Shown here: piece after piece, positions 1-49,116 of the stretch
How the letters are laid out: each line of letters starts with the position of its first letter
How positions within the stretch are numbered: position 1 is the first letter of the stretch
NCBI GenBank assembly: GCA_016342355.1
Contig: JAEINP010000039.1
Span: forward strand, 1 to 49,116
From: Desulfatibacillum sp.
GTDB taxonomy: Bacteria > Desulfobacterota > Desulfobacteria > Desulfobacterales > Desulfatibacillaceae
Length of the DNA: 49,116 nt
Direction: 5' to 3'
Notes under the pieces: generated by a model
Database searches by the model: none
Seen by the model: the letters and a program-made list of their open reading frames with translations, nothing else
What the model was told of the DNA's origin: nothing
Made by a program: the position numbers and the translations under genes

Positions 1-1437
1 GCCGCCGAGGATGGAACCACCAAAAAGCAGCCCAAACTTTCCTATGTCAAACTGCATCCGGATACCGGATGGATAGTGGGTACGGGAATATTTGTGGACT
101 CCATTGAAACGGCGGTGGCCCAAAAAATCGAAGCTACAAACCAGCGTATAACCAAGCTCATCTGGACTTTGATTGTGGTGATTGGCGGGACACTAGTGGT
201 GTCCATTCTGTTGATCGGGATATTCATGACTTCTTCGATCGTCAATCCCCTTATCAAAGCCAAGGAACTGGCCATCCATGTTTCCAACGGCAGGTTGGAC
301 GAACAGGATGAAGTCACCCGGTACGATGAATTAGGGGATTTGGCCCGGGCCATGCAAACCATGGTCCGCAGGCTTAAAAAGAAGGAGCAACTGGCCCAGT
401 CCATAGCTGCCGGAGACTTGACTGCTGAGCTCAAGCTGGAGTCCAATGAGGATGTCCTTGGAAACGCCCTCATCGCCATGACTGCCAACCTTAATGATGT
501 TATAGGCGATTTGTTCGGGTCCGCCAATCAGGTGGACGAAAGCGCCACCCAGGTATCCGGCGCCAGCCAGTCCCTGGCGCAGGGCGCGACCGAGCAGGCG
601 TCCTCCATTGAGGAAATCAGCGCCTCCCTTACCGAGATTGCGGCCCAGACAAAGACCAATGCCGAGAACGCCTCCCAGGCCAATCAACTGGCTGACTCAG
701 CCAGGGAGGCCGGAGCCAAGGGGGGGGAGCAAATGGATGAGATGGTGGACGCCATGAGCGCCATCACCGCTTCCTCCAGCCAGATTGCAAAAATCATCAA
801 GACCATTGATGACATTGCCTTTCAGACCAACCTTCTGGCCCTGAACGCTGCCGTGGAAGCGGCCCGGGCAGGCAAGCACGGCAAGGGTTTTGCCGTGGTG
901 GCCCAGGAAGTCCGTTCTTTGGCGGCAAGAAGCGCCAAAGCAGCCCAGGAAACTGCGGAGCTCATTGAGGGTTCCGGCCAAAAAGTGGCTGCGGGCAGCG
1001 AGATTGCAGAAAGAACAGCCCAAGCCCTGTCCGGGATCAATGACACCGTCACCAAGGTGGCTGACTTGTTGGGAGAGATTGCCGCTGCATCCAACGAGCA
1101 GGCTCAGGGAATTTCCCAGATTAATGTGGGCCTGTCCCAGATTGATGACGCCACCCAGCAAAACACCGCCAATGCCGAGGAAACCTCGGCGGCGTCCGAG
1201 GCCTTGTCAGCCCAGGCCACGGAAATGCGGGGGCTTTTGGCAAGATTCAAACTCAAGGGTGTAAAAAGGGGCGGCACCTCAAGGGCGCTGGTGAGCAAGG
1301 TGGTCCCGGAATACCGCCCTGAACCCCACAGGGCGAGTCCTTCGGGGGATTCCTGGGGGCAAAGCGCTCCCAAGGCCAAAGAGGTCAACCCCGAACAGGT
1401 GATTGCCCTGGATGATAACGAATTTGGAAAATATTGA
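1..1437 (+). CDS. methyl-accepting chemotaxis protein, 5' end cut by the window
   Basis: Transmembrane chemoreceptor that controls a CheA kinase. The frame is open from base 1, so the N-terminus lies outside the window. The first ~40 visible residues (SYVK...[12 protein letters not shown]) match the end of a single-Cache periplasmic sensor domain. A membrane segment ([20 protein letters not shown]) follows, then HAMP-like helices, then a long signalling coiled coil with the conserved tip [20 protein letters not shown] and flanking methylation helices. The C-terminus ends in an acidic linker and DDNEFGKY, which probably serves as a tether for CheR/CheB in the way NWETF does in enterobacteria (inference). 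The next genes are cheR, cheB and cheD, so this receptor very likely feeds that cluster. The ligand cannot be told from the part seen. The stop is TGA, and the frame stays open for 22 more codons after it. Confidence 0.95.
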
Positions 1438-1506
1438 GTGAAAGGCGTAGCAGCAGAGCCCCTGGAGATCACATTTTCCAACGATGAGGATGCGGGAAAG
1501 TATTAG
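1438..1506 (+). other. in-frame 22-codon tail after the MCP stop, repeating the receptor C-terminal motif
   Basis: Directly after the TGA of the receptor gene, in the same frame, 22 codons run to a TAG at 1504-1506. The peptide ends SNDEDAGKY, while the receptor itself ends LDDNEFGKY. It also opens with GTG, so it could be read as a mini-ORF. Its stop lies three bases before the cheR start. It may be a leftover of a longer receptor with two tail motifs, a readthrough extension, or a coupling leader for cheR. No strong ribosome binding site precedes the GTG. Confidence 0.5.
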
Positions 1507-1509
1507 GCC

Positions 1510-2394
1510 ATGAATGAAACCATAAATACAGCCCAGATGCCTGCGGAAAACCCGGTGACCAGCATGATGCACCTGAGCGACAACGAGTTCGAGTCCATCA
1601 GGAAGCTGGTTTACGACCGCTTTGGCATCAACCTGACACCGGCCAAGAGATCTCTGGTGGTGGGGCGTCTGCAAAAGATCCTCCGGTCCAGGGGGATAGG
1701 GTCTTTTTCCCAATATTACGACATGTTGCAGAGAGAAACCAGCGGCAAGATGCTTTCGGAATTTGTGAACAGAATTTCCACCAACTACACCTATTTTGAA
1801 AGGGAAAAGGACCACTTTGAGTTCTTTGAAAAAACCGCGCTGCCGGAAGCGGACCGGCGCCACAAGGCCCGTAGTGAAAAGGATTTGAGGGTCTGGTGCG
1901 CCGGCTGCTCCACAGGCGAGGAAGCCTATACACTGGTCATACGGATGATGGACTATTTTGGGGCGGAGTATTCCCGCTGGAATGCCGGGCTGTTGGCCAC
2001 GGACATTTCGGCGGACGCCCTGGAAGTGGCTGCCGCAGGCATGTATCCGGATGAAAGGGTGAGTCCATTGCCTGCGGCGGTGAGAAACAAGTATTTTGTC
2101 AAACGGCCTGAAGGGCAATGGGCAGTGCATGAGAGGGTTAAAAAGGAAATCACTTTCAGGCGTTTTAACCTCATGAACAGCGCCTTTCCATTCAAGAATC
2201 CTTTTGACGTAATTTTTTGCCGGAACGTCATGATTTATTTTGATTCTCCTACTCGCAAGGCCCTGGTGGGCCGGTTCTGTGACTGCCTAGTGCCCGGGGG
2301 CTATTTGTTCATAGGACATTCGGAATCCCTGGGCAGGGATTTGCGGAGGCTGGAGTACGTGATGCCTGCCGTCTACCGCAGAAAAGAGGTGTGA
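1510..2394 (+). CDS. cheR: chemotaxis protein methyltransferase CheR
   Basis: Transfers methyl groups from S-adenosylmethionine to glutamates on chemoreceptors in the cytoplasm, resetting their sensitivity. The 294-residue protein has the CheR N-terminal helical domain (residues ~20-75, including FGINLTPAKRSLVVGRLQK). A Rossmann-type SAM domain follows with VWCAGCSTGEEAYTL as the SAM loop and DVIFCRNVMIYFD as the second family motif. Length is usual for the family. The start at 1510 follows the receptor tail by three bases, and the stop overlaps the cheB start by one base (TGATG), so translation is probably coupled. Confidence 0.97.
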   Translation: MNETINTAQMPAENPVTSMMHLSDNEFESIRKLVYDRFGINLTPAKRSLVVGRLQKILRSRGIGSFSQYYDMLQRETSGKMLSEFVNRISTNYTYFEREKDHFEFFEKTALPEADRRHKARSEKDLRVWCAGCSTGEEAYTLVIRMMDYFGAEYSRWNAGLLATDISADALEVAAAGMYPDERVSPLPAAVRNKYFVKRPEGQWAVHERVKKEITFRRFNLMNSAFPFKNPFDVIFCRNVMIYFDSPTRKALVGRFCDCLVPGGYLFIGHSESLGRDLRRLEYVMPAVYRRKEV

Positions 2395-3452
2395 TGTCCA
2401 AACCGATTCGAGTGCTGATAGTGGATGACTCCGCCCTGGTCCGTGAAATTCTATCCAAAGGATTGGCCCAGGACCCGGGATTGAATGTGGTTGGCACCGC
2501 ATCCAGCCCCTATGAGGCTCGCGATAAAATAGTGGAACTCCGGCCGGATGTGCTGACTCTGGACGTGGAAATGCCCCGGATGGACGGGGTGGAATTTCTC
2601 CGCAAACTCATGCCCCAGTATCCCATACCCGTTGTGATGGTGAGCTCTCTTACCGAGAGCGGCAAGAAAATCACTTTCGAGGCTCTGGAAGCAGGAGCAT
2701 TGGATTTTGTCAGCAAACCCCGCTCCAATGTGGCGGCCGGCTTGAGCGCCATGCTCATGGAGCTGTCCACCAAAGTCAAACTGGCTTCCACTGTGGATGT
2801 TTCTCACTGGAAAGGAAAAAGGTTGGAAATAAAATCCAGGGGACCTATCCAAAGCACGGCTTTGGAAGAATCCACGGACAAAGTTGTCGCCATAGGCGCT
2901 TCCACAGGAGGGACTGAGGCCATCAAGGATGTCATCACCCGTTTTCCTGTAACCATGCCAGGGGTTGTCGTTGTGCAGCACATGCCCGCAGGCTTTACCA
3001 AAATGTTTGCGGACCGCCTCAATAGTCTATGCACCATGATGGTCAAGGAAGCGGAAAACGGAGACCGGATTATGGCAGGGCGGGTTCTGGTTGCCCCGGG
3101 TGGAAAGCAAATGCGTGTGGTCAGGCGGGGAGGCTTTTACCAGGTGGATGTCAAACCCGGAGAACTGGTCATGGGCCACTGCCCATCGGTGGAAGTGCTT
3201 ATGCAGTCCGTGGCCAAAGAGGTGGGCAAAAATGCTGTGGGAGTCATGCTGACGGGCATGGGGAGTGACGGGGCCGATGGCATGAAAGCCATGGCAGATG
3301 CGGGAGCTCCCTGTGTCGCCCAGGACGAGGCAAGTTCCGTGGTTTTTGGAATGCCCAAGGAAGCCTATCTGAGGGGAGGCGCAAAAAAATTGATCCCCTT
3401 GGGGGAAATGGCGCAAGCCGTAATCAACATGGTGAACAGGTTGTCAGCATGA
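2394..3452 (+). CDS. cheB: chemotaxis response regulator / protein-glutamate methylesterase CheB
   Basis: Removes methyl groups from receptors (and deamidates glutamines) when phosphorylated by CheA, opposing CheR. Residues ~5-120 form a receiver domain (VDDSALVRE, phosphoacceptor in LTLDVEMPRMDG, KP near residue 105). Residues ~165-350 form the methylesterase domain, with the catalytic serine in GASTGG, histidine in VVQHMPAGF and aspartate in GMGSDGADGM. ATG at 2394 is chosen over the in-frame GTG three bases earlier because it sits in the TGATG overlap with cheR. The 3' end overlaps cheD by four bases (ATGA). Confidence 0.97.
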   Translation: MSKPIRVLIVDDSALVREILSKGLAQDPGLNVVGTASSPYEARDKIVELRPDVLTLDVEMPRMDGVEFLRKLMPQYPIPVVMVSSLTESGKKITFEALEAGALDFVSKPRSNVAAGLSAMLMELSTKVKLASTVDVSHWKGKRLEIKSRGPIQSTALEESTDKVVAIGASTGGTEAIKDVITRFPVTMPGVVVVQHMPAGFTKMFADRLNSLCTMMVKEAENGDRIMAGRVLVAPGGKQMRVVRRGGFYQVDVKPGELVMGHCPSVEVLMQSVAKEVGKNAVGVMLTGMGSDGADGMKAMADAGAPCVAQDEASSVVFGMPKEAYLRGGAKKLIPLGEMAQAVINMVNRLSA

Positions 3453-3937
3453 AAAAAATATTCCTAGGACTTGGCGATATGGGTGCTACCAGAACACCGG
3501 GGCAGGAGTTAAGAACCCTTGCCTTGGGCTCGTGTGTTGCCCTGATCATGTTGGATCCGAAGACCAGGTGTATAGCCATGGTCCATGTGGTCTTGCCTGA
3601 AAGCTCCATTGACCCGGCCCGAAGTTTGAAGAAGCCGGGGCATTTTGCCGATACAGCGGTTCCCGCCCTTTTGGAGGAAATGAAAAAGCTGGGCTCGGAA
3701 GGCACGGGAAAGGGAATGATCGTAAAACTGATGGGCGGTGCAAATGTTATGGACCCCAATAATACCTTCAACATAGGGAAACGAAACGCCCTGGCCCTCA
3801 AAAAGGCCCTGTGGAAGTACGGCATGGGGCCCCGGGCGGAAGACCTGGGCGGCCGCATAAGCAGGAGCGTGTCAGTGGATGTGGATTCTGGAAAAGTCAA
3901 AATAACCTCCCCGGGACGGGATGGTTGGGAATTATAA
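3449..3937 (+). CDS. cheD: chemoreceptor glutamine deamidase CheD
   Basis: Deamidates selected glutamines of chemoreceptors; in organisms with CheC or CheX it links receptor state to CheY-P levels. The 162-aa protein carries the family signature LALGSCVAL with the catalytic cysteine, MVHVVLP with the catalytic histidine, and KLMGGANV near residue 95. The start codon overlaps the cheB stop (ATGA). A CheX-like gene closes the same gene run at 5594, giving a possible functional partner. Confidence 0.95.
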   Translation: MKKIFLGLGDMGATRTPGQELRTLALGSCVALIMLDPKTRCIAMVHVVLPESSIDPARSLKKPGHFADTAVPALLEEMKKLGSEGTGKGMIVKLMGGANVMDPNNTFNIGKRNALALKKALWKYGMGPRAEDLGGRISRSVSVDVDSGKVKITSPGRDGWEL

Positions 3938-3955
3938 CCCTGGAGGAAATCTGTC

Positions 3956-4324
3956 ATGGCAAAAATCCTGATCGCGGAAGACGACCTGATTACCAGAAAG
4001 GTTCTGTACAAGATTGTTGAAGGTATGGGCCATTCCGTTATTATGAGTCCCAATGGCAGGCACGCCTGGGAAACCCTGGAAACCAATTCGGACATCGCCA
4101 TGTTGATCACCGATGTCATGATGCCCGAAATGGATGGAAGGGAACTCATTGAATTGGTGCGGGGCAAGGAAGAATATCAAAATCTGCCAATCATCATCAT
4201 TTCAGCGGTGGTGGGTCCCAAGGCTGTGGCTAACCTGCTGAAAATGGGCGCCACCCTGTTCCTGTCCAAGCCCCTTAAGGTGGACGAGACAAGGAAATAC
4301 ATCGAGAGATGGGTGGAAGTTTAA
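3956..4324 (+). CDS. stand-alone CheY-like response regulator
   Basis: Single receiver domain of 122 residues with no output domain. The acidic pocket (AEDD, residues ~7-10), phosphoacceptor aspartate (LITDVMMPEMDG), switch serine (IIISA) and lysine (SKPLK) are all present, so it should be phosphorylatable. The start has a good ribosome site (GGAGG, 9 bases upstream). It lies between cheD and an HDOD gene and could receive phosphate from the off-window CheA or from the Hpt domains of the hybrid kinases at 6169-12466. Whether it binds the flagellar motor cannot be told. Confidence 0.9.
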   Translation: MAKILIAEDDLITRKVLYKIVEGMGHSVIMSPNGRHAWETLETNSDIAMLITDVMMPEMDGRELIELVRGKEEYQNLPIIIISAVVGPKAVANLLKMGATLFLSKPLKVDETRKYIERWVEV

Positions 4325-4337
4325 ATGGAGACTGAAA

Positions 4338-5210
4338 ATGGCTATCCCGCCTGATATCAAAGACAGCATCGCCAAGATAAAGCCTTTATCCCAAAGCGCG
4401 GTGAGGCTGATGTCCGTCATGGCTGATCCGGACCATACGGTAGGGCAAATTGCCGCCATTGTGGAGAGCGATCCCATCCTGACCGGAAACGTGCTTCGGG
4501 TAGTCAACAGCCCTGCGTTTGGATTGAGGGCCAAGATCAGCACCGTCTCCAGGGCCGTGTCCTATACAGGCGGAAACATGGTTGTGGGTTTGGCCCTCCA
4601 TCTTTGCGCCAGCGGTATTTTTAATCACCCCCTGGAGGGTTATGAGAGCCAGCGGGGCGCCCTGTGGAGGCATTGTCTTCTCACAGCCATTGCTTCCCGG
4701 GAAATCGCCAGGTTTTCCTCTGGCAAGACAGACCCTGAGGTCGCCTACACCGGCGGTTTGCTCCATGATGTGGGCAAAGCCATCATGTCGGGATCCCTGG
4801 GTAATTCCGCCCGGGAAATTGTGGCCGCCGCAGACGCGGAGAAAACGACGGATTTCGTGGCCGGAGAGCTGGCGGCCGTGGGTACGGATCATACAGAGGT
4901 GGGGCAGGCCATCGCCAAACACTGGAGCCTGCCGGACCCCTTACTGGAGGTCATCCGGTATCATCACGCCCCTTCCAAGGCCCACGAAAAATACAGGCCT
5001 TTGGTTTATGCAGTGCACCTGGGGGACTTTATTGCCATGATGGGGGGCACAGGCACCGGAGCCGACACCCTTTTGTACAATCTGGACCACGACTACAAGA
5101 AATTCATCAACGTCTCGGCCGGGGAGTTGGAAAAGGTTATCTTAGATTCCGGCCAGGAATACCAGCAGGTGGTTGAATCCATGTTCGGCAGTGAGGAGGA
5201 ACAACAATGA
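4338..5210 (+). CDS. HDOD domain signalling protein
   Basis: HDOD domains resemble HD-type metal phosphohydrolases but usually lack full catalytic sites; they act in signalling and regulatory scaffolds. The 290-aa protein is essentially one HDOD domain (MSVMADPDHTVGQIAAIVES...NVLRVVNSPAFGL, then GGLLHDVGKAIM and HTEVGQAIAKHW). HDVGK keeps an HD pair. It starts after GGAG in a short 13-base gap and its end overlaps the next receiver gene by four bases. A close relative is encoded at 43822-44682, sharing GALWRH, GTGTG.DTLLY and YAVHL blocks. The role is probably to relay receiver state; the partner is unknown. Confidence 0.9.
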   Translation: MAIPPDIKDSIAKIKPLSQSAVRLMSVMADPDHTVGQIAAIVESDPILTGNVLRVVNSPAFGLRAKISTVSRAVSYTGGNMVVGLALHLCASGIFNHPLEGYESQRGALWRHCLLTAIASREIARFSSGKTDPEVAYTGGLLHDVGKAIMSGSLGNSAREIVAAADAEKTTDFVAGELAAVGTDHTEVGQAIAKHWSLPDPLLEVIRYHHAPSKAHEKYRPLVYAVHLGDFIAMMGGTGTGADTLLYNLDHDYKKFINVSAGELEKVILDSGQEYQQVVESMFGSEEEQQ

Positions 5211-5575
5211 AAAGGATTATCGTAGCCGATGACTCGGGTACGGCCCGTATGTTTATTGTGCGGTGCTTGCAAATAGCGGGTTTTGACGGCGCACATTTTG
5301 TGGAAGCCAAAAACGGAACGGAAGCCCTTGTGGCATTGGAGGAGGCCCCGGCAGACCTGTTGGTTACGGATCTCTTTATGCCTGAAGTGGGCGGGGAGGA
5401 ACTGTTGCGCAGGGTCAGGGGCCAAAGCAAATATGACGCCATGCCAGTCCTGGTCATAACCAGTGCGAAAAACCCCGCCAAGGAAAAGGAATTGATGGAA
5501 CTGGGCGCTTACGCGGTCATTTCCAAGCCCATAAGCCCCGCCACCATGGTTCCCATATTGGAAGCCCTTTCATAA
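5207..5575 (+). CDS. second stand-alone CheY-like response regulator
   Basis: A 122-residue receiver with acidic pocket ADDSGTARM, phosphoacceptor in LLVTDLFMPEVGG, and KPISP as the conserved lysine loop. The usual MDG after the acceptor is VGG. It overlaps the HDOD gene by four bases (ATGA) and is followed after 18 bases by a CheX-like gene, so receiver and phosphatase are encoded side by side. It is clearly different in sequence from the receiver at 3956. It is likely either a motor-binding CheY or the phosphate sink of this system; sequence alone does not decide. Confidence 0.9.
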   Translation: MKRIIVADDSGTARMFIVRCLQIAGFDGAHFVEAKNGTEALVALEEAPADLLVTDLFMPEVGGEELLRRVRGQSKYDAMPVLVITSAKNPAKEKELMELGAYAVISKPISPATMVPILEALS

Positions 5576-5593
5576 GGTTATGCAGGAGGAAAA

Positions 5594-6151
5594 ATGACCT
5601 CTTCAGATAATGTGGCCAAAGCCGTTTTCAAGGCCATGAGCGATACATTCGAAGGCATGGCTTTTGTGCAAATTTCCCGTCAGGAAGACCAAACGCCCGT
5701 GACAGACTCCCCGGATCTGATATGGTCCCGTGTAGATGTGGAAGCTCCTGCCAAAGGCTTTCTTGTTGTTGCCTATACCCGGGAAATGGGGGTTCATATT
5801 GTGGAATCCCTTTATGGGATCATGGACGAGCCCTGTACGAAAGAGGTGTTGGAAGACTCCTTGAACGAAATCGTCAATACAGTCATTGGCCGTTGCATGA
5901 GTCTTTTGGTGCCCGAAGGCCAGACCTTTGAACTGGGGCTGCCGCAAACCGGAGAAGGCTGGCCGGAAATGGAGACTGCAACGACATACGGCTTTTCCAC
6001 CATGGATGGCGGTCTTTTGCTGGCTGCTGCAGACCTGAAGGATTTGGACCTGAATGAAGAACCTCTGGTTGTGGAAGGTTATTCCGACGAACCCTCCAGC
6101 TCGGATGATGACTGGGGTTCCTCAGACACCCAGGATGACGGGTGGGGCTAG
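5594..6151 (+). CDS. CheX-like phosphatase of CheY with acidic tail
   Basis: The CheC/CheX/FliY family removes phosphate from CheY-P. Residues ~1-150 fit a single CheX-type domain; the family helix appears as EDSLNEIVNTVIGRCMSLL, holding the E..N pair used in catalysis. Only one such motif is seen, as in CheX. The last ~25 residues are an acidic Ser/Asp/Trp/Gly tail with a doubled DDWG/DDGWG element not part of the domain. It starts after AGGAGG and ends only 17 bases from the stop of the converging kinase gene. The placement after a receiver gene supports the call. Confidence 0.8.
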   Translation: MTSSDNVAKAVFKAMSDTFEGMAFVQISRQEDQTPVTDSPDLIWSRVDVEAPAKGFLVVAYTREMGVHIVESLYGIMDEPCTKEVLEDSLNEIVNTVIGRCMSLLVPEGQTFELGLPQTGEGWPEMETATTYGFSTMDGGLLLAAADLKDLDLNEEPLVVEGYSDEPSSSDDDWGSSDTQDDGWG

Positions 6152-6168
6152 CAGGGCGCCCCTCTGCC

Positions 6169-9100
6169 TTACCCCAGTAGCCCGGATTTTTTCAGCACCT
6201 CCCGAAAGACCTCCGCCTCCACCCCCAATTGCACGCACAGCACACGGGCCTTCTCCAGGTCACCCTCCCTGGCGGCCCTTTCCATCCTGTAAGCGGTTTT
6301 CCGGACCGCCAGGGCCCCCACGTTGCCTGAAGCCCCGGCAAGGGTGTGGGCCTTCAGGTGGGCAAGGGTTGCGTTATCCTCGTCCAGGGCCTGGCGAAGC
6401 ATCCGCATTTGGGCGGGAAAATCTTCCAGGTAAGCGTTTAGCACATCCCTGACAAGTTCCTGATCATCCAGCATGCGGGAAATCAGCCCTTTTCTATCGA
6501 ACACGGCAGACTCGGGCTTTGCTGTAAAGGCCTGGATTGCTGCAACAGTGGCAACTGCATTTTGGAGCCATTTTTCCACTACCTGGCTTAAGATGAGGGG
6601 TTCCACCGGTTTGGAAATATAGTCATCCATGCCGCAATTCAGGCATTTTTCCCTGTCTCCGGCCATGGCATGAGCGGTCATGGCGATAATAGGAATCTCC
6701 CTGTTCAACACGCGGGACCCTTGTCTCCGGATTTGTCGCGTGGCTTCATAACCATCCATTTCAGGCATCTGGCAATCCATGAGAACCAAATCATAGGGGA
6801 GTTCTTCCAATGCCCGGAGCGCCTCCTTGCCATTGACGACTTCATCGGCCCTGAAACCCAGGTTTTTCAGGATGTTCATGGCCACTTTTCGGTTGATGGT
6901 GTTGTCTTCCACCAATAAAAGGCGATACCGGCGCTTTTTGGATTCAGCGATGGCATGGCGGGTGAGAATGGGCTTTGCTGCGGCAGTCTGGGCTGGTTTT
7001 TCCTCCCCTAATACGGTTTGCAGGCAATCAAACAGAACCGACTGTTTAATGGGCTTGGTCAGGTAGGCGGAAAATCCAATATGGGAAAGACGGGCAGCAT
7101 CCCCCCGGTTGGCAATGGAGGTCATCATAATGAGGGCCGTGGGGGAAAGGTCCGGGTCCTCCTTGATGAGCCGGCCCAACCTCTCTCCATCCATGACAGG
7201 CATTTGCATATCCGTTATGACGACGGCATACGGATCCTTTTCCTTTAGGGCAGCCTCCCTCAGTCTTTTTTGAGCTGCGGGTGCGTCCGGTGTTTCGTCA
7301 AACCGGCAACCCCACGTCTCCAGCAAAACTGCCAGCAGTCTGCGGTTGGTGGCATTGTCGTCAACAATCAATATGCGCTGCCCTTGGATATTTCCCATGG
7401 GAAGGGGCGGAGCGGCCTGGTTTTGTCGGCCAAAAGGCAGGGAAAACCAAAAGGTGGAGCCTTCTCCTGGTTGGCTGGATATCCCAATTTCCCCATCCAT
7501 GAGTTCCACAAGCCGCTTGCATATGGAAAGCCCCAGGCCGGTTCCTCCGTATTCCCGGGTGGTGGAGGTGTCCATTTGGGTAAAGGGGGCAAAAAGTTCG
7601 CCCTGTTTTTCCTTGGGAATGCCTATCCCCGTGTCAGATACGGAAAAACGCAAAATGGCAAGGTCGCCCTCTTCCCTCACCATGCTAACCCGGATTAACA
7701 CCTCTCCGACTTTGGTGAACTTGATGGCGTTGTTGGAGATATTGATCAGAATCTGGCGCAGCCTACCAGGGTCTCCCAGGAGAAGCGAAGGCACGTCAGG
7801 GTCCACCATGCACATAAATTCCAAGCCCTTTTCCTGGGCTTTGATGGCCAGAAGGTCGCAGGTGTCCTCCAGGGTAAAGCGCAGGTCAAAGCTGATGGAT
7901 TCCAGTTCCAGTTTTTCCGCTTCAATTTTGGAAAAATCCAGGACATCGTTTATGACGTTCAACAGATTGGAGGCGCTGGAGCGAATGGTTTCCGCAAACT
8001 CCCGTTGTCTTTGGTCAAGGTCCGTATCCAGCAAAAGCCCGGTCATGCCGATGACGCCGTTCATGGGAGTGCGGATTTCGTGGCTTATGTTTGCCACAAA
8101 CTGGCTTTTGGCCACGTTGGCCGCTTCTGCCGCTCTTTTGGCTTCTTTGAGGATTTGCTCTGCCTTTTTCCGTTCTGTGATGTCCCGGATAATAACCACA
8201 GTGCCCAAAAATCTGTGGTCCTTGTCCCAGAACATGGATGCGCTGGCTTGTATGTCCAACAACCTGCCATCCTTGGTCAGGCGCCGGGTTTCCACCAGAA
8301 CCGAGTCCCCGGTTCGCAGTTGGGCGATCAGTTTTTCTGTCTTGGCTTTTTCCTCCGGAGGGACAAAATCCAGCGGTTTACCCAGCAACTCGTCCATGGT
8401 CCAGCCAAATTGCTCCTCAAATGCAGGATTCACATAAACCACATTGCCTATTCCGTCATATACTGCCACTGCATCCGGAGTGGCCTCCAACAATGCCCGA
8501 TTGCGCTCCTCGCTGACGCGCAGGGCCGCTTCCACGGCTTTTTTCTCTGTAATATCTTTGGCTACCCCTACCACGCCCATGCGTTCTCCGGCTTCATCAA
8601 GCATGAGGCTGATGCTCATCCAGCAAGGGAATTCCGTGCCATCTTTCCGGACATGCCCCACTTCCCCGTCGTTGCTTCCTTTGGCGCTCATTTCCTTCAA
8701 AAAGGGAATTACATCGTCTTCAAACTGCTTGGCTGTATGAAAAATTGAGACCGGCACGCCTTGGATTTCTTCCAACTGATAGCCATGCATAATGGCCCAT
8801 GCCTCATTGGCGAACTTGAGGCATTTGTCCGCTCCGGCCACGGCGATTCCGTCCATGGATTGCTCTATGGCGGTTTTTAAATAAACCAGGGTGGCATTGG
8901 CCTCCTTGAGCTTCTTGCGCTCAAGGTCAAGGCCTTCCTGGGTTTCCACCCGAGCCGCCTCATACCGGTTGGCCAGGATGACAACAAATAAAAGGGCAAA
9001 AAGGAATTTAAACTCCACACTTAAAGGATAAGCATGGGCTCCTGTGTATTGTGAAGGGACCAACATGATAGCGGCCGTACAGAAATAAGCCAGGCCGGAC

Positions 9101-9471
9101 AGGAGCAGGCCTTCCTTTCTTCCCAATAAAAAATGGGTAAGTAGGGGCAGGAGGAAAACCCAGAATATGAACGAGCCACTGTCACCGCCCAAATAGATGC
9201 CATATAAAAAAACCACCCCTGTACAATAAATTGCCGCCCTGTATACCATTTGGCCATTGGAAATGCGCCTGAGTGTGAACAGACAAAATGACAGAACGCC
9301 GGATAGGGTTATATCCATAAGGCCCAGCAAGTAATTCCCCTGGAAAATATTAACTGTGCCTATAAAAATGGCAACCGGGACCCCTATCAGGGTTGGTATG
9401 ATAAAAAAAAGTCTTTTCCGTTGCTCTTCATAATTGGAACTTGGTCTATGAAAAAAGGAAAAGGTTTTCAT
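6169..9471 (-). CDS. membrane hybrid histidine kinase (TM-PAS-PAS-HisKA-HATPase-REC-REC-Hpt)
   Basis: Multistep phosphorelay sensor of 1100 aa. Residues ~20-170 form about six hydrophobic helices, a membrane sensor of unrecognised type. PAS domains lie at ~205-315 and ~325-440. The kinase core has H464 in the H box ([13 protein letters not shown]), the N box NISNNAIKF, G1 DTGIGIP and G2 GGTGLGLS. Two receivers follow with acceptors near D754 and D899, both with intact acidic pockets, then an Hpt domain with H1042 (LKAHTLAGASGNVGA). Start ATG follows GAGG by five bases. Everything needed for an internal His-Asp-His relay is present. It converges on the chemotaxis genes. The signal and the final receiver are unknown; a PAS cofactor cannot be assigned by eye. 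Confidence 0.93.
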   Translation of the reverse strand: MKTFSFFHRPSSNYEEQRKRLFFIIPTLIGVPVAIFIGTVNIFQGNYLLGLMDITLSGVLSFCLFTLRRISNGQMVYRAAIYCTGVVFLYGIYLGGDSGSFIFWVFLLPLLTHFLLGRKEGLLLSGLAYFCTAAIMLVPSQYTGAHAYPLSVEFKFLFALLFVVILANRYEAARVETQEGLDLERKKLKEANATLVYLKTAIEQSMDGIAVAGADKCLKFANEAWAIMHGYQLEEIQGVPVSIFHTAKQFEDDVIPFLKEMSAKGSNDGEVGHVRKDGTEFPCWMSISLMLDEAGERMGVVGVAKDITEKKAVEAALRVSEERNRALLEATPDAVAVYDGIGNVVYVNPAFEEQFGWTMDELLGKPLDFVPPEEKAKTEKLIAQLRTGDSVLVETRRLTKDGRLLDIQASASMFWDKDHRFLGTVVIIRDITERKKAEQILKEAKRAAEAANVAKSQFVANISHEIRTPMNGVIGMTGLLLDTDLDQRQREFAETIRSSASNLLNVINDVLDFSKIEAEKLELESISFDLRFTLEDTCDLLAIKAQEKGLEFMCMVDPDVPSLLLGDPGRLRQILINISNNAIKFTKVGEVLIRVSMVREEGDLAILRFSVSDTGIGIPKEKQGELFAPFTQMDTSTTREYGGTGLGLSICKRLVELMDGEIGISSQPGEGSTFWFSLPFGRQNQAAPPLPMGNIQGQRILIVDDNATNRRLLAVLLETWGCRFDETPDAPAAQKRLREAALKEKDPYAVVITDMQMPVMDGERLGRLIKEDPDLSPTALIMMTSIANRGDAARLSHIGFSAYLTKPIKQSVLFDCLQTVLGEEKPAQTAAAKPILTRHAIAESKKRRYRLLLVEDNTINRKVAMNILKNLGFRADEVVNGKEALRALEELPYDLVLMDCQMPEMDGYEATRQIRRQGSRVLNREIPIIAMTAHAMAGDREKCLNCGMDDYISKPVEPLILSQVVEKWLQNAVATVAAIQAFTAKPESAVFDRKGLISRMLDDQELVRDVLNAYLEDFPAQMRMLRQALDEDNATLAHLKAHTLAGASGNVGALAVRKTAYRMERAAREGDLEKARVLCVQLGVEAEVFREVLKKSGLLG

Positions 9472-9604
9472 TGCCGCCTCACATTAGGGGGAAAAATCTT
9501 ACAAACCGCAATGGTATCTTTGATGGATGGAACCTGTTATCTCTCACCACAGGGCGTCCCTCGCCTGTAGCTCTATCTTAAACCAGCCTGGGACTTGAAT
9601 CGTT

Positions 9605-12466
9605 TCATGTAGAATCAGTCGACTCCTTCCAAGTGACCAAAGCCAACTCTTTTTTCAATAACAGGAATTCCGTTTCAATGGTCTCCTGCAACGCTCTGGC
9701 GGCTTCCAGGTCCCCGCTGACTCCAGCCTGTTCCATATCCTTGGTAGCCTGCACCATGGCCAAGGCCCCGATATTGGAAGAAGCCCCTTTAACGGCATGG
9801 GCATTGTTGCTCACCCCGGCGAGGTCCTGCGCCTTCACAAAAGCCCTGAGTTCCACAATTTTTTTTGGGGTGTCTTCCAGATAGGCCTGGACAATCTCCT
9901 TTGCCAGATCTTCGTCATCCATGAGCCGTTCAAGCAAGCCCTTTTTATCGAAGACAAGAGGAGCGTCACCCCTTTCGTTTGCTACTACTGGGGCGCTGGG
10001 GCTCATGGCATCCTCCATCTGGGCGTCCGGGATCCATTTTACTATCATTTCAACCAGAGCCAACGGCTCCACCGGCTTGGACAGGTAGTCGTCCATTCCT
10101 GCCTGGAGACATTTTTTTCTGTCTCCAGCCATGGCATGGGCCGTCATGGCAATGACGGGAATGTCCGGGTTCAGGACGCGGGAGCGGCGACTACGTATGC
10201 GCCGGGTGGCTTCGTACCCGTCCATGTCAGGCATTTGGCAGTCCATGAGAACCAGGGTATACCTTCTGTTGCATAGGGCTTCCACGGCTTCTCTTCCATT
10301 GGAAACCGCATCGGCCTGCAAGCCCAGTTTTCCCAGTATGCTCAAGGCTACCTTTTGGTTAACAGGGTTATCCTCAGCAATCAAAATATGCACATCCGGC
10401 CTTTTTAAAGGCTTAAGGGCCGGGGCAAAGTACCTGGGTTTCCGGGGCTGTTCGTTGGCGTGGTTGCTGTTCAGGGCATTCACCACACTGTCATATAGGG
10501 CGGATTGCTTGACCGGTTTCGTCAGGCAACCCTCAAATCCTGCGTTTCTCATCCTGGAGTCGTCCCATCTCTTGCCCATAAAAGTCATGATAAGCCAGTG
10601 GGTGTCGGCCAGCTTGATATCCTTGCGGGCCAATCGGCCCAGAGTTTCCCCATCCATGTCCTTGAGCTTGTTGTCGGCAATGGCTATGGCAAAGGGGTCT
10701 TGTGATGCCATGGCCAAGCGTAGTTTTTCCAGGGCTTCGCCGCCGCCCTGAGCTTCTTCCGGCCTGCATGACCATGATTTGAGCATGTTCACCAAATGGA
10801 GTCTGGCGCCTGCATTTTCCGCCACAACCAGGATGCGCTTGTTCCGGACAGCCAGGTATGGGGAGATTCCTTCTCTTTTCCAGGCCTGTTTGCCGAATTG
10901 GGCAGTGAACCAGAAGGTGGAACCTTTTCCCTCCCCACTTTCCACGCCGATTTCGCCCTTCATCATTTGGGCCAGTTTTTTGGAGATAGCCAGGCCCAGG
11001 CCGGTTCCTCCATAATTCCGTGTGGTGGATGCCTCTGCCTGGGTAAATGCGTCAAACAGGGAACGTTGACGGCTGGGGGCGATCCCTATGCCTGTGTCGG
11101 TTACTGAAAATTTCAGGACCAAAAGCTCGGGCTCTTGTTTTATCATGGTGACATGGATGGTGATGCTGCCGTGGGCGGTGAACTTGATGGCATTGTTGGC
11201 CAGATTCAGCACTATCTGACGAAGTCTTACCGGATCTCCAGTGAGGCCAAAGGGAACTTTTGGGTCTATAAGGCAGACAAATTCCAGGCCTTTTTCCTGA
11301 GCTCGCAGGGCAACAATGTCGCTGGCCTCCTCCAGGGTGCTTCGGAGGTCGAATTCGATGGCCTCCAGGTCCAGCTTCCCGGCCTCTATCTTGGAAAAAT
11401 CCAGAATATCGTTGATGATGTCCAGCAAGGCATGGGCGCTGTTGCGCACGGTTTCCGCATATTCCCTTTGTTCCCGATTCAATTGTGTTTCCAAAAGCAG
11501 GCTGATCATGCCCACAACCCCGTTCATTGGTGTGCGGATTTCGTGGCTCATGTTGGCCAGAAACTCACTTTTTGCCATGTTGGCCAGTTCCGCCTGCACT
11601 GCAAGGCGATGGGAATCCTCTATGAGTAATTCCAACTGGCGGTTGGCATCTTCGATCTCTTCCTTGGATCTTCTAAGAGCCTGTTCCACATCCTTTTGGT
11701 GGGTAATATCCAGCAAAATACACTGGAAACCCATTATGTGGCCGCCGGAGCGGGAGATAGGGTGAATATTGGTGGAAAAGCAACGCTTCCGATTATCAGG
11801 GAGCAGCACCCAGTCCTCATAAATCCCCCCTAAACCCTTTTGGAGGATGCCATGGAAACGTTTGATGAACCGTTCTGCATCCTCATGCGGGAAAAGGTCC
11901 CGGATGCCCATGCCGGCAATATTTTCCTTTGCCACGCCATACAAATTGGCGGCCGCCTCATTAGCCAGGATCACCCGGTCCGTGGTATCGAAAAACAGGA
12001 TTGCCGACCCTGCGTTTTCAATCAAAACCCGGTACCTTTCCTCGCTCTCCCTGACTTTTTCTTCAAATTCAATGTTGTCGCGGGTGAGTTTGGCTTTTTC
12101 CAGGGCATTGATGATGGCATGATACAGGATGTCCAGGTCGTTGATGGGTTTGATCAGGTAATCCCAGGCCCCGGTCCTGAGGGCATTTACCGCCTCGCTC
12201 ACACCCCCTGCACCAGAGATGACAATGACCGGAGTGAGGGGGGATTCCTTTGTGATTTCCTTCAGAACCTGGAGTCCGTCCATTTCGGGCATGCGCAGGT
12301 CCAGGAGCACCAAGTCAGGGCTTTCCTGGCGGAATTTGTCAAGCCCCATTCTGCCGTTGTCTGCAAGGATCACGTCAAAGTCATAGTCCTGCAAATATTC
12401 TGAGATGCTGCGTTGGATGGCCTTTTCATCGTCTACAGCTAGAATTTTGATGGGCTTGTCTGTCAT
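9605..12466 (-). CDS. cytoplasmic hybrid histidine kinase (REC-PAS-HisKA-HATPase-REC-REC-Hpt)
   Basis: 953-aa phosphorelay kinase without membrane segments. An N-terminal receiver (acceptor near D56) precedes a PAS domain (~145-260), HisKA with H308 ([13 protein letters not shown]), a HATPase core ([21 protein letters not shown]), two receivers and an Hpt domain (H890 in [13 protein letters not shown]). The middle receiver has kept its acceptor aspartate ([11 protein letters not shown]) but has AE where the acidic DD pair should be, so phosphorylation there may be weak or absent. The last receiver (D742) is intact. ATG at 12466 is chosen over an upstream in-frame ATG because GGAAGGA lies just before it. 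The core is paralogous to the 6169-9471 kinase. Confidence 0.92.
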
Positions 12467-12541
12467 GATTCCTTCCGGGAACATCATAAGGTATTCTCAC
12501 ATTTACCGAACTCCGTGCACAAACACAAGGGCCTTTATGAA

Positions 12542-15199
12542 TCAATAAATAGAATGCGACGCCCCAAGCAGGGGTTTGACCGTGGAGACCAACTGGGCCA
12601 GGTCAACAGGCTTTTCCAGGCAGGCATGGGCTCCGGCTTCCAGAAAGGGATTGCACCCCTGGGTGGAAAGACTGTCGGTAAGGACCACCAAAGGAATATT
12701 TTTCCAGTCTTCGACGCCCCGAATGGCCGTAATCACTCTATTGTGGTCGGAAATGGCCAGTTCCCCGCTAAGGATGACCAGGGTAATGTTTCCATTTTCC
12801 TTCAGTCGCTCCATGATTTCATAGGGGGTCCTGGCAACCAAAACCGTGGAACCGGCGTCCCCCAATACCTTGCGCAGGGTGAAAACATGCCGCATATCCC
12901 GGTCGGCCAACAGAATGGTTTTATCCTGGAAAAATGCAGCATCTTCGGCTCGGATCTCCAGCAATCCCGGCTTTTCCGGTGAGATCAATGGCCTTGCTTC
13001 CATGGTGCACAAGGGCTCCCACGGGCGCATAATGGGCGGTTCAGCAGAGCAGGAATATGTTTCCGGCACGACCAGGGTAAATATGCTGCCCACTCCTGGC
13101 TCGCTTTCCGCCTGGATTGCCCCGCCAATAAGACGGGCAATTTCCCGGGAAATAGTCAGGCCCAAGCCCGTGCCTCCGAATTCCCGGCTGGTGGTTCCAT
13201 CGGCCTGGGTAAAGGCCTCGAAGATATCCTCCATTTTATCCTTGGGGATGCCTATGCCTGTGTCCATTACGGAAAAGGCTATGCATCTCGTAGGATCGTA
13301 GCCCGGAAGCAGCCCCCTGCTTTTGGGGTTGGGGCGCTGAACCTGCAGAATTATAGTTCCTTGCTTGGTGAATTTGAGGGCATTGGAAAGGAAATTACGC
13401 AACACCTGCTCCAAACGTTGGCTGTCTGATTGAACGGGCCGGAACATTTCATCGCCCATCTTTACCTGGAAATCCAGGCCCTTGTTCCTGGCAAGGGGCA
13501 GGAACTCCCGTTCCATGTCCAGGACAAAATTGCGCAGGTCAACCGGGGCGATGTTCACAGTCATCTTGCCCGCCTCTATCTTGGAAAGATCCAGAACCTC
13601 GTTGATGAGTGTGAGCAGGGCCTTGCCCGAGGACTGAATGGCCTGGACGCACTCCAAATCGCCGGAGGTGAGGCTTTTTTCCCTGTTTTCATATAAAATG
13701 CCCGAAAGTAGAATGATGCTGTTCAGGGGCGTGCGGAGCTCGTGGGACACATTGGCAAGGAACTGGGATTTGTACATGCTGCCGATTTCCAGGTCTCTGG
13801 CCCGCGCTTCCAGTAGTTCGTGGGCGTTTTGCAGTTCCACGTTTGTTTTTTCCAACTGCTGATAGGCGTCCTGCAATTTTTTTTCCGAGGCCTTGCGTTC
13901 CGTCACATCCCTGCCACTGAACACCACCCCTCCAACGCCTGCCACATCCAGTTGGGAATTCATGACGCCTTCCACCCAACACCAGGCTCCGTCCCTGTGT
14001 TTGAAGCGCACTCCTTCCACTTTGATGGGTTTTCCGGGGTTGGCTATAGCCTGTTCCAAGGCTCTTTCCACCATGGAGACATCCCGGGGATGAATATTGC
14101 GGCTGGGGTATTGGCCCATGACCATGGCAGTGTCGTATCCGTAAGCGGAAAACACGGAAGGGCTGGCATAGGTGTAGGTGTTGTCCTGTCCGATGATAAG
14201 GGTGATATCCGACGAGTTTTCCGTCAATGCCCTGAAGCGTTCTTCGCTGGCAGTAAGTGCCTGGGCGGCGTGAATATCCCTTAAAGCCTCCACGCCGTGG
14301 GAGGCGATAAGCGTGGTCAGTTCCAAGTCCGTGTCTGTGAAAGGCTGGCCTGCCAATCTGGAAAGAAGGCCGACGCCCTGGATGTTTTTGTCCGGTGAAT
14401 AAATGGGAACCGTGAGCACGGAACTCCCCTCCCATCCCCGGGCGGCTGAATCCATGAAACCCAGCCCCCCTTCCCAGCTCTCCACCAATAGCCCGTGGCC
14501 TAATCGCCAATTCATTTCCGCCAGGGCATCCAAAGAATCAGGCAGGGGGATGTGCTGGTCCGTTCCTTCGGGGCCCGTGGAGCGCATGAGGACCAGTTCG
14601 TTCTCTTTCCGGAGAAACAGGCGTCCCTGGCTGGCCCGGGTGTTTTCCATGAGGGCGCTCAAAAGCATGGTGCATAACTCATCTTCGGTTTTGCAGGAGG
14701 TAAAAAACAGAGTACAGTCAGTGATGTGCTTGAGCCGCCTGCTGTATTCCAGGAGCTTTTCAGACCGCTCCTGGACCAGGGCTTCCAGGTTTTCCTGGTA
14801 GCGCTTGTTTTCCCTGCGCAGGCTGGCGCGTTCCAGGTTTTTTCTGACCGTATGAAGCAGGATGCTAAGGCTTTCGATGGGTTTGAAAATATAGTCCCAC
14901 GCACCCATTTTCAGGGCGTTTACCGCATCCCGAGCCACCCCGGCTCCAGATACAACGATCAGAGGGATGTCCGGGGCCTCCTTCCCCATGATGGAAAGGA
15001 CTTCCAAGCCGTCCATTTCGGGCATGCGCAGGTCCACCAAAACCAGGTCGGGTTTTTCCCTGCGGAAGATTTCCACGCCCATCCTGCCGTTCTCAGCTTC
15101 CAGGACATGATAGCCGCTATCCTCCAAAAAGGAGGCGAAACTCCACCGGATGGCGTCTTCATCGTCAATAGTCAGAATAGTCGCGGGGGCGCCTTCCAT
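12542..15199 (-). CDS. cytoplasmic hybrid histidine kinase (REC-GAF-PAS-HisKA-HATPase-degenerate REC)
   Basis: 885-aa kinase. An N-terminal receiver (acceptor near D56, [13 protein letters not shown]) is followed by a coiled coil (~110-155), a GAF-like domain (~165-310), a PAS domain (~320-435), HisKA with H486 (NVSHELRTPLNS), and a HATPase core (NFLSNALKF, DTGIGIP, GGTGLGLT). The C-terminal receiver-like domain has serine where the phosphoacceptor aspartate belongs (LVILSGEL) and only one acid of the usual pair, so it is probably not phosphorylated. There is no Hpt domain. ATG at 15199 follows GAGGA; an open frame continues upstream but has no ribosome site and would overlap the regulator gene. 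The N-terminal receiver resembles that of the 9605-12466 kinase. Confidence 0.9.
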   Translation of the reverse strand: MEGAPATILTIDDEDAIRWSFASFLEDSGYHVLEAENGRMGVEIFRREKPDLVLVDLRMPEMDGLEVLSIMGKEAPDIPLIVVSGAGVARDAVNALKMGAWDYIFKPIESLSILLHTVRKNLERASLRRENKRYQENLEALVQERSEKLLEYSRRLKHITDCTLFFTSCKTEDELCTMLLSALMENTRASQGRLFLRKENELVLMRSTGPEGTDQHIPLPDSLDALAEMNWRLGHGLLVESWEGGLGFMDSAARGWEGSSVLTVPIYSPDKNIQGVGLLSRLAGQPFTDTDLELTTLIASHGVEALRDIHAAQALTASEERFRALTENSSDITLIIGQDNTYTYASPSVFSAYGYDTAMVMGQYPSRNIHPRDVSMVERALEQAIANPGKPIKVEGVRFKHRDGAWCWVEGVMNSQLDVAGVGGVVFSGRDVTERKASEKKLQDAYQQLEKTNVELQNAHELLEARARDLEIGSMYKSQFLANVSHELRTPLNSIILLSGILYENREKSLTSGDLECVQAIQSSGKALLTLINEVLDLSKIEAGKMTVNIAPVDLRNFVLDMEREFLPLARNKGLDFQVKMGDEMFRPVQSDSQRLEQVLRNFLSNALKFTKQGTIILQVQRPNPKSRGLLPGYDPTRCIAFSVMDTGIGIPKDKMEDIFEAFTQADGTTSREFGGTGLGLTISREIARLIGGAIQAESEPGVGSIFTLVVPETYSCSAEPPIMRPWEPLCTMEARPLISPEKPGLLEIRAEDAAFFQDKTILLADRDMRHVFTLRKVLGDAGSTVLVARTPYEIMERLKENGNITLVILSGELAISDHNRVITAIRGVEDWKNIPLVVLTDSLSTQGCNPFLEAGAHACLEKPVDLAQLVSTVKPLLGASHSIY

Positions 15200-15356
15200 C
15201 AATTCCTCATGAACAGGCCTGGGGCCATGGCAGCCGGTTTCCGTTCCGATAGTGGGCGGTCCGGTTACAGGTTGAAGGTTATGGAAAGATGAGTCTTCAA
15301 AAAAACATTGCAATTTTCGGGCCAGGAATGGATCTGTTCTGGCCGGGCAAAACACT

Positions 15357-18300
15357 CTATTTGCGCTTGATCCCCAGCTTTTTCATCCGGGAAAACAAGG
15401 TATTGTGGTTGATTTGCAACAATTCGGCAGCTCCGCCAGGCCCCCGAACCTTGCCGCCTGTCCTTTTTAGCGCCCAGGCTATGTGGTTGCGTTCGTTTTC
15501 TTCCAGGGTGGCGGCCTCTCTCTCCTGAGAAAGGGCCGTTGCCCCCTGAATCAAATCCGGGATTTCCAGGCGTGCGCCAGAGCTCAATATGGCGCTCCGT
15601 TCAATGACATTCTCCAGTTCCCGCACATTGCCGGGCCATTCATAGGCGATGAGCTTTTCCAGGTCCTCGTGGTTCAACGTGCCCCGGGGCTTTCCCAAAT
15701 GCCTGGCATGGCGATTTATAAAATAGTCCACCAACAGGGGAATGTCCGCTTTTCTCTCCCGCAGGGGGGGGATTTTCAGGGACAGGACATTTAGCCGATA
15801 ATAGAGGTCTTCCCGGAACTTTCCGCTTTTCACGTCCTGCCGTAAGTCCCGGTTGGTGGCGGCCAAAAGGCGAAAGTCCGAGCGCAGGGTGGCCCTTCCC
15901 CCTACCCGTTCGAATTCCTTGTTCTGGAGCACCCTGAGCAGGCGCACCTGGACCTCGTGGGAAATATCGCCGACTTCGTCCAGAAACAAGGTGCCCCCGT
16001 CAGCCAGCTCAAACCTGCCCAGCCGCCTTTGGTCGGCGCCGGTAAAAGCGCCCTTTTCATGGCCGAAAAGTTCTGTGGCGATGAGCCCTTCAGGGAACAT
16101 GCTGCAATTGACCCGGATAAAGGCCTTGCCGGCCCTGGCGCTCTGGTCGTGGATGGCGCTGGCTATCAATTCCTTGCCCACCCCGGTTTCTCCCAGAATG
16201 AGAACTGTGGAATCGGTCCCCGCCACCTTTTTAACATCTGCCAACACCTTGCGCACAGGAGCGCAATCTCCCACAAATTCCACGGGAGGTTGGAATTCGC
16301 TCTGCTGCTCCTCCAAATACCTTTTTTCCTCTTCCAATTTCCGGATTAAAGCCCGGTTTTGCTCATGGACCCGGGCGTTGTCCAGGGCAATGGCTGCCTG
16401 GGCCGAGAAGAAGCCCAAAATCCGTATGTCCGACTCCTTGAGGGCGCTGGGAAAAATCCGGTTGTCCACATACAGGACCCCCAACACGGTTTCACGAAAT
16501 TTCAGGGGCACGCAAATGCAGGAATGGACAGCCTTGTTTTTTAAGGGATCGGACTGCCTGGGCGCCTCGGTCAGGCGAAACCTTGCCCGCCCTGTAAAAG
16601 CGGCTTCCCGGATCATCTTCATGCTGGATTGGAATTCAGGCCGGGAAATGTCCTGCTCCATAAGGTTCCTTGCTGCCCGGAGGACCACAGCAGGCTTTCC
16701 CTTTTCCTTGTTGACCAGAAAGACTGCTCCCCGTTCCGCGCCGGTAATTCTGTTTACCGTGGCAAGGATATGGCGCACCAAATCCCGGTCGTTGCGGATG
16801 GTGGCCAGTTCCTGACCCAGCTTCATGATTTCCTCCAGCAGGTTTTTGTCCGTGCGCAGGTCCTTGAGCAAAAAACGCAGATTGTCAGGAACCTGGTCGT
16901 AAAGAAAAGTGTCCAGCAGTTCGGCGCTTTTCAGCATGGTGTCCTTGGCCTTTTTTTCCTGCCCCATGGACAGGTACAGGCGGGCCAGGTCCATGCGGGT
17001 GCGGGCCAATTGGATTTCATGGCCGGATTCCTCCAGCCACTTTTCCGAGAGTTTCATGGACCGTAAAACCTTGTCTTTGGCGCCGCCCCTTTTTTCCTCC
17101 AAAAGGGCCTGGTAACGGTAGGCGCCGCCTTTGATCAAAATGTTGCGGCTTTTCTGCCATTCCCTGATTTCCTCAATAGCCAGGGCGTCCTTTACGCCGG
17201 GGAGTTGCCCCTGCTCCATGGCCCAGAACATTTCCGCGTTCTGGTATATGTGCGTTTCTATCATGATGCCCTTTTCCCTGGTGATGCGGATAGCTTCTCC
17301 AAGATACTTAACCGCCTTATCCTTGTTATTGTTGCGGAAATGGGCCAGGGCCAGATTAAGGCTGATGAGTACGGAATTATAGGTGTTGGATGTCTGGGCG
17401 GCATGATCCAGGGCCAGGTCCAGGTATTGGATGGCTTCCTCATACTGCCCCAGCTCTATGAGAAGACTGCCGATATGGTATCCCACATAGCTTCCCACGT
17501 ACAGATCCCCGGTGCTGCGGCATTTCTCATAAATGGCGTCCATGAGCCCCATGCCCCGCTTTATCTGCCCGTTAAAGGCATAGCAAACCCCCACAACCTG
17601 GGCTGACAACAGGGGAAAGCGGCCTTTGGGATATTTATCGATATCAGAGACCACTTCCTCGTAGTTGCGGATGACTTCCCGCAGCCGCCCTTGGGCGTAC
17701 AGGAAAAAAGTGCTCAAAAAGACCGCGGAACGCTTCAGGGACGGGTCGTCGATTTTTTCCGCCAGGGCCCAGCCCCTGTCGAAGTGGCGCAGGGCCTGGT
17801 TAAAATGGGAGCAAAACCATTCATTTTTGGCCAGGTGCATCTCCAAAAGGGCGGTCCGGGAGTCATCCCCCCGCTTTCTCGCTTTTTGGATGGCTGTTTT
17901 CAAGGGAGGGACCGTGGCCTCCACGTCCGGCGCCAACTCCACCATTTTGGAAACAGCAATAGCCGCACTGGTGAAAAGCTCGTAACCTTCCGGTGTATCG
18001 GAGTTCTCAAGGTCATCGATAATTCTCTGGTAGCAGAGAAGCGCCTTCTGGTGCCGGTGGGCTTTTCGATGAATATCCCCGGCTTTCAGGAGAGTGCGGC
18101 ACCCTTCCTCATCGTTCTCCAAATGAAGCAGGTGGTTGGAGGCCGCCAGGACAGCATCCTCCCGGGGGCCCATTTCCCTGAAATAGATCCCCGCAATGGA
18201 CCTGTGCCACAATTCCCGATCTTCCTTGGGCATGGAATGGGCGATCTCTTTGCGGAGGGTGTCATCCTTGAATCTGTAGAGGCCAGGGCCGTGTTTTTCC

Positions 18301-18473
18301 AGAATTCCTTTTTCAAAAAGGTTTTCCAGTTCCTGGAGAATTTCCGAGGCCTTGAGGCCGGACATTTCCAAAATCCAGTCCACGGAAAAGGCGCCCTCAA
18401 AAAGGGCCATGAGCCCCGCCACTCCGGGAGGAGCATGCAACGAGCGGAAAGAGGAGAGATTCTGGTCAGTCAT
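15357..18473 (-). CDS. sigma-54 activator with winged-helix/TPR, GAF, AAA+ and Fis domains
   Basis: Transcription activator of RNA polymerase with sigma-54, 1038 aa. Residues ~15-110 look like a winged-helix segment of the kind that follows STAND ATPases. TPR-like helices run to ~500 (IGSLLIELGQYEEAIQYLDLAL is one), a GAF domain spans ~540-690, then a coiled coil. The AAA+ domain starts near 731 with Walker A GETGVGKE, the sigma-54 contact loop GAFTGA, Walker B LFLDEVG and arginine finger region YYRLNV. A Fis-type helix-turn-helix ends the protein (GGAAELLQINHNTLFSRMKKL). It has no receiver, so it is not a classical partner of the kinases downstream; it probably senses a ligand or protein. 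ATG at 18473 follows GGAG by six bases. It is divergent from the acyl-CoA operon, its likely target. Confidence 0.93.
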   Translation of the reverse strand: MTDQNLSSFRSLHAPPGVAGLMALFEGAFSVDWILEMSGLKASEILQELENLFEKGILEKHGPGLYRFKDDTLRKEIAHSMPKEDRELWHRSIAGIYFREMGPREDAVLAASNHLLHLENDEEGCRTLLKAGDIHRKAHRHQKALLCYQRIIDDLENSDTPEGYELFTSAAIAVSKMVELAPDVEATVPPLKTAIQKARKRGDDSRTALLEMHLAKNEWFCSHFNQALRHFDRGWALAEKIDDPSLKRSAVFLSTFFLYAQGRLREVIRNYEEVVSDIDKYPKGRFPLLSAQVVGVCYAFNGQIKRGMGLMDAIYEKCRSTGDLYVGSYVGYHIGSLLIELGQYEEAIQYLDLALDHAAQTSNTYNSVLISLNLALAHFRNNNKDKAVKYLGEAIRITREKGIMIETHIYQNAEMFWAMEQGQLPGVKDALAIEEIREWQKSRNILIKGGAYRYQALLEEKRGGAKDKVLRSMKLSEKWLEESGHEIQLARTRMDLARLYLSMGQEKKAKDTMLKSAELLDTFLYDQVPDNLRFLLKDLRTDKNLLEEIMKLGQELATIRNDRDLVRHILATVNRITGAERGAVFLVNKEKGKPAVVLRAARNLMEQDISRPEFQSSMKMIREAAFTGRARFRLTEAPRQSDPLKNKAVHSCICVPLKFRETVLGVLYVDNRIFPSALKESDIRILGFFSAQAAIALDNARVHEQNRALIRKLEEEKRYLEEQQSEFQPPVEFVGDCAPVRKVLADVKKVAGTDSTVLILGETGVGKELIASAIHDQSARAGKAFIRVNCSMFPEGLIATELFGHEKGAFTGADQRRLGRFELADGGTLFLDEVGDISHEVQVRLLRVLQNKEFERVGGRATLRSDFRLLAATNRDLRQDVKSGKFREDLYYRLNVLSLKIPPLRERKADIPLLVDYFINRHARHLGKPRGTLNHEDLEKLIAYEWPGNVRELENVIERSAILSSGARLEIPDLIQGATALSQEREAATLEENERNHIAWALKRTGGKVRGPGGAAELLQINHNTLFSRMKKLGIKRK

Positions 18474-18583
18474 AAATGTCTCCGGTCCTTGGCGGGCAAG
18501 GGTTTGCATTCAACGGGGATGATGGTGAAAATATAGAATGGAAAGGGATGTGAGGTCAAGGGTTTTGTCCGATATCTAAAGCA

Positions 18584-18601
18584 TGTTTTAAATATCAAAC
18601 A
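18584..18601. promoter_or_regulatory. TGTTT-N8-AAACA dyad, possible activator site
   Basis: Perfect 5-base arms around an AT-rich 8-base centre, about 76 bases upstream of the candidate -24 element. Sigma-54 activators typically bind 80-150 bases upstream of the start point, so this is a plausible site for the divergently encoded activator. Short dyads also occur by chance. Confidence 0.35.
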
Positions 18602-18648
18602 CAATCAAGGTTCGGAAAAATAAGTGTGCGTCGGGTAAATTGCTGAAT

Positions 18649-18673
18649 TTGAATAACAAAGCCCAATATTCAA
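18649..18673. promoter_or_regulatory. TTGAATA / TATTCAA inverted repeat
   Basis: Seven-base perfect arms with an 11-base spacer, ending three bases before the candidate -24 element. The position suits an operator or second activator site. Confidence 0.35.
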
Positions 18674-18676
18674 GTT

Positions 18677-18693
18677 TTGGAATGCATTGTGCA
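18677..18693 (+). promoter_or_regulatory. candidate sigma-54 (-24/-12) promoter of the acyl-CoA operon
   Basis: TTGG at 18677-18680 and GTGCA at 18689-18693 place GG and GC exactly ten bases apart, the spacing needed by sigma-54. Against the consensus TTGGCAC-N5-TTGCA the -24 GG and -12 GC are kept, while the CAC and one T are not. It faces the acyl-CoA genes and the divergent gene encodes a sigma-54 activator. Confidence 0.45.
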
Positions 18694-18777
18694 TTTGCAT
18701 CACCGAAGGCCGGACAGCCAGGCAGCCTTCCCAATTCGGGCTTGACTGCCTGCTCAGGCCCGGAAGGTGAAAAATCA

Positions 18778-18798
18778 GGCGGATTTTTTGGATCCGCC
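18778..18798. repeat. hairpin in the operon leader
   Basis: GGCGGAT and ATCCGCC form a perfect 7-bp stem with a 7-base loop, inside the presumed 5' leader. No U-run follows on the + strand, so it is not a terminator for the operon. It may affect mRNA stability or be a protein site. Confidence 0.4.
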
Positions 18799-18954
18799 AA
18801 AACCAAAACATAGCCAGGAGAAACTGCGGTTGAAAACCATCTTGCCCATGGGGTATGCTGAACCATTCTCAACGAGGTTTTTTATATCCCGCTCGGGTAA
18901 GGCTTGTTTTTCTGCCTCCACAGGCAAATAATCGGTTATTTCAGGGAGCAACCT

Positions 18955-20106
18955 ATGTTCGCATTTACCAAAGCACAACAGGCAATACGCAAAGCCGCCA
19001 AAGACTTTGCCAAAGGGGAACTGGACAAGGAAACCACCAGCCAATGGGAAAAGGACAGCGCCTTTCCCAAAGACGTGTGGGAAAAAGCCGCGGAACTGGG
19101 CTTTTTGGGCATCCATTTGCCGGAAAAGTACTCGGGAGGAGGGCTGGGCATGCTGGACAGCGCCCTCATCATGGAAGAACTGTGCCGCAAGGATTCCACG
19201 GTGGGCGTGGCTTTAGGATATGCCTCCCACGCTTCGGAGTGCTTGCTGCACTGGGGAAGCGACGCCCTTAAAGATGCTTTTTTGCCCAAGGTAACCGAAG
19301 GGGAAACGCTTTCCGCCGGCGCCTTTGGCGAAAGCCAGCGCGGAGGCGATTTTTCCGCGACCGCCACCACCGCTGTCAAACAAGGGGACGAATGGGTCAT
19401 CAATGGCCTTAAAACCCATGTGCCCAACGGCGGCCTGGCCGGGTTTTATGTCGTCCTTTGCCAGACCGACCCGGAAGCGGCCAAGCCGGAGCAAAGCGCC
19501 AGCCTCATTTTGGTGGAAGCCAACCGTCAGGGCCTTTCCACGGAAAGCCTGGGCCGTAAACTGGGCGCCAACATGACCCCCTCCGCCAACCTCATCTTGA
19601 ATAACGTGCGGGTTCCCCTGGATAACCTGATAGGCAAGGAAGGCCAGGCTTTGGCCTATGCCCGGGAGTTTACCGACGAAAATAAAATCATCCTGGCGGC
19701 CCAGGCCCTGGGCACGGCCCTGGGTTCCTACGACCGCATGATGGATTACGTCAAGGGCCGGGAGCAGTTTGGCCGCAAGCTGGCCCAGTTCCAGATAAGC
19801 CAGCATAAAATCGCCGACATGGCTACCAAGATCGAACTGTCGGCCCTCATTACTTATAAGGCCGCCTGGGTCCGGGACCAGGGCAAGATGGACAATACCC
19901 TGTGTTCCATGGCTAAAATGACCGCCTGCCGGACGGCCATGGAAGTGAGCGCCCACTCCATCCAGCTTTTGGGGGGATACGGCTATATGACCGAATACGA
20001 GGTGGAACGGTATTACCGGGACGCCAAGACCCTGGAAATCATGGCCGGGACTGCTGGTGTCCAAAAGGATATCATCGCCCAAAACGCCATTGGCAAAATT
20101 CGCTAA
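18955..20106 (+). CDS. acyl-CoA dehydrogenase family protein lacking the usual catalytic glutamate
   Basis: 383-aa member of the acyl-CoA dehydrogenase fold, normally oxidising acyl-CoA to 2-enoyl-CoA with FAD. The C-terminal family blocks are kept (REQFGRKLAQFQ, LLGGYGYMTEYEVERYYRDA). The base motif YEGT reads MAGT (A364), and the alternative base position used by isovaleryl- and long-chain enzymes is N243. The FAD-loop motif EPGAGSD reads ESQRGGD. It may therefore be the non-catalytic partner of the next gene product, or use another residue (E242 is adjacent). ATG at 18955 follows GGGAG; an in-frame ATG 51 bases upstream is less likely. It is the first gene of the operon. Confidence 0.88.
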   Translation: MFAFTKAQQAIRKAAKDFAKGELDKETTSQWEKDSAFPKDVWEKAAELGFLGIHLPEKYSGGGLGMLDSALIMEELCRKDSTVGVALGYASHASECLLHWGSDALKDAFLPKVTEGETLSAGAFGESQRGGDFSATATTAVKQGDEWVINGLKTHVPNGGLAGFYVVLCQTDPEAAKPEQSASLILVEANRQGLSTESLGRKLGANMTPSANLILNNVRVPLDNLIGKEGQALAYAREFTDENKIILAAQALGTALGSYDRMMDYVKGREQFGRKLAQFQISQHKIADMATKIELSALITYKAAWVRDQGKMDNTLCSMAKMTACRTAMEVSAHSIQLLGGYGYMTEYEVERYYRDAKTLEIMAGTAGVQKDIIAQNAIGKIR

Positions 20107-20133
20107 ACCACTTCACACCAAGATAACCGGAGA

Positions 20134-20147
20134 AGCCCCCGGGGGCT
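20134..20147. repeat. GC palindrome between the two acyl-CoA dehydrogenase genes
   Basis: AGCCCCC followed directly by GGGGGCT, a perfect 14-bp palindrome 25 bases before the next start codon. No T-run follows. It could form a short stem in the mRNA; no function is evident. Confidence 0.4.
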
Positions 20148-20171
20148 CGACAGGCATAATAAGGAGAAATC

Positions 20172-21314
20172 ATGGGAGTTTTAAAATATACCGAGGATCA
20201 TGAGCGGTTCCGCCTGAATCTGCGCGAATTTCTGGCCAGGGAAGTGGTTCCCCACACTATGGAATGGGAGGAAGCCCACATTGTGCCCAAGGAAGCATGG
20301 AAGAAAATGGGCAAGGCGGGTTTCTTGTGCACGGCGATCTCCAAGGAATACGGCGGATTGGGGGGCGACTTCCTCTATTCCGTCATCGTCACCGAAGAAA
20401 TGGCCGCCATTTCCCAGGCTGGTCTGTGCGCCATGCTCCATAGCGACATCGTGGTTCCTTACATCAATGCATACGGAACCGAGGCCCAGAAGAAAAAATA
20501 CCTCCCCGGTTGCGTGTCCGGCGACATCATCACTGCCGTGGCCATGACCGAACCCGGCGCAGGCAGCGACGTGGGAGGGCTGGAAGCCACTGCTGAAGAA
20601 GATGGGGATGAAATCATCATTAACGGAACCAAAACCTTTATCTCCAATGGCCTCAATTGCGGGCTTGTGGTCCTGGCAGCCCGAAATCCTGAAATTGAGG
20701 ACAAGCACGCAGGCGTCTCCCTGTACCTGGTGGAGGACGGTACACCCGGCTTCACCCGGGGCCGCCACCTGGATAAAATGGGCATGCACAGCCAGGACAC
20801 GGCGGAGTTGTTTTTCTCCAACTGCCGGATTCCCAAGGAAAACATCCTGGGCCAAAAGGGGGCAGGCTTTCTCATGCTCATGGAAAAACTCCAGCAGGAG
20901 CGCCTCATGAGCGCCATCGCCAACGTGGCGATAGCTGAGAATGTCCTCAAGGAGGCTATAGCCTATTGCCGCGAGACCCTGGTGGACGGAAAACCCTTGG
21001 GCAGATCCCAGGCCGTCAAGTTCGCCCTGGCCGAAATGACCACGGATGTCAACCTCAACCGGGCCTTTTTGGACAACCTCATCGCAGACCACGCGGCAGG
21101 CAAGGACGTGACCGCCCAGACCATGATGTCCAAGTTCGCCAGCTCCGAGATGGTCAACACCCAACTTTCCACCATTATGGACCTTTTCGGCGAATACGGC
21201 CTGTTGGAATCAAGCCCCATAGCCCGTTATTTCCGGGATCAGCGCATCACCACCATTTTTGCGGGCACCACCGAAATCATGAAAACCATTATCGCCAAGT
21301 TCCTGGGCCTTTAG
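20172..21314 (+). CDS. acyl-CoA dehydrogenase with helix-G glutamate
   Basis: 380-aa FAD enzyme oxidising an acyl-CoA to the 2-enoyl-CoA and passing electrons to ETF. The FAD motif TEPGAGSD is intact. The YEGT motif reads FAGT, but E243 (KLQQERLMSAIA) falls at the position of the catalytic glutamate of isovaleryl-CoA and long-chain acyl-CoA dehydrogenases (by-eye alignment), so the enzyme should be active. That geometry is used by enzymes with bulky or branched substrates, though substrate cannot be read directly. AAGGAG precedes the ATG by six bases. The gene sits 65 bases after the degenerate dehydrogenase, and the two products may form a heteromer. Confidence 0.92.
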   Translation: MGVLKYTEDHERFRLNLREFLAREVVPHTMEWEEAHIVPKEAWKKMGKAGFLCTAISKEYGGLGGDFLYSVIVTEEMAAISQAGLCAMLHSDIVVPYINAYGTEAQKKKYLPGCVSGDIITAVAMTEPGAGSDVGGLEATAEEDGDEIIINGTKTFISNGLNCGLVVLAARNPEIEDKHAGVSLYLVEDGTPGFTRGRHLDKMGMHSQDTAELFFSNCRIPKENILGQKGAGFLMLMEKLQQERLMSAIANVAIAENVLKEAIAYCRETLVDGKPLGRSQAVKFALAEMTTDVNLNRAFLDNLIADHAAGKDVTAQTMMSKFASSEMVNTQLSTIMDLFGEYGLLESSPIARYFRDQRITTIFAGTTEIMKTIIAKFLGL

Positions 21315-21381
21315 GCACCGGGATTTGGCTGTTTGCAAATGTTATATGAAGATTAACCATCGAGAAACAAAGGAGTTTATC

Positions 21382-22203
21382 ATGGAAAAAATGCTGGCTG
21401 GCAAGGTTGCCATTATTACGGGTTCGGGCCGGGGAATTGGAAAAGCCGCGGCTGTTTTGTTTGCGGCGGAAGGCGCGAAAGTCGTTGTGAGCGATATTGA
21501 TCCTGTTCCTGCTGAAGAAACCGTGGCGGAAATCAAGGCCGCTGGCGGCGAAGCCATTGCATATGCAGGCGACGCCACTGCCGATGATTTTGCCGAAGGA
21601 ATTGTCAAGGCTGCCGTGGACGCCTGGGGCGGACTGCACATCATAGTGAACAACGCCGGTTACACCTGGGACGCCGTCATCCATAAAATGACCGACAAGC
21701 AGTGGGACGCCATGATGGACATCCATCTAAAGACCCCTTTCCGGCTCATCCGCGCTGCAGCGCCCTATTTCAAGGACGCCGCTAAAAAAGAAATGGCCGA
21801 AGGCAAGCTGGTTTCCCGCAAGATAGTCAATATCTCCTCCATTTCCGGCACCCGCGGCAATGCAGGCCAAGCCAACTATTCCTCGGCCAAGTCCGGCCTT
21901 TTGGGCTTGACCCAGACCATGGCCCAGGAATGGGGCCGTTACAATGTTCAGTCCAACGCCGTGGCCTACGGCTGGGTGGAAACACGCCTTACAGCCGCCA
22001 AGGAAGCAGCCGGCGCCGTGGAACGGGAAGGCGAATCCGTCGCCCTGGGCATTCCGGACAAACAGCGCCAGATGATGAAAATGGTCATTCCCATGGGCCG
22101 CGGCGGAACACCCGAAGAGGCCGCAGGCGTGATTCTGTTCCTGGCATCTCCCTTATCCAACTATGTATCCGGTCAGTGCATTGAAATGACTGGCGGCATG
22201 TAG
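21382..22203 (+). CDS. short-chain dehydrogenase, probable (3R)-hydroxyacyl-CoA dehydrogenase
   Basis: 273-aa Rossmann-fold oxidoreductase. The nucleotide motif is TGSGRGIG, NNAG follows near residue 92, and the catalytic serine and YxxxK appear as SISGT...YSSAK. The tetrad asparagine position is histidine in DIHLKTPF, as seen in the dehydrogenase part of peroxisomal multifunctional enzyme 2. That family oxidises (3R)-hydroxyacyl-CoA, which fits the MaoC-type hydratases in the operon. ATG at 21382 follows AAAGGAG; upstream in-frame starts lack a ribosome site. It would supply the 3-oxoacyl-CoA for the thiolase. NAD versus NADP use is not certain; the SDID after strand 2 suggests NAD. Confidence 0.88.
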   Translation: MEKMLAGKVAIITGSGRGIGKAAAVLFAAEGAKVVVSDIDPVPAEETVAEIKAAGGEAIAYAGDATADDFAEGIVKAAVDAWGGLHIIVNNAGYTWDAVIHKMTDKQWDAMMDIHLKTPFRLIRAAAPYFKDAAKKEMAEGKLVSRKIVNISSISGTRGNAGQANYSSAKSGLLGLTQTMAQEWGRYNVQSNAVAYGWVETRLTAAKEAAGAVEREGESVALGIPDKQRQMMKMVIPMGRGGTPEEAAGVILFLASPLSNYVSGQCIEMTGGM

Positions 22204-22265
22204 AATATAACCCGGCATATTCCCTCAAGGAAGATGCCTTTATGAACCCTTTTACATACAGATAA

Positions 22266-22297
22266 CCCGGGCTGCCCGGGCCGGTTTTTCGGTCCGG
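22266..22297 (+). repeat. GC-rich hairpins before the HMGCS-like gene
   Basis: CCCGGG-CTG-CCCGGG (22266-22280) is followed by CCGG, a T5 run and a second CCGG. It resembles a weak or partial terminator and could reduce transcription into the downstream genes. The loop is short, so folding is uncertain. Confidence 0.35.
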
Positions 22298-22313
22298 ATG
22301 CCCATTCCACACA

Positions 22314-22328
22314 GTGCGATAATCGCAC
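22314..22328. promoter_or_regulatory. GTGCGAT-A-ATCGCAC palindrome, possible operator
   Basis: A perfect 15-bp dyad 21 bases before the start of the HMGCS-like gene, between the GC hairpins and the ribosome site. Size and symmetry suit a dimeric repressor; no family can be assigned. Confidence 0.4.
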
Positions 22329-22349
22329 AGGATAGCTGAAGGAGGTCCA

Positions 22350-23807
22350 ATGGCTGGAATAGTTGCATATGGCGGTTACGTGCCGCGCTACCGGTTAAAC
22401 CGTGGCTTGGTGTATGGCGCCATGGGATGGATGAATCCCGCTAATATCACCAATGCCAGAGGTGAAAAAGCGGTTGCGAATTTTGATGAAGACAGCATCA
22501 CCATGGCTGTGGCCGCGGGTATTGATGCGTTAAAAGGTATGGATCGCAACACCGTGGGCGGCGTGTACTTCGCCTCCACCTCCATGCCTTACAAGGAAAG
22601 GCTCAACGCCGGTATCATCACGGCTGCCCTGGGGTTGAACGACCAGATCCGCGCTGCGGATTTCTCCGGCGGCATCAAGGCCGGAACCACGGCTCTTTTG
22701 GCCGCCCTGGAAGGGGTTGCCGCCAAGGGCGTGGACAATGTGCTGGTTACGGCTTCCGACGCCCGGCTTGGCAAACCCGCCTCTCCCCAGGAAATGATTT
22801 TCGGCGACGCCGCCGCTTCTTTGCTGGTTGGTTCGGAGAATGTCATCGCCGAATTCAAGGGCTCCTTTTCCACCACCTATGATTTCGTGGATCATTACCG
22901 TGGAGAAAACGCCAAGTATGACCGCCAGTGGGAAGACCGCTGGATCCGCGACGTGGGCTTCGCCCAATTGGTTCCCGAAGCCGTGAACGGCCTGCTGGAA
23001 AAATACGGCTTGGCCATGACCGATTTCAACAAGGTGGTCTACCCCTGCCATTACGGAGCTGCCCGCAAAGGCCTTAACAAAAAATTCGGCATCACTCCTG
23101 AAATGGAGCAGTCCAACCTCCAGGTGGAAATCGGGGAAACCGGCACTCCCCATTCCCTGGTCATGTTTGTCAAGGCCCTGGAAGACGCCAAACCCGGCGA
23201 CAAGATTTTGCTGGTGAGCTTTGGCAGCGGCTGCGACGCCCTGTATTTTGAAGTGACCGAAAACATCACCAAGTTGGCCCCCCGCGCCGCCATCTCCGGA
23301 AGCCTGGCCAACAGAGCTGACCTTGATAACTACACCAAGTACCTTATCTGGCGCGACATCATGCCCGGAGACGCTGGCCTCAGGAGCGAAGAAGACCTGT
23401 GGACCCGTTGGTCCCAACTTTGGCGTAAAAGAAGGGAAGTCCTGGGTCTGTGGGGCACCAAGTGCCAGGCCTGCGGCACCATCCAATATCCCAAGCAACG
23501 CATTTGCGTGAACCCGGATTGCGGTGTGCCCGACAAAATGGATGAATACTGCTTTTCCGACAAAGTGGGTAAAATCGCCAGCTACACCGGCGACAACCTG
23601 GCCGCCTCGGTCAATCCCCCGGCCATTTACGGCCAGGTGATTTTTGAAGAGGGCGGAAAGTACATGTTTGATTTTACGGATTGCGACCTGGATTCCCTGG
23701 CCACGGGCATGCCCGTTGTGATGAGTTTCCGGAGGAAATATACCGATAAGCATAGGGACATTGCGGGATATTTCTGGAAAGCAGTTCCCAAGAAAGAGGA
23801 GGCATAA
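22350..23807 (+). CDS. HMG-CoA-synthase-like protein fused to a Zn-ribbon/OB domain, nucleophile missing
   Basis: 485-aa fusion. Residues ~1-350 follow the archaeal/bacterial HMG-CoA synthase fold, and ~355-480 are a DUF35-type domain with a zinc ribbon (C372, C375, C386, C391) and OB fold. By eye, SESxPY of archaeal enzymes reads STSMPY (catalytic Glu to T77), and ACKAGT reads GIKAGT (catalytic Cys to I109). The histidine is kept (H234, YPCHYGA), as is FGSG. The synthase reaction therefore looks impossible. In archaea, thiolase, DUF35 and HMG-CoA synthase form one complex; here the fusion lies directly before the thiolase gene (2-base gap) and may serve as its structural or CoA-channelling partner. 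It starts after GAAGGAGG. Confidence 0.82.
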   Translation: MAGIVAYGGYVPRYRLNRGLVYGAMGWMNPANITNARGEKAVANFDEDSITMAVAAGIDALKGMDRNTVGGVYFASTSMPYKERLNAGIITAALGLNDQIRAADFSGGIKAGTTALLAALEGVAAKGVDNVLVTASDARLGKPASPQEMIFGDAAASLLVGSENVIAEFKGSFSTTYDFVDHYRGENAKYDRQWEDRWIRDVGFAQLVPEAVNGLLEKYGLAMTDFNKVVYPCHYGAARKGLNKKFGITPEMEQSNLQVEIGETGTPHSLVMFVKALEDAKPGDKILLVSFGSGCDALYFEVTENITKLAPRAAISGSLANRADLDNYTKYLIWRDIMPGDAGLRSEEDLWTRWSQLWRKRREVLGLWGTKCQACGTIQYPKQRICVNPDCGVPDKMDEYCFSDKVGKIASYTGDNLAASVNPPAIYGQVIFEEGGKYMFDFTDCDLDSLATGMPVVMSFRRKYTDKHRDIAGYFWKAVPKKEEA

Positions 23808-23809
23808 TC

Positions 23810-25015
23810 ATGGCTGACGGAATTAGAGACAAGGTCGCCATCCTGGGCATGGGATGTACCAAGTTCGGCGAACGGTGGGACTGCAGCGGGGAAGACCTCA
23901 TGGTGGAGTCTTTCCTGGAATGCCTGGCGGACGCAGGCATTGAAAAAAAGGAAATCCAGGCGGCTTATCTGGGAGTCCATATTGACGAAGTAAACGTGGG
24001 CAAGGCAGGAACCCCTCTGGGCTCGGCTCTCAAGCTCCCTTTCATTCCCATCACACGGACCGAGAACTTTTGCGCCACAGCCACGGAAGCCTTCAGGGCC
24101 GCCTGCTATGCAGTGGCCGCCGGGGCTTACGACATTGTTTTGGCCCTGGGCGTGGAAAAGCTCAAGGATACAGGTTACGGCGGGCTTCCCGGCGGCGCCG
24201 CCTTCGGCACGGAAATGTTCATGCGCGGCTCCAACGCTACGGCGCCGGGCCTTTTCGCCCAGTTGGCCACGGCATACTCGGCCAAGTATGACATTCCCAT
24301 GTCGAAGATCAAGGACGCCATTGCGCATATTTCAGCCAAAAGCCATTACAACGGCTCCCTGAATCCCAAGGCTCACCTGAGAAAGGCCGTGCCTGAAGAA
24401 GCCATCAAGGCCGCACCCATGATCGCCTATCCTCTGGGGCTTTTTGACTGCTGCGGTGTGTCCGACGGATCCGCCGCCGCCATCGTCACTACCCCGGAAA
24501 TCGCCAAGAGCCTGAAAAGAAACCAGGATTTGATCAAGGTGAAAGCCCTCCAGATTTCCGTAAGTTCCGGCGAGGAAGAAATCTATACCAAGTGGGACGG
24601 CGCACATTTCGCCACCACCCGGGTGGCGGCTACCAAGGCCTATAAAGAAGCCGGGATCACCAATCCCCGGGAAGAAGTGAGCATGATGGAAGTCCATGAC
24701 TGCTTTTCCATCACGGAATTCGTGACCATGGAAGACGTCCACATCTCCCCCAAGGGCGGAGCTTACGAAGACGTCATGAGCGGATTTTACGACCTGAACG
24801 GCCAAGTGCCCTGCCAAGTGGACGGAGGCCTGAAATGCTTCGGCCATCCCATCGGCGCTTCCGGCCTCAGGATGATCTACGCCATGTACGAGCAACTCCT
24901 GGAAAGAGTACCGGACGAACGGAAGGTCAAGAACGCCAGGTTCGGCCTTACCCACAATCTGGGCGGAACCCCGGCCAAGAACGTGGCCGCCATTTCCATC
25001 ATCGGCAGGGACTAG
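23810..25015 (+). CDS. SCP2-type thiolase (3-oxoacyl-CoA thiolase or related lyase)
   Basis: 401-aa thiolase of the sterol-carrier-protein-2 branch. The nucleophile is C88 in TENFCATATEAF, H296 lies in EVHDCFSITEF, H346 in GGLKCFGHPIGASG, and the C-terminal HNLGG loop is present, so it appears active. Members of this branch either cleave 3-oxoacyl-CoAs with CoA or act as retro-aldolases, and commonly need a DUF35 partner protein. Here that domain is in the preceding gene product. It is the last step of the proposed beta-oxidation route. The ribosome site AGGAGG lies in the end of the previous gene. Confidence 0.88.
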   Translation: MADGIRDKVAILGMGCTKFGERWDCSGEDLMVESFLECLADAGIEKKEIQAAYLGVHIDEVNVGKAGTPLGSALKLPFIPITRTENFCATATEAFRAACYAVAAGAYDIVLALGVEKLKDTGYGGLPGGAAFGTEMFMRGSNATAPGLFAQLATAYSAKYDIPMSKIKDAIAHISAKSHYNGSLNPKAHLRKAVPEEAIKAAPMIAYPLGLFDCCGVSDGSAAAIVTTPEIAKSLKRNQDLIKVKALQISVSSGEEEIYTKWDGAHFATTRVAATKAYKEAGITNPREEVSMMEVHDCFSITEFVTMEDVHISPKGGAYEDVMSGFYDLNGQVPCQVDGGLKCFGHPIGASGLRMIYAMYEQLLERVPDERKVKNARFGLTHNLGGTPAKNVAAISIIGRD

Positions 25016-25090
25016 GTTTGTCCGAAACCCCGCGCCAGTATCGCTTTCCTCTGTAATATGAAAGGAAAGCGCCTGTGTTTACATAAAAAA

Positions 25091-25120
25091 TGCCCGGCCG
25101 GTTGACTAATCGGCCGGGCA
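25091..25120. repeat. perfect 10-bp GC hairpin with upstream A-run
   Basis: TGCCCGGCCG and CGGCCGGGCA are perfect inverted copies with a 10-base loop. An A6 run precedes the left arm, so on the - strand it reads as a stem plus T6; on the + strand no strong T-run follows. In the operon mRNA it is more likely a stabilising or processing hairpin between thiolase and hydratase genes. Confidence 0.55.
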
Positions 25121-25144
25121 TTGCCTGGAAAGGAGGTCATGACC

Positions 25145-25636
25145 ATGGCTGAAAATTTCCAAATTTCCAAAGAAATGCAAGCTGTTATAGGGTGGGAATC
25201 TTCTCCCTGGGACTGCGAAGTCACCGCCACCAGTGTGCGGGCTTTCGCCCGGGGCGTGGGCTATACTGATTTGGTGTATTATGATGTGGAAACCGCTAAA
25301 AAGGCGGGGTACCGCAATCTGCCCGCCCCTCCCACCTACCTGGGAACGCCCATTTTTATCCCGGGGAAGAGCGACGACTACCTGCCCTTTCCCCCTGATT
25401 CCATGCCGCCCCTGGAACACGGTTTGACGGGGCTTTTGGACGGTGGAACCGAAACCGAATATTTCGAGACCATCTGCGCCGGAGACACCCTCACCTGTGT
25501 GAATAAACTGGCGAGCCTCAATACCAAGGAAAGCAAAGGGCTGGGAACCATGCTCATCATGAGCACCGAGGCCACCTACACCAACCAGGACGGAAAGGTG
25601 GCCGCCATCCAGCGCGCCCAGGTCATTCTTTACTAA
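25145..25636 (+). CDS. MaoC N-terminal-type hydratase subunit without catalytic Asp/His
   Basis: 163-aa hot-dog fold protein of the MaoC_dehydrat_N type (PPTYLG near residue 63 fits the PPTF motif). The hydratase-2 signature GDxNPLHxD reads GYTDLVYYD (Y40 and Y45 replace Asp and His), so it should not catalyse hydration alone. The next gene encodes a MaoC protein with the intact motif. Such degenerate/intact pairs form heterodimeric (R)-specific hydratases in actinobacteria (HadAB/HadBC, ChsH1-ChsH2). ATG at 25145 is chosen because AGGAGG lies eight bases upstream; an ATG six bases earlier would be too close. Confidence 0.8.
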   Translation: MAENFQISKEMQAVIGWESSPWDCEVTATSVRAFARGVGYTDLVYYDVETAKKAGYRNLPAPPTYLGTPIFIPGKSDDYLPFPPDSMPPLEHGLTGLLDGGTETEYFETICAGDTLTCVNKLASLNTKESKGLGTMLIMSTEATYTNQDGKVAAIQRAQVILY

Positions 25637-25650
25637 GAGGGAGGTACAGC

Positions 25651-26064
25651 ATGGCAATTTCATGGGAAGCAATCAAAGAAGGGGACATTATCCCGGAACT
25701 GAAAAAATGCCCGGGCGTCACCCAACTGGTAAAGTACGCCGCAGGGTCCGGCGACTTCAACCCCCTGCATCACGACTATAATTTTTTCCAGTCCAAGGCC
25801 ATAGGCACCATCATTGTCCACGGACGCTTTAAATACGCCACCATCGGCGAATGCGTGTCCAACTGGCTGGGCCATGCAGGGCGCATTCAAAAAATTTCCT
25901 GCCAATATCGGGGCATGGATTTTCCGGACCAGGAATTCACCTGCAAAGGCGCCGTGGCACGCAAATACGAGGAAAACGGCCAAAAACTGGCCGAGCTTTC
26001 CGTCTGGACCGAAAATGCGGAAGGCAAAAACACCACTCCAGGCCTTGTGGTTGTGCAGTTTTAG
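25651..26064 (+). CDS. MaoC-like (R)-specific enoyl-CoA hydratase
   Basis: 137-aa hot-dog hydratase. The catalytic signature GDFNPLHHD gives D35 and H40, followed by the usual substrate-side segment IIVHGRF. It should add water to a trans-2-enoyl-CoA to give the (3R)-hydroxyacyl-CoA, the form used by the SDR at 21382. GAGGGAGG precedes the ATG. It lies 14 bases after the degenerate MaoC-type gene, which is its likely partner, and is the last gene of the operon. Confidence 0.88.
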   Translation: MAISWEAIKEGDIIPELKKCPGVTQLVKYAAGSGDFNPLHHDYNFFQSKAIGTIIVHGRFKYATIGECVSNWLGHAGRIQKISCQYRGMDFPDQEFTCKGAVARKYEENGQKLAELSVWTENAEGKNTTPGLVVVQF

Positions 26065-26142
26065 CCAGAAGTTTTTTGAAAATCGGGCCTGCTTTTGAGG
26101 TCCTGAAATGATTCTGCCTTATACGGGGCGGTGCTGGTTATT

Positions 26143-26205
26143 CAATTGCAGGCGGCTCTCCTTTGGGAGTGGTTGGGGCCATTCTTTTTTTGCGGCCTGC
26201 AATTG
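26143..26205. repeat. nested inverted repeat, 11-bp perfect arms
   Basis: CAATTGCAGGC (26143-26153) and GCCTGCAATTG (26195-26205) are perfect inverted copies. The 41-base interior contains a CTCC-TTTG-GGAG hairpin and a T7 run. It could be a terminator-like fold, a small RNA, or the remnant of a short mobile repeat. Confidence 0.5.
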
Positions 26206-26269
26206 TGTTAAATATCGTTCATGTCATTAGGCCGGTCCGCCCCGGATAAAAGGCATCAAAACGTTCCCG

Positions 26270-26313
26270 AAAAAAGCGCGCCGCCGGATTTCCACCCGGC
26301 TGTGCGTTTTTTT
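26270..26313. terminator. bidirectional rho-independent terminator
   Basis: A6 precedes and T7 follows a stem of CGC/GCG and GCCGG/CCGGC with a three-base internal loop between them and an eight-base apical loop. Placed between converging genes, it can stop both the acyl-CoA operon and cinA. Confidence 0.7.
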
Positions 26314-26402
26314 GTTAGTGACCTATTGCGTGACGGTTATCTGGCCCGGTTTTTATTTTTGGCAGAGGATTGCCCCCCGGTTGTTTAGACATGACTGAGT
26401 CA

Positions 26403-27686
26403 TTATTTATATTCCCTGGCCCAGGAGGGCGGGGGAAGTCCCTGGAGGTGGCGGCGGAGGACCTCCAGGGCGTTCATGGCGAATATTTTTATGTTTCGGT
26501 CCCTTTCGCCAAAGGGTGAACTAAACCGGTACACATATGTGGTTTCCGGGGTGGCCAGGGCCATGCACAGGGTGCCCACGGGTTTTTCGTCCGAGCCTCC
26601 TGCAGGACCGGCCACGCCGCTGGTGGAAAGTCCATAGGTGGCTTTGCCTATCCTCCTGGCCCCTTCCGCCATTTGTTTGGCGGTTTCCTCGTGGACCGCC
26701 CCGAATTTTCGCAAGGTCTGGCCCGATACGCCCAGGACATCTTCCTTGGCGGTATTGGAATAGGTCACTGCGGACATGATGAAATACTCCGAGCTTCCGG
26801 CCACGCTGGTGAGCCAATGGGCGATCTGCCCGCCAGTGCACGATTCCGCCACGGCCAGGGTGGCTTTTTCGTCCTTTAACAAAAGCCCCACCACTTCCTG
26901 CATGGTTCTTCCGCTGATGGAGAATACATTGTTGTTGAGCCGGTCCAGAATTAGGTCCGTGCCGGTTTCCAGTATGCGCTCCACCTGAATCCTGCTTTCG
27001 CCCCGGGCGTAGATTTTCACCTGGATAACGGGAAAACTGGCCCTAAGCCCCAGCTTCATGCCCGGCTGGCCCTCGGCCACGTCCGCTATCAACTCGCCCA
27101 ACCGCGCTTCGGGCAGGCCGTAGGCGCAGAGGGTGCGCGAAGCGGAAACCGTGGCATCCCCCAGCATTTCCTCTATCCTGGGAACCACCTGTTCCAGGAG
27201 CATGAGGCGCATTTCCCGGGGTACGCCAGGCATGAAGAAAAACCGGCACCGGCCTATGACCAGGGAAAACCCCGGCGCCGTGCCGATGGGGTTGTCCAGC
27301 CGCACCGATCCCTTGGGAAAATAGGCCTGCTTTTTATTGGAAGCGGCCAGGTTTCTGCCTACGGACATAAAAATGGCTTCTATATACGCCAGAGCCTCCG
27401 GGTCCAGGACAAGTTCGGTCCCGGCTGCTTTGGCCGCAGCTTCGGAGGAAAGGTCGTCCATGGTAGGCCCCAGGCCGCCTGTCACCACAGCGATGTCAGC
27501 CTGGTCCCCCATTTCTTTGAGAGCCCGGACCAATTCGTCCATGTCGTCCCCTACGGTGACATGTTTAGTCACGGAAACGCCCAGCATTCCAAGGGTTTCC
27601 GCAATATGGGCCGAGTTGCTGTCAACCAGGGTTCCTGTGGTCAGTTCATCGCCTGTGGCCAGGATTTGGGCTTGTATGGTCTGCAT
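26403..27686 (-). CDS. cinA: CinA-family protein (MoCF-like domain plus nicotinamide-nucleotide amidase domain)
   Basis: 427-aa two-domain protein. The N-terminal half is the molybdopterin-binding-like COG1058 domain (ATGDELTTGTLVDSN, VVTGGLGPTMDD). The C-terminal half is the CinA domain (VAESCTGGQIAHWLTSVAGSS, VAGPAGG), which in characterised members deamidates nicotinamide mononucleotide for NAD recycling; the N-terminal domain can act as a pyrophosphatase. GGAGG before ATG 27686 decides the start over an ATG 75 bases upstream. It is transcribed away from the fmdB-hemC promoter. Confidence 0.92.
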   Translation of the reverse strand: MQTIQAQILATGDELTTGTLVDSNSAHIAETLGMLGVSVTKHVTVGDDMDELVRALKEMGDQADIAVVTGGLGPTMDDLSSEAAAKAAGTELVLDPEALAYIEAIFMSVGRNLAASNKKQAYFPKGSVRLDNPIGTAPGFSLVIGRCRFFFMPGVPREMRLMLLEQVVPRIEEMLGDATVSASRTLCAYGLPEARLGELIADVAEGQPGMKLGLRASFPVIQVKIYARGESRIQVERILETGTDLILDRLNNNVFSISGRTMQEVVGLLLKDEKATLAVAESCTGGQIAHWLTSVAGSSEYFIMSAVTYSNTAKEDVLGVSGQTLRKFGAVHEETAKQMAEGARRIGKATYGLSTSGVAGPAGGSDEKPVGTLCMALATPETTYVYRFSSPFGERDRNIKIFAMNALEVLRRHLQGLPPPSWAREYK

Positions 27687-27769
27687 GGCGCCTCCGTAAA
27701 ACGGTGTTTGTCTTCGGCTAAACTCTATATAGGAAAGGGTGCTGGTTGGCAAGTTAGGCAAAGCTGGTA

Positions 27770-27798
27770 TTGACGCAAGACCATATCAGCCTTATATA
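27770..27798 (+). promoter_or_regulatory. sigma-70-type promoter for fmdB-hemC-cobA/hemD
   Basis: TTGACG (27770-27775), a 17-base spacer and TATATA (27793-27798) match the housekeeping consensus well, with ideal spacing. The start of transcription would fall near 27805, about 27 bases before the fmdB-type start codon. Confidence 0.75.
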
Positions 27799-27831
27799 AG
27801 GAAGGTAACTTTGAACCGAAAGGACGATTTT

Positions 27832-28068
27832 ATGCCAATTTATGAATTTCATTGCAATAAATGCGACAAGAACTTTGAACAACTGCTCATGGGCAGCGAC
27901 AAACCCGCCTGCCCCAAGTGTTCCTCCGAAGATGTGGGCAGGCTCCTGTCCGCCTGCGGCTTTGTGAGCAAGGGCAGCTCAGGCCAGACCGAAACCCGGT
28001 CCGCGGGCGTGGCTTCTTCCTGCGCCGGTTGCTCTTCAACCAGTTGCTCTTCCTGCGGGTCTTCCTGA
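27832..28068 (+). CDS. FmdB-family small zinc-ribbon protein with Cys-rich tail
   Basis: 78-aa protein starting MPIYEFHCNKC, the FmdB family opening, with CNKC and CPKC pairs forming a zinc ribbon (residues ~8-32). The C-terminal ~20 residues are a Ser/Cys tail (CAGCSSTSCSSCG). Family members are putative regulators of unclear role. ATG follows AAAGGA. Its stop overlaps the hemC start by one base (TGATG), so hemC translation is probably coupled to it. Confidence 0.85.
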   Translation: MPIYEFHCNKCDKNFEQLLMGSDKPACPKCSSEDVGRLLSACGFVSKGSSGQTETRSAGVASSCAGCSSTSCSSCGSS

Positions 28069-28997
28069 TGCCTGATCAAATCCTCATCAAAATCGGAACC
28101 CGAGGCAGCCCTCTTGCCTTGTGGCAGGCCCGGCATGTGGCGTCCTTGTTGGAACGGAACGCCGGTGTCAAGACTGAGCTGGTCGTCATCAAGACCAAGG
28201 GCGACAAGATCCTGGACGTGCCCCTGGCCAAGGTGGGCGGCAAGGGCCTGTTTGTCAAGGAAATCGAAGAATCCCTCCTGGACGGCCGCACAGACATGGC
28301 GGTCCACTCCATGAAGGATGTTCCTTCGGAGTTCCCTGAAGGCCTGTGTCTGGCTGCCATTATGGAACGGGAAGACCCCCGGGACGCGCTCATTTGTTCC
28401 CGGGCCAAAGGCTTGCTGGATCTGCCTCCCAACGCCAAGATCGGCACCAGCAGCCTCAGGCGGTCGGCCCAGTTGCTGGCCCTCATGCCTGACCTGCAAA
28501 TCGAGCCTTTGCGCGGCAACGTGGGAACCCGGCTGGAAAAGCTAACTTCCATGAATCTGGACGCCATTGTGCTGGCTGCGGCGGGCATCAAAAGAATGGC
28601 CATGGAAGACCATGTTTCGGAATATATTCCAGAAGAAACCGTGCTCCCAGCCGTAGGCCAGGGGGCTATGGGCATTGAAATCCGGGAGAATGATCCCGTG
28701 GCCGGTCCCCTTGCCAAAGCCTTGAACCACGAGCCCACCTGGGTGGTGGTCACAGGTGAGCGGGCGTTTTTAAAACGCCTTGACGGCGGTTGCCAGGTGC
28801 CTGTGGCGGCCCATGGCAGGCTGCGGCAGGATTTCCTCCAGCTGACCGGGGTCATTGCGGGTATCAACGGAACCCCATTGTTTAGGGACAGCGTGACCGG
28901 CAAGAAGGAAGATGCCCGGGAGCTGGGAATCAAGCTGGCGGAAAAATTGTTGAACGCAGGCGGCAAGGCCGTTTTGGACGAATTGCTGGAACACTAA
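28068..28997 (+). CDS. hemC: porphobilinogen deaminase (hydroxymethylbilane synthase)
   Basis: Joins four porphobilinogen units into hydroxymethylbilane in tetrapyrrole synthesis. The 309-aa protein begins IKIGTRGSPLALWQA, has AVHSMKDVP and TSSLRRSAQ, and carries the dipyrromethane cofactor cysteine in LDGGCQVPVA. Length is normal. It has no clear ribosome site of its own; translation probably follows from the overlapping fmdB-type gene. It is followed by the next enzymes of the pathway in one fused gene. Confidence 0.97.
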   Translation: MPDQILIKIGTRGSPLALWQARHVASLLERNAGVKTELVVIKTKGDKILDVPLAKVGGKGLFVKEIEESLLDGRTDMAVHSMKDVPSEFPEGLCLAAIMEREDPRDALICSRAKGLLDLPPNAKIGTSSLRRSAQLLALMPDLQIEPLRGNVGTRLEKLTSMNLDAIVLAAAGIKRMAMEDHVSEYIPEETVLPAVGQGAMGIEIRENDPVAGPLAKALNHEPTWVVVTGERAFLKRLDGGCQVPVAAHGRLRQDFLQLTGVIAGINGTPLFRDSVTGKKEDARELGIKLAEKLLNAGGKAVLDELLEH

Positions 28998-29024
28998 CCC
29001 GGCCAAACCGGGAAGGATGAAATA

Positions 29025-30545
29025 ATGGGCAAAGTGTATCTTATCGGGGCCGGACCCGGAGACGTGGGTCTTATTACGGTCAAGGGCCTGAATTGCATAA
29101 AAACCGCCGACGTGGTGGTTTACGACTACCTGGCTTCCCCCCGGCTTCTGGCCTATGCCCGGGAAGACGCCGAAATTATCTATGTGGGAAAAAAAGGGGG
29201 AGACCACACCCTGTCCCAGGACGGCATCAACGCCTTGTTGGTGGAAAAAGCCCGGGCCGGAAACACCGTTGCCAGGCTTAAGGGCGGCGACCCTTTTATC
29301 TTTGGCCGGGGCGGGGAAGAGGCCGAGGTCCTGGTGGAAAAGGGCGTACCCTTTGAAATCGTGCCCGGCGTAACCTCCGCCATTGCGGCTCCGGCTTATG
29401 CGGGCATTCCTCTGACTCACAGAAAGCACACGGCCACAGTGGCCTTTGTCACCGGACACGAAGACCCAACCAAGGACGGATCCAATATTGACTGGTCCAA
29501 GATTTCCACGGGCATTGGCACCATCGTTTTTTTAATGGGGATCAAAAATCTGCCCATGATCACCCAAAAGCTCAAAGAAAATGGTCGGGCGCCCAACACC
29601 CCTGTGGCCCTGGTGCGGTGGGGCACCACTCCAGGCCAGGAGACCGTCACCGGCACCCTGGACACCATCTCGGATGTCGCAGAAAAAGCTGGCATCAAGC
29701 CCCCGGCAGTCATCGTGGTGGGAGAAGTGGTGGACCTGCGGCCCATGCTCAGCTGGTTTGAGACCAAGCCTCTTTTCGGCCGGAAAATTCTCGTCACCCG
29801 CAGCCGCAAGCAGGCCAGCACCCTGGTGGACAAACTTTTGGACCTTGGGGCGGATTGCATCGAAACCCCCACCATTGAACTGGTCCCTCCCCAGGATAAA
29901 AAACCCCTGGAAGACGCGGTGGACGCCATTTCCTCCTATGACTGGGTGGTGCTGACCAGCGTGAATGGCGTGGATTATTTCTTTGACTGCTTGTTTGCCC
30001 AAGGTAAGGATGCCAGGGCACTCGGCAACGCCAAGGTGGCGGCCATAGGCCCGGCCACTTCAGCTCGGCTGAAGGAATACGGGCTGGTTTCGGACATTGT
30101 TCCCAAGACCTACCGGGCTGAATCCGTGGTGGAAGCCTTTATGCAAGAGGACATGCAGGGCAAAAAGGTACTTTTGCCCCGGGCGAAACAGGCCAGGCCC
30201 ATCCTGCCTGTGGAACTCACCAAGATGGGTGCTTTGGTGGACGAGGTTCCGGCCTACGAGACTGTTCAGGCCTCCCAGGATCAGGCCCGGGCCTTGTGGG
30301 AAAAACTGGAGACGGGCCAAATTGACATGGTCACCTTTACCAGTTCCTCCACGGTCAGCAATTTTGTGGCCCTGTTTGACAAGGAAAAGCTCCTGATAGT
30401 CATGGAAGGCGTCAAGACGGCCAGCATCGGCCCCATCACCAGCGACACGGCCCGTGACCTGAGCATCCAGGTGGACATGGAGGCCGAGGAATACACCATT
30501 GACGGCTTGGTTCAGGCCATAGTGGACAGCGTCGGTAAAAAATAA
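29025..30545 (+). CDS. cobA-hemD: uroporphyrinogen-III C-methyltransferase / uroporphyrinogen-III synthase fusion
   Basis: 506-aa bifunctional enzyme. Residues ~1-245 are the SAM-dependent methyltransferase (VYLIGAGPGDVGLITVKG, RLKGGDPFIFGRGGEE, VPGVTSAIAAPAYAGIPLTHR) that makes precorrin-2. Residues ~255-500 are the HemD domain (ILVTRSRKQAS, VVLTSVNGVDYFF, FTSSSTVSNF) that closes hydroxymethylbilane to uroporphyrinogen III. The fusion pairs with hemC upstream, turning hydroxymethylbilane into the precursor of siroheme, heme (alternative route) and cobalamin, which sulfate reducers need. A ribosome site GGAAGGA precedes the ATG. Confidence 0.96.
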   Translation: MGKVYLIGAGPGDVGLITVKGLNCIKTADVVVYDYLASPRLLAYAREDAEIIYVGKKGGDHTLSQDGINALLVEKARAGNTVARLKGGDPFIFGRGGEEAEVLVEKGVPFEIVPGVTSAIAAPAYAGIPLTHRKHTATVAFVTGHEDPTKDGSNIDWSKISTGIGTIVFLMGIKNLPMITQKLKENGRAPNTPVALVRWGTTPGQETVTGTLDTISDVAEKAGIKPPAVIVVGEVVDLRPMLSWFETKPLFGRKILVTRSRKQASTLVDKLLDLGADCIETPTIELVPPQDKKPLEDAVDAISSYDWVVLTSVNGVDYFFDCLFAQGKDARALGNAKVAAIGPATSARLKEYGLVSDIVPKTYRAESVVEAFMQEDMQGKKVLLPRAKQARPILPVELTKMGALVDEVPAYETVQASQDQARALWEKLETGQIDMVTFTSSSTVSNFVALFDKEKLLIVMEGVKTASIGPITSDTARDLSIQVDMEAEEYTIDGLVQAIVDSVGKK

Positions 30546-30550
30546 ATCAG

Positions 30551-30578
30551 GCCCGGGCGCACTTGCCCGGGCTTTTTT
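30551..30578 (+). terminator. rho-independent terminator after cobA-hemD
   Basis: GCCCGGGC stem copies with a six-base loop followed directly by T6, six bases after the stop codon. A classical intrinsic terminator. Confidence 0.9.
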
Positions 30579-30621
30579 CTGTTCATTAGGGCGAACTTTT
30601 TTTTATGGGTGGAGTATAATT

Positions 30622-30951
30622 ATGGCCAAACCCTATGCGCACATTCCATTGGGAGAGGAAAACCAGTCCATTTCCGGGTATTTTTCATTGGAAAAAGAAA
30701 TCCGCCTGCCATTTGAAGGGCGTGAGATTTTGTACGCCGTGGGCACGGGCGTGATGGACTCGTCCTGCTGCGGTTTTGGCGGGGTGAACTACGCCATGGT
30801 TCCTGGCTTCATCGTTTCCTGGAAAGGAGAAAAAGACCCGGAAGGCCGGGATATTTCCACGGTGGAACCTGTCACCGCCCCGGAACACCAAAAACAGCTT
30901 ACTCAAATCATCAAAAAACAAGAAGGAGTCACCCAGGTGAATTTTCTTTAA
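30622..30951 (+). CDS. conserved-looking small protein with a CCGFGG motif, function unknown
   Basis: 109-aa soluble protein I do not recognise as a named family. It has a compact segment DSSCCGFGGVNYAMVPGFIV (residues ~46-66) with vicinal cysteines, and no signal peptide or membrane helix. ATG follows GGTGGAG. It lies between a terminator and a lipoprotein gene (12-base gap), so it may share a transcript with the latter. Codon use looks like its neighbours, arguing that it is real. Adjacent cysteines could bind metal or form a disulfide, but nothing else supports either idea. Confidence 0.75.
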   Translation: MAKPYAHIPLGEENQSISGYFSLEKEIRLPFEGREILYAVGTGVMDSSCCGFGGVNYAMVPGFIVSWKGEKDPEGRDISTVEPVTAPEHQKQLTQIIKKQEGVTQVNFL

Positions 30952-30963
30952 CCTGGCGCATCT

Positions 30964-31614
30964 ATGCTTTCCGAAAAAACCAATCTTTCCTTATTTATTG
31001 TGGCTATCCTGGCTGTCATGACAGTCCTTTCCTGCACGGGTGTGAACATGCAAGGGCAATTGGTCGAAACAGCCCCGATCGTTCAGGAAGAACAGCCCCC
31101 GACCCCGGATGCCTTGGCCATGGGCCAGCGCTATTTCAAAGGCGATGGCGTGGAACGGGATTATTCCCGGGCCGCAAGCTATTTCCAGGAGGCTGCGGAC
31201 CAGGATAATCCCGAAGCGTGGCACATGCTTGGCCTCATGCACTTGAACGGTATGGGATTTGACCAGGACATCAAGGCCGGCGCCCGGGCGTTCGCCAAGG
31301 CAGCCAACCTGGGACATACAGAATCCCAATATCAGCTCGGGGCCTTGTTTTTTTCCGCCGAAGCCTACGAAGACGCCTTTCAATGGGCCTTGCCCGCCGC
31401 AAAGAACAACCATGCCAAGGCCCAATTCTTATTGGGCATGATGTTCATGGAAGTGGGTGACGACTCCCTGGCCATTGAGTGGCTGGCCCGCTCCACAGCC
31501 TTGGGCTACTCCCCGGCCATGGGCATTCTGGGCACTTTGGGCGCATCCCCCCAAAGCATGCCCGATCCTTCCGCTCCCATCAGAGACGACATGCTCATTA
31601 ATCCTTTCAAATAG
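30964..31614 (+). CDS. Sel1-repeat lipoprotein
   Basis: 216-aa exported protein. A hydrophobic signal (residues ~9-23) ends VLSC, an acceptable though not ideal lipobox with C24. After a Pro/Glu linker, residues ~50-190 contain Sel1-like TPR repeats (AMGQRYFKGDGVERDYSRAA, HMLGLMHLNGMGFDQDIKA). Such proteins mediate protein contacts in the envelope; the partner is unknown. It follows the 109-aa unknown gene by 12 bases. Confidence 0.82.
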   Translation: MLSEKTNLSLFIVAILAVMTVLSCTGVNMQGQLVETAPIVQEEQPPTPDALAMGQRYFKGDGVERDYSRAASYFQEAADQDNPEAWHMLGLMHLNGMGFDQDIKAGARAFAKAANLGHTESQYQLGALFFSAEAYEDAFQWALPAAKNNHAKAQFLLGMMFMEVGDDSLAIEWLARSTALGYSPAMGILGTLGASPQSMPDPSAPIRDDMLINPFK

Positions 31615-31738
31615 ACCGGTTCCGGTTTTCCGCACAGGTTTATAACGCCTTCAAAATGTGATACGGTTGTTTGGTTAGCTGCCGGGAATACCGCCTGGCT
31701 CAACCCAAACTCATTGGGACCCATAGGAATAACCCAAG

Positions 31739-32533
31739 ATGATCCGTTTCAGCACGCAAACAGGCAAACGCCTTTTTCCGATCCTATTTGTATTGCTGAT
31801 AGCCGCAAACCTTCAGGCCTGCGCCCTATGGAAAAAACCCGCGCCCCAGCCTAGCATGCCCGACGCCAAAGGGATGGTGGAAAAAATCCAGCAGGATTTT
31901 GAAGCATTGGGCCAGTTCAAGGGGATTTCCCGCTTTTCCCAGGAACGCAACGGTGTTCTTCTAAGCGGCCGGGCCGCCTTTGGTGCGGCTCCTCCAGACC
32001 GTCTCAGGGTGGACATCCTCAACCCGTTCGGCCAGCCCGTGGTAAGATTGGCGTACAACGGGAAGCATTTGTACATGTACACAGGGGCGGAGAATAAATT
32101 CCGCTCCGGAGTGGCTACCCGGTCTAAAATGAACAAAGCCCTTGGGATCGACCTGGCCATTAAGGAACTGGCTTATGTTCTCGCCGGATTTCCTCCCATT
32201 GCAGACCATAGCCAGGTGGCGATTGAACCGTGGAGTTTCGCTGACGGAACTTCCAATCAAGGCTATGTGCTGACCTTGACCTCATTTTTAGGCAGGATGA
32301 GGGAAAAAATCTGGGTTTCCCGGGATGGCCTCACGGTCCTGCAGGCGGATATCTATGGCTCAGGAAAGGTGCTCTATTCGGTCTTTCCTCCTACTGCTGG
32401 AAAAGGCGGCAAAACCCGCGTTCTTGGCGGGGATGGCGCTTCCCTTATCTTGGAAAGGCAACGGTTTTGGGACAACGCAACAGTTGACGAATCTCAATTC
32501 ATGCTTAATAACAGTATGGTGGAAAGCCGTTGA
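31739..32533 (+). CDS. outer-membrane lipoprotein of LolB/DUF4292-like type
   Basis: 264-aa protein with a signal peptide ending LQAC (C28), then a region with LolB-like features: KGISRFSQERNGVLLSGRAAF and LRVDILNPFGQPVVRLAYNG resemble the first strands of the half-barrel that carries lipoproteins. YVLAGFPP fits a family helix. LolB inserts lipoproteins into the outer membrane; several lipoprotein-carrier-like families share this fold, so the exact role is uncertain. It is preceded by a 124-bp gap with no feature I can name. Confidence 0.6.
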   Translation: MIRFSTQTGKRLFPILFVLLIAANLQACALWKKPAPQPSMPDAKGMVEKIQQDFEALGQFKGISRFSQERNGVLLSGRAAFGAAPPDRLRVDILNPFGQPVVRLAYNGKHLYMYTGAENKFRSGVATRSKMNKALGIDLAIKELAYVLAGFPPIADHSQVAIEPWSFADGTSNQGYVLTLTSFLGRMREKIWVSRDGLTVLQADIYGSGKVLYSVFPPTAGKGGKTRVLGGDGASLILERQRFWDNATVDESQFMLNNSMVESR

Positions 32534-32669
32534 GGAAAGTATTGCAAACAGGAATTCCGGGCGTGGAGAGTTCCACAGCCCTTTTTATTAAACCAGGCGG
32601 GTGCTTTTTAACAACACCCGGGAGCTACCACGGCGTTTTCGCCGCGAAAATACATTAAGGAGACCTAAG

Positions 32670-33524
32670 ATGTCAGATCAATGTTCCTCCGAAGGCTGCT
32701 CAAGCGCTCAGGGCGGCGGTAAAATGGCCCACAACATGCAAGACAAGATTATTGAAAGCTCGCTTGCCAAAATCAAAAATAAAATCCTGGTCATGAGCGG
32801 GAAGGGCGGCGTGGGAAAATCCAGCGTCGCTGCCAATATAGCCGCAGGTCTTGCCAAACGCGGCAAAAAGGTCGGCCTCATGGACGTGGACCTTCATGGC
32901 CCCAGTATCGCCAAGATGATGGGCATCAACGGCATGTTGGACGTTACCCCGGATAATTTTATCATGCCCTGGCAATACGACAAGAACCTCAAGGTGGTCT
33001 CCATGCAGGCCCTTATGCCGGAAAAGGACCATGCCGTCATATGGCGCGGCCCTGCCAAGACCGGCGTTATTCGCCAGTTCATTGCCGACGTTTTCTGGGA
33101 AGAACTGGACGTGATGGTTATCGACTCCCCCCCCGGCACGGGCGATGAACCCCTGACCGTGGCACAGGTGGTCCCCGACGCCATGGCAGTTATTGTGGCG
33201 ACTCCCCAGGAAGTGGCCCTGGCTGACGTGCGCAAGTCCATCAATTTTTGCCAGACCGTAGAAATGAATATCCTGGGCCTTGTGGAAAACATGGGCGGGT
33301 TCAAGTGCCCCCATTGCGGCGAACTCATTGAGGTTTTCCCCACGGGCAACGGAAAGATCACCGCTACCCAGATGGGTATTCCCTTCCTGGGCAGCCTGCC
33401 TTTTGACCCGGATGTGGTCAAAGCCTGTGATAACGGAACCCCCATTATCAATCTGAACGCCAACTCTCCATTTTCCGTGGGCATGAACCAGATTATAGAC
33501 CGGATTTTGGAAAAATGTAAGTAA
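32670..33524 (+). CDS. Mrp/NBP35-family Fe-S cluster carrier ATPase
   Basis: 284-aa P-loop ATPase (deviant Walker A GKGGVGKSS) that carries or transfers Fe-S clusters. MDVDLHGPS, DSPPGTGD and the CxxC motif KCPHCG typical of Mrp are present; that CxxC binds the shared cluster at the dimer interface. A short N-terminal extension has C5 and C10 (MSDQCSSEGC). ATG at 32670 follows AAGGAG; an in-frame ATG 69 bases upstream has no such site. The upstream 136-bp gap holds small hairpins. It is terminated by a clear intrinsic terminator. Confidence 0.92.
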   Translation: MSDQCSSEGCSSAQGGGKMAHNMQDKIIESSLAKIKNKILVMSGKGGVGKSSVAANIAAGLAKRGKKVGLMDVDLHGPSIAKMMGINGMLDVTPDNFIMPWQYDKNLKVVSMQALMPEKDHAVIWRGPAKTGVIRQFIADVFWEELDVMVIDSPPGTGDEPLTVAQVVPDAMAVIVATPQEVALADVRKSINFCQTVEMNILGLVENMGGFKCPHCGELIEVFPTGNGKITATQMGIPFLGSLPFDPDVVKACDNGTPIINLNANSPFSVGMNQIIDRILEKCK

Positions 33525-33536
33525 CACTTAGCGCCA

Positions 33537-33574
33537 AAGGCCCGGGGCAATGTTCCCGGGCCTTGTTTTTTTTT
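33537..33574 (+). terminator. rho-independent terminator after the Mrp gene
   Basis: AAGGCCCGGG and CCCGGGCCTT form a perfect 10-bp stem with an eight-base loop, followed by G and T9. Confidence 0.92.
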
Positions 33575-33604
33575 GGTACAAAGACCTAAGCTCGGGGTGG
33601 AATC

Positions 33605-34381
33605 ATGCCTTTTGCCGTTGCATTGGAAAACAGGCTGCTACAATGCCCCCGTGTCACCACCTTAGGAGTCAGGCCCAACTTTTCAGACTATTCCCCCAGG
33701 GAGCAGGCCCTTATCCGCAAGGCCGAGACCATCTACTATCCCAGCCAATTCTATGCGCCGATGTTCCAGGCCATGGGCAAAAAAACCTTTCCAGGTCCTG
33801 CCGCCTACACCTTTGCCCAGGACAAGATCGCCCAGACAGGCTTGTTTAAAATTCTGGATATTCCTCATCCTCGCACCAAAGTGTATTACGGGGATCGTCA
33901 AAAGCGGAATATACTCCGGGACTTTGTCCTTCCGGTGGTTGGAAAGGTCCCCAGAGGGTCTGCCCGGGGTAAAGGGGTGTTTTTAATTAAAACCACAGAC
34001 CAGCTTGTCGATTATTGCAAAATTGGACACACAGCGTACATCCAGGAGTATTTGCGCATCGACCGGGACGTGCGGGTGGTGGTCATTGGCAGCCAGGTCA
34101 TTTTGGCCTATTGGCGGGTCGCCGGGGAGAACGGATTTCTAAATAACGTAGCTGCCGGGGGAGAAATTGCATTTGACGCGATTCCTGATAAGGTGACTGA
34201 CTTGGCGCTGGATACCGCAATCCGTTGTGGTTGGAACGATGTGGGCCTGGACCTGTGCCTGGTGGACGGAGAGCCCCTTGTCATAGAAGCCAACATGAAA
34301 TACGGTAGGCAGGGTTTTGCCCTGGCTGGAATTGATTACTACATATTGATGGAGACACTCATAGCCGATGGAAAAATCTGA
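33605..34381 (+). CDS. RimK-like ATP-grasp protein
   Basis: 258-aa ATP-grasp enzyme; these join a carboxylate to an amine or thiol using ATP. TFAQDKIAQTGLFKILDIPHPRT is the typical lead-in, VVGKVPRGSARGKGVFLI the nucleotide grasp loop, and DRDVRVVVIG and VIEANMKYG the metal-binding end (E and N kept). Residues ~1-60 are the preATP-grasp part. The substrate cannot be inferred. Its 3' end overlaps the next gene by 14 bases. The start has a moderate ribosome site (GGTGGA). Confidence 0.82.
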   Translation: MPFAVALENRLLQCPRVTTLGVRPNFSDYSPREQALIRKAETIYYPSQFYAPMFQAMGKKTFPGPAAYTFAQDKIAQTGLFKILDIPHPRTKVYYGDRQKRNILRDFVLPVVGKVPRGSARGKGVFLIKTTDQLVDYCKIGHTAYIQEYLRIDRDVRVVVIGSQVILAYWRVAGENGFLNNVAAGGEIAFDAIPDKVTDLALDTAIRCGWNDVGLDLCLVDGEPLVIEANMKYGRQGFALAGIDYYILMETLIADGKI

Positions 34382-35534
34382 ATCCGGCTTATTTGCTGAA
34401 CTTTGCGCACAACTGGACAAACGGGAAAAGGAAACCCTTTCCCCCCGGGCAGCCCTCACAAAGGACGGCCTGAGGCGCATGCCAGAGAAAAGGGCGGACG
34501 AGGGATATCGCCAGTCTTTTTCCCTGGATGTGGATCGCATTCTCCACTCCCGGGCATACACCCGGTACATAGACAAAACCCAGGTGTTTTACCTGATCAA
34601 GAACGATCACATCACCCACCGGGTTCTTCACGTCCAATTGGTTTCCAAAATAGGCCGGACCATTGGGCGTTTCCTTCGCCTTAACGAGGACCTTATCGAA
34701 GCCATTGCCCTGGGTCACGATATCGGCCACGCCCCGTTCGGCCACGAAGGCGAGACCTTTTTGTCCGAGCTTTGTCAGGAATATGGCATTGGCCCATTTT
34801 TGCATAATGTGCAGAGCGTCCAGTTTCTGGACAAAGTGGAACGGGGCGGCAAAGGCTGGAACCTGTGTCTCCAGACCCTGGACGGCATCCTGTGCCATGA
34901 CGGGGAAATTCATAACCAATACCTGCACCCCGTAAAAAAGAAGGGCTTCCAGGACCTGGACGCAGACATCCGAGCCAAAATAGATAACCCCACCACGCCC
35001 CTCATACCCATGACCGCCGAGGGATGCGTAGTGCGCATGGCTGACACTATCAGTTACATAGGCCGGGATATTGAGGACGCCATCCGCCTTAACCTTATCG
35101 AACGCAACCAGATACCGCCGGAATGCGCCGAAATCCTGGGCAGCACCAACGGCAGTATTGTCCATACCCTGGTAACGGACATTATCCAAAACAGCGCAAA
35201 CCAGCCGGAGATTACCTTTTCCGCCTCCATATCCGAGGCCTTGAAACGGCTCAAGCAATTCAACCTGGACAAGATTTACCTCCACAAAAAGGTAAAGCAA
35301 AACAGTCAGGTTATCAGAGCTTTGTTCCGTTACCTCTTTGAGAAGTTTTTGGAGGATTTTCAAAAGCAAAAGTTGGATTCCGCCATATTCACCAGTTTCT
35401 TAAGAGGCAAGGACCCCGCCTACCTTGAGGGTCACCAGGACGCCGAAATTGTCAGGGATTTTTTGGCAGGCATGACCGATCACTATTTTTTGAGGCAATG
35501 CCCCCAAGACATGCAACCCAAACCCGCGCTATAA
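34368..35534 (+). CDS. dGTPase-like HD-domain triphosphohydrolase
   Basis: 388-aa member of the dGTP triphosphohydrolase family, which hydrolyses dNTPs to nucleoside and triphosphate. The HD metal residues appear in DHITHRVLH and ALGHDIGHAPFGHEGE, with ADTISYIGRDIEDA as the later aspartate motif and RILHSRAYTRYIDKTQVF as the usual N-terminal block. It overlaps the ATP-grasp gene by 14 bases, so expression is linked. The biological nucleotide could be dGTP or several dNTPs. Confidence 0.88.
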   Translation: MEKSESGLFAELCAQLDKREKETLSPRAALTKDGLRRMPEKRADEGYRQSFSLDVDRILHSRAYTRYIDKTQVFYLIKNDHITHRVLHVQLVSKIGRTIGRFLRLNEDLIEAIALGHDIGHAPFGHEGETFLSELCQEYGIGPFLHNVQSVQFLDKVERGGKGWNLCLQTLDGILCHDGEIHNQYLHPVKKKGFQDLDADIRAKIDNPTTPLIPMTAEGCVVRMADTISYIGRDIEDAIRLNLIERNQIPPECAEILGSTNGSIVHTLVTDIIQNSANQPEITFSASISEALKRLKQFNLDKIYLHKKVKQNSQVIRALFRYLFEKFLEDFQKQKLDSAIFTSFLRGKDPAYLEGHQDAEIVRDFLAGMTDHYFLRQCPQDMQPKPAL

Positions 35535-35538
35535 TCCC

Positions 35539-36285
35539 ATGATGAAAGCCTACGAACCCAGAACATACCGGTCTTTTTCCGCACGCAAAGGGTTGGAATC
35601 CTTTCGTGTGCAGGTTAAAGAGTCGGACCTGTGGATACAGGCGGACCATTCCCTGGAAAAAGAGGCAAAGGATCTTTTGCTCAAATGCCGGAGCCACCTG
35701 GAAGGTTTTATCGCCAGGTTTCCCGATTTTGCGACCACTCTGACCCCCTGGGAAATAGATGGCCCAGCCCCCCCCATCATTCGGTCCATGGCAAAGGCTG
35801 GCACGGTCGCAGGGGTCGGCCCCATGGCGGCCGTGGCAGGGGCGGTGGCCCAATATGTAGGCCAGGGTCTAAAGGATTTGACCCGGGAAGTGATCGTGGA
35901 AAACGGCGGCGATGTCTATGCCATGGTGGAAGGCAGCCTGTTTATGGGGGTTTTTGCGGGAAAATCTCCCCTGGCGGGCAAAATCGGTCTGCGTCTGGAA
36001 AGCCGGGGAAATCCCCTGGCCGTATGCACATCTTCGGCCTCCATAGGCCACTCCAAATCCTTTGGCAAGGCCGACGCTGTGGTCATTGTGGCTCAGGACT
36101 GCGCCCTGGCCGATGCTGTGGCTACCGCCGCCGCCAACCTTGTGGACAGCCCCAAAAATGTGACCCGGGCCTTGGATTTCGCCCGTTCCATTTCAGGCGT
36201 CACCGGAGTGGTATCCATTTGCGGCAGCCAGCTTGCTACCTGGGGGGACCTGGAACTGGCCCCTGTGCAGGCAAAAAGGCCTTGA
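35539..36285 (+). CDS. UPF0280 family protein (ApbE-like fold)
   Basis: 248-aa protein matching the UPF0280 family, known mainly from methanogens and Desulfobacterota. VIVENGGDVYA resembles the ENGGD motif of ApbE flavin transferases, and ASIGHSKSFGKADAVVIV and DAVATAAAN are family blocks. No catalytic role is established for the family; FMN transfer is only suggested by the fold. Two ATGs lie in tandem at 35539 and 35542; neither has a clear ribosome site. It follows the dGTPase-like gene by four bases. Confidence 0.85.
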   Translation: MMKAYEPRTYRSFSARKGLESFRVQVKESDLWIQADHSLEKEAKDLLLKCRSHLEGFIARFPDFATTLTPWEIDGPAPPIIRSMAKAGTVAGVGPMAAVAGAVAQYVGQGLKDLTREVIVENGGDVYAMVEGSLFMGVFAGKSPLAGKIGLRLESRGNPLAVCTSSASIGHSKSFGKADAVVIVAQDCALADAVATAAANLVDSPKNVTRALDFARSISGVTGVVSICGSQLATWGDLELAPVQAKRP

Positions 36286-36297
36286 GTTTTCCTATAT

Positions 36298-36331
36298 AAA
36301 ATAGTAAACCTGCTTATGATTTTACTATTTT
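36298..36331. repeat. AT-rich perfect inverted repeat, 11-bp arms
   Basis: AAAATAGTAAA and TTTACTATTTT are perfect inverted copies with a 12-base spacer, just after the UPF0280 stop and about 65 bases before the HIT gene. It lacks the GC stem of a terminator; it could be an operator for the HIT gene. Confidence 0.55.
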
Positions 36332-36396
36332 CTGCTGTCAGTATCCGCAGGCAAATGTCTGCCGAGGACCTTGGGCTTACAGGAACATAAAAACGC

Positions 36397-36888
36397 ATGA
36401 AAACAATGTGGGCGCCTTGGCGCATGGAATACATATTGGGGGACAAGGAAAAAGGCTGTGTGTTCTGCCTTGCCAAGGACACCAACACAGACCTGACCCT
36501 GTTTATAGGGGAACAGACCATGGTGGTCATGAACAAGTTTCCCTATACCAACGCCCATTTGCTTGTATGCCCCATCCGCCATATTTCCAGGCTGGATCAG
36601 TTGTCCGTTCAGGAAATGGGCGTCCTGACCAAAACGGTTGAGCAAAGCATTGAAATATTAAAAAAAGTCATGAATCCTGATGGCTTTAACGTCGGACTGA
36701 ACCTGGGCAAGGTAGCAGGCGCCGGAGTGGAGGAGCACCTGCACTTTCATATCGTGCCCCGGTGGTTTGGCGATGTGAACGCCCTTGCCGTATTCGCGGA
36801 CGTGAGGGTGATTCCCGAACACATTCAGGCCACCTATGCCAGCCTTAAACCCCATTTTGACAAAATGGATCCCAAGGCATGGGAATAG
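36397..36888 (+). CDS. HIT-family nucleotide hydrolase/phosphorylase
   Basis: 163-aa histidine-triad protein with HLHFHIVPRW as the active triad and CVFC near residue 25 as a zinc-binding pair. The opening WAPWRMEYI is typical of bacterial Ap4A phosphorylase-like HIT proteins that split dinucleoside polyphosphates or nucleoside phosphoramidates. It follows a 111-bp gap containing the AT-rich inverted repeat. Exact substrate is not predictable. Confidence 0.93.
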   Translation: MKTMWAPWRMEYILGDKEKGCVFCLAKDTNTDLTLFIGEQTMVVMNKFPYTNAHLLVCPIRHISRLDQLSVQEMGVLTKTVEQSIEILKKVMNPDGFNVGLNLGKVAGAGVEEHLHFHIVPRWFGDVNALAVFADVRVIPEHIQATYASLKPHFDKMDPKAWE

Positions 36889-36919
36889 CCGGTTCCGGGT
36901 CACAGAACAGTATAAAGCG

Positions 36920-36939
36920 CGGCCCGGTGTACCGGGCCG
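36920..36939 (+). repeat. GC hairpin between the HIT and LapA-domain genes
   Basis: CGGCCCGG and CCGGGCCG form a perfect 8-bp stem with a TGTA loop. No T-run follows, so it is likely an mRNA hairpin rather than a terminator. Confidence 0.5.
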
Positions 36940-36964
36940 GATAATCCCTCAACGGAGGAAAGTT

Positions 36965-37384
36965 ATGAATTATTTTAAGGCTGGCCTTGTCGGAGTATTG
37001 GGCGCCGTGTGCATCATGGTGTTATTCCAGAACGCTGAATTCTTAAAAGCCCCCTACTCCCTTGGGGTGGATTTTAAACTCTCCGATGCCTGGGTATACC
37101 ATACACCCGAACTGCCCAACGGGTTGTTCCTGTTAATCGCTGCCTTTATTGGACTGCTGGTCGGGTACGGCATCACCATTCCCGGCTGGCTTCGCAACAA
37201 AAAGGCATTGAGGAAGAATAACGACCAAATTAAGGCGCTATTGTCTCAGGTGACTGAGTTGAAAAACAGGCCGGCGCCGAAATTCACCCTGGATTCGGAA
37301 GAGGAAGCGGGCCGGATCGAAGAGGCCACGTCTTCCGAGAATATGCTTGAAGATAAGGATGCCCGGGAAACAGTCACCCAGTAG
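36965..37384 (+). CDS. LapA-domain (DUF1049) inner-membrane protein
   Basis: 139-aa protein with two membrane helices (residues ~5-22 and ~55-78, NGLFLLIAAFIGLLVGYG), the pattern of LapA/YciS proteins, which help lipopolysaccharide assembly in E. coli. A cytoplasmic coiled coil and an acidic tail follow. ATG at 36965 follows GGAGG; the open frame upstream is spurious. It lies just before mutS. Confidence 0.75.
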   Translation: MNYFKAGLVGVLGAVCIMVLFQNAEFLKAPYSLGVDFKLSDAWVYHTPELPNGLFLLIAAFIGLLVGYGITIPGWLRNKKALRKNNDQIKALLSQVTELKNRPAPKFTLDSEEEAGRIEEATSSENMLEDKDARETVTQ

Positions 37385-37417
37385 AATATACAGCGGAGGT
37401 CCGGCGATTCCAGCCCC

Positions 37418-40087
37418 ATGAGTGCCCCAAAAGCCACCCCCATGGTACGGCAGTACCTGTCCATCAAGGCGGAGCATCCTGACGCTATTCTGTTTTTCAG
37501 AATGGGCGACTTTTACGAAATGTTTTTCGAGGACGCCGAAAAGGCCTCCAAGGCCCTCGATATTACCCTTACCTCCCGAAACAAAAACGACCCTGATCCC
37601 ATACTTATGTGTGGAGTTCCCCATCACTCTGCCAATGGTTACGTGGCCCGGCTCGTGGAGCAGGGCTTTAAGGTTGCCATTTGCGACCAGGTGCAGGACC
37701 CCTCGGAAGCCAAAGGCCTGGTGGAGCGCAAGGTGGTCCAGGTGGTCACTCCGGGCATGCAACTGGACGGTCGATATCTGGACGCCAGCCAGAACAACTA
37801 TGTGTGCGCCGCCGTAGGGGGTAGAGGCGGAATAGGTCTGGCTTTCCTGGATGTTTCCACCGGAGCTTTTCTGGTCACCCAGATTTCCGGCATGGAAGAC
37901 GCATTCCAGGAAATCCTTCGTATGGGACCCAAGGAATTGGTGCTGCCGGAGAAATTTGAGGAAAACCCCAAGGCCGCCCAGGCCATGAGAATGGCTGCTC
38001 ATCTGCCCCTGTCCCGCATGGAGCCCAAGGACTTTGAGCCTGCCAGGACCAAAGATCGGCTTCTGGAGCATTTTAAAACGCGCTCCCTGGAGGGCTTTGG
38101 CATCCAGGACATGCCCCTGGCTATCCGGGCCGCCGGCGCCCTGCTCCACTATGTGCAGCAGGCCCAGCGCAAGGAAATCACCCATGTAAGCAAAATCCCC
38201 GCTTATTTCCAGGATCAATTTCTGTGGATAGACGATAACAGCACCCGCAACCTGGAATTGATAAAAAATCTGCGCATTGGCAATCGGCAGGGCACCCTGA
38301 TTTCCGTGCTGGATAAAACCGTTACTGCCATGGGCGCCCGGCTTATGGGCTATTTGCTGCGGTATCCCTTGATTGATCCCCAGGCCATCAACCTGCGCCT
38401 GGACGCCGTGGAGCAGGCAAGGGACCTGGCCCGGGTCAGAGATCTGGTTCGGGAAGCCCTCAAGGACGTACACGACCTGGAACGCCTCCGCAGCCGGGTT
38501 GCCCTGGGCCACGCCAATGGCAGGGACTTGGCCGCCATGGGGGAATCCCTCAGACAGTTGCCCGGGTTGTGGGCGTTGCTAAAGGAAAACTTCCAGTCTC
38601 CCCTTATTTGCGGAGACGCCACGGACGACAATCTCGCCGACGTGGCGGACCTCATTGAGCGCTCCATCCGGGAGGATTCCCCCCCTGGCGTCAAAGACGG
38701 CGGCATGATCAAACCCGGCTTTAACGAAGAACTGGATGAGCTGGTGGCCCTGGCCACGGACGTGAAGGGCCTCATAGCAGGCCTGGAAGCCAAGGAAAAG
38801 GAACGCACAGGCATCACCACCCTTAAAGTCCGTTTTAACAGGGTGTTCGGCTACTACATAGAGATTTCCAAAAACCAGACCAAAACCATACCAGCCCACT
38901 ACGTGCGGAAACAGACTCTGGTAAACGCCGAACGCTACATTACGGAGGAACTGAAAGAGTTTGAAACCAAGGTCCTGGGCGCCGAGGAGCGTCGCGTTTC
39001 CCTGGAATCTAACATTTTCAGCCAAATCACCGACCGGATAAACGCAGAAAACAACCGATTGGAAAAAGTCTCTCATCTGCTTGCATGGGTGGACGTGCTA
39101 ACCACTTTGGGGCATGTGGCGGACCATAACGGATACTGCCGACCCGTGGTGGATATGGGCCAGACCCTGGACTTCCAGGACGGCCGCCATCCCGTTGTGG
39201 AAAAAATGCTGCCGGGCCAGCGTTTTGTGCCCAATACCGTCACCATGAACAATGTGGACCAGCAGATCCTCATGATCACCGGCCCCAACATGGCTGGCAA
39301 GTCCACGGTTCTGCGCCAGGTGGCCCTGACGGTCATCATGGCCCAGATGGGGTCGTTTGTCCCGGCTGAAACGGCCATCGTGGGGGTGGTGGACAAAATT
39401 TTCACGCGGGTAGGGGCGCTGGACAACCTTTCCCAGGGCGAGAGCACCTTTATGGTGGAAATGCAGGAGACCGCCAATATCCTGAACAACGTCACCCACC
39501 GGAGTCTGGTGATCCTGGACGAAATCGGGCGGGGAACCTCCACCTTTGACGGCCTTTCCATAGCCTGGGCTGTGGCGGAATACCTCCATGATCTTAAAGG
39601 GCATGGGGTGAAAACCCTTTTCGCCACCCATTACCACGAGTTGACCGACCTGACCAAAACCCACCCAAGGGTCAAGAATTTCAATATTGCGGTCAACGAA
39701 TGGAACGACGAAATCATCTTTCTCCATAGCCTTGTGGAAGGGGGAACCAATAAGAGTTATGGAATTCAGGTGGCAAGGCTGGCGGGAATACCTGTTTCTG
39801 TGATAAAGAGATCTAAGCAGGTTCTTCAAACCATTGAGGATAGCGAGGAAGCTAGGGTCGCTTATTCAGTCAAGGTGTCAGGAAAAAGCGCCAAAAAGGA
39901 CCACCAGGTCCAGTTGAGCCTGTTTCCCACCCCTGGAGACCTTGCGGCCAAGGCCTTGGAAAAAATGGATATTAACTCCATGACCCCCCTGGAAGCCATG
40001 AACGTGCTAAGCGAACTTCAGCAGCGGGTCCAACGGCCTAAAAAGGAAGTCCCGGGCAATTCCACGGAAATCGAAGACAAAGAATAG
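37418..40087 (+). CDS. mutS: DNA mismatch repair protein MutS
   Basis: 889-aa mismatch-recognition ATPase. The N-terminal mismatch-binding motif region is FRMGDFYEMFFEDA (Phe-X-Glu), clamp and lever domains fill the middle, and the ATPase has Walker A TGPNMAGKST, ESTFMVEM, Walker B LVILDEIGRGTSTFDG and ATHYHEL. The length is usual for MutS1. The only nearby ribosome site (GGAGG) lies 18 bases before the ATG, which is unusually far; no alternative in-frame start is available. mutL is not in the window. Confidence 0.97.
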   Translation: MSAPKATPMVRQYLSIKAEHPDAILFFRMGDFYEMFFEDAEKASKALDITLTSRNKNDPDPILMCGVPHHSANGYVARLVEQGFKVAICDQVQDPSEAKGLVERKVVQVVTPGMQLDGRYLDASQNNYVCAAVGGRGGIGLAFLDVSTGAFLVTQISGMEDAFQEILRMGPKELVLPEKFEENPKAAQAMRMAAHLPLSRMEPKDFEPARTKDRLLEHFKTRSLEGFGIQDMPLAIRAAGALLHYVQQAQRKEITHVSKIPAYFQDQFLWIDDNSTRNLELIKNLRIGNRQGTLISVLDKTVTAMGARLMGYLLRYPLIDPQAINLRLDAVEQARDLARVRDLVREALKDVHDLERLRSRVALGHANGRDLAAMGESLRQLPGLWALLKENFQSPLICGDATDDNLADVADLIERSIREDSPPGVKDGGMIKPGFNEELDELVALATDVKGLIAGLEAKEKERTGITTLKVRFNRVFGYYIEISKNQTKTIPAHYVRKQTLVNAERYITEELKEFETKVLGAEERRVSLESNIFSQITDRINAENNRLEKVSHLLAWVDVLTTLGHVADHNGYCRPVVDMGQTLDFQDGRHPVVEKMLPGQRFVPNTVTMNNVDQQILMITGPNMAGKSTVLRQVALTVIMAQMGSFVPAETAIVGVVDKIFTRVGALDNLSQGESTFMVEMQETANILNNVTHRSLVILDEIGRGTSTFDGLSIAWAVAEYLHDLKGHGVKTLFATHYHELTDLTKTHPRVKNFNIAVNEWNDEIIFLHSLVEGGTNKSYGIQVARLAGIPVSVIKRSKQVLQTIEDSEEARVAYSVKVSGKSAKKDHQVQLSLFPTPGDLAAKALEKMDINSMTPLEAMNVLSELQQRVQRPKKEVPGNSTEIEDKE

Positions 40088-40107
40088 CCTTCATAGCGAG
40101 ATACCGG

Positions 40108-41907
40108 ATGCCTTTTTTTGCGGGAAACAATCAGAATTCACCAAGTCGGAAGGGAATTTCCCTTGTTCCGGCTATTCTGGTTTTCCTGATCATGGTTTGG
40201 TGTTCAAATTCCGTACATGCCTGGGCAGGCAATCCCAAGGCGCTCTTTTGGGAAGCTCAAAAATGCAGCCTGGATCTTAAAAAAAGCCCTCACAAACAAA
40301 AATATCGGGACCGTTGGATTATCTGCATCCAGGGTTATTTGAGGGTGTATAAGACAGATCCTTCCGGCCCGTGGGCGGCTGCCGGGCTTTATGAAGCCGG
40401 GGTGCTTTACGAGGAGCTCTACCAGCTTTCCCAAAAAAGATCAGACCGGACCGAGGCCATTGATCTCTTCCAGCGCATAGTCAAACGCTTTCCCAAAAGC
40501 GCCTATAAGGGCAAAGCCCAGGACGCCCTGGCGGAAATCAACCAGATCCGATCCCTCAAAAGCCAAACCATTGTAAGCCCCATGCCTACAATTGTGGAAT
40601 TGCCTTCCAAGGATCCGCCGCCCGAGCCTGCGTCTGCGCCTGTAACGGTTCCCGATCCCGCACCCGAGCCGGACCCCATTTCCGCCCTGTTGATGGATCC
40701 TTCCTGCCCGGAACCGCCCCCGGACCCGGTGGCGGGCGAAGCGGGCAACGCCATGGTCACCGGACTGCGGTATTGGTCCAGCAACAGCTACACCCGGGTG
40801 GTTATCGACGCGGACAAGGACACCCAGTTTGAGCATCACCTATTAAAAAAAGACCCATCGTTGGGCAAGCCTCAGCGACTTTTCGTGGACATGAAGCACG
40901 CCAGGGTGAGCAAGGGCCTGGACAAGGCCGTCACCATCCAGGACGACCTGTTGAGCGGGGTTCGGGCCGCCCAGTATGACCAGGGAACCGTCCGGGTGGT
41001 GGTGGATATCAAATCGTTTAATTCCTACAAGGTCTTTTCCCTGAAAAACCCCTTCAGGGTGGTCATAGACGTTCGGGGAGAAAAAAAGGAAACACCCCAG
41101 CCAGTCGCATCGGCCAGACCGGCCCTTCAAATACCGGACGAACAGGGCAAGGTGCCTGCCGGCGCCATCGCCACCCAGTTGGTCCTGGGGGTCTCCACCA
41201 TAGTGATTGACCCCGGGCACGGCGGCAAGGATTACGGGGCGCCTGGAGCGGTCAAGGGGGTGCATGAAAAGCACGTGGTCCTGGCGATCGCCAAAAAACT
41301 GGCCAAAGCCCTGGAAGAGCAGACACCGTGCAAGGTGTACCTGACCCGTGACACTGACCGTTTTCTGACCCTGGAAGAACGCACGGCCATGGCAAATACC
41401 AAGAACGCCGACCTGTTTATTTCCATCCATACCAACGCCCATAGGGACCATTCGGCCTACGGCATCGAAACTTATTACCTCAACCTTGCCACAGACGATG
41501 AGTCCATTCGGGTGGCTGCCCGGGAAAACCAGACTTCCGCCAAAAATATCAGCGACTTGCAAAGCATTCTGGACAGCCTCATGCACAACAACAAGGTCAA
41601 CGAGTCCCAGCGTCTGGCCTTTTCGGTCCAGAAGGAAATCTGCGACAACCTGAAAGTAAAATACTCCAATGTCCGAAACAAGGGGGTTAAAAAGGCGCCG
41701 TTCTATGTGCTTTTGGGCGCGGAAATGCCCGCCGTTCTTGTGGAGACATCTTTTATCAGTAATAAACGGGAATGCCAGCGGCTGACCTCGGACGCCTACC
41801 AGGACAAACTGGTGGAGGGAATCATCCATGGGGTGAAAGAATACGTCAAGCAACTGAACCCCACCATGACCGGATGGACCGGTGATAACCAAAAGACATC
41901 GGGGTGA
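40108..41907 (+). CDS. amiC: N-acetylmuramoyl-L-alanine amidase with AMIN domain
   Basis: 599-aa exported cell-wall hydrolase that cuts the amide between muramic acid and the peptide. A signal helix (residues ~20-39) is followed by TPR-like helices (~45-150), a Pro/Glu/Asp linker (~160-205), an AMIN domain (~212-330, targeting to the division site) and an Amidase_3 domain (~385-590) with zinc ligands in VIDPGHGGKD, an early glutamate in VHEKHV, SIHTNAH and the late glutamate in VLVETSFISN. AmiC-like order of domains; the extra TPR part is common in Desulfobacterota. The ribosome site is weak. Confidence 0.9.
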   Translation: MPFFAGNNQNSPSRKGISLVPAILVFLIMVWCSNSVHAWAGNPKALFWEAQKCSLDLKKSPHKQKYRDRWIICIQGYLRVYKTDPSGPWAAAGLYEAGVLYEELYQLSQKRSDRTEAIDLFQRIVKRFPKSAYKGKAQDALAEINQIRSLKSQTIVSPMPTIVELPSKDPPPEPASAPVTVPDPAPEPDPISALLMDPSCPEPPPDPVAGEAGNAMVTGLRYWSSNSYTRVVIDADKDTQFEHHLLKKDPSLGKPQRLFVDMKHARVSKGLDKAVTIQDDLLSGVRAAQYDQGTVRVVVDIKSFNSYKVFSLKNPFRVVIDVRGEKKETPQPVASARPALQIPDEQGKVPAGAIATQLVLGVSTIVIDPGHGGKDYGAPGAVKGVHEKHVVLAIAKKLAKALEEQTPCKVYLTRDTDRFLTLEERTAMANTKNADLFISIHTNAHRDHSAYGIETYYLNLATDDESIRVAARENQTSAKNISDLQSILDSLMHNNKVNESQRLAFSVQKEICDNLKVKYSNVRNKGVKKAPFYVLLGAEMPAVLVETSFISNKRECQRLTSDAYQDKLVEGIIHGVKEYVKQLNPTMTGWTGDNQKTSG

Positions 41908-41911
41908 CATC

Positions 41912-42463
41912 ATGCCGCCGGAAATCATTTCCATTGTAGGCTTTTCCAACTCAGGCAAAACAACTTTGATGGTCGCCCTCATATCCTGCCTCAAAACCCG
42001 AGGATACCGCATAGGGACCATCAAACACGCAGCCCACGGGTTCGACATGGACCGGTCCGGCAAGGATTCCTACAAGCACAAACAGGCCGGCGCGGAGGGG
42101 GTGGTGGTGGCTTCGGCCAAGCGGATCGCCGTGGTCAAAGAGGTGGATCACGACATGTCGCCTGTGGAGATCGCCCGGGCTTTTTATGGGGACATGGACC
42201 TTGTGCTGGTGGAAGGATTCAAGCGGGAGAATCTTTTCAAAATCGAAGTGCTTGGCTTTGACCAAAATCCGGAGCCCCATTTTTCCGACCATCCCAAGCT
42301 CCTGGCTACGGTGGGTGCGGGCTCTCCCAACAACCCGCCAGTCCCCCATTTCAGCTTTGACCAGGCCGACGCCCTGGCGGATTTTCTTGTCCGGTCAGGT
42401 GCTATTTCCAAAGGGAAAAAATCCCCCACGAACACTCATACCAAATTGCTATTAACTGAGTAA
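41912..42463 (+). CDS. mobB: molybdopterin-guanine dinucleotide biosynthesis protein MobB
   Basis: 183-aa P-loop GTPase that assists MobA in forming the guanine dinucleotide of molybdenum/tungsten cofactors. Walker A is GFSNSGKTT; GTIKHAAHGFDMDRSGKDSY and DLVLVEGFKRE are family motifs. ATG at 41912 follows GGGGTGA; an in-frame GTG 30 bases upstream is less likely. The last ~10 residues (THTKLLLTE) extend past the usual end and stop seven bases before the inverted-repeat element. Confidence 0.93.
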   Translation: MPPEIISIVGFSNSGKTTLMVALISCLKTRGYRIGTIKHAAHGFDMDRSGKDSYKHKQAGAEGVVVASAKRIAVVKEVDHDMSPVEIARAFYGDMDLVLVEGFKRENLFKIEVLGFDQNPEPHFSDHPKLLATVGAGSPNNPPVPHFSFDQADALADFLVRSGAISKGKKSPTNTHTKLLLTE

Positions 42464-42469
42464 GTTCCA

Positions 42470-42562
42470 CGAATTGGGGGGACACGATCTTTATCTCAAC
42501 CATCTAAATTTATTAGCTATTATCGTTGCTTCAGGAGATAAGAGTCGTGTCCCCCTAATTCG
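42470..42562. repeat. MITE/REP-like imperfect inverted-repeat element
   Basis: A 28-base left arm (42470-42497) and a 28-base right arm (42535-42562) match as inverted copies at 24 of 28 positions, with a 37-base AT-rich centre. The arms share GGGGGACACGA / TCGTGTCCCCC cores. The differing bases look like mutational drift. It has no coding capacity. Such elements are typically mobilised by transposases encoded elsewhere. Confidence 0.7.
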
Positions 42563-42609
42563 AATCTACTTTTGTGAACGCAACTTGGTATCAATCCATC
42601 AAATAAACT

Positions 42610-43818
42610 TCATATTGTCTGTTGCAAAATTTCCAGCAACTTGCGGTAGGCGTCCAGGGTGTGCTGGACGCAGTCGATGCGGATGGTGAAGGTCTTGGAT
42701 CGGATGCGGACGGCGCCGGTCACCCTTGGGTCTCCCACAAACAAGGTGGAATGCTGGTTGGTGTACTGGAGGGAAACTAAATTGGCCACAGCCAGATCAA
42801 TGGCTTTCAGGTACCTTGCCTCCCGCTCCTTGTCGCCCATTTTCCGGGCCATATCCAGGGCATAGGCCAGGGATTCGGTGTATACCCCGTCCGAGGCGGA
42901 GTGGGCCTTGGTGTATCGGCTCCCCTCCGTGGCGGCGAACCGGCCGGGATATTTTTCCCTGTCCTGGATTTTCAACAACTCGTCATTGAGTGCGAAAATG
43001 GCCTGGGGATAGCGGGGGTCCAGGGTGATTGCGTACAAGGCGCTCAGGGACATGGTGTGCCAGGGAACATAGAATGGCCGGTAATTCTCGGCCATATGGG
43101 TGACGTAGTGATCCAGGTAATAATCCTGGGCCTTGATCGCCAGTTCCAGAGCCAGAGAGTCTTTGAAGCGCTGATAATGCTCCACCAGACCCAGGATGGC
43201 CTCGCCCGAATAATAGGACAGAAGGTATTCCTCATCCATCATGTCCTCTTCGGGCGGCTCAACAAAAAAGGCCTTAAACGACCCGTCCGGCGCCATGAGT
43301 TCCTGGATTCCCCGCACAAGGCGCATGGCTTTGCGGTGATAGCGTTTTTCCCCGTCCCCTTGGGCGACGTAGGGGCTGGCGGCTAAAACCCGCAGCGCTA
43401 TGCCGCTGGCCCCCAGGGATGCCTTATCATTGAAATGGATGTGGGCGATCCCCCCTTCTTCCTTGTACCAATGGGTGAAAATATGGCTCAGATTGTTTTT
43501 GTGGGCGCTCAACAGGGACGGATCATGGGTTGCAAGCTCTCCCAAAAGGCGGGCGGCCATAAGCTGGCGAATGGCGTTGTTGGTCTGGGCGTACTGGCGG
43601 CGAACCGGGTCGTACATGTACACAAAAGTGTTGTCCGGCTGGAGGCTTCCCAGAAACCATGATTCGGCCAGGGTGTAGGATTCGGCGATGGTCCGTTTGA
43701 GCCTGGAAATATTCACCCCATCCTGCCCGGAAAGGGATTCTGAAGCGGGCGTGTGGGGAGCCTGGGCAAGCCCAATAACCAGGCAAACAAGTATTGCCGC
43801 CGCCGTTCGCAGGGGCAC
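42610..43818 (-). CDS. secreted helical-repeat protein, function unknown
   Basis: 402-aa protein with a signal peptide (hydrophobic residues ~6-20, AQAPHTPASE cleavage region). The rest has repeated helical segments and motifs such as YYSGEAILGLVEHY, SDGVYTESLAYAL and YRPFYVPWHTMSLSALY, which recall alpha/alpha-toroid glycan-active enzymes, but I cannot assign a family. The start is GTG three bases after the HDOD stop; its AGGAG site lies in the HDOD 3' end. It is the last gene of its run and precedes the MITE-like element. Confidence 0.75.
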   Translation of the reverse strand: MPLRTAAAILVCLVIGLAQAPHTPASESLSGQDGVNISRLKRTIAESYTLAESWFLGSLQPDNTFVYMYDPVRRQYAQTNNAIRQLMAARLLGELATHDPSLLSAHKNNLSHIFTHWYKEEGGIAHIHFNDKASLGASGIALRVLAASPYVAQGDGEKRYHRKAMRLVRGIQELMAPDGSFKAFFVEPPEEDMMDEEYLLSYYSGEAILGLVEHYQRFKDSLALELAIKAQDYYLDHYVTHMAENYRPFYVPWHTMSLSALYAITLDPRYPQAIFALNDELLKIQDREKYPGRFAATEGSRYTKAHSASDGVYTESLAYALDMARKMGDKEREARYLKAIDLAVANLVSLQYTNQHSTLFVGDPRVTGAVRIRSKTFTIRIDCVQHTLDAYRKLLEILQQTI

Positions 43819-43821
43819 GGT

Positions 43822-44682
43822 TTACATGTCTCCTAAAAGGGCTTCCGCAGCCTTGTCCAGTTCGCGTTCGCTATCCCGTATAATACCTTCCAACTGGGTG
43901 GCGCTGACAGGCGAATGGTCCTGATAGGCCTGGTCCAGGCCGTAGAGCAGGGTGTCTGTTCCTGTGCCTGTGCCTCCCAGCATGACCGCATAATCGGCCA
44001 GATGCACTGCATAGACCAGGGACATGTGCTCGGGGTCGGCTTCAGACGGGTGATGGTGATGGTGGACCACTTGGCACAGTGCCTCAGGCAGATTCCATTG
44101 TTCTGCCAAAACTCCCCCAACTTCGCAATGGGTGGTCCCGGTGATTTCCATTTCAGCGGCCAGGAAATCCGGAGGCTCGTGGGCTTTGGCAGCCTGCTCC
44201 AGGACCTCGCCGTGGCCCTTCAAAAAGGCGGAAATAACGCCCTTGCCCAAATCGTGCAAAATGCCCGCTGTATAAGCGACCTGGGGATTGACCCCCTGGC
44301 GGGCGGCCCGGGCGATTTCCCGGGCGGCGATGGCCGTACGCAGGCTGTGCCGCCACAAGGCGCCCCGTTCCGAATTGTAGCCTTCCAGGGGATCGTGAAA
44401 AATATGGGGGACGCACAGGCCCATGGCTATACCAGCCACCATGTTACCTCCCACGTACGATACGGCCCGTTCCACGGTTTCTATTCTTACGGACAGGCCA
44501 AAGGCCGCGCTGTTCACCAAACGCAAAACATTGCCTGTGAGCACGGCGTCGTTGCGCACCACAGCCACGATTTCAGCAATGCTGTGGTCCGGATCCGAAA
44601 CAATGGACATGAGCCTGCTGGCGCTGGCGGATAGGGGCCGCATGTTGCTGACACTTTGTAGGATGGCTTTTTTATCGGTCAT
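43822..44682 (-). CDS. HDOD domain signalling protein, paralog of the chemotaxis-cluster one
   Basis: 286-aa single HDOD protein. It shares long blocks with the product of 4338-5210: MSIVSDPDHSIAEIVAVV, NVLRLVNSAAFGLSVRI, GALWRHSLRTAIAAREIAR, HDLGKGVIS and GGTGTGTDTLLYGLDQAY. HDLGK keeps an HD pair, and a HHHHH run (VVHHHHHPSEA) replaces the YHHAPS of the other copy. ATG at 44682 follows AGGGG; the upstream in-frame start lacks a site. It lies outside any chemotaxis cluster and precedes a secreted protein gene. Confidence 0.88.
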   Translation of the reverse strand: MTDKKAILQSVSNMRPLSASASRLMSIVSDPDHSIAEIVAVVRNDAVLTGNVLRLVNSAAFGLSVRIETVERAVSYVGGNMVAGIAMGLCVPHIFHDPLEGYNSERGALWRHSLRTAIAAREIARAARQGVNPQVAYTAGILHDLGKGVISAFLKGHGEVLEQAAKAHEPPDFLAAEMEITGTTHCEVGGVLAEQWNLPEALCQVVHHHHHPSEADPEHMSLVYAVHLADYAVMLGGTGTGTDTLLYGLDQAYQDHSPVSATQLEGIIRDSERELDKAAEALLGDM

Positions 44683-44758
44683 ATTTAACCCCTGGAGATG
44701 GATTGTCATCACGAGGGTGCAGATCAAACCGTCGACAAACCCTGGCCCGGGCGGTGAA

Positions 44759-44974
44759 TCAGTCTATCTGCACCTTATGTATATTTTTTTTAGGTTTCCG
44801 GGGCAAGGCCGCCTCAAGTTCCTCAATCCGCTTTTCCACGCGCTGGAGGTGCTTTTTCCAGAACTCAATGCGCGATTGCGTATAATCCTTCCGGCACAGC
44901 CTTAGCCGGGCCTCCACCCTTTTCCGAAGCAGGAAGGCCAGTCCCAATGCAAAAGAACCCTGATTTTCAGCCAT
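44759..44974 (-). CDS. 71-aa helical protein overlapping the ArsA gene end
   Basis: Small basic protein, mostly helix: LLRKRVEARLRLCRKDYTQS then FWKKHLQRVEKRIEELEAAL, the latter a likely coiled coil. It starts inside the last codons of the ArsA-like gene (ATGGCTGA overlap) with GAGGA ahead, so it is probably co-translated with it. No family recognised. Confidence 0.6.
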   Translation of the reverse strand: MAENQGSFALGLAFLLRKRVEARLRLCRKDYTQSRIEFWKKHLQRVEKRIEELEAALPRKPKKNIHKVQID

Positions 44975-46160
44975 TTTCCTCATCCTCAAAGTAGACGCAC
45001 AGGTTTTGCTCTTCCACCTTGGCCCGAACCCCGGACTTTGCCGCCACGTGCCTGGGGAGCAGGACATGCCTCTTGAAGCTGCCTAAGCGGACGATGAGTT
45101 CATCTTCCGATCGGTTGATCTCCACATTTCCTTTATCCAAAAAGGGCAGAAAAAAGCAAATTTTATAATTATTGCCGACTTTGGTCAATTGGTAGGGCTT
45201 GGTGTCGTAAAACCGGGTAAGCGGGTCCTTTTCGCCATAAACCTTGTCGGCAAGATTTTTCAGGGCCTCGTACCCCAGCACCTCCCCGGCAAAAAGGTCC
45301 ACGGGAAAAATCGGCACAGGAGCAAAAAGCTCCCTGGCGTATTGAAGATATCCTGCCTGCTTTTCCTTCCACTTTGTAAAATAGACATCCGTAATGCTTT
45401 CGGGAAGCACCCGGTTCATTACAATGGCGTCCACATGCATCTTGTACAGGGAAAAATACATGAAACCCCGCTGGGTTTCCTTTAAGACAATTTTTTCCGG
45501 ATTGCACACCATACGTACGGTGGTGATTTCCGGGTCTTCCAGAATGGTATTCACCCCTTCCAGGCGCTGGAACAGAGCTTTGATGGCTGCAAAATAATTG
45601 TCGTCAGGCAGGGGAATGTCAACCACCCGTTTGGCTAATGGCCGAATGTATTTTGCTACGGTTCTTTCCACCTTGAACAGCTTTTTCATGTACCATTCCA
45701 GGGTGGTGGGAATGCTGATAAAACGGATGGATTCGCCGGTAGGCGCGGAATCCAGGATGATTACATCATACTCATTCTCCCGCACATACCGGTTGATGTG
45801 CATGAGGAGGCTTAACTCCTCCATGCCCGGCAGGATGGCCAGTTCCTCGGCCAGGATTTCCTCCACCCCGGTGGTTGCCAGCAGTTCAGCAATGTATTCG
45901 TAAATACTCGCCCAGTTTTTTTTGATTTCCTCCTGGATGTCCACTTCCTGAATCCACAGATTCTCGCTCACCTTCACCGGATCGCCCTTGTTCTGATCCA
46001 AAAGGCTCCGGTCCAGGTCGAACACATCCGAAAGGCTGTGAGCCGTGTCCAGGGACATGACAATGGTCCGCTTTCCAGCCAGGGCGGACCGGATGCCCGT
46101 GGCAGCCGAAACGCTGGTCTTGCCCACTCCCCCTTTGCCTGCAAAAAAGATGATTCTCAC
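44967..46160 (-). CDS. ArsA/GET3-family ATPase with small-heat-shock-like C-terminal domain
   Basis: 397-aa ATPase with deviant Walker A FFAGKGGVGKTS, switch SLDTAHSLSDVF and DSAPTGESIRF. The last ~80 residues (VEINRSEDELIVRLGSFKRHVLLPR) form a beta-rich ArsA HSP20-like domain. Relatives act in tail-anchored protein targeting or anion transport; in bacteria the role is mostly unknown and no arsB or arsR lies nearby, so arsenic export is not supported. GTG at 46160 is preferred, since GGGAG lies six bases before it; ATGs at 46178 and 46238 are alternatives without such a site. A 71-aa gene overlaps the end. Confidence 0.85.
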   Translation of the reverse strand: MRIIFFAGKGGVGKTSVSAATGIRSALAGKRTIVMSLDTAHSLSDVFDLDRSLLDQNKGDPVKVSENLWIQEVDIQEEIKKNWASIYEYIAELLATTGVEEILAEELAILPGMEELSLLMHINRYVRENEYDVIILDSAPTGESIRFISIPTTLEWYMKKLFKVERTVAKYIRPLAKRVVDIPLPDDNYFAAIKALFQRLEGVNTILEDPEITTVRMVCNPEKIVLKETQRGFMYFSLYKMHVDAIVMNRVLPESITDVYFTKWKEKQAGYLQYARELFAPVPIFPVDLFAGEVLGYEALKNLADKVYGEKDPLTRFYDTKPYQLTKVGNNYKICFFLPFLDKGNVEINRSEDELIVRLGSFKRHVLLPRHVAAKSGVRAKVEEQNLCVYFEDEENG

Positions 46161-46186
46161 AAAAGACTCCCACGGCATTGGATCAG

Positions 46187-46206
46187 AAAAAGCCTTGTAA
46201 GGGCTT
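46187..46206 (-). terminator. weak terminator after the zf-TFIIB gene
   Basis: On the - strand AAGCC and GGCTT pair around a seven-base loop and run into a T-run. The stem is short. It lies between the zf-TFIIB gene and the ArsA start. Confidence 0.4.
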
Positions 46207-46282
46207 GAGGCCCCTGGCAGGCTATCCTGGTTATTCAAAGACTATCATGCCCGGACAGCACAGGTCCATCCCTGGTATCAGG

Positions 46283-46792
46283 CTATTTGCGCTTAAGATA
46301 CCAACTTGGTGTAATAAATCGGAATATCCGGGTAATGGTCTTGATTTTTTCCGATTCCGCCTTGCGAGCCTGCTCCATTTGCGCCAATTGGCAGTCGTAG
46401 ATCTCGGAAAAATAGGACTGGGCCGCCTGTATCCTGTCCTCTTCCGAGGAAAACTGTTCGCGGATCGCGCCCAGTTCTCCGGAATCCAACCAATGGCCGC
46501 CGCACTGGGGGCACTCATCCACTTCCACGGACTTCTCAGGGCTGAAAAAATGGCGCATCATGATCATGTCCTTGCATGTAGGGCATTTCTTACGCGCCTC
46601 CAGGTCCACCGAAACCGCGGGGTCCCGGGGGATATCCGACAGGTTTTCCCCGCCTGTCTCCTTGGGGTCCATCAGCTTTTTCAATTCAAAGCGGTCAAAC
46701 CAAATGCCGCCGCATCCGTTTTGGCAGGCATTGACCTTCACATTGCCTGCGGTGATTTCCGAAAGATCCCTTTCACATGCCGGACACTTCAT
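46283..46792 (-). CDS. double zf-TFIIB zinc-finger protein
   Basis: 169-aa soluble protein with two zf-TFIIB-type zinc ribbons: MKCPACERDL...CGGIWFDRFELKKL (residues 1-40) and KCPTCKDMIM...CPQCGGHWLDSGELGAI (~68-110). GGxWhD-xELxxh is the hallmark of this family. The C-terminal ~50 residues are helical and basic. Proposed as nucleic-acid or protein binding; role unknown. It is transcribed with the nitroreductase gene upstream (28-base gap). Confidence 0.85.
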   Translation of the reverse strand: MKCPACERDLSEITAGNVKVNACQNGCGGIWFDRFELKKLMDPKETGGENLSDIPRDPAVSVDLEARKKCPTCKDMIMMRHFFSPEKSVEVDECPQCGGHWLDSGELGAIREQFSSEEDRIQAAQSYFSEIYDCQLAQMEQARKAESEKIKTITRIFRFITPSWYLKRK

Positions 46793-46820
46793 ATAGTCCC
46801 TCCTTGGTGGTGAAGGAGCA

Positions 46821-47696
46821 TCAGGCTGCCCCTATCCAGGTTACTGACGGTTCTTTTCTGGCAGTGATGCGTTTGAACTTGTATGCAGGATATCCCATGA
46901 CTAGGCTTACAAAAGCCTTGTTGCCCTTGGGAATACCCAGTTCCCGGCGCATGCCCTTGTTCAGGCGCAGGGTCAGGGTCAAAAAGCCTATATAGCAGGT
47001 TCCCAGGCCCAGGGCATGGGCGTAGCTGGTGATGTTGGCGGCGGCAATATTGCAATTATCGCAGGCAAAGGGCGCCTTGGCCGGAGCGTGGATCAACACA
47101 AGCGCCGGAGCGTTATGCAGGATAATGTCCTTGCCCTTGGCCACATCTTCCTTGTAGTGGTCCATGCCTTCCACATAGCGGCCCAGGTTGGCCTTGGGGG
47201 CAATGGCATTCACTGCGCCGAAAACCAGTTTGCCCTTTTTGGTATGGGTCCAGTCCGCAAAACGTTCCCCATAGGAAAAAATCCGGTCCGCCACCCTTTT
47301 AATGAGGTCCCGGTCCGTGACCACCACGTACTCCACATGTTGGGTATTGCTGGCTGTGGGAGAGTACTTGGCAAGGCCAATTATTTGTTCCAACACCTCC
47401 CGGGGTACGGGCTTGTCCTTGTATGCGCGGACACTCCGGCGGGTGCGAACGATTTCGGCGAAAACCTCCGGGTCCTGAATTTTATTGTCAACCCGCCGCA
47501 CCTGGCCTAGGTCCAGACCGCTATGTTCAATGGCGTTTTTCGGGCAAATGGCCACACAATGGCTACACAAATTGCAGGCCCGGGGGTCCACCACCGTGGG
47601 TATCCCGTCCACATCCCGAAACACGCCGGAAACGCATTCCCGCACACACAGCATGCATTGGTTGCACTTATCTTCAAGCCTTCGAATTTCAATCAT
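46821..47696 (-). CDS. ferredoxin-domain nitroreductase family protein
   Basis: 291-aa FMN oxidoreductase with two N-terminal 4Fe-4S clusters (CNQCMLCVREC and CNLCSHCVAICPK, residues ~11-55) feeding a nitroreductase domain (RTRRSVRAYKDKPVPREVLEQI, SPTASNTQHVEYVVV, ALGLGTCYIGF). Common in anaerobes, where ferredoxin-linked members reduce nitroaromatics or unknown acceptors. Length is usual for the fused form. The substrate cannot be told. Confidence 0.92.
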   Translation of the reverse strand: MIEIRRLEDKCNQCMLCVRECVSGVFRDVDGIPTVVDPRACNLCSHCVAICPKNAIEHSGLDLGQVRRVDNKIQDPEVFAEIVRTRRSVRAYKDKPVPREVLEQIIGLAKYSPTASNTQHVEYVVVTDRDLIKRVADRIFSYGERFADWTHTKKGKLVFGAVNAIAPKANLGRYVEGMDHYKEDVAKGKDIILHNAPALVLIHAPAKAPFACDNCNIAAANITSYAHALGLGTCYIGFLTLTLRLNKGMRRELGIPKGNKAFVSLVMGYPAYKFKRITARKEPSVTWIGAA

Positions 47697-47766
47697 AAAA
47701 GTCTCCGAAATTATCTATTGAAAACCATGGTAACTGTTTATGGAAAAAATGGCAATACTGGGGTGA

Positions 47767-48753
47767 TCAAGCCAGACCAAGCCTGTCTTTGGCTTTCATG
47801 ATCCGTTTCACCGAGGCCTTACCCCGCTCCAGCATGTCCGGGCTGATTTCCAGACCATTTTTGATGATCTCAAAAGCCGTGGCGATATTGGGGCCGGGAT
47901 GGCAAATGAGGGCCAAGTCTGCGTCGGCCTTCAGGAATTGTTCCACCACCGTATTGATAGGATATTGTTTGGCGATGGCGCCCATGTCCAGATCGTCGGT
48001 CATGATAATGCCGTCATAGCCCATTTCATCCCGCAACAGGGATATAATAGTACCGGAAATACTGGCTGGCCAGTCCGGGTCCAAATCCGTGTACACAATA
48101 TGTGAAAACATGATCCCGCTGACATTGGCTTTCACCGCCGCCACAAAGGGCGGCAGGTCCTCGGCTTCCATTTGAGCGCGGGACGTATGGCAATAGGGAA
48201 GCTCCAGGTGGGAGTCCAGAGTGGTCCTGCCGATCCCGGGAAAATGCTTGGCCACGGCCAGGATGCCGTATTCCTGCAAATAGCGGATGACATGACCGCC
48301 CAGAGTGGCCACGGTCTGGGTATCGCCTTCAAAGGTCCGGCCTGTCATGATGCTGTCGAAATCCGGGGGAACCACGTCCATGACTGGCGCCATGTTCATG
48401 TTGAATCCCGCCTCCAGCAATTCCTTTGCCATGACCCGGGCGTATTCCTTGGCGTCTTCTTCAGTTTTTATTCCGGGATTACCCGCAAACTGGGTGTAGG
48501 GCGGTTGGAGGCGGGCCACCTTGCCCCCTTCCTGGTCCACGGCAATGAGCAGGGGCGGCAGGCCCTGTTCCCGGGCATAAGCCTGGGAATCACGGCAAAG
48601 CTGTTCTATCTGGCGGGGCTCCTCCAGGTTGCGGACGAAAAAAATCAGGCCGCCCACCCTGAAGTCCCGGATGTATCCTTTTAACTGCTCGTTGAGGGTG
48701 GTTCCGTCAAATCCGATCATCAATCTTTGGCCGGCAAGGTCTTTTATATTCAT
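47767..48753 (-). CDS. nagZ: beta-N-acetylhexosaminidase NagZ (glycoside hydrolase family 3)
   Basis: 328-aa cytoplasmic enzyme releasing GlcNAc from anhydromuropeptides in cell-wall recycling. VAKHFPGIGRTTLDSH holds the His/Asp acid-base loop, and GIIMTDDLDMGAI the nucleophile aspartate; VDQEGGKVARL is the substrate loop. The family length is 330-360, so it is complete. AGGAAA precedes the ATG. The partial mltG upstream is also a peptidoglycan gene. Confidence 0.95.
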   Translation of the reverse strand: MNIKDLAGQRLMIGFDGTTLNEQLKGYIRDFRVGGLIFFVRNLEEPRQIEQLCRDSQAYAREQGLPPLLIAVDQEGGKVARLQPPYTQFAGNPGIKTEEDAKEYARVMAKELLEAGFNMNMAPVMDVVPPDFDSIMTGRTFEGDTQTVATLGGHVIRYLQEYGILAVAKHFPGIGRTTLDSHLELPYCHTSRAQMEAEDLPPFVAAVKANVSGIMFSHIVYTDLDPDWPASISGTIISLLRDEMGYDGIIMTDDLDMGAIAKQYPINTVVEQFLKADADLALICHPGPNIATAFEIIKNGLEISPDMLERGKASVKRIMKAKDRLGLA

Positions 48754-48822
48754 GAATGTTTCCTGTCTGTTTTTTTTATATTCCGGCCCGTGCCACTACC
48801 GCACCGGGCATAATAGGATAAA

Positions 48823-49116
48823 CTACCGCCTCCGCAGTTGGTATTGTCTTACTGCCCGGTTGTGATCCCGCAGATTGGTGGAAAACTGATGGGTTCCATC
48901 CCCTTTGGCCACAAAATACAGGTAGCTGGTTTCGGCCGGGTACAGGGCTGAACGGAGGGACGCCTTGCCCGGACTGGCGATGGGGCCGGGAGGCAGGCCC
49001 TTGGTGGTGTATGTATTGTAAGGCGTTGGAGTTGTCAGGTGTTTGCGGGTGATGTTGCCGTTAAAATCCGGGATGCCGTATATGACTGTGGGGTCGCTTT
49101 GGAGAAGGATACCCTT
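48823..49116 (-). CDS. mltG: endolytic murein transglycosylase MltG, C-terminal part, cut by the window
   Basis: Only the last 97 residues are in the window; the frame continues beyond base 49116. They match the MltG/YceG end: LQSDPTVIYG, then YNTYTTKGLPPGPIASPGKA (the catalytic glutamate lies before the visible part), then SYLYFVAKGDGTHQFS. MltG is an inner-membrane enzyme that cuts nascent glycan strands and terminates their elongation. The stop at 48823 is followed by nagZ, 70 bases on. Confidence 0.92.
   Translation of the reverse strand, partial: KGILLQSDPTVIYGIPDFNGNITRKHLTTPTPYNTYTTKGLPPGPIASPGKASLRSALYPAETSYLYFVAKGDGTHQFSTNLRDHNRAVRQYQLRRR

Follow-up and report, generated by a model that had tools for sequence, protein, structure and literature searches.

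The seven genes at 18,955–26,064 of the window (the whole stretch of 49,116 nucleotides of Desulfatibacillum sp. DNA analysed here) probably encode a complete (R)-type β-oxidation cycle carried out by heteromeric enzymes, in which the catalytically "dead" copies look like obligate partners of the live ones. The clearest case is the acyl-CoA dehydrogenase, whose cofactor site appears, from sequence comparisons, to be split between two different proteins.

Gene organization of the operon

All seven ORFs lie on the plus strand, with intergenic gaps of 65, 67, 146, 2, 123 and 14 bp in gene order. A preliminary description of this DNA had noted intact enzymes paired with degenerate relatives in a β-oxidation operon, and the ORFs, alignments and residue checks confirmed this observation. 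Because the intact/degenerate pattern is conserved across homologs, it does not reflect chance. The interpretation attached to it stood in part: we retained the heteromeric, (R)-type system but not the bulky, branched or aryl substrate. That the host is an anaerobe is supported by kinship, as it belongs to the same GTDB order as Desulfosarcina alkanivorans. The operon itself contains neither a CoA ligase nor an ETF gene. In the flanks of 102 homologous loci, which are incomplete at many of them, an AMP-ligase signature was present at 16 loci and an ETF-α signature at none.

Upstream, a divergent gene (15,357–18,509, minus strand) encodes a sigma-54 activator with TPR, GAF and AAA+ domains, a candidate regulator of the operon. 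The sister species G001 has a divergent 1067-aa ORF, compared at the start of its sequence, at the equivalent place. A weak candidate −24/−12 site, TGGAATGCATTGTGCA (18,678–18,693, plus strand), aligns with TGGAATACATTATGCA in G001, so that one site has been kept; across the window, the number of matches to the sigma-54 pattern is at chance level.

A putatively split FAD site in the acyl-CoA dehydrogenase pair

The first two genes encode AcdA (P0001; 18,955–20,106), a protein of the acyl-CoA dehydrogenase fold with N243 and A364, and AcdB (P0002; 20,172–21,314), an LCAD-type acyl-CoA dehydrogenase with E243 and A364. In phmmer alignments, E243 of AcdB coincides with the catalytic Glu of human LCAD (Gln in the mutant chain 8w0z) and A364 of AcdA with the Glu of SCAD-like chains, bearing out the earlier claim that a dehydrogenase lacking its base stands next to one that has it. 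The flavin-contact motifs of AcdA, which had gone unmentioned, are altered as well (GES/HVPN), and its ADP half-site is intact (R269, F272, Q337, G340-G341). AcdB has an intact flavin half (TEP/FISN) and has lost the ADP half (T..D/D..GE). We take these motifs to belong to the flavin and ADP halves of the FAD site, respectively.

These complementary losses are conserved. AcdA beside AcdB retained all four ADP-half residues in 48/48 cases and both flavin-half residues in 2/48; AcdB beside AcdA retained both flavin-half residues in 48/48 and none of the four ADP-half residues in 47, with one of four in the last. The two sets of 48 are not one-to-one, since one short AcdB was left out and one AcdA has two AcdB neighbours. 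Solitary AcdA homologs kept the ADP half in 28/28 and the flavin half in 27/28 cases. The sole exception, L061, has kept its Glu and lost the flavin half; it is solitary by distance, though its cluster holds an AcdB behind a CoA ligase. Because the half-site losses in AcdA and AcdB are complementary, the heteromeric dehydrogenase of the preliminary description is strongly supported, and we propose that AcdA is the FAD-ADP-binding β subunit and AcdB the catalytic α subunit. AcdB would contribute Glu243 and the flavin-ring site, and AcdA would bind that FAD at its ADP end; the two would be obligate partners, each pair having roughly one FAD and one active site. Co-occurrence of the pairs is not strict: among the matches listed (30 loci, some further regions and earlier loci), 30 AcdB lack a dehydrogenase neighbour within 1.5 kb, and 23 of these have lost the ADP half.

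The base has been lost in 39 of 48 paired AcdA (the other 9 retain Glu364) versus 1 of 21 solitary ones. Seven more AcdA of undecidable context keep the base; they were excluded from this comparison and counted as solitary for the half-sites. Paired AcdA (identity to P0001 ≥43%) were collected at HMGS loci as well as through searches for AcdA and AcdB, and solitary AcdA are mostly top matches of the AcdA search. Glu243 is present in 98/98 AcdB. Fisher tests, which ignore relatedness, gave p = 1.5e-9 for base loss and 3.8e-17 for the flavin half. Both traits cluster on the tree, with at least six changes of base state (four forced by starred branches) and two of pairing; an independent-pairs test for their association had two pairs to work with and no power.

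Alternatively, the non-catalytic members could be independent proteins rather than subunits, AcdA being, for example, a non-oxidising acyl-CoA lyase or reductase and the HMG-CoA-synthase-like protein described below an enzyme that uses Cys233, a residue retained in 92 of its 101 homologs. Glu242, found in 42/48 paired AcdA, would fit such an activity; we rejected it as a replacement base because 27/28 solitary AcdA homologs keep it too. The partner-facing FAD residues are strictly kept in AcdA (48/48) and lost in AcdB, and the AcdA base is replaced by eight different residues, both of which argue for subunits and leave independent activities highly improbable.

A tree built by a quick method placed AcdA beside intact solitary homologs and AcdB beside intact AcdB, with ten ChsE-type rows grouped apart (support 92). 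In this tree, which does not include ChsE itself, AcdAB and the ChsE-type pairs did not share a common descent. Because the AcdA and AcdB lineages branch apart from the ChsE-type pairs, their split site probably arose independently. At L060, the ChsE-type α chain best matched 4x28_A (202 bits) and the β chain the SCAD-like 4l1f (181 bits), with 4x28_D scoring lower (107.5 bits).

The split site suggests that several apparently broken acyl-CoA dehydrogenases in this relative of sulfate reducers may be half-enzymes that need a partner, which gene-by-gene annotation and single-protein assays would consequently misjudge. The half-site rule offers a sequence test for split acyl-CoA dehydrogenase pairs.

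A degenerate HMG-CoA synthase fused to DUF35 accompanies an intact thiolase

The fourth gene (22,350–23,807) encodes a pseudo-HMG-CoA synthase (pseudo-HMGS), in which T77, I109 and P232 occupy the positions of Glu, Cys and His in chain 6esq_I of the archaeal HMGCS. An HMGS-like protein without Glu and Cys had been reported beside an intact thiolase; the His is gone as well. Overlooked until now was the fusion of this ORF with a DUF35 domain (23,418–23,792), in which residues 357–481 align to the DUF35 chain 6esq_E (E = 8e-14). The C-terminus matches Pfam zf-ChsH2 above the cut-off and OB_ChsH2_C below it (25.2 bits; cut-off 27.1), and its zinc cysteines are Cys 372, 375, 386 and 391. Across 101 distinct homologs (two repeats removed from 103 rows), Glu77, Cys109 and His232 are absent in 101/101 and the zinc Cys4 is present in 101/101. 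The AF2 model of the fusion is poor (pLDDT 72.9); fold comparison with this low-confidence model ranked PhlA and archaeal HMGCS first, in agreement with the sequence matches. The pseudo-HMGS-DUF35 module occurs widely, with at least 575 relatives.

The adjoining SCP2-type thiolase (23,810–25,015; NF004810 above cut-off) carries C88, H296-D-C298 and H346, and these active-site residues are kept in 86/86 homologs. Ltp2/Sal steroid aldolases have a Tyr-containing motif in place of HDC (YDCY in CtSal, according to the accessible part of PMC12329534); with the HDC motif, C88 and H346 in 86/86, we rejected a retro-aldolase of this kind. A thiolase gene lies directly downstream of pseudo-HMGS at 91/101 loci, 8 more end with the contig and 2 are without one. 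Together with the PhlA precedent, this supports the earlier view of the HMGS-like protein as a non-catalytic thiolase partner. The thiolase would cleave 3-ketoacyl-CoA while held via DUF35 to the pseudo-HMGS, which would serve as scaffold and pocket wall. Because the partner is an HMGS fused to DUF35, the closest complexes are PhlACB and the archaeal thiolase/HMGCS/DUF35 complex and not BbsAB, which had been suggested as the thiolase model.

Hydratase pair, SDR and direction of the pathway

MaoN (25,139–25,636), a hot-dog protein of the FAS1_DH_region/HadA type, lacks the hydratase motif D-x-N-[PA]-x-H, and the neighbouring MaoC (25,651–26,064), a predicted HadB-type (R)-enoyl-CoA hydratase, has D35 and H40, as previously described for this pair. 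The D/H residues of MaoC were present, and the motif of MaoN missing, in 16/16 homologs each. These data support a HadAB type, with matches to the HadA and HadB models below their cut-offs, and MaoN and MaoC may together form a HadAB-like (R)-enoyl-CoA hydratase. The (3R)-hydroxyacyl-CoA would be oxidised by the SDR-family 3-hydroxyacyl-CoA dehydrogenase (21,382–22,203; FabG/MFE-2-like by profile matches). It is the only SDR of the operon, so that the suggested BbsCD-type SDR pair fell away. In paralogous clusters of the same genome, an HMGS-DUF35-SDR-SCP2 fusion stands beside a hydratase2-SDR-SCP2 protein, which supports the idea of an (R)-specific, MFE-2-like set.

The same proteins could also build chains in a CoA-dependent manner (reverse β-oxidation or polyketide-like), in which case thiolase, pseudo-HMGS and DUF35 would condense, the SDR reduce, MaoC dehydrate and AcdAB reduce the enoyl-CoA. 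PhlACB and the archaeal HMGCS complex, relatives of the thiolase complex, are biosynthetic. Yet the paralogous clusters show an MFE-2/SCP2 architecture and AcdB carries the LCAD-type base. The best profile scores are those to FabG, HadA and HadB for SDR, MaoN and MaoC and to acryloyl-CoA reductase for both dehydrogenases (318 and 306 bits against a cut-off of 640); none of them reaches its cut-off, and they are in line with chain building. CoA ligases or CoA-transferases next to several clusters (L060, L061, L063, L125) speak against it. Overall, we regard chain building as improbable and infer a degradative direction with R-stereochemistry.

Substrate

Peroxisomal MFE-2 and SCPx handle steroids and 2-methyl acids. 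The operon resembles these and the ChsE and ChsH systems, of which ChsE handles steroids (PMC11153573, available in part), and the close orthologs L059–L062 have a second, ChsE-type dehydrogenase pair near HMGS-DUF35-thiolase. A system specialised for bulky, branched or aryl acyl-CoA substrates, as first described, may thus be considered, with the balance leaning against it. The step from heteromeric enzymes to such a substrate is unsupported: ThnHI, a heteromeric MaoC pair from strain N47, has been described as specific to linear substrates (PMC12016498, available in part), and none of 97 AcdB has the proline that opens helix E in the wide-cavity enzymes LCAD and ChsE4; the corresponding L85 column holds Leu in 89, Phe in 5, Val in 2 and Met in 1. 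A link to alkylsuccinate or benzylsuccinate pathways was sought through the glycyl radical family (PF02901) in seven genomes and rejected. Contigs C114 and C6 gave no PF02901 match, and the closest ones in Desulfosarcina alkanivorans (G354) are ~320 kb away from the two clusters.

Comparison with known systems

The ChsE-type α/β division and the PhlACB-type module set are already known; AcdAB probably represents separate lineages. Among the open-access papers searched, we found no description of the pseudo-HMGS-DUF35 module or the AcdAB pair, and the available parts of PMC5109826, PMC11887813, PMC13101534 and PMC13416013 do not mention the gene set.

In the α2β2 enzymes ChsE4-ChsE5 (FadE26-27) and ChsE1-ChsE2 (FadE28-29), the α subunit holds isoalloxazine, Glu and substrate and the β subunit the ADP-ribose (PMC11153573, in its available part). 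AcdA and AcdB follow this split-site rule, one with the flavin half and Glu and the other with the ADP half only. Their lineages differ, however, as the best matches of AcdB are 2pg0 and LCAD and those of AcdA are SCAD-like chains. A broader and rather doubtful reading is that split-FAD dehydrogenases evolved in anaerobic Desulfobacterota separately from those of steroid degraders and are coupled to a bacterial, "peroxisome-like" β-oxidation assembly with a pseudo-HMGS. The dead HMGS partner would link the thiolase, by fusion or binding, to SDR and SCP2 modules and pass 3-ketoacyl-CoA from dehydrogenase to thiolase, and orphan AcdB would borrow a housekeeping AcdA homolog as shared partner.

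PhlA of PhlACB, a Friedel-Crafts acylase of Pseudomonas, is missing the corresponding Cys and Glu, and catalysis relies on residues of PhlC alone (accessible part of PMC6392133). The present set likewise combines an HMGS-like protein without Cys and Glu, DUF35 and a thiolase fold with Cys and His. Unlike in PhlACB, HMGS and DUF35 form a single fused protein here, set among genes for acyl-CoA oxidation. All three modules match the archaeal acetoacetyl-CoA thiolase/HMGCS/DUF35 complex (6ESQ) by sequence, but the catalytic Glu, Cys and His of HMGCS are lost here. The benzoylsuccinyl-CoA thiolase BbsAB shares DUF35 and thiolase (BbsB model 129 of 750 bits, below cut-off) and, to our knowledge, has no HMGS module. 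Because the operon includes a pseudo-HMGS and its SDR is single, BbsAB/BbsCD were rejected as the nearest model.

HadAB, ChsH1-ChsH2 and ThnHI likewise comprise two hot-dog chains, represented here by adjacent genes for one chain with D-x4-H and one without; in contrast to ChsH2, the MaoC pair carries no DUF35 (PMC12329534, in its available part). With peroxisomal MFE-2 and SCPx, the system shares R-hydratase 2, SDR, SCP2 and SCP2-thiolase modules. The MFE-2 modules R-hydratase 2, SDR and SCP2 are fused in the paralogous clusters and form separate proteins in this operon; the fusions differ from MFE-2 in domain order, and a pseudo-HMGS-DUF35 is added.

Operon layout and catalytic residues

Seven genes occupy positions 18955-26064, all on the + strand, in the order AcdA (a base-less acyl-CoA dehydrogenase-fold protein), AcdB (an acyl-CoA dehydrogenase), SDR, HMGS-like protein (P0004), thiolase (P0005), MaoN and MaoC, with intergenic gaps of 2 to 146 bp. 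The identical order recurs in a second genome of the genus (G001), with protein identities of 80, 86, 93, 92, 95, 85 and 87%, respectively. The genome studied here shares its GTDB order with G354, which in the compared stretch is identical in sequence to Desulfosarcina alkanivorans PL12. Divergent from the operon and upstream of it lies a sigma-54 activator with TPR, GAF and AAA+ domains (15357-18509). A weak sigma-54-like site at 18678-18693 is kept in the sister species, and two large ORFs (9605-15355), which by eye have a response-regulator/PAS/histidine-kinase look, stand in a row before the activator.

The preliminary description had proposed that intact enzymes are paired here with catalytically degenerate relatives, and the residues it named hold up. 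AcdA carries N243 and A364, while AcdB carries E243 and A364; Glu243 is present in 98/98 AcdB and aligns to the base of human LCAD (Gln in the mutant chain 8w0z), named Glu291 in the accessible text of PMC11153573. In the HMGS-like protein, T77, I109 and also P232 stand at the positions aligned to Glu, Cys and His of archaeal HMGCS, and Glu77, Cys109 and His232 are each found in none of 101 distinct homologs. Its C-terminal DUF35 domain had been overlooked; the four zinc cysteines of that domain are conserved in 101/101 homologs. Active-site residues are retained in all 86 thiolases and D35/H40 in all 16 MaoC proteins, and the hydratase motif is absent from all 16 MaoN proteins. Residue 233 of P0004, one position past the lost catalytic His, is Cys in 92 of the 101 pseudo-HMGS proteins.

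A FAD site probably divided between AcdA and AcdB

In acyl-CoA dehydrogenases, the flavin ring is held by a subunit's own chain and the ADP end by residues of the dimer partner. From MCAD structures, we take T-E-P and [FW]-I-[TS]-N to be the flavin half of the site, and R-x-x-F-G and Q-x-x-G-G the ADP half. We compared flavin residues 125 and 157 and ADP residues 269, 272, 337 and 341 in 76 AcdA-family and 97 AcdB sequences. All 48 AcdA adjoining AcdB have the complete ADP half (4/4), and the flavin half is complete (2/2) in two of them and absent (0/2) in 30. Conversely, the flavin half is complete in 48/48 AcdB adjoining AcdA, and the ADP half is absent (0/4) in 47 and reduced to one residue of four in the remaining one. 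Solitary AcdA homologs have the ADP half in 28/28 cases and the flavin half in 27/28; in the single exception (L061), an AcdB belongs to the same cluster but lies beyond a CoA ligase. The base is lost in 39/48 paired AcdA versus 1/21 solitary homologs and 0/7 of undecidable context. Nine paired AcdA keep Glu364, yet one flavin residue or both are missing from each, and the ADP half is missing from the AcdB beside them. On the question of relic or subunit, because these counts are opposite in paired AcdA and AcdB, the sequences indicate that the two genes encode complementary halves of one FAD site. A comparable division is described in the available text of PMC11153573 for the heteromeric dehydrogenases ChsE4-ChsE5 and ChsE1-ChsE2, in which alpha provides isoalloxazine binding, Glu and the substrate site, and beta binds ADP-ribose.

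The genome studied here has complementary half-sites in four other pairs of neighbouring dehydrogenases (C136:24171-26412, C38:5660-7939, L255 on C8 and L259 on C7); in three of them, the flavin-half partner has a base at 364 and none at 243. A simple rule equating half-site loss with pairing is weakened by the 30 AcdB for which no other dehydrogenase lies within 1.5 kb: 23 of them lack the ADP half and seven have both halves. Two further ADP-less AcdB without an adjoining AcdA lie in the same genome (C6:97564-98703 and C35:36036-37175). For 21 of the 23 loci, the genome was searched for the AcdA family, with a match in 21/21 versus 206/389 genomes overall, some of the 21 matches being AcdA already paired elsewhere. 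Orphan AcdB may share an AcdA-family partner, such as the intact homolog at C84:110-1255. In genome G269, the solitary AcdA homolog L149 lacks the base (Gln), the sole such case among 21, and an orphan AcdB (L213) is also present.

Origin of the split

In a tree of 77 dehydrogenases, built with a quick method and containing several long branches, the 13 paired AcdA cluster in a starred group next to intact solitary homologs. A second starred group, next to intact AcdB, comprises the AcdB that lack the ADP half. Ten ChsE-type proteins (L059-L062, L109) fall into a separate group with support 92, which the C136 pair joins with support 81. The ChsE-type label derives from the L060 alpha chain, whose best match is 4x28_A (202 bits); the L060 beta chain best matches the SCAD-like 4l1f, and 4x28_D with only 107.5 bits. 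These separate groups suggest that the split FAD site of AcdA-AcdB probably arose apart from the ChsE-type pairs. Along the AcdA tree, the base is lost or regained six times or more, four of these changes being forced by starred branches, and pairing changes twice; an independent-pairs test had only two pairs to draw on.

Substrate

The residue observations of the preliminary description thus stand, and its idea of heteromers is much stronger than could have been known from its own evidence, but the bulky, branched or aryl acyl-CoA it proposed as substrate is not supported: the helix-E proline occurs in 0/97 AcdB, and ThnHI is described as specific for linear compounds in the available text of PMC12016498. 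What speaks for a bulky substrate is the likeness to steroid and peroxisomal systems, together with the ChsE-type pairs near the same pseudo-HMGS-DUF35-thiolase module in L059-L062. CoA ligases or transferases occur in some related clusters, by signature in 16/102 loci, many of which are incomplete.

The thiolase module, its spread and known counterparts

A thiolase gene directly follows pseudo-HMGS in 91/101 distinct homologs; eight lie at a contig end, and for two (L114, L117) no thiolase was found within reach. Within 8 kb, a MaoN-MaoC pair accompanies 16 of the 101 and AcdB 32; an MFE-2-like protein is encoded close to 34. HMGS-DUF35-SDR fusions make up 34 of the 101 homologs. The genome studied here encodes two fusions, a 910-aa HMGS-DUF35-SDR-SCP2 protein and a 703-aa hydratase2-SDR-SCP2 protein; such fusions argue that the SDR would work beside the thiolase complex. 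Both are found in the paralogous cluster L035 (C6:90000-109900, locus positions 7562-16136) with a thiolase, a TetR-type regulator and an AcdB lacking both the ADP half and an AcdA neighbour.

Scanning genome contigs yielded at least 575 confirmed relatives of the pseudo-HMGS-DUF35 module. The best 80 of these belong to the NCBI phyla Thermodesulfobacteriota (35), Myxococcota (17, an assignment based on record titles of the kind 'Deltaproteobacteria bacterium'), Chloroflexota (14), Actinomycetota (6), Bacillota (5) and others (3). Matches below 1e-80 occur in 25/59 genomes, including the one studied here.

Search results from the open-access literature contained no description of the split dehydrogenase lineage or of the pseudo-HMGS-DUF35-SDR-SCP2 fusion. 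Both seem to be new variants; the individual parts belong to known kinds. As described in the available text of PMC6392133, PhlA of the PhlACB complex lacks Cys and Glu, the catalytic residues come from PhlC only, and PhlB, a DUF35 protein, mediates binding. P0004 is the counterpart of PhlA and PhlB in a single chain, and P0005 matches the thiolase of the archaeal complex (6esq_A).
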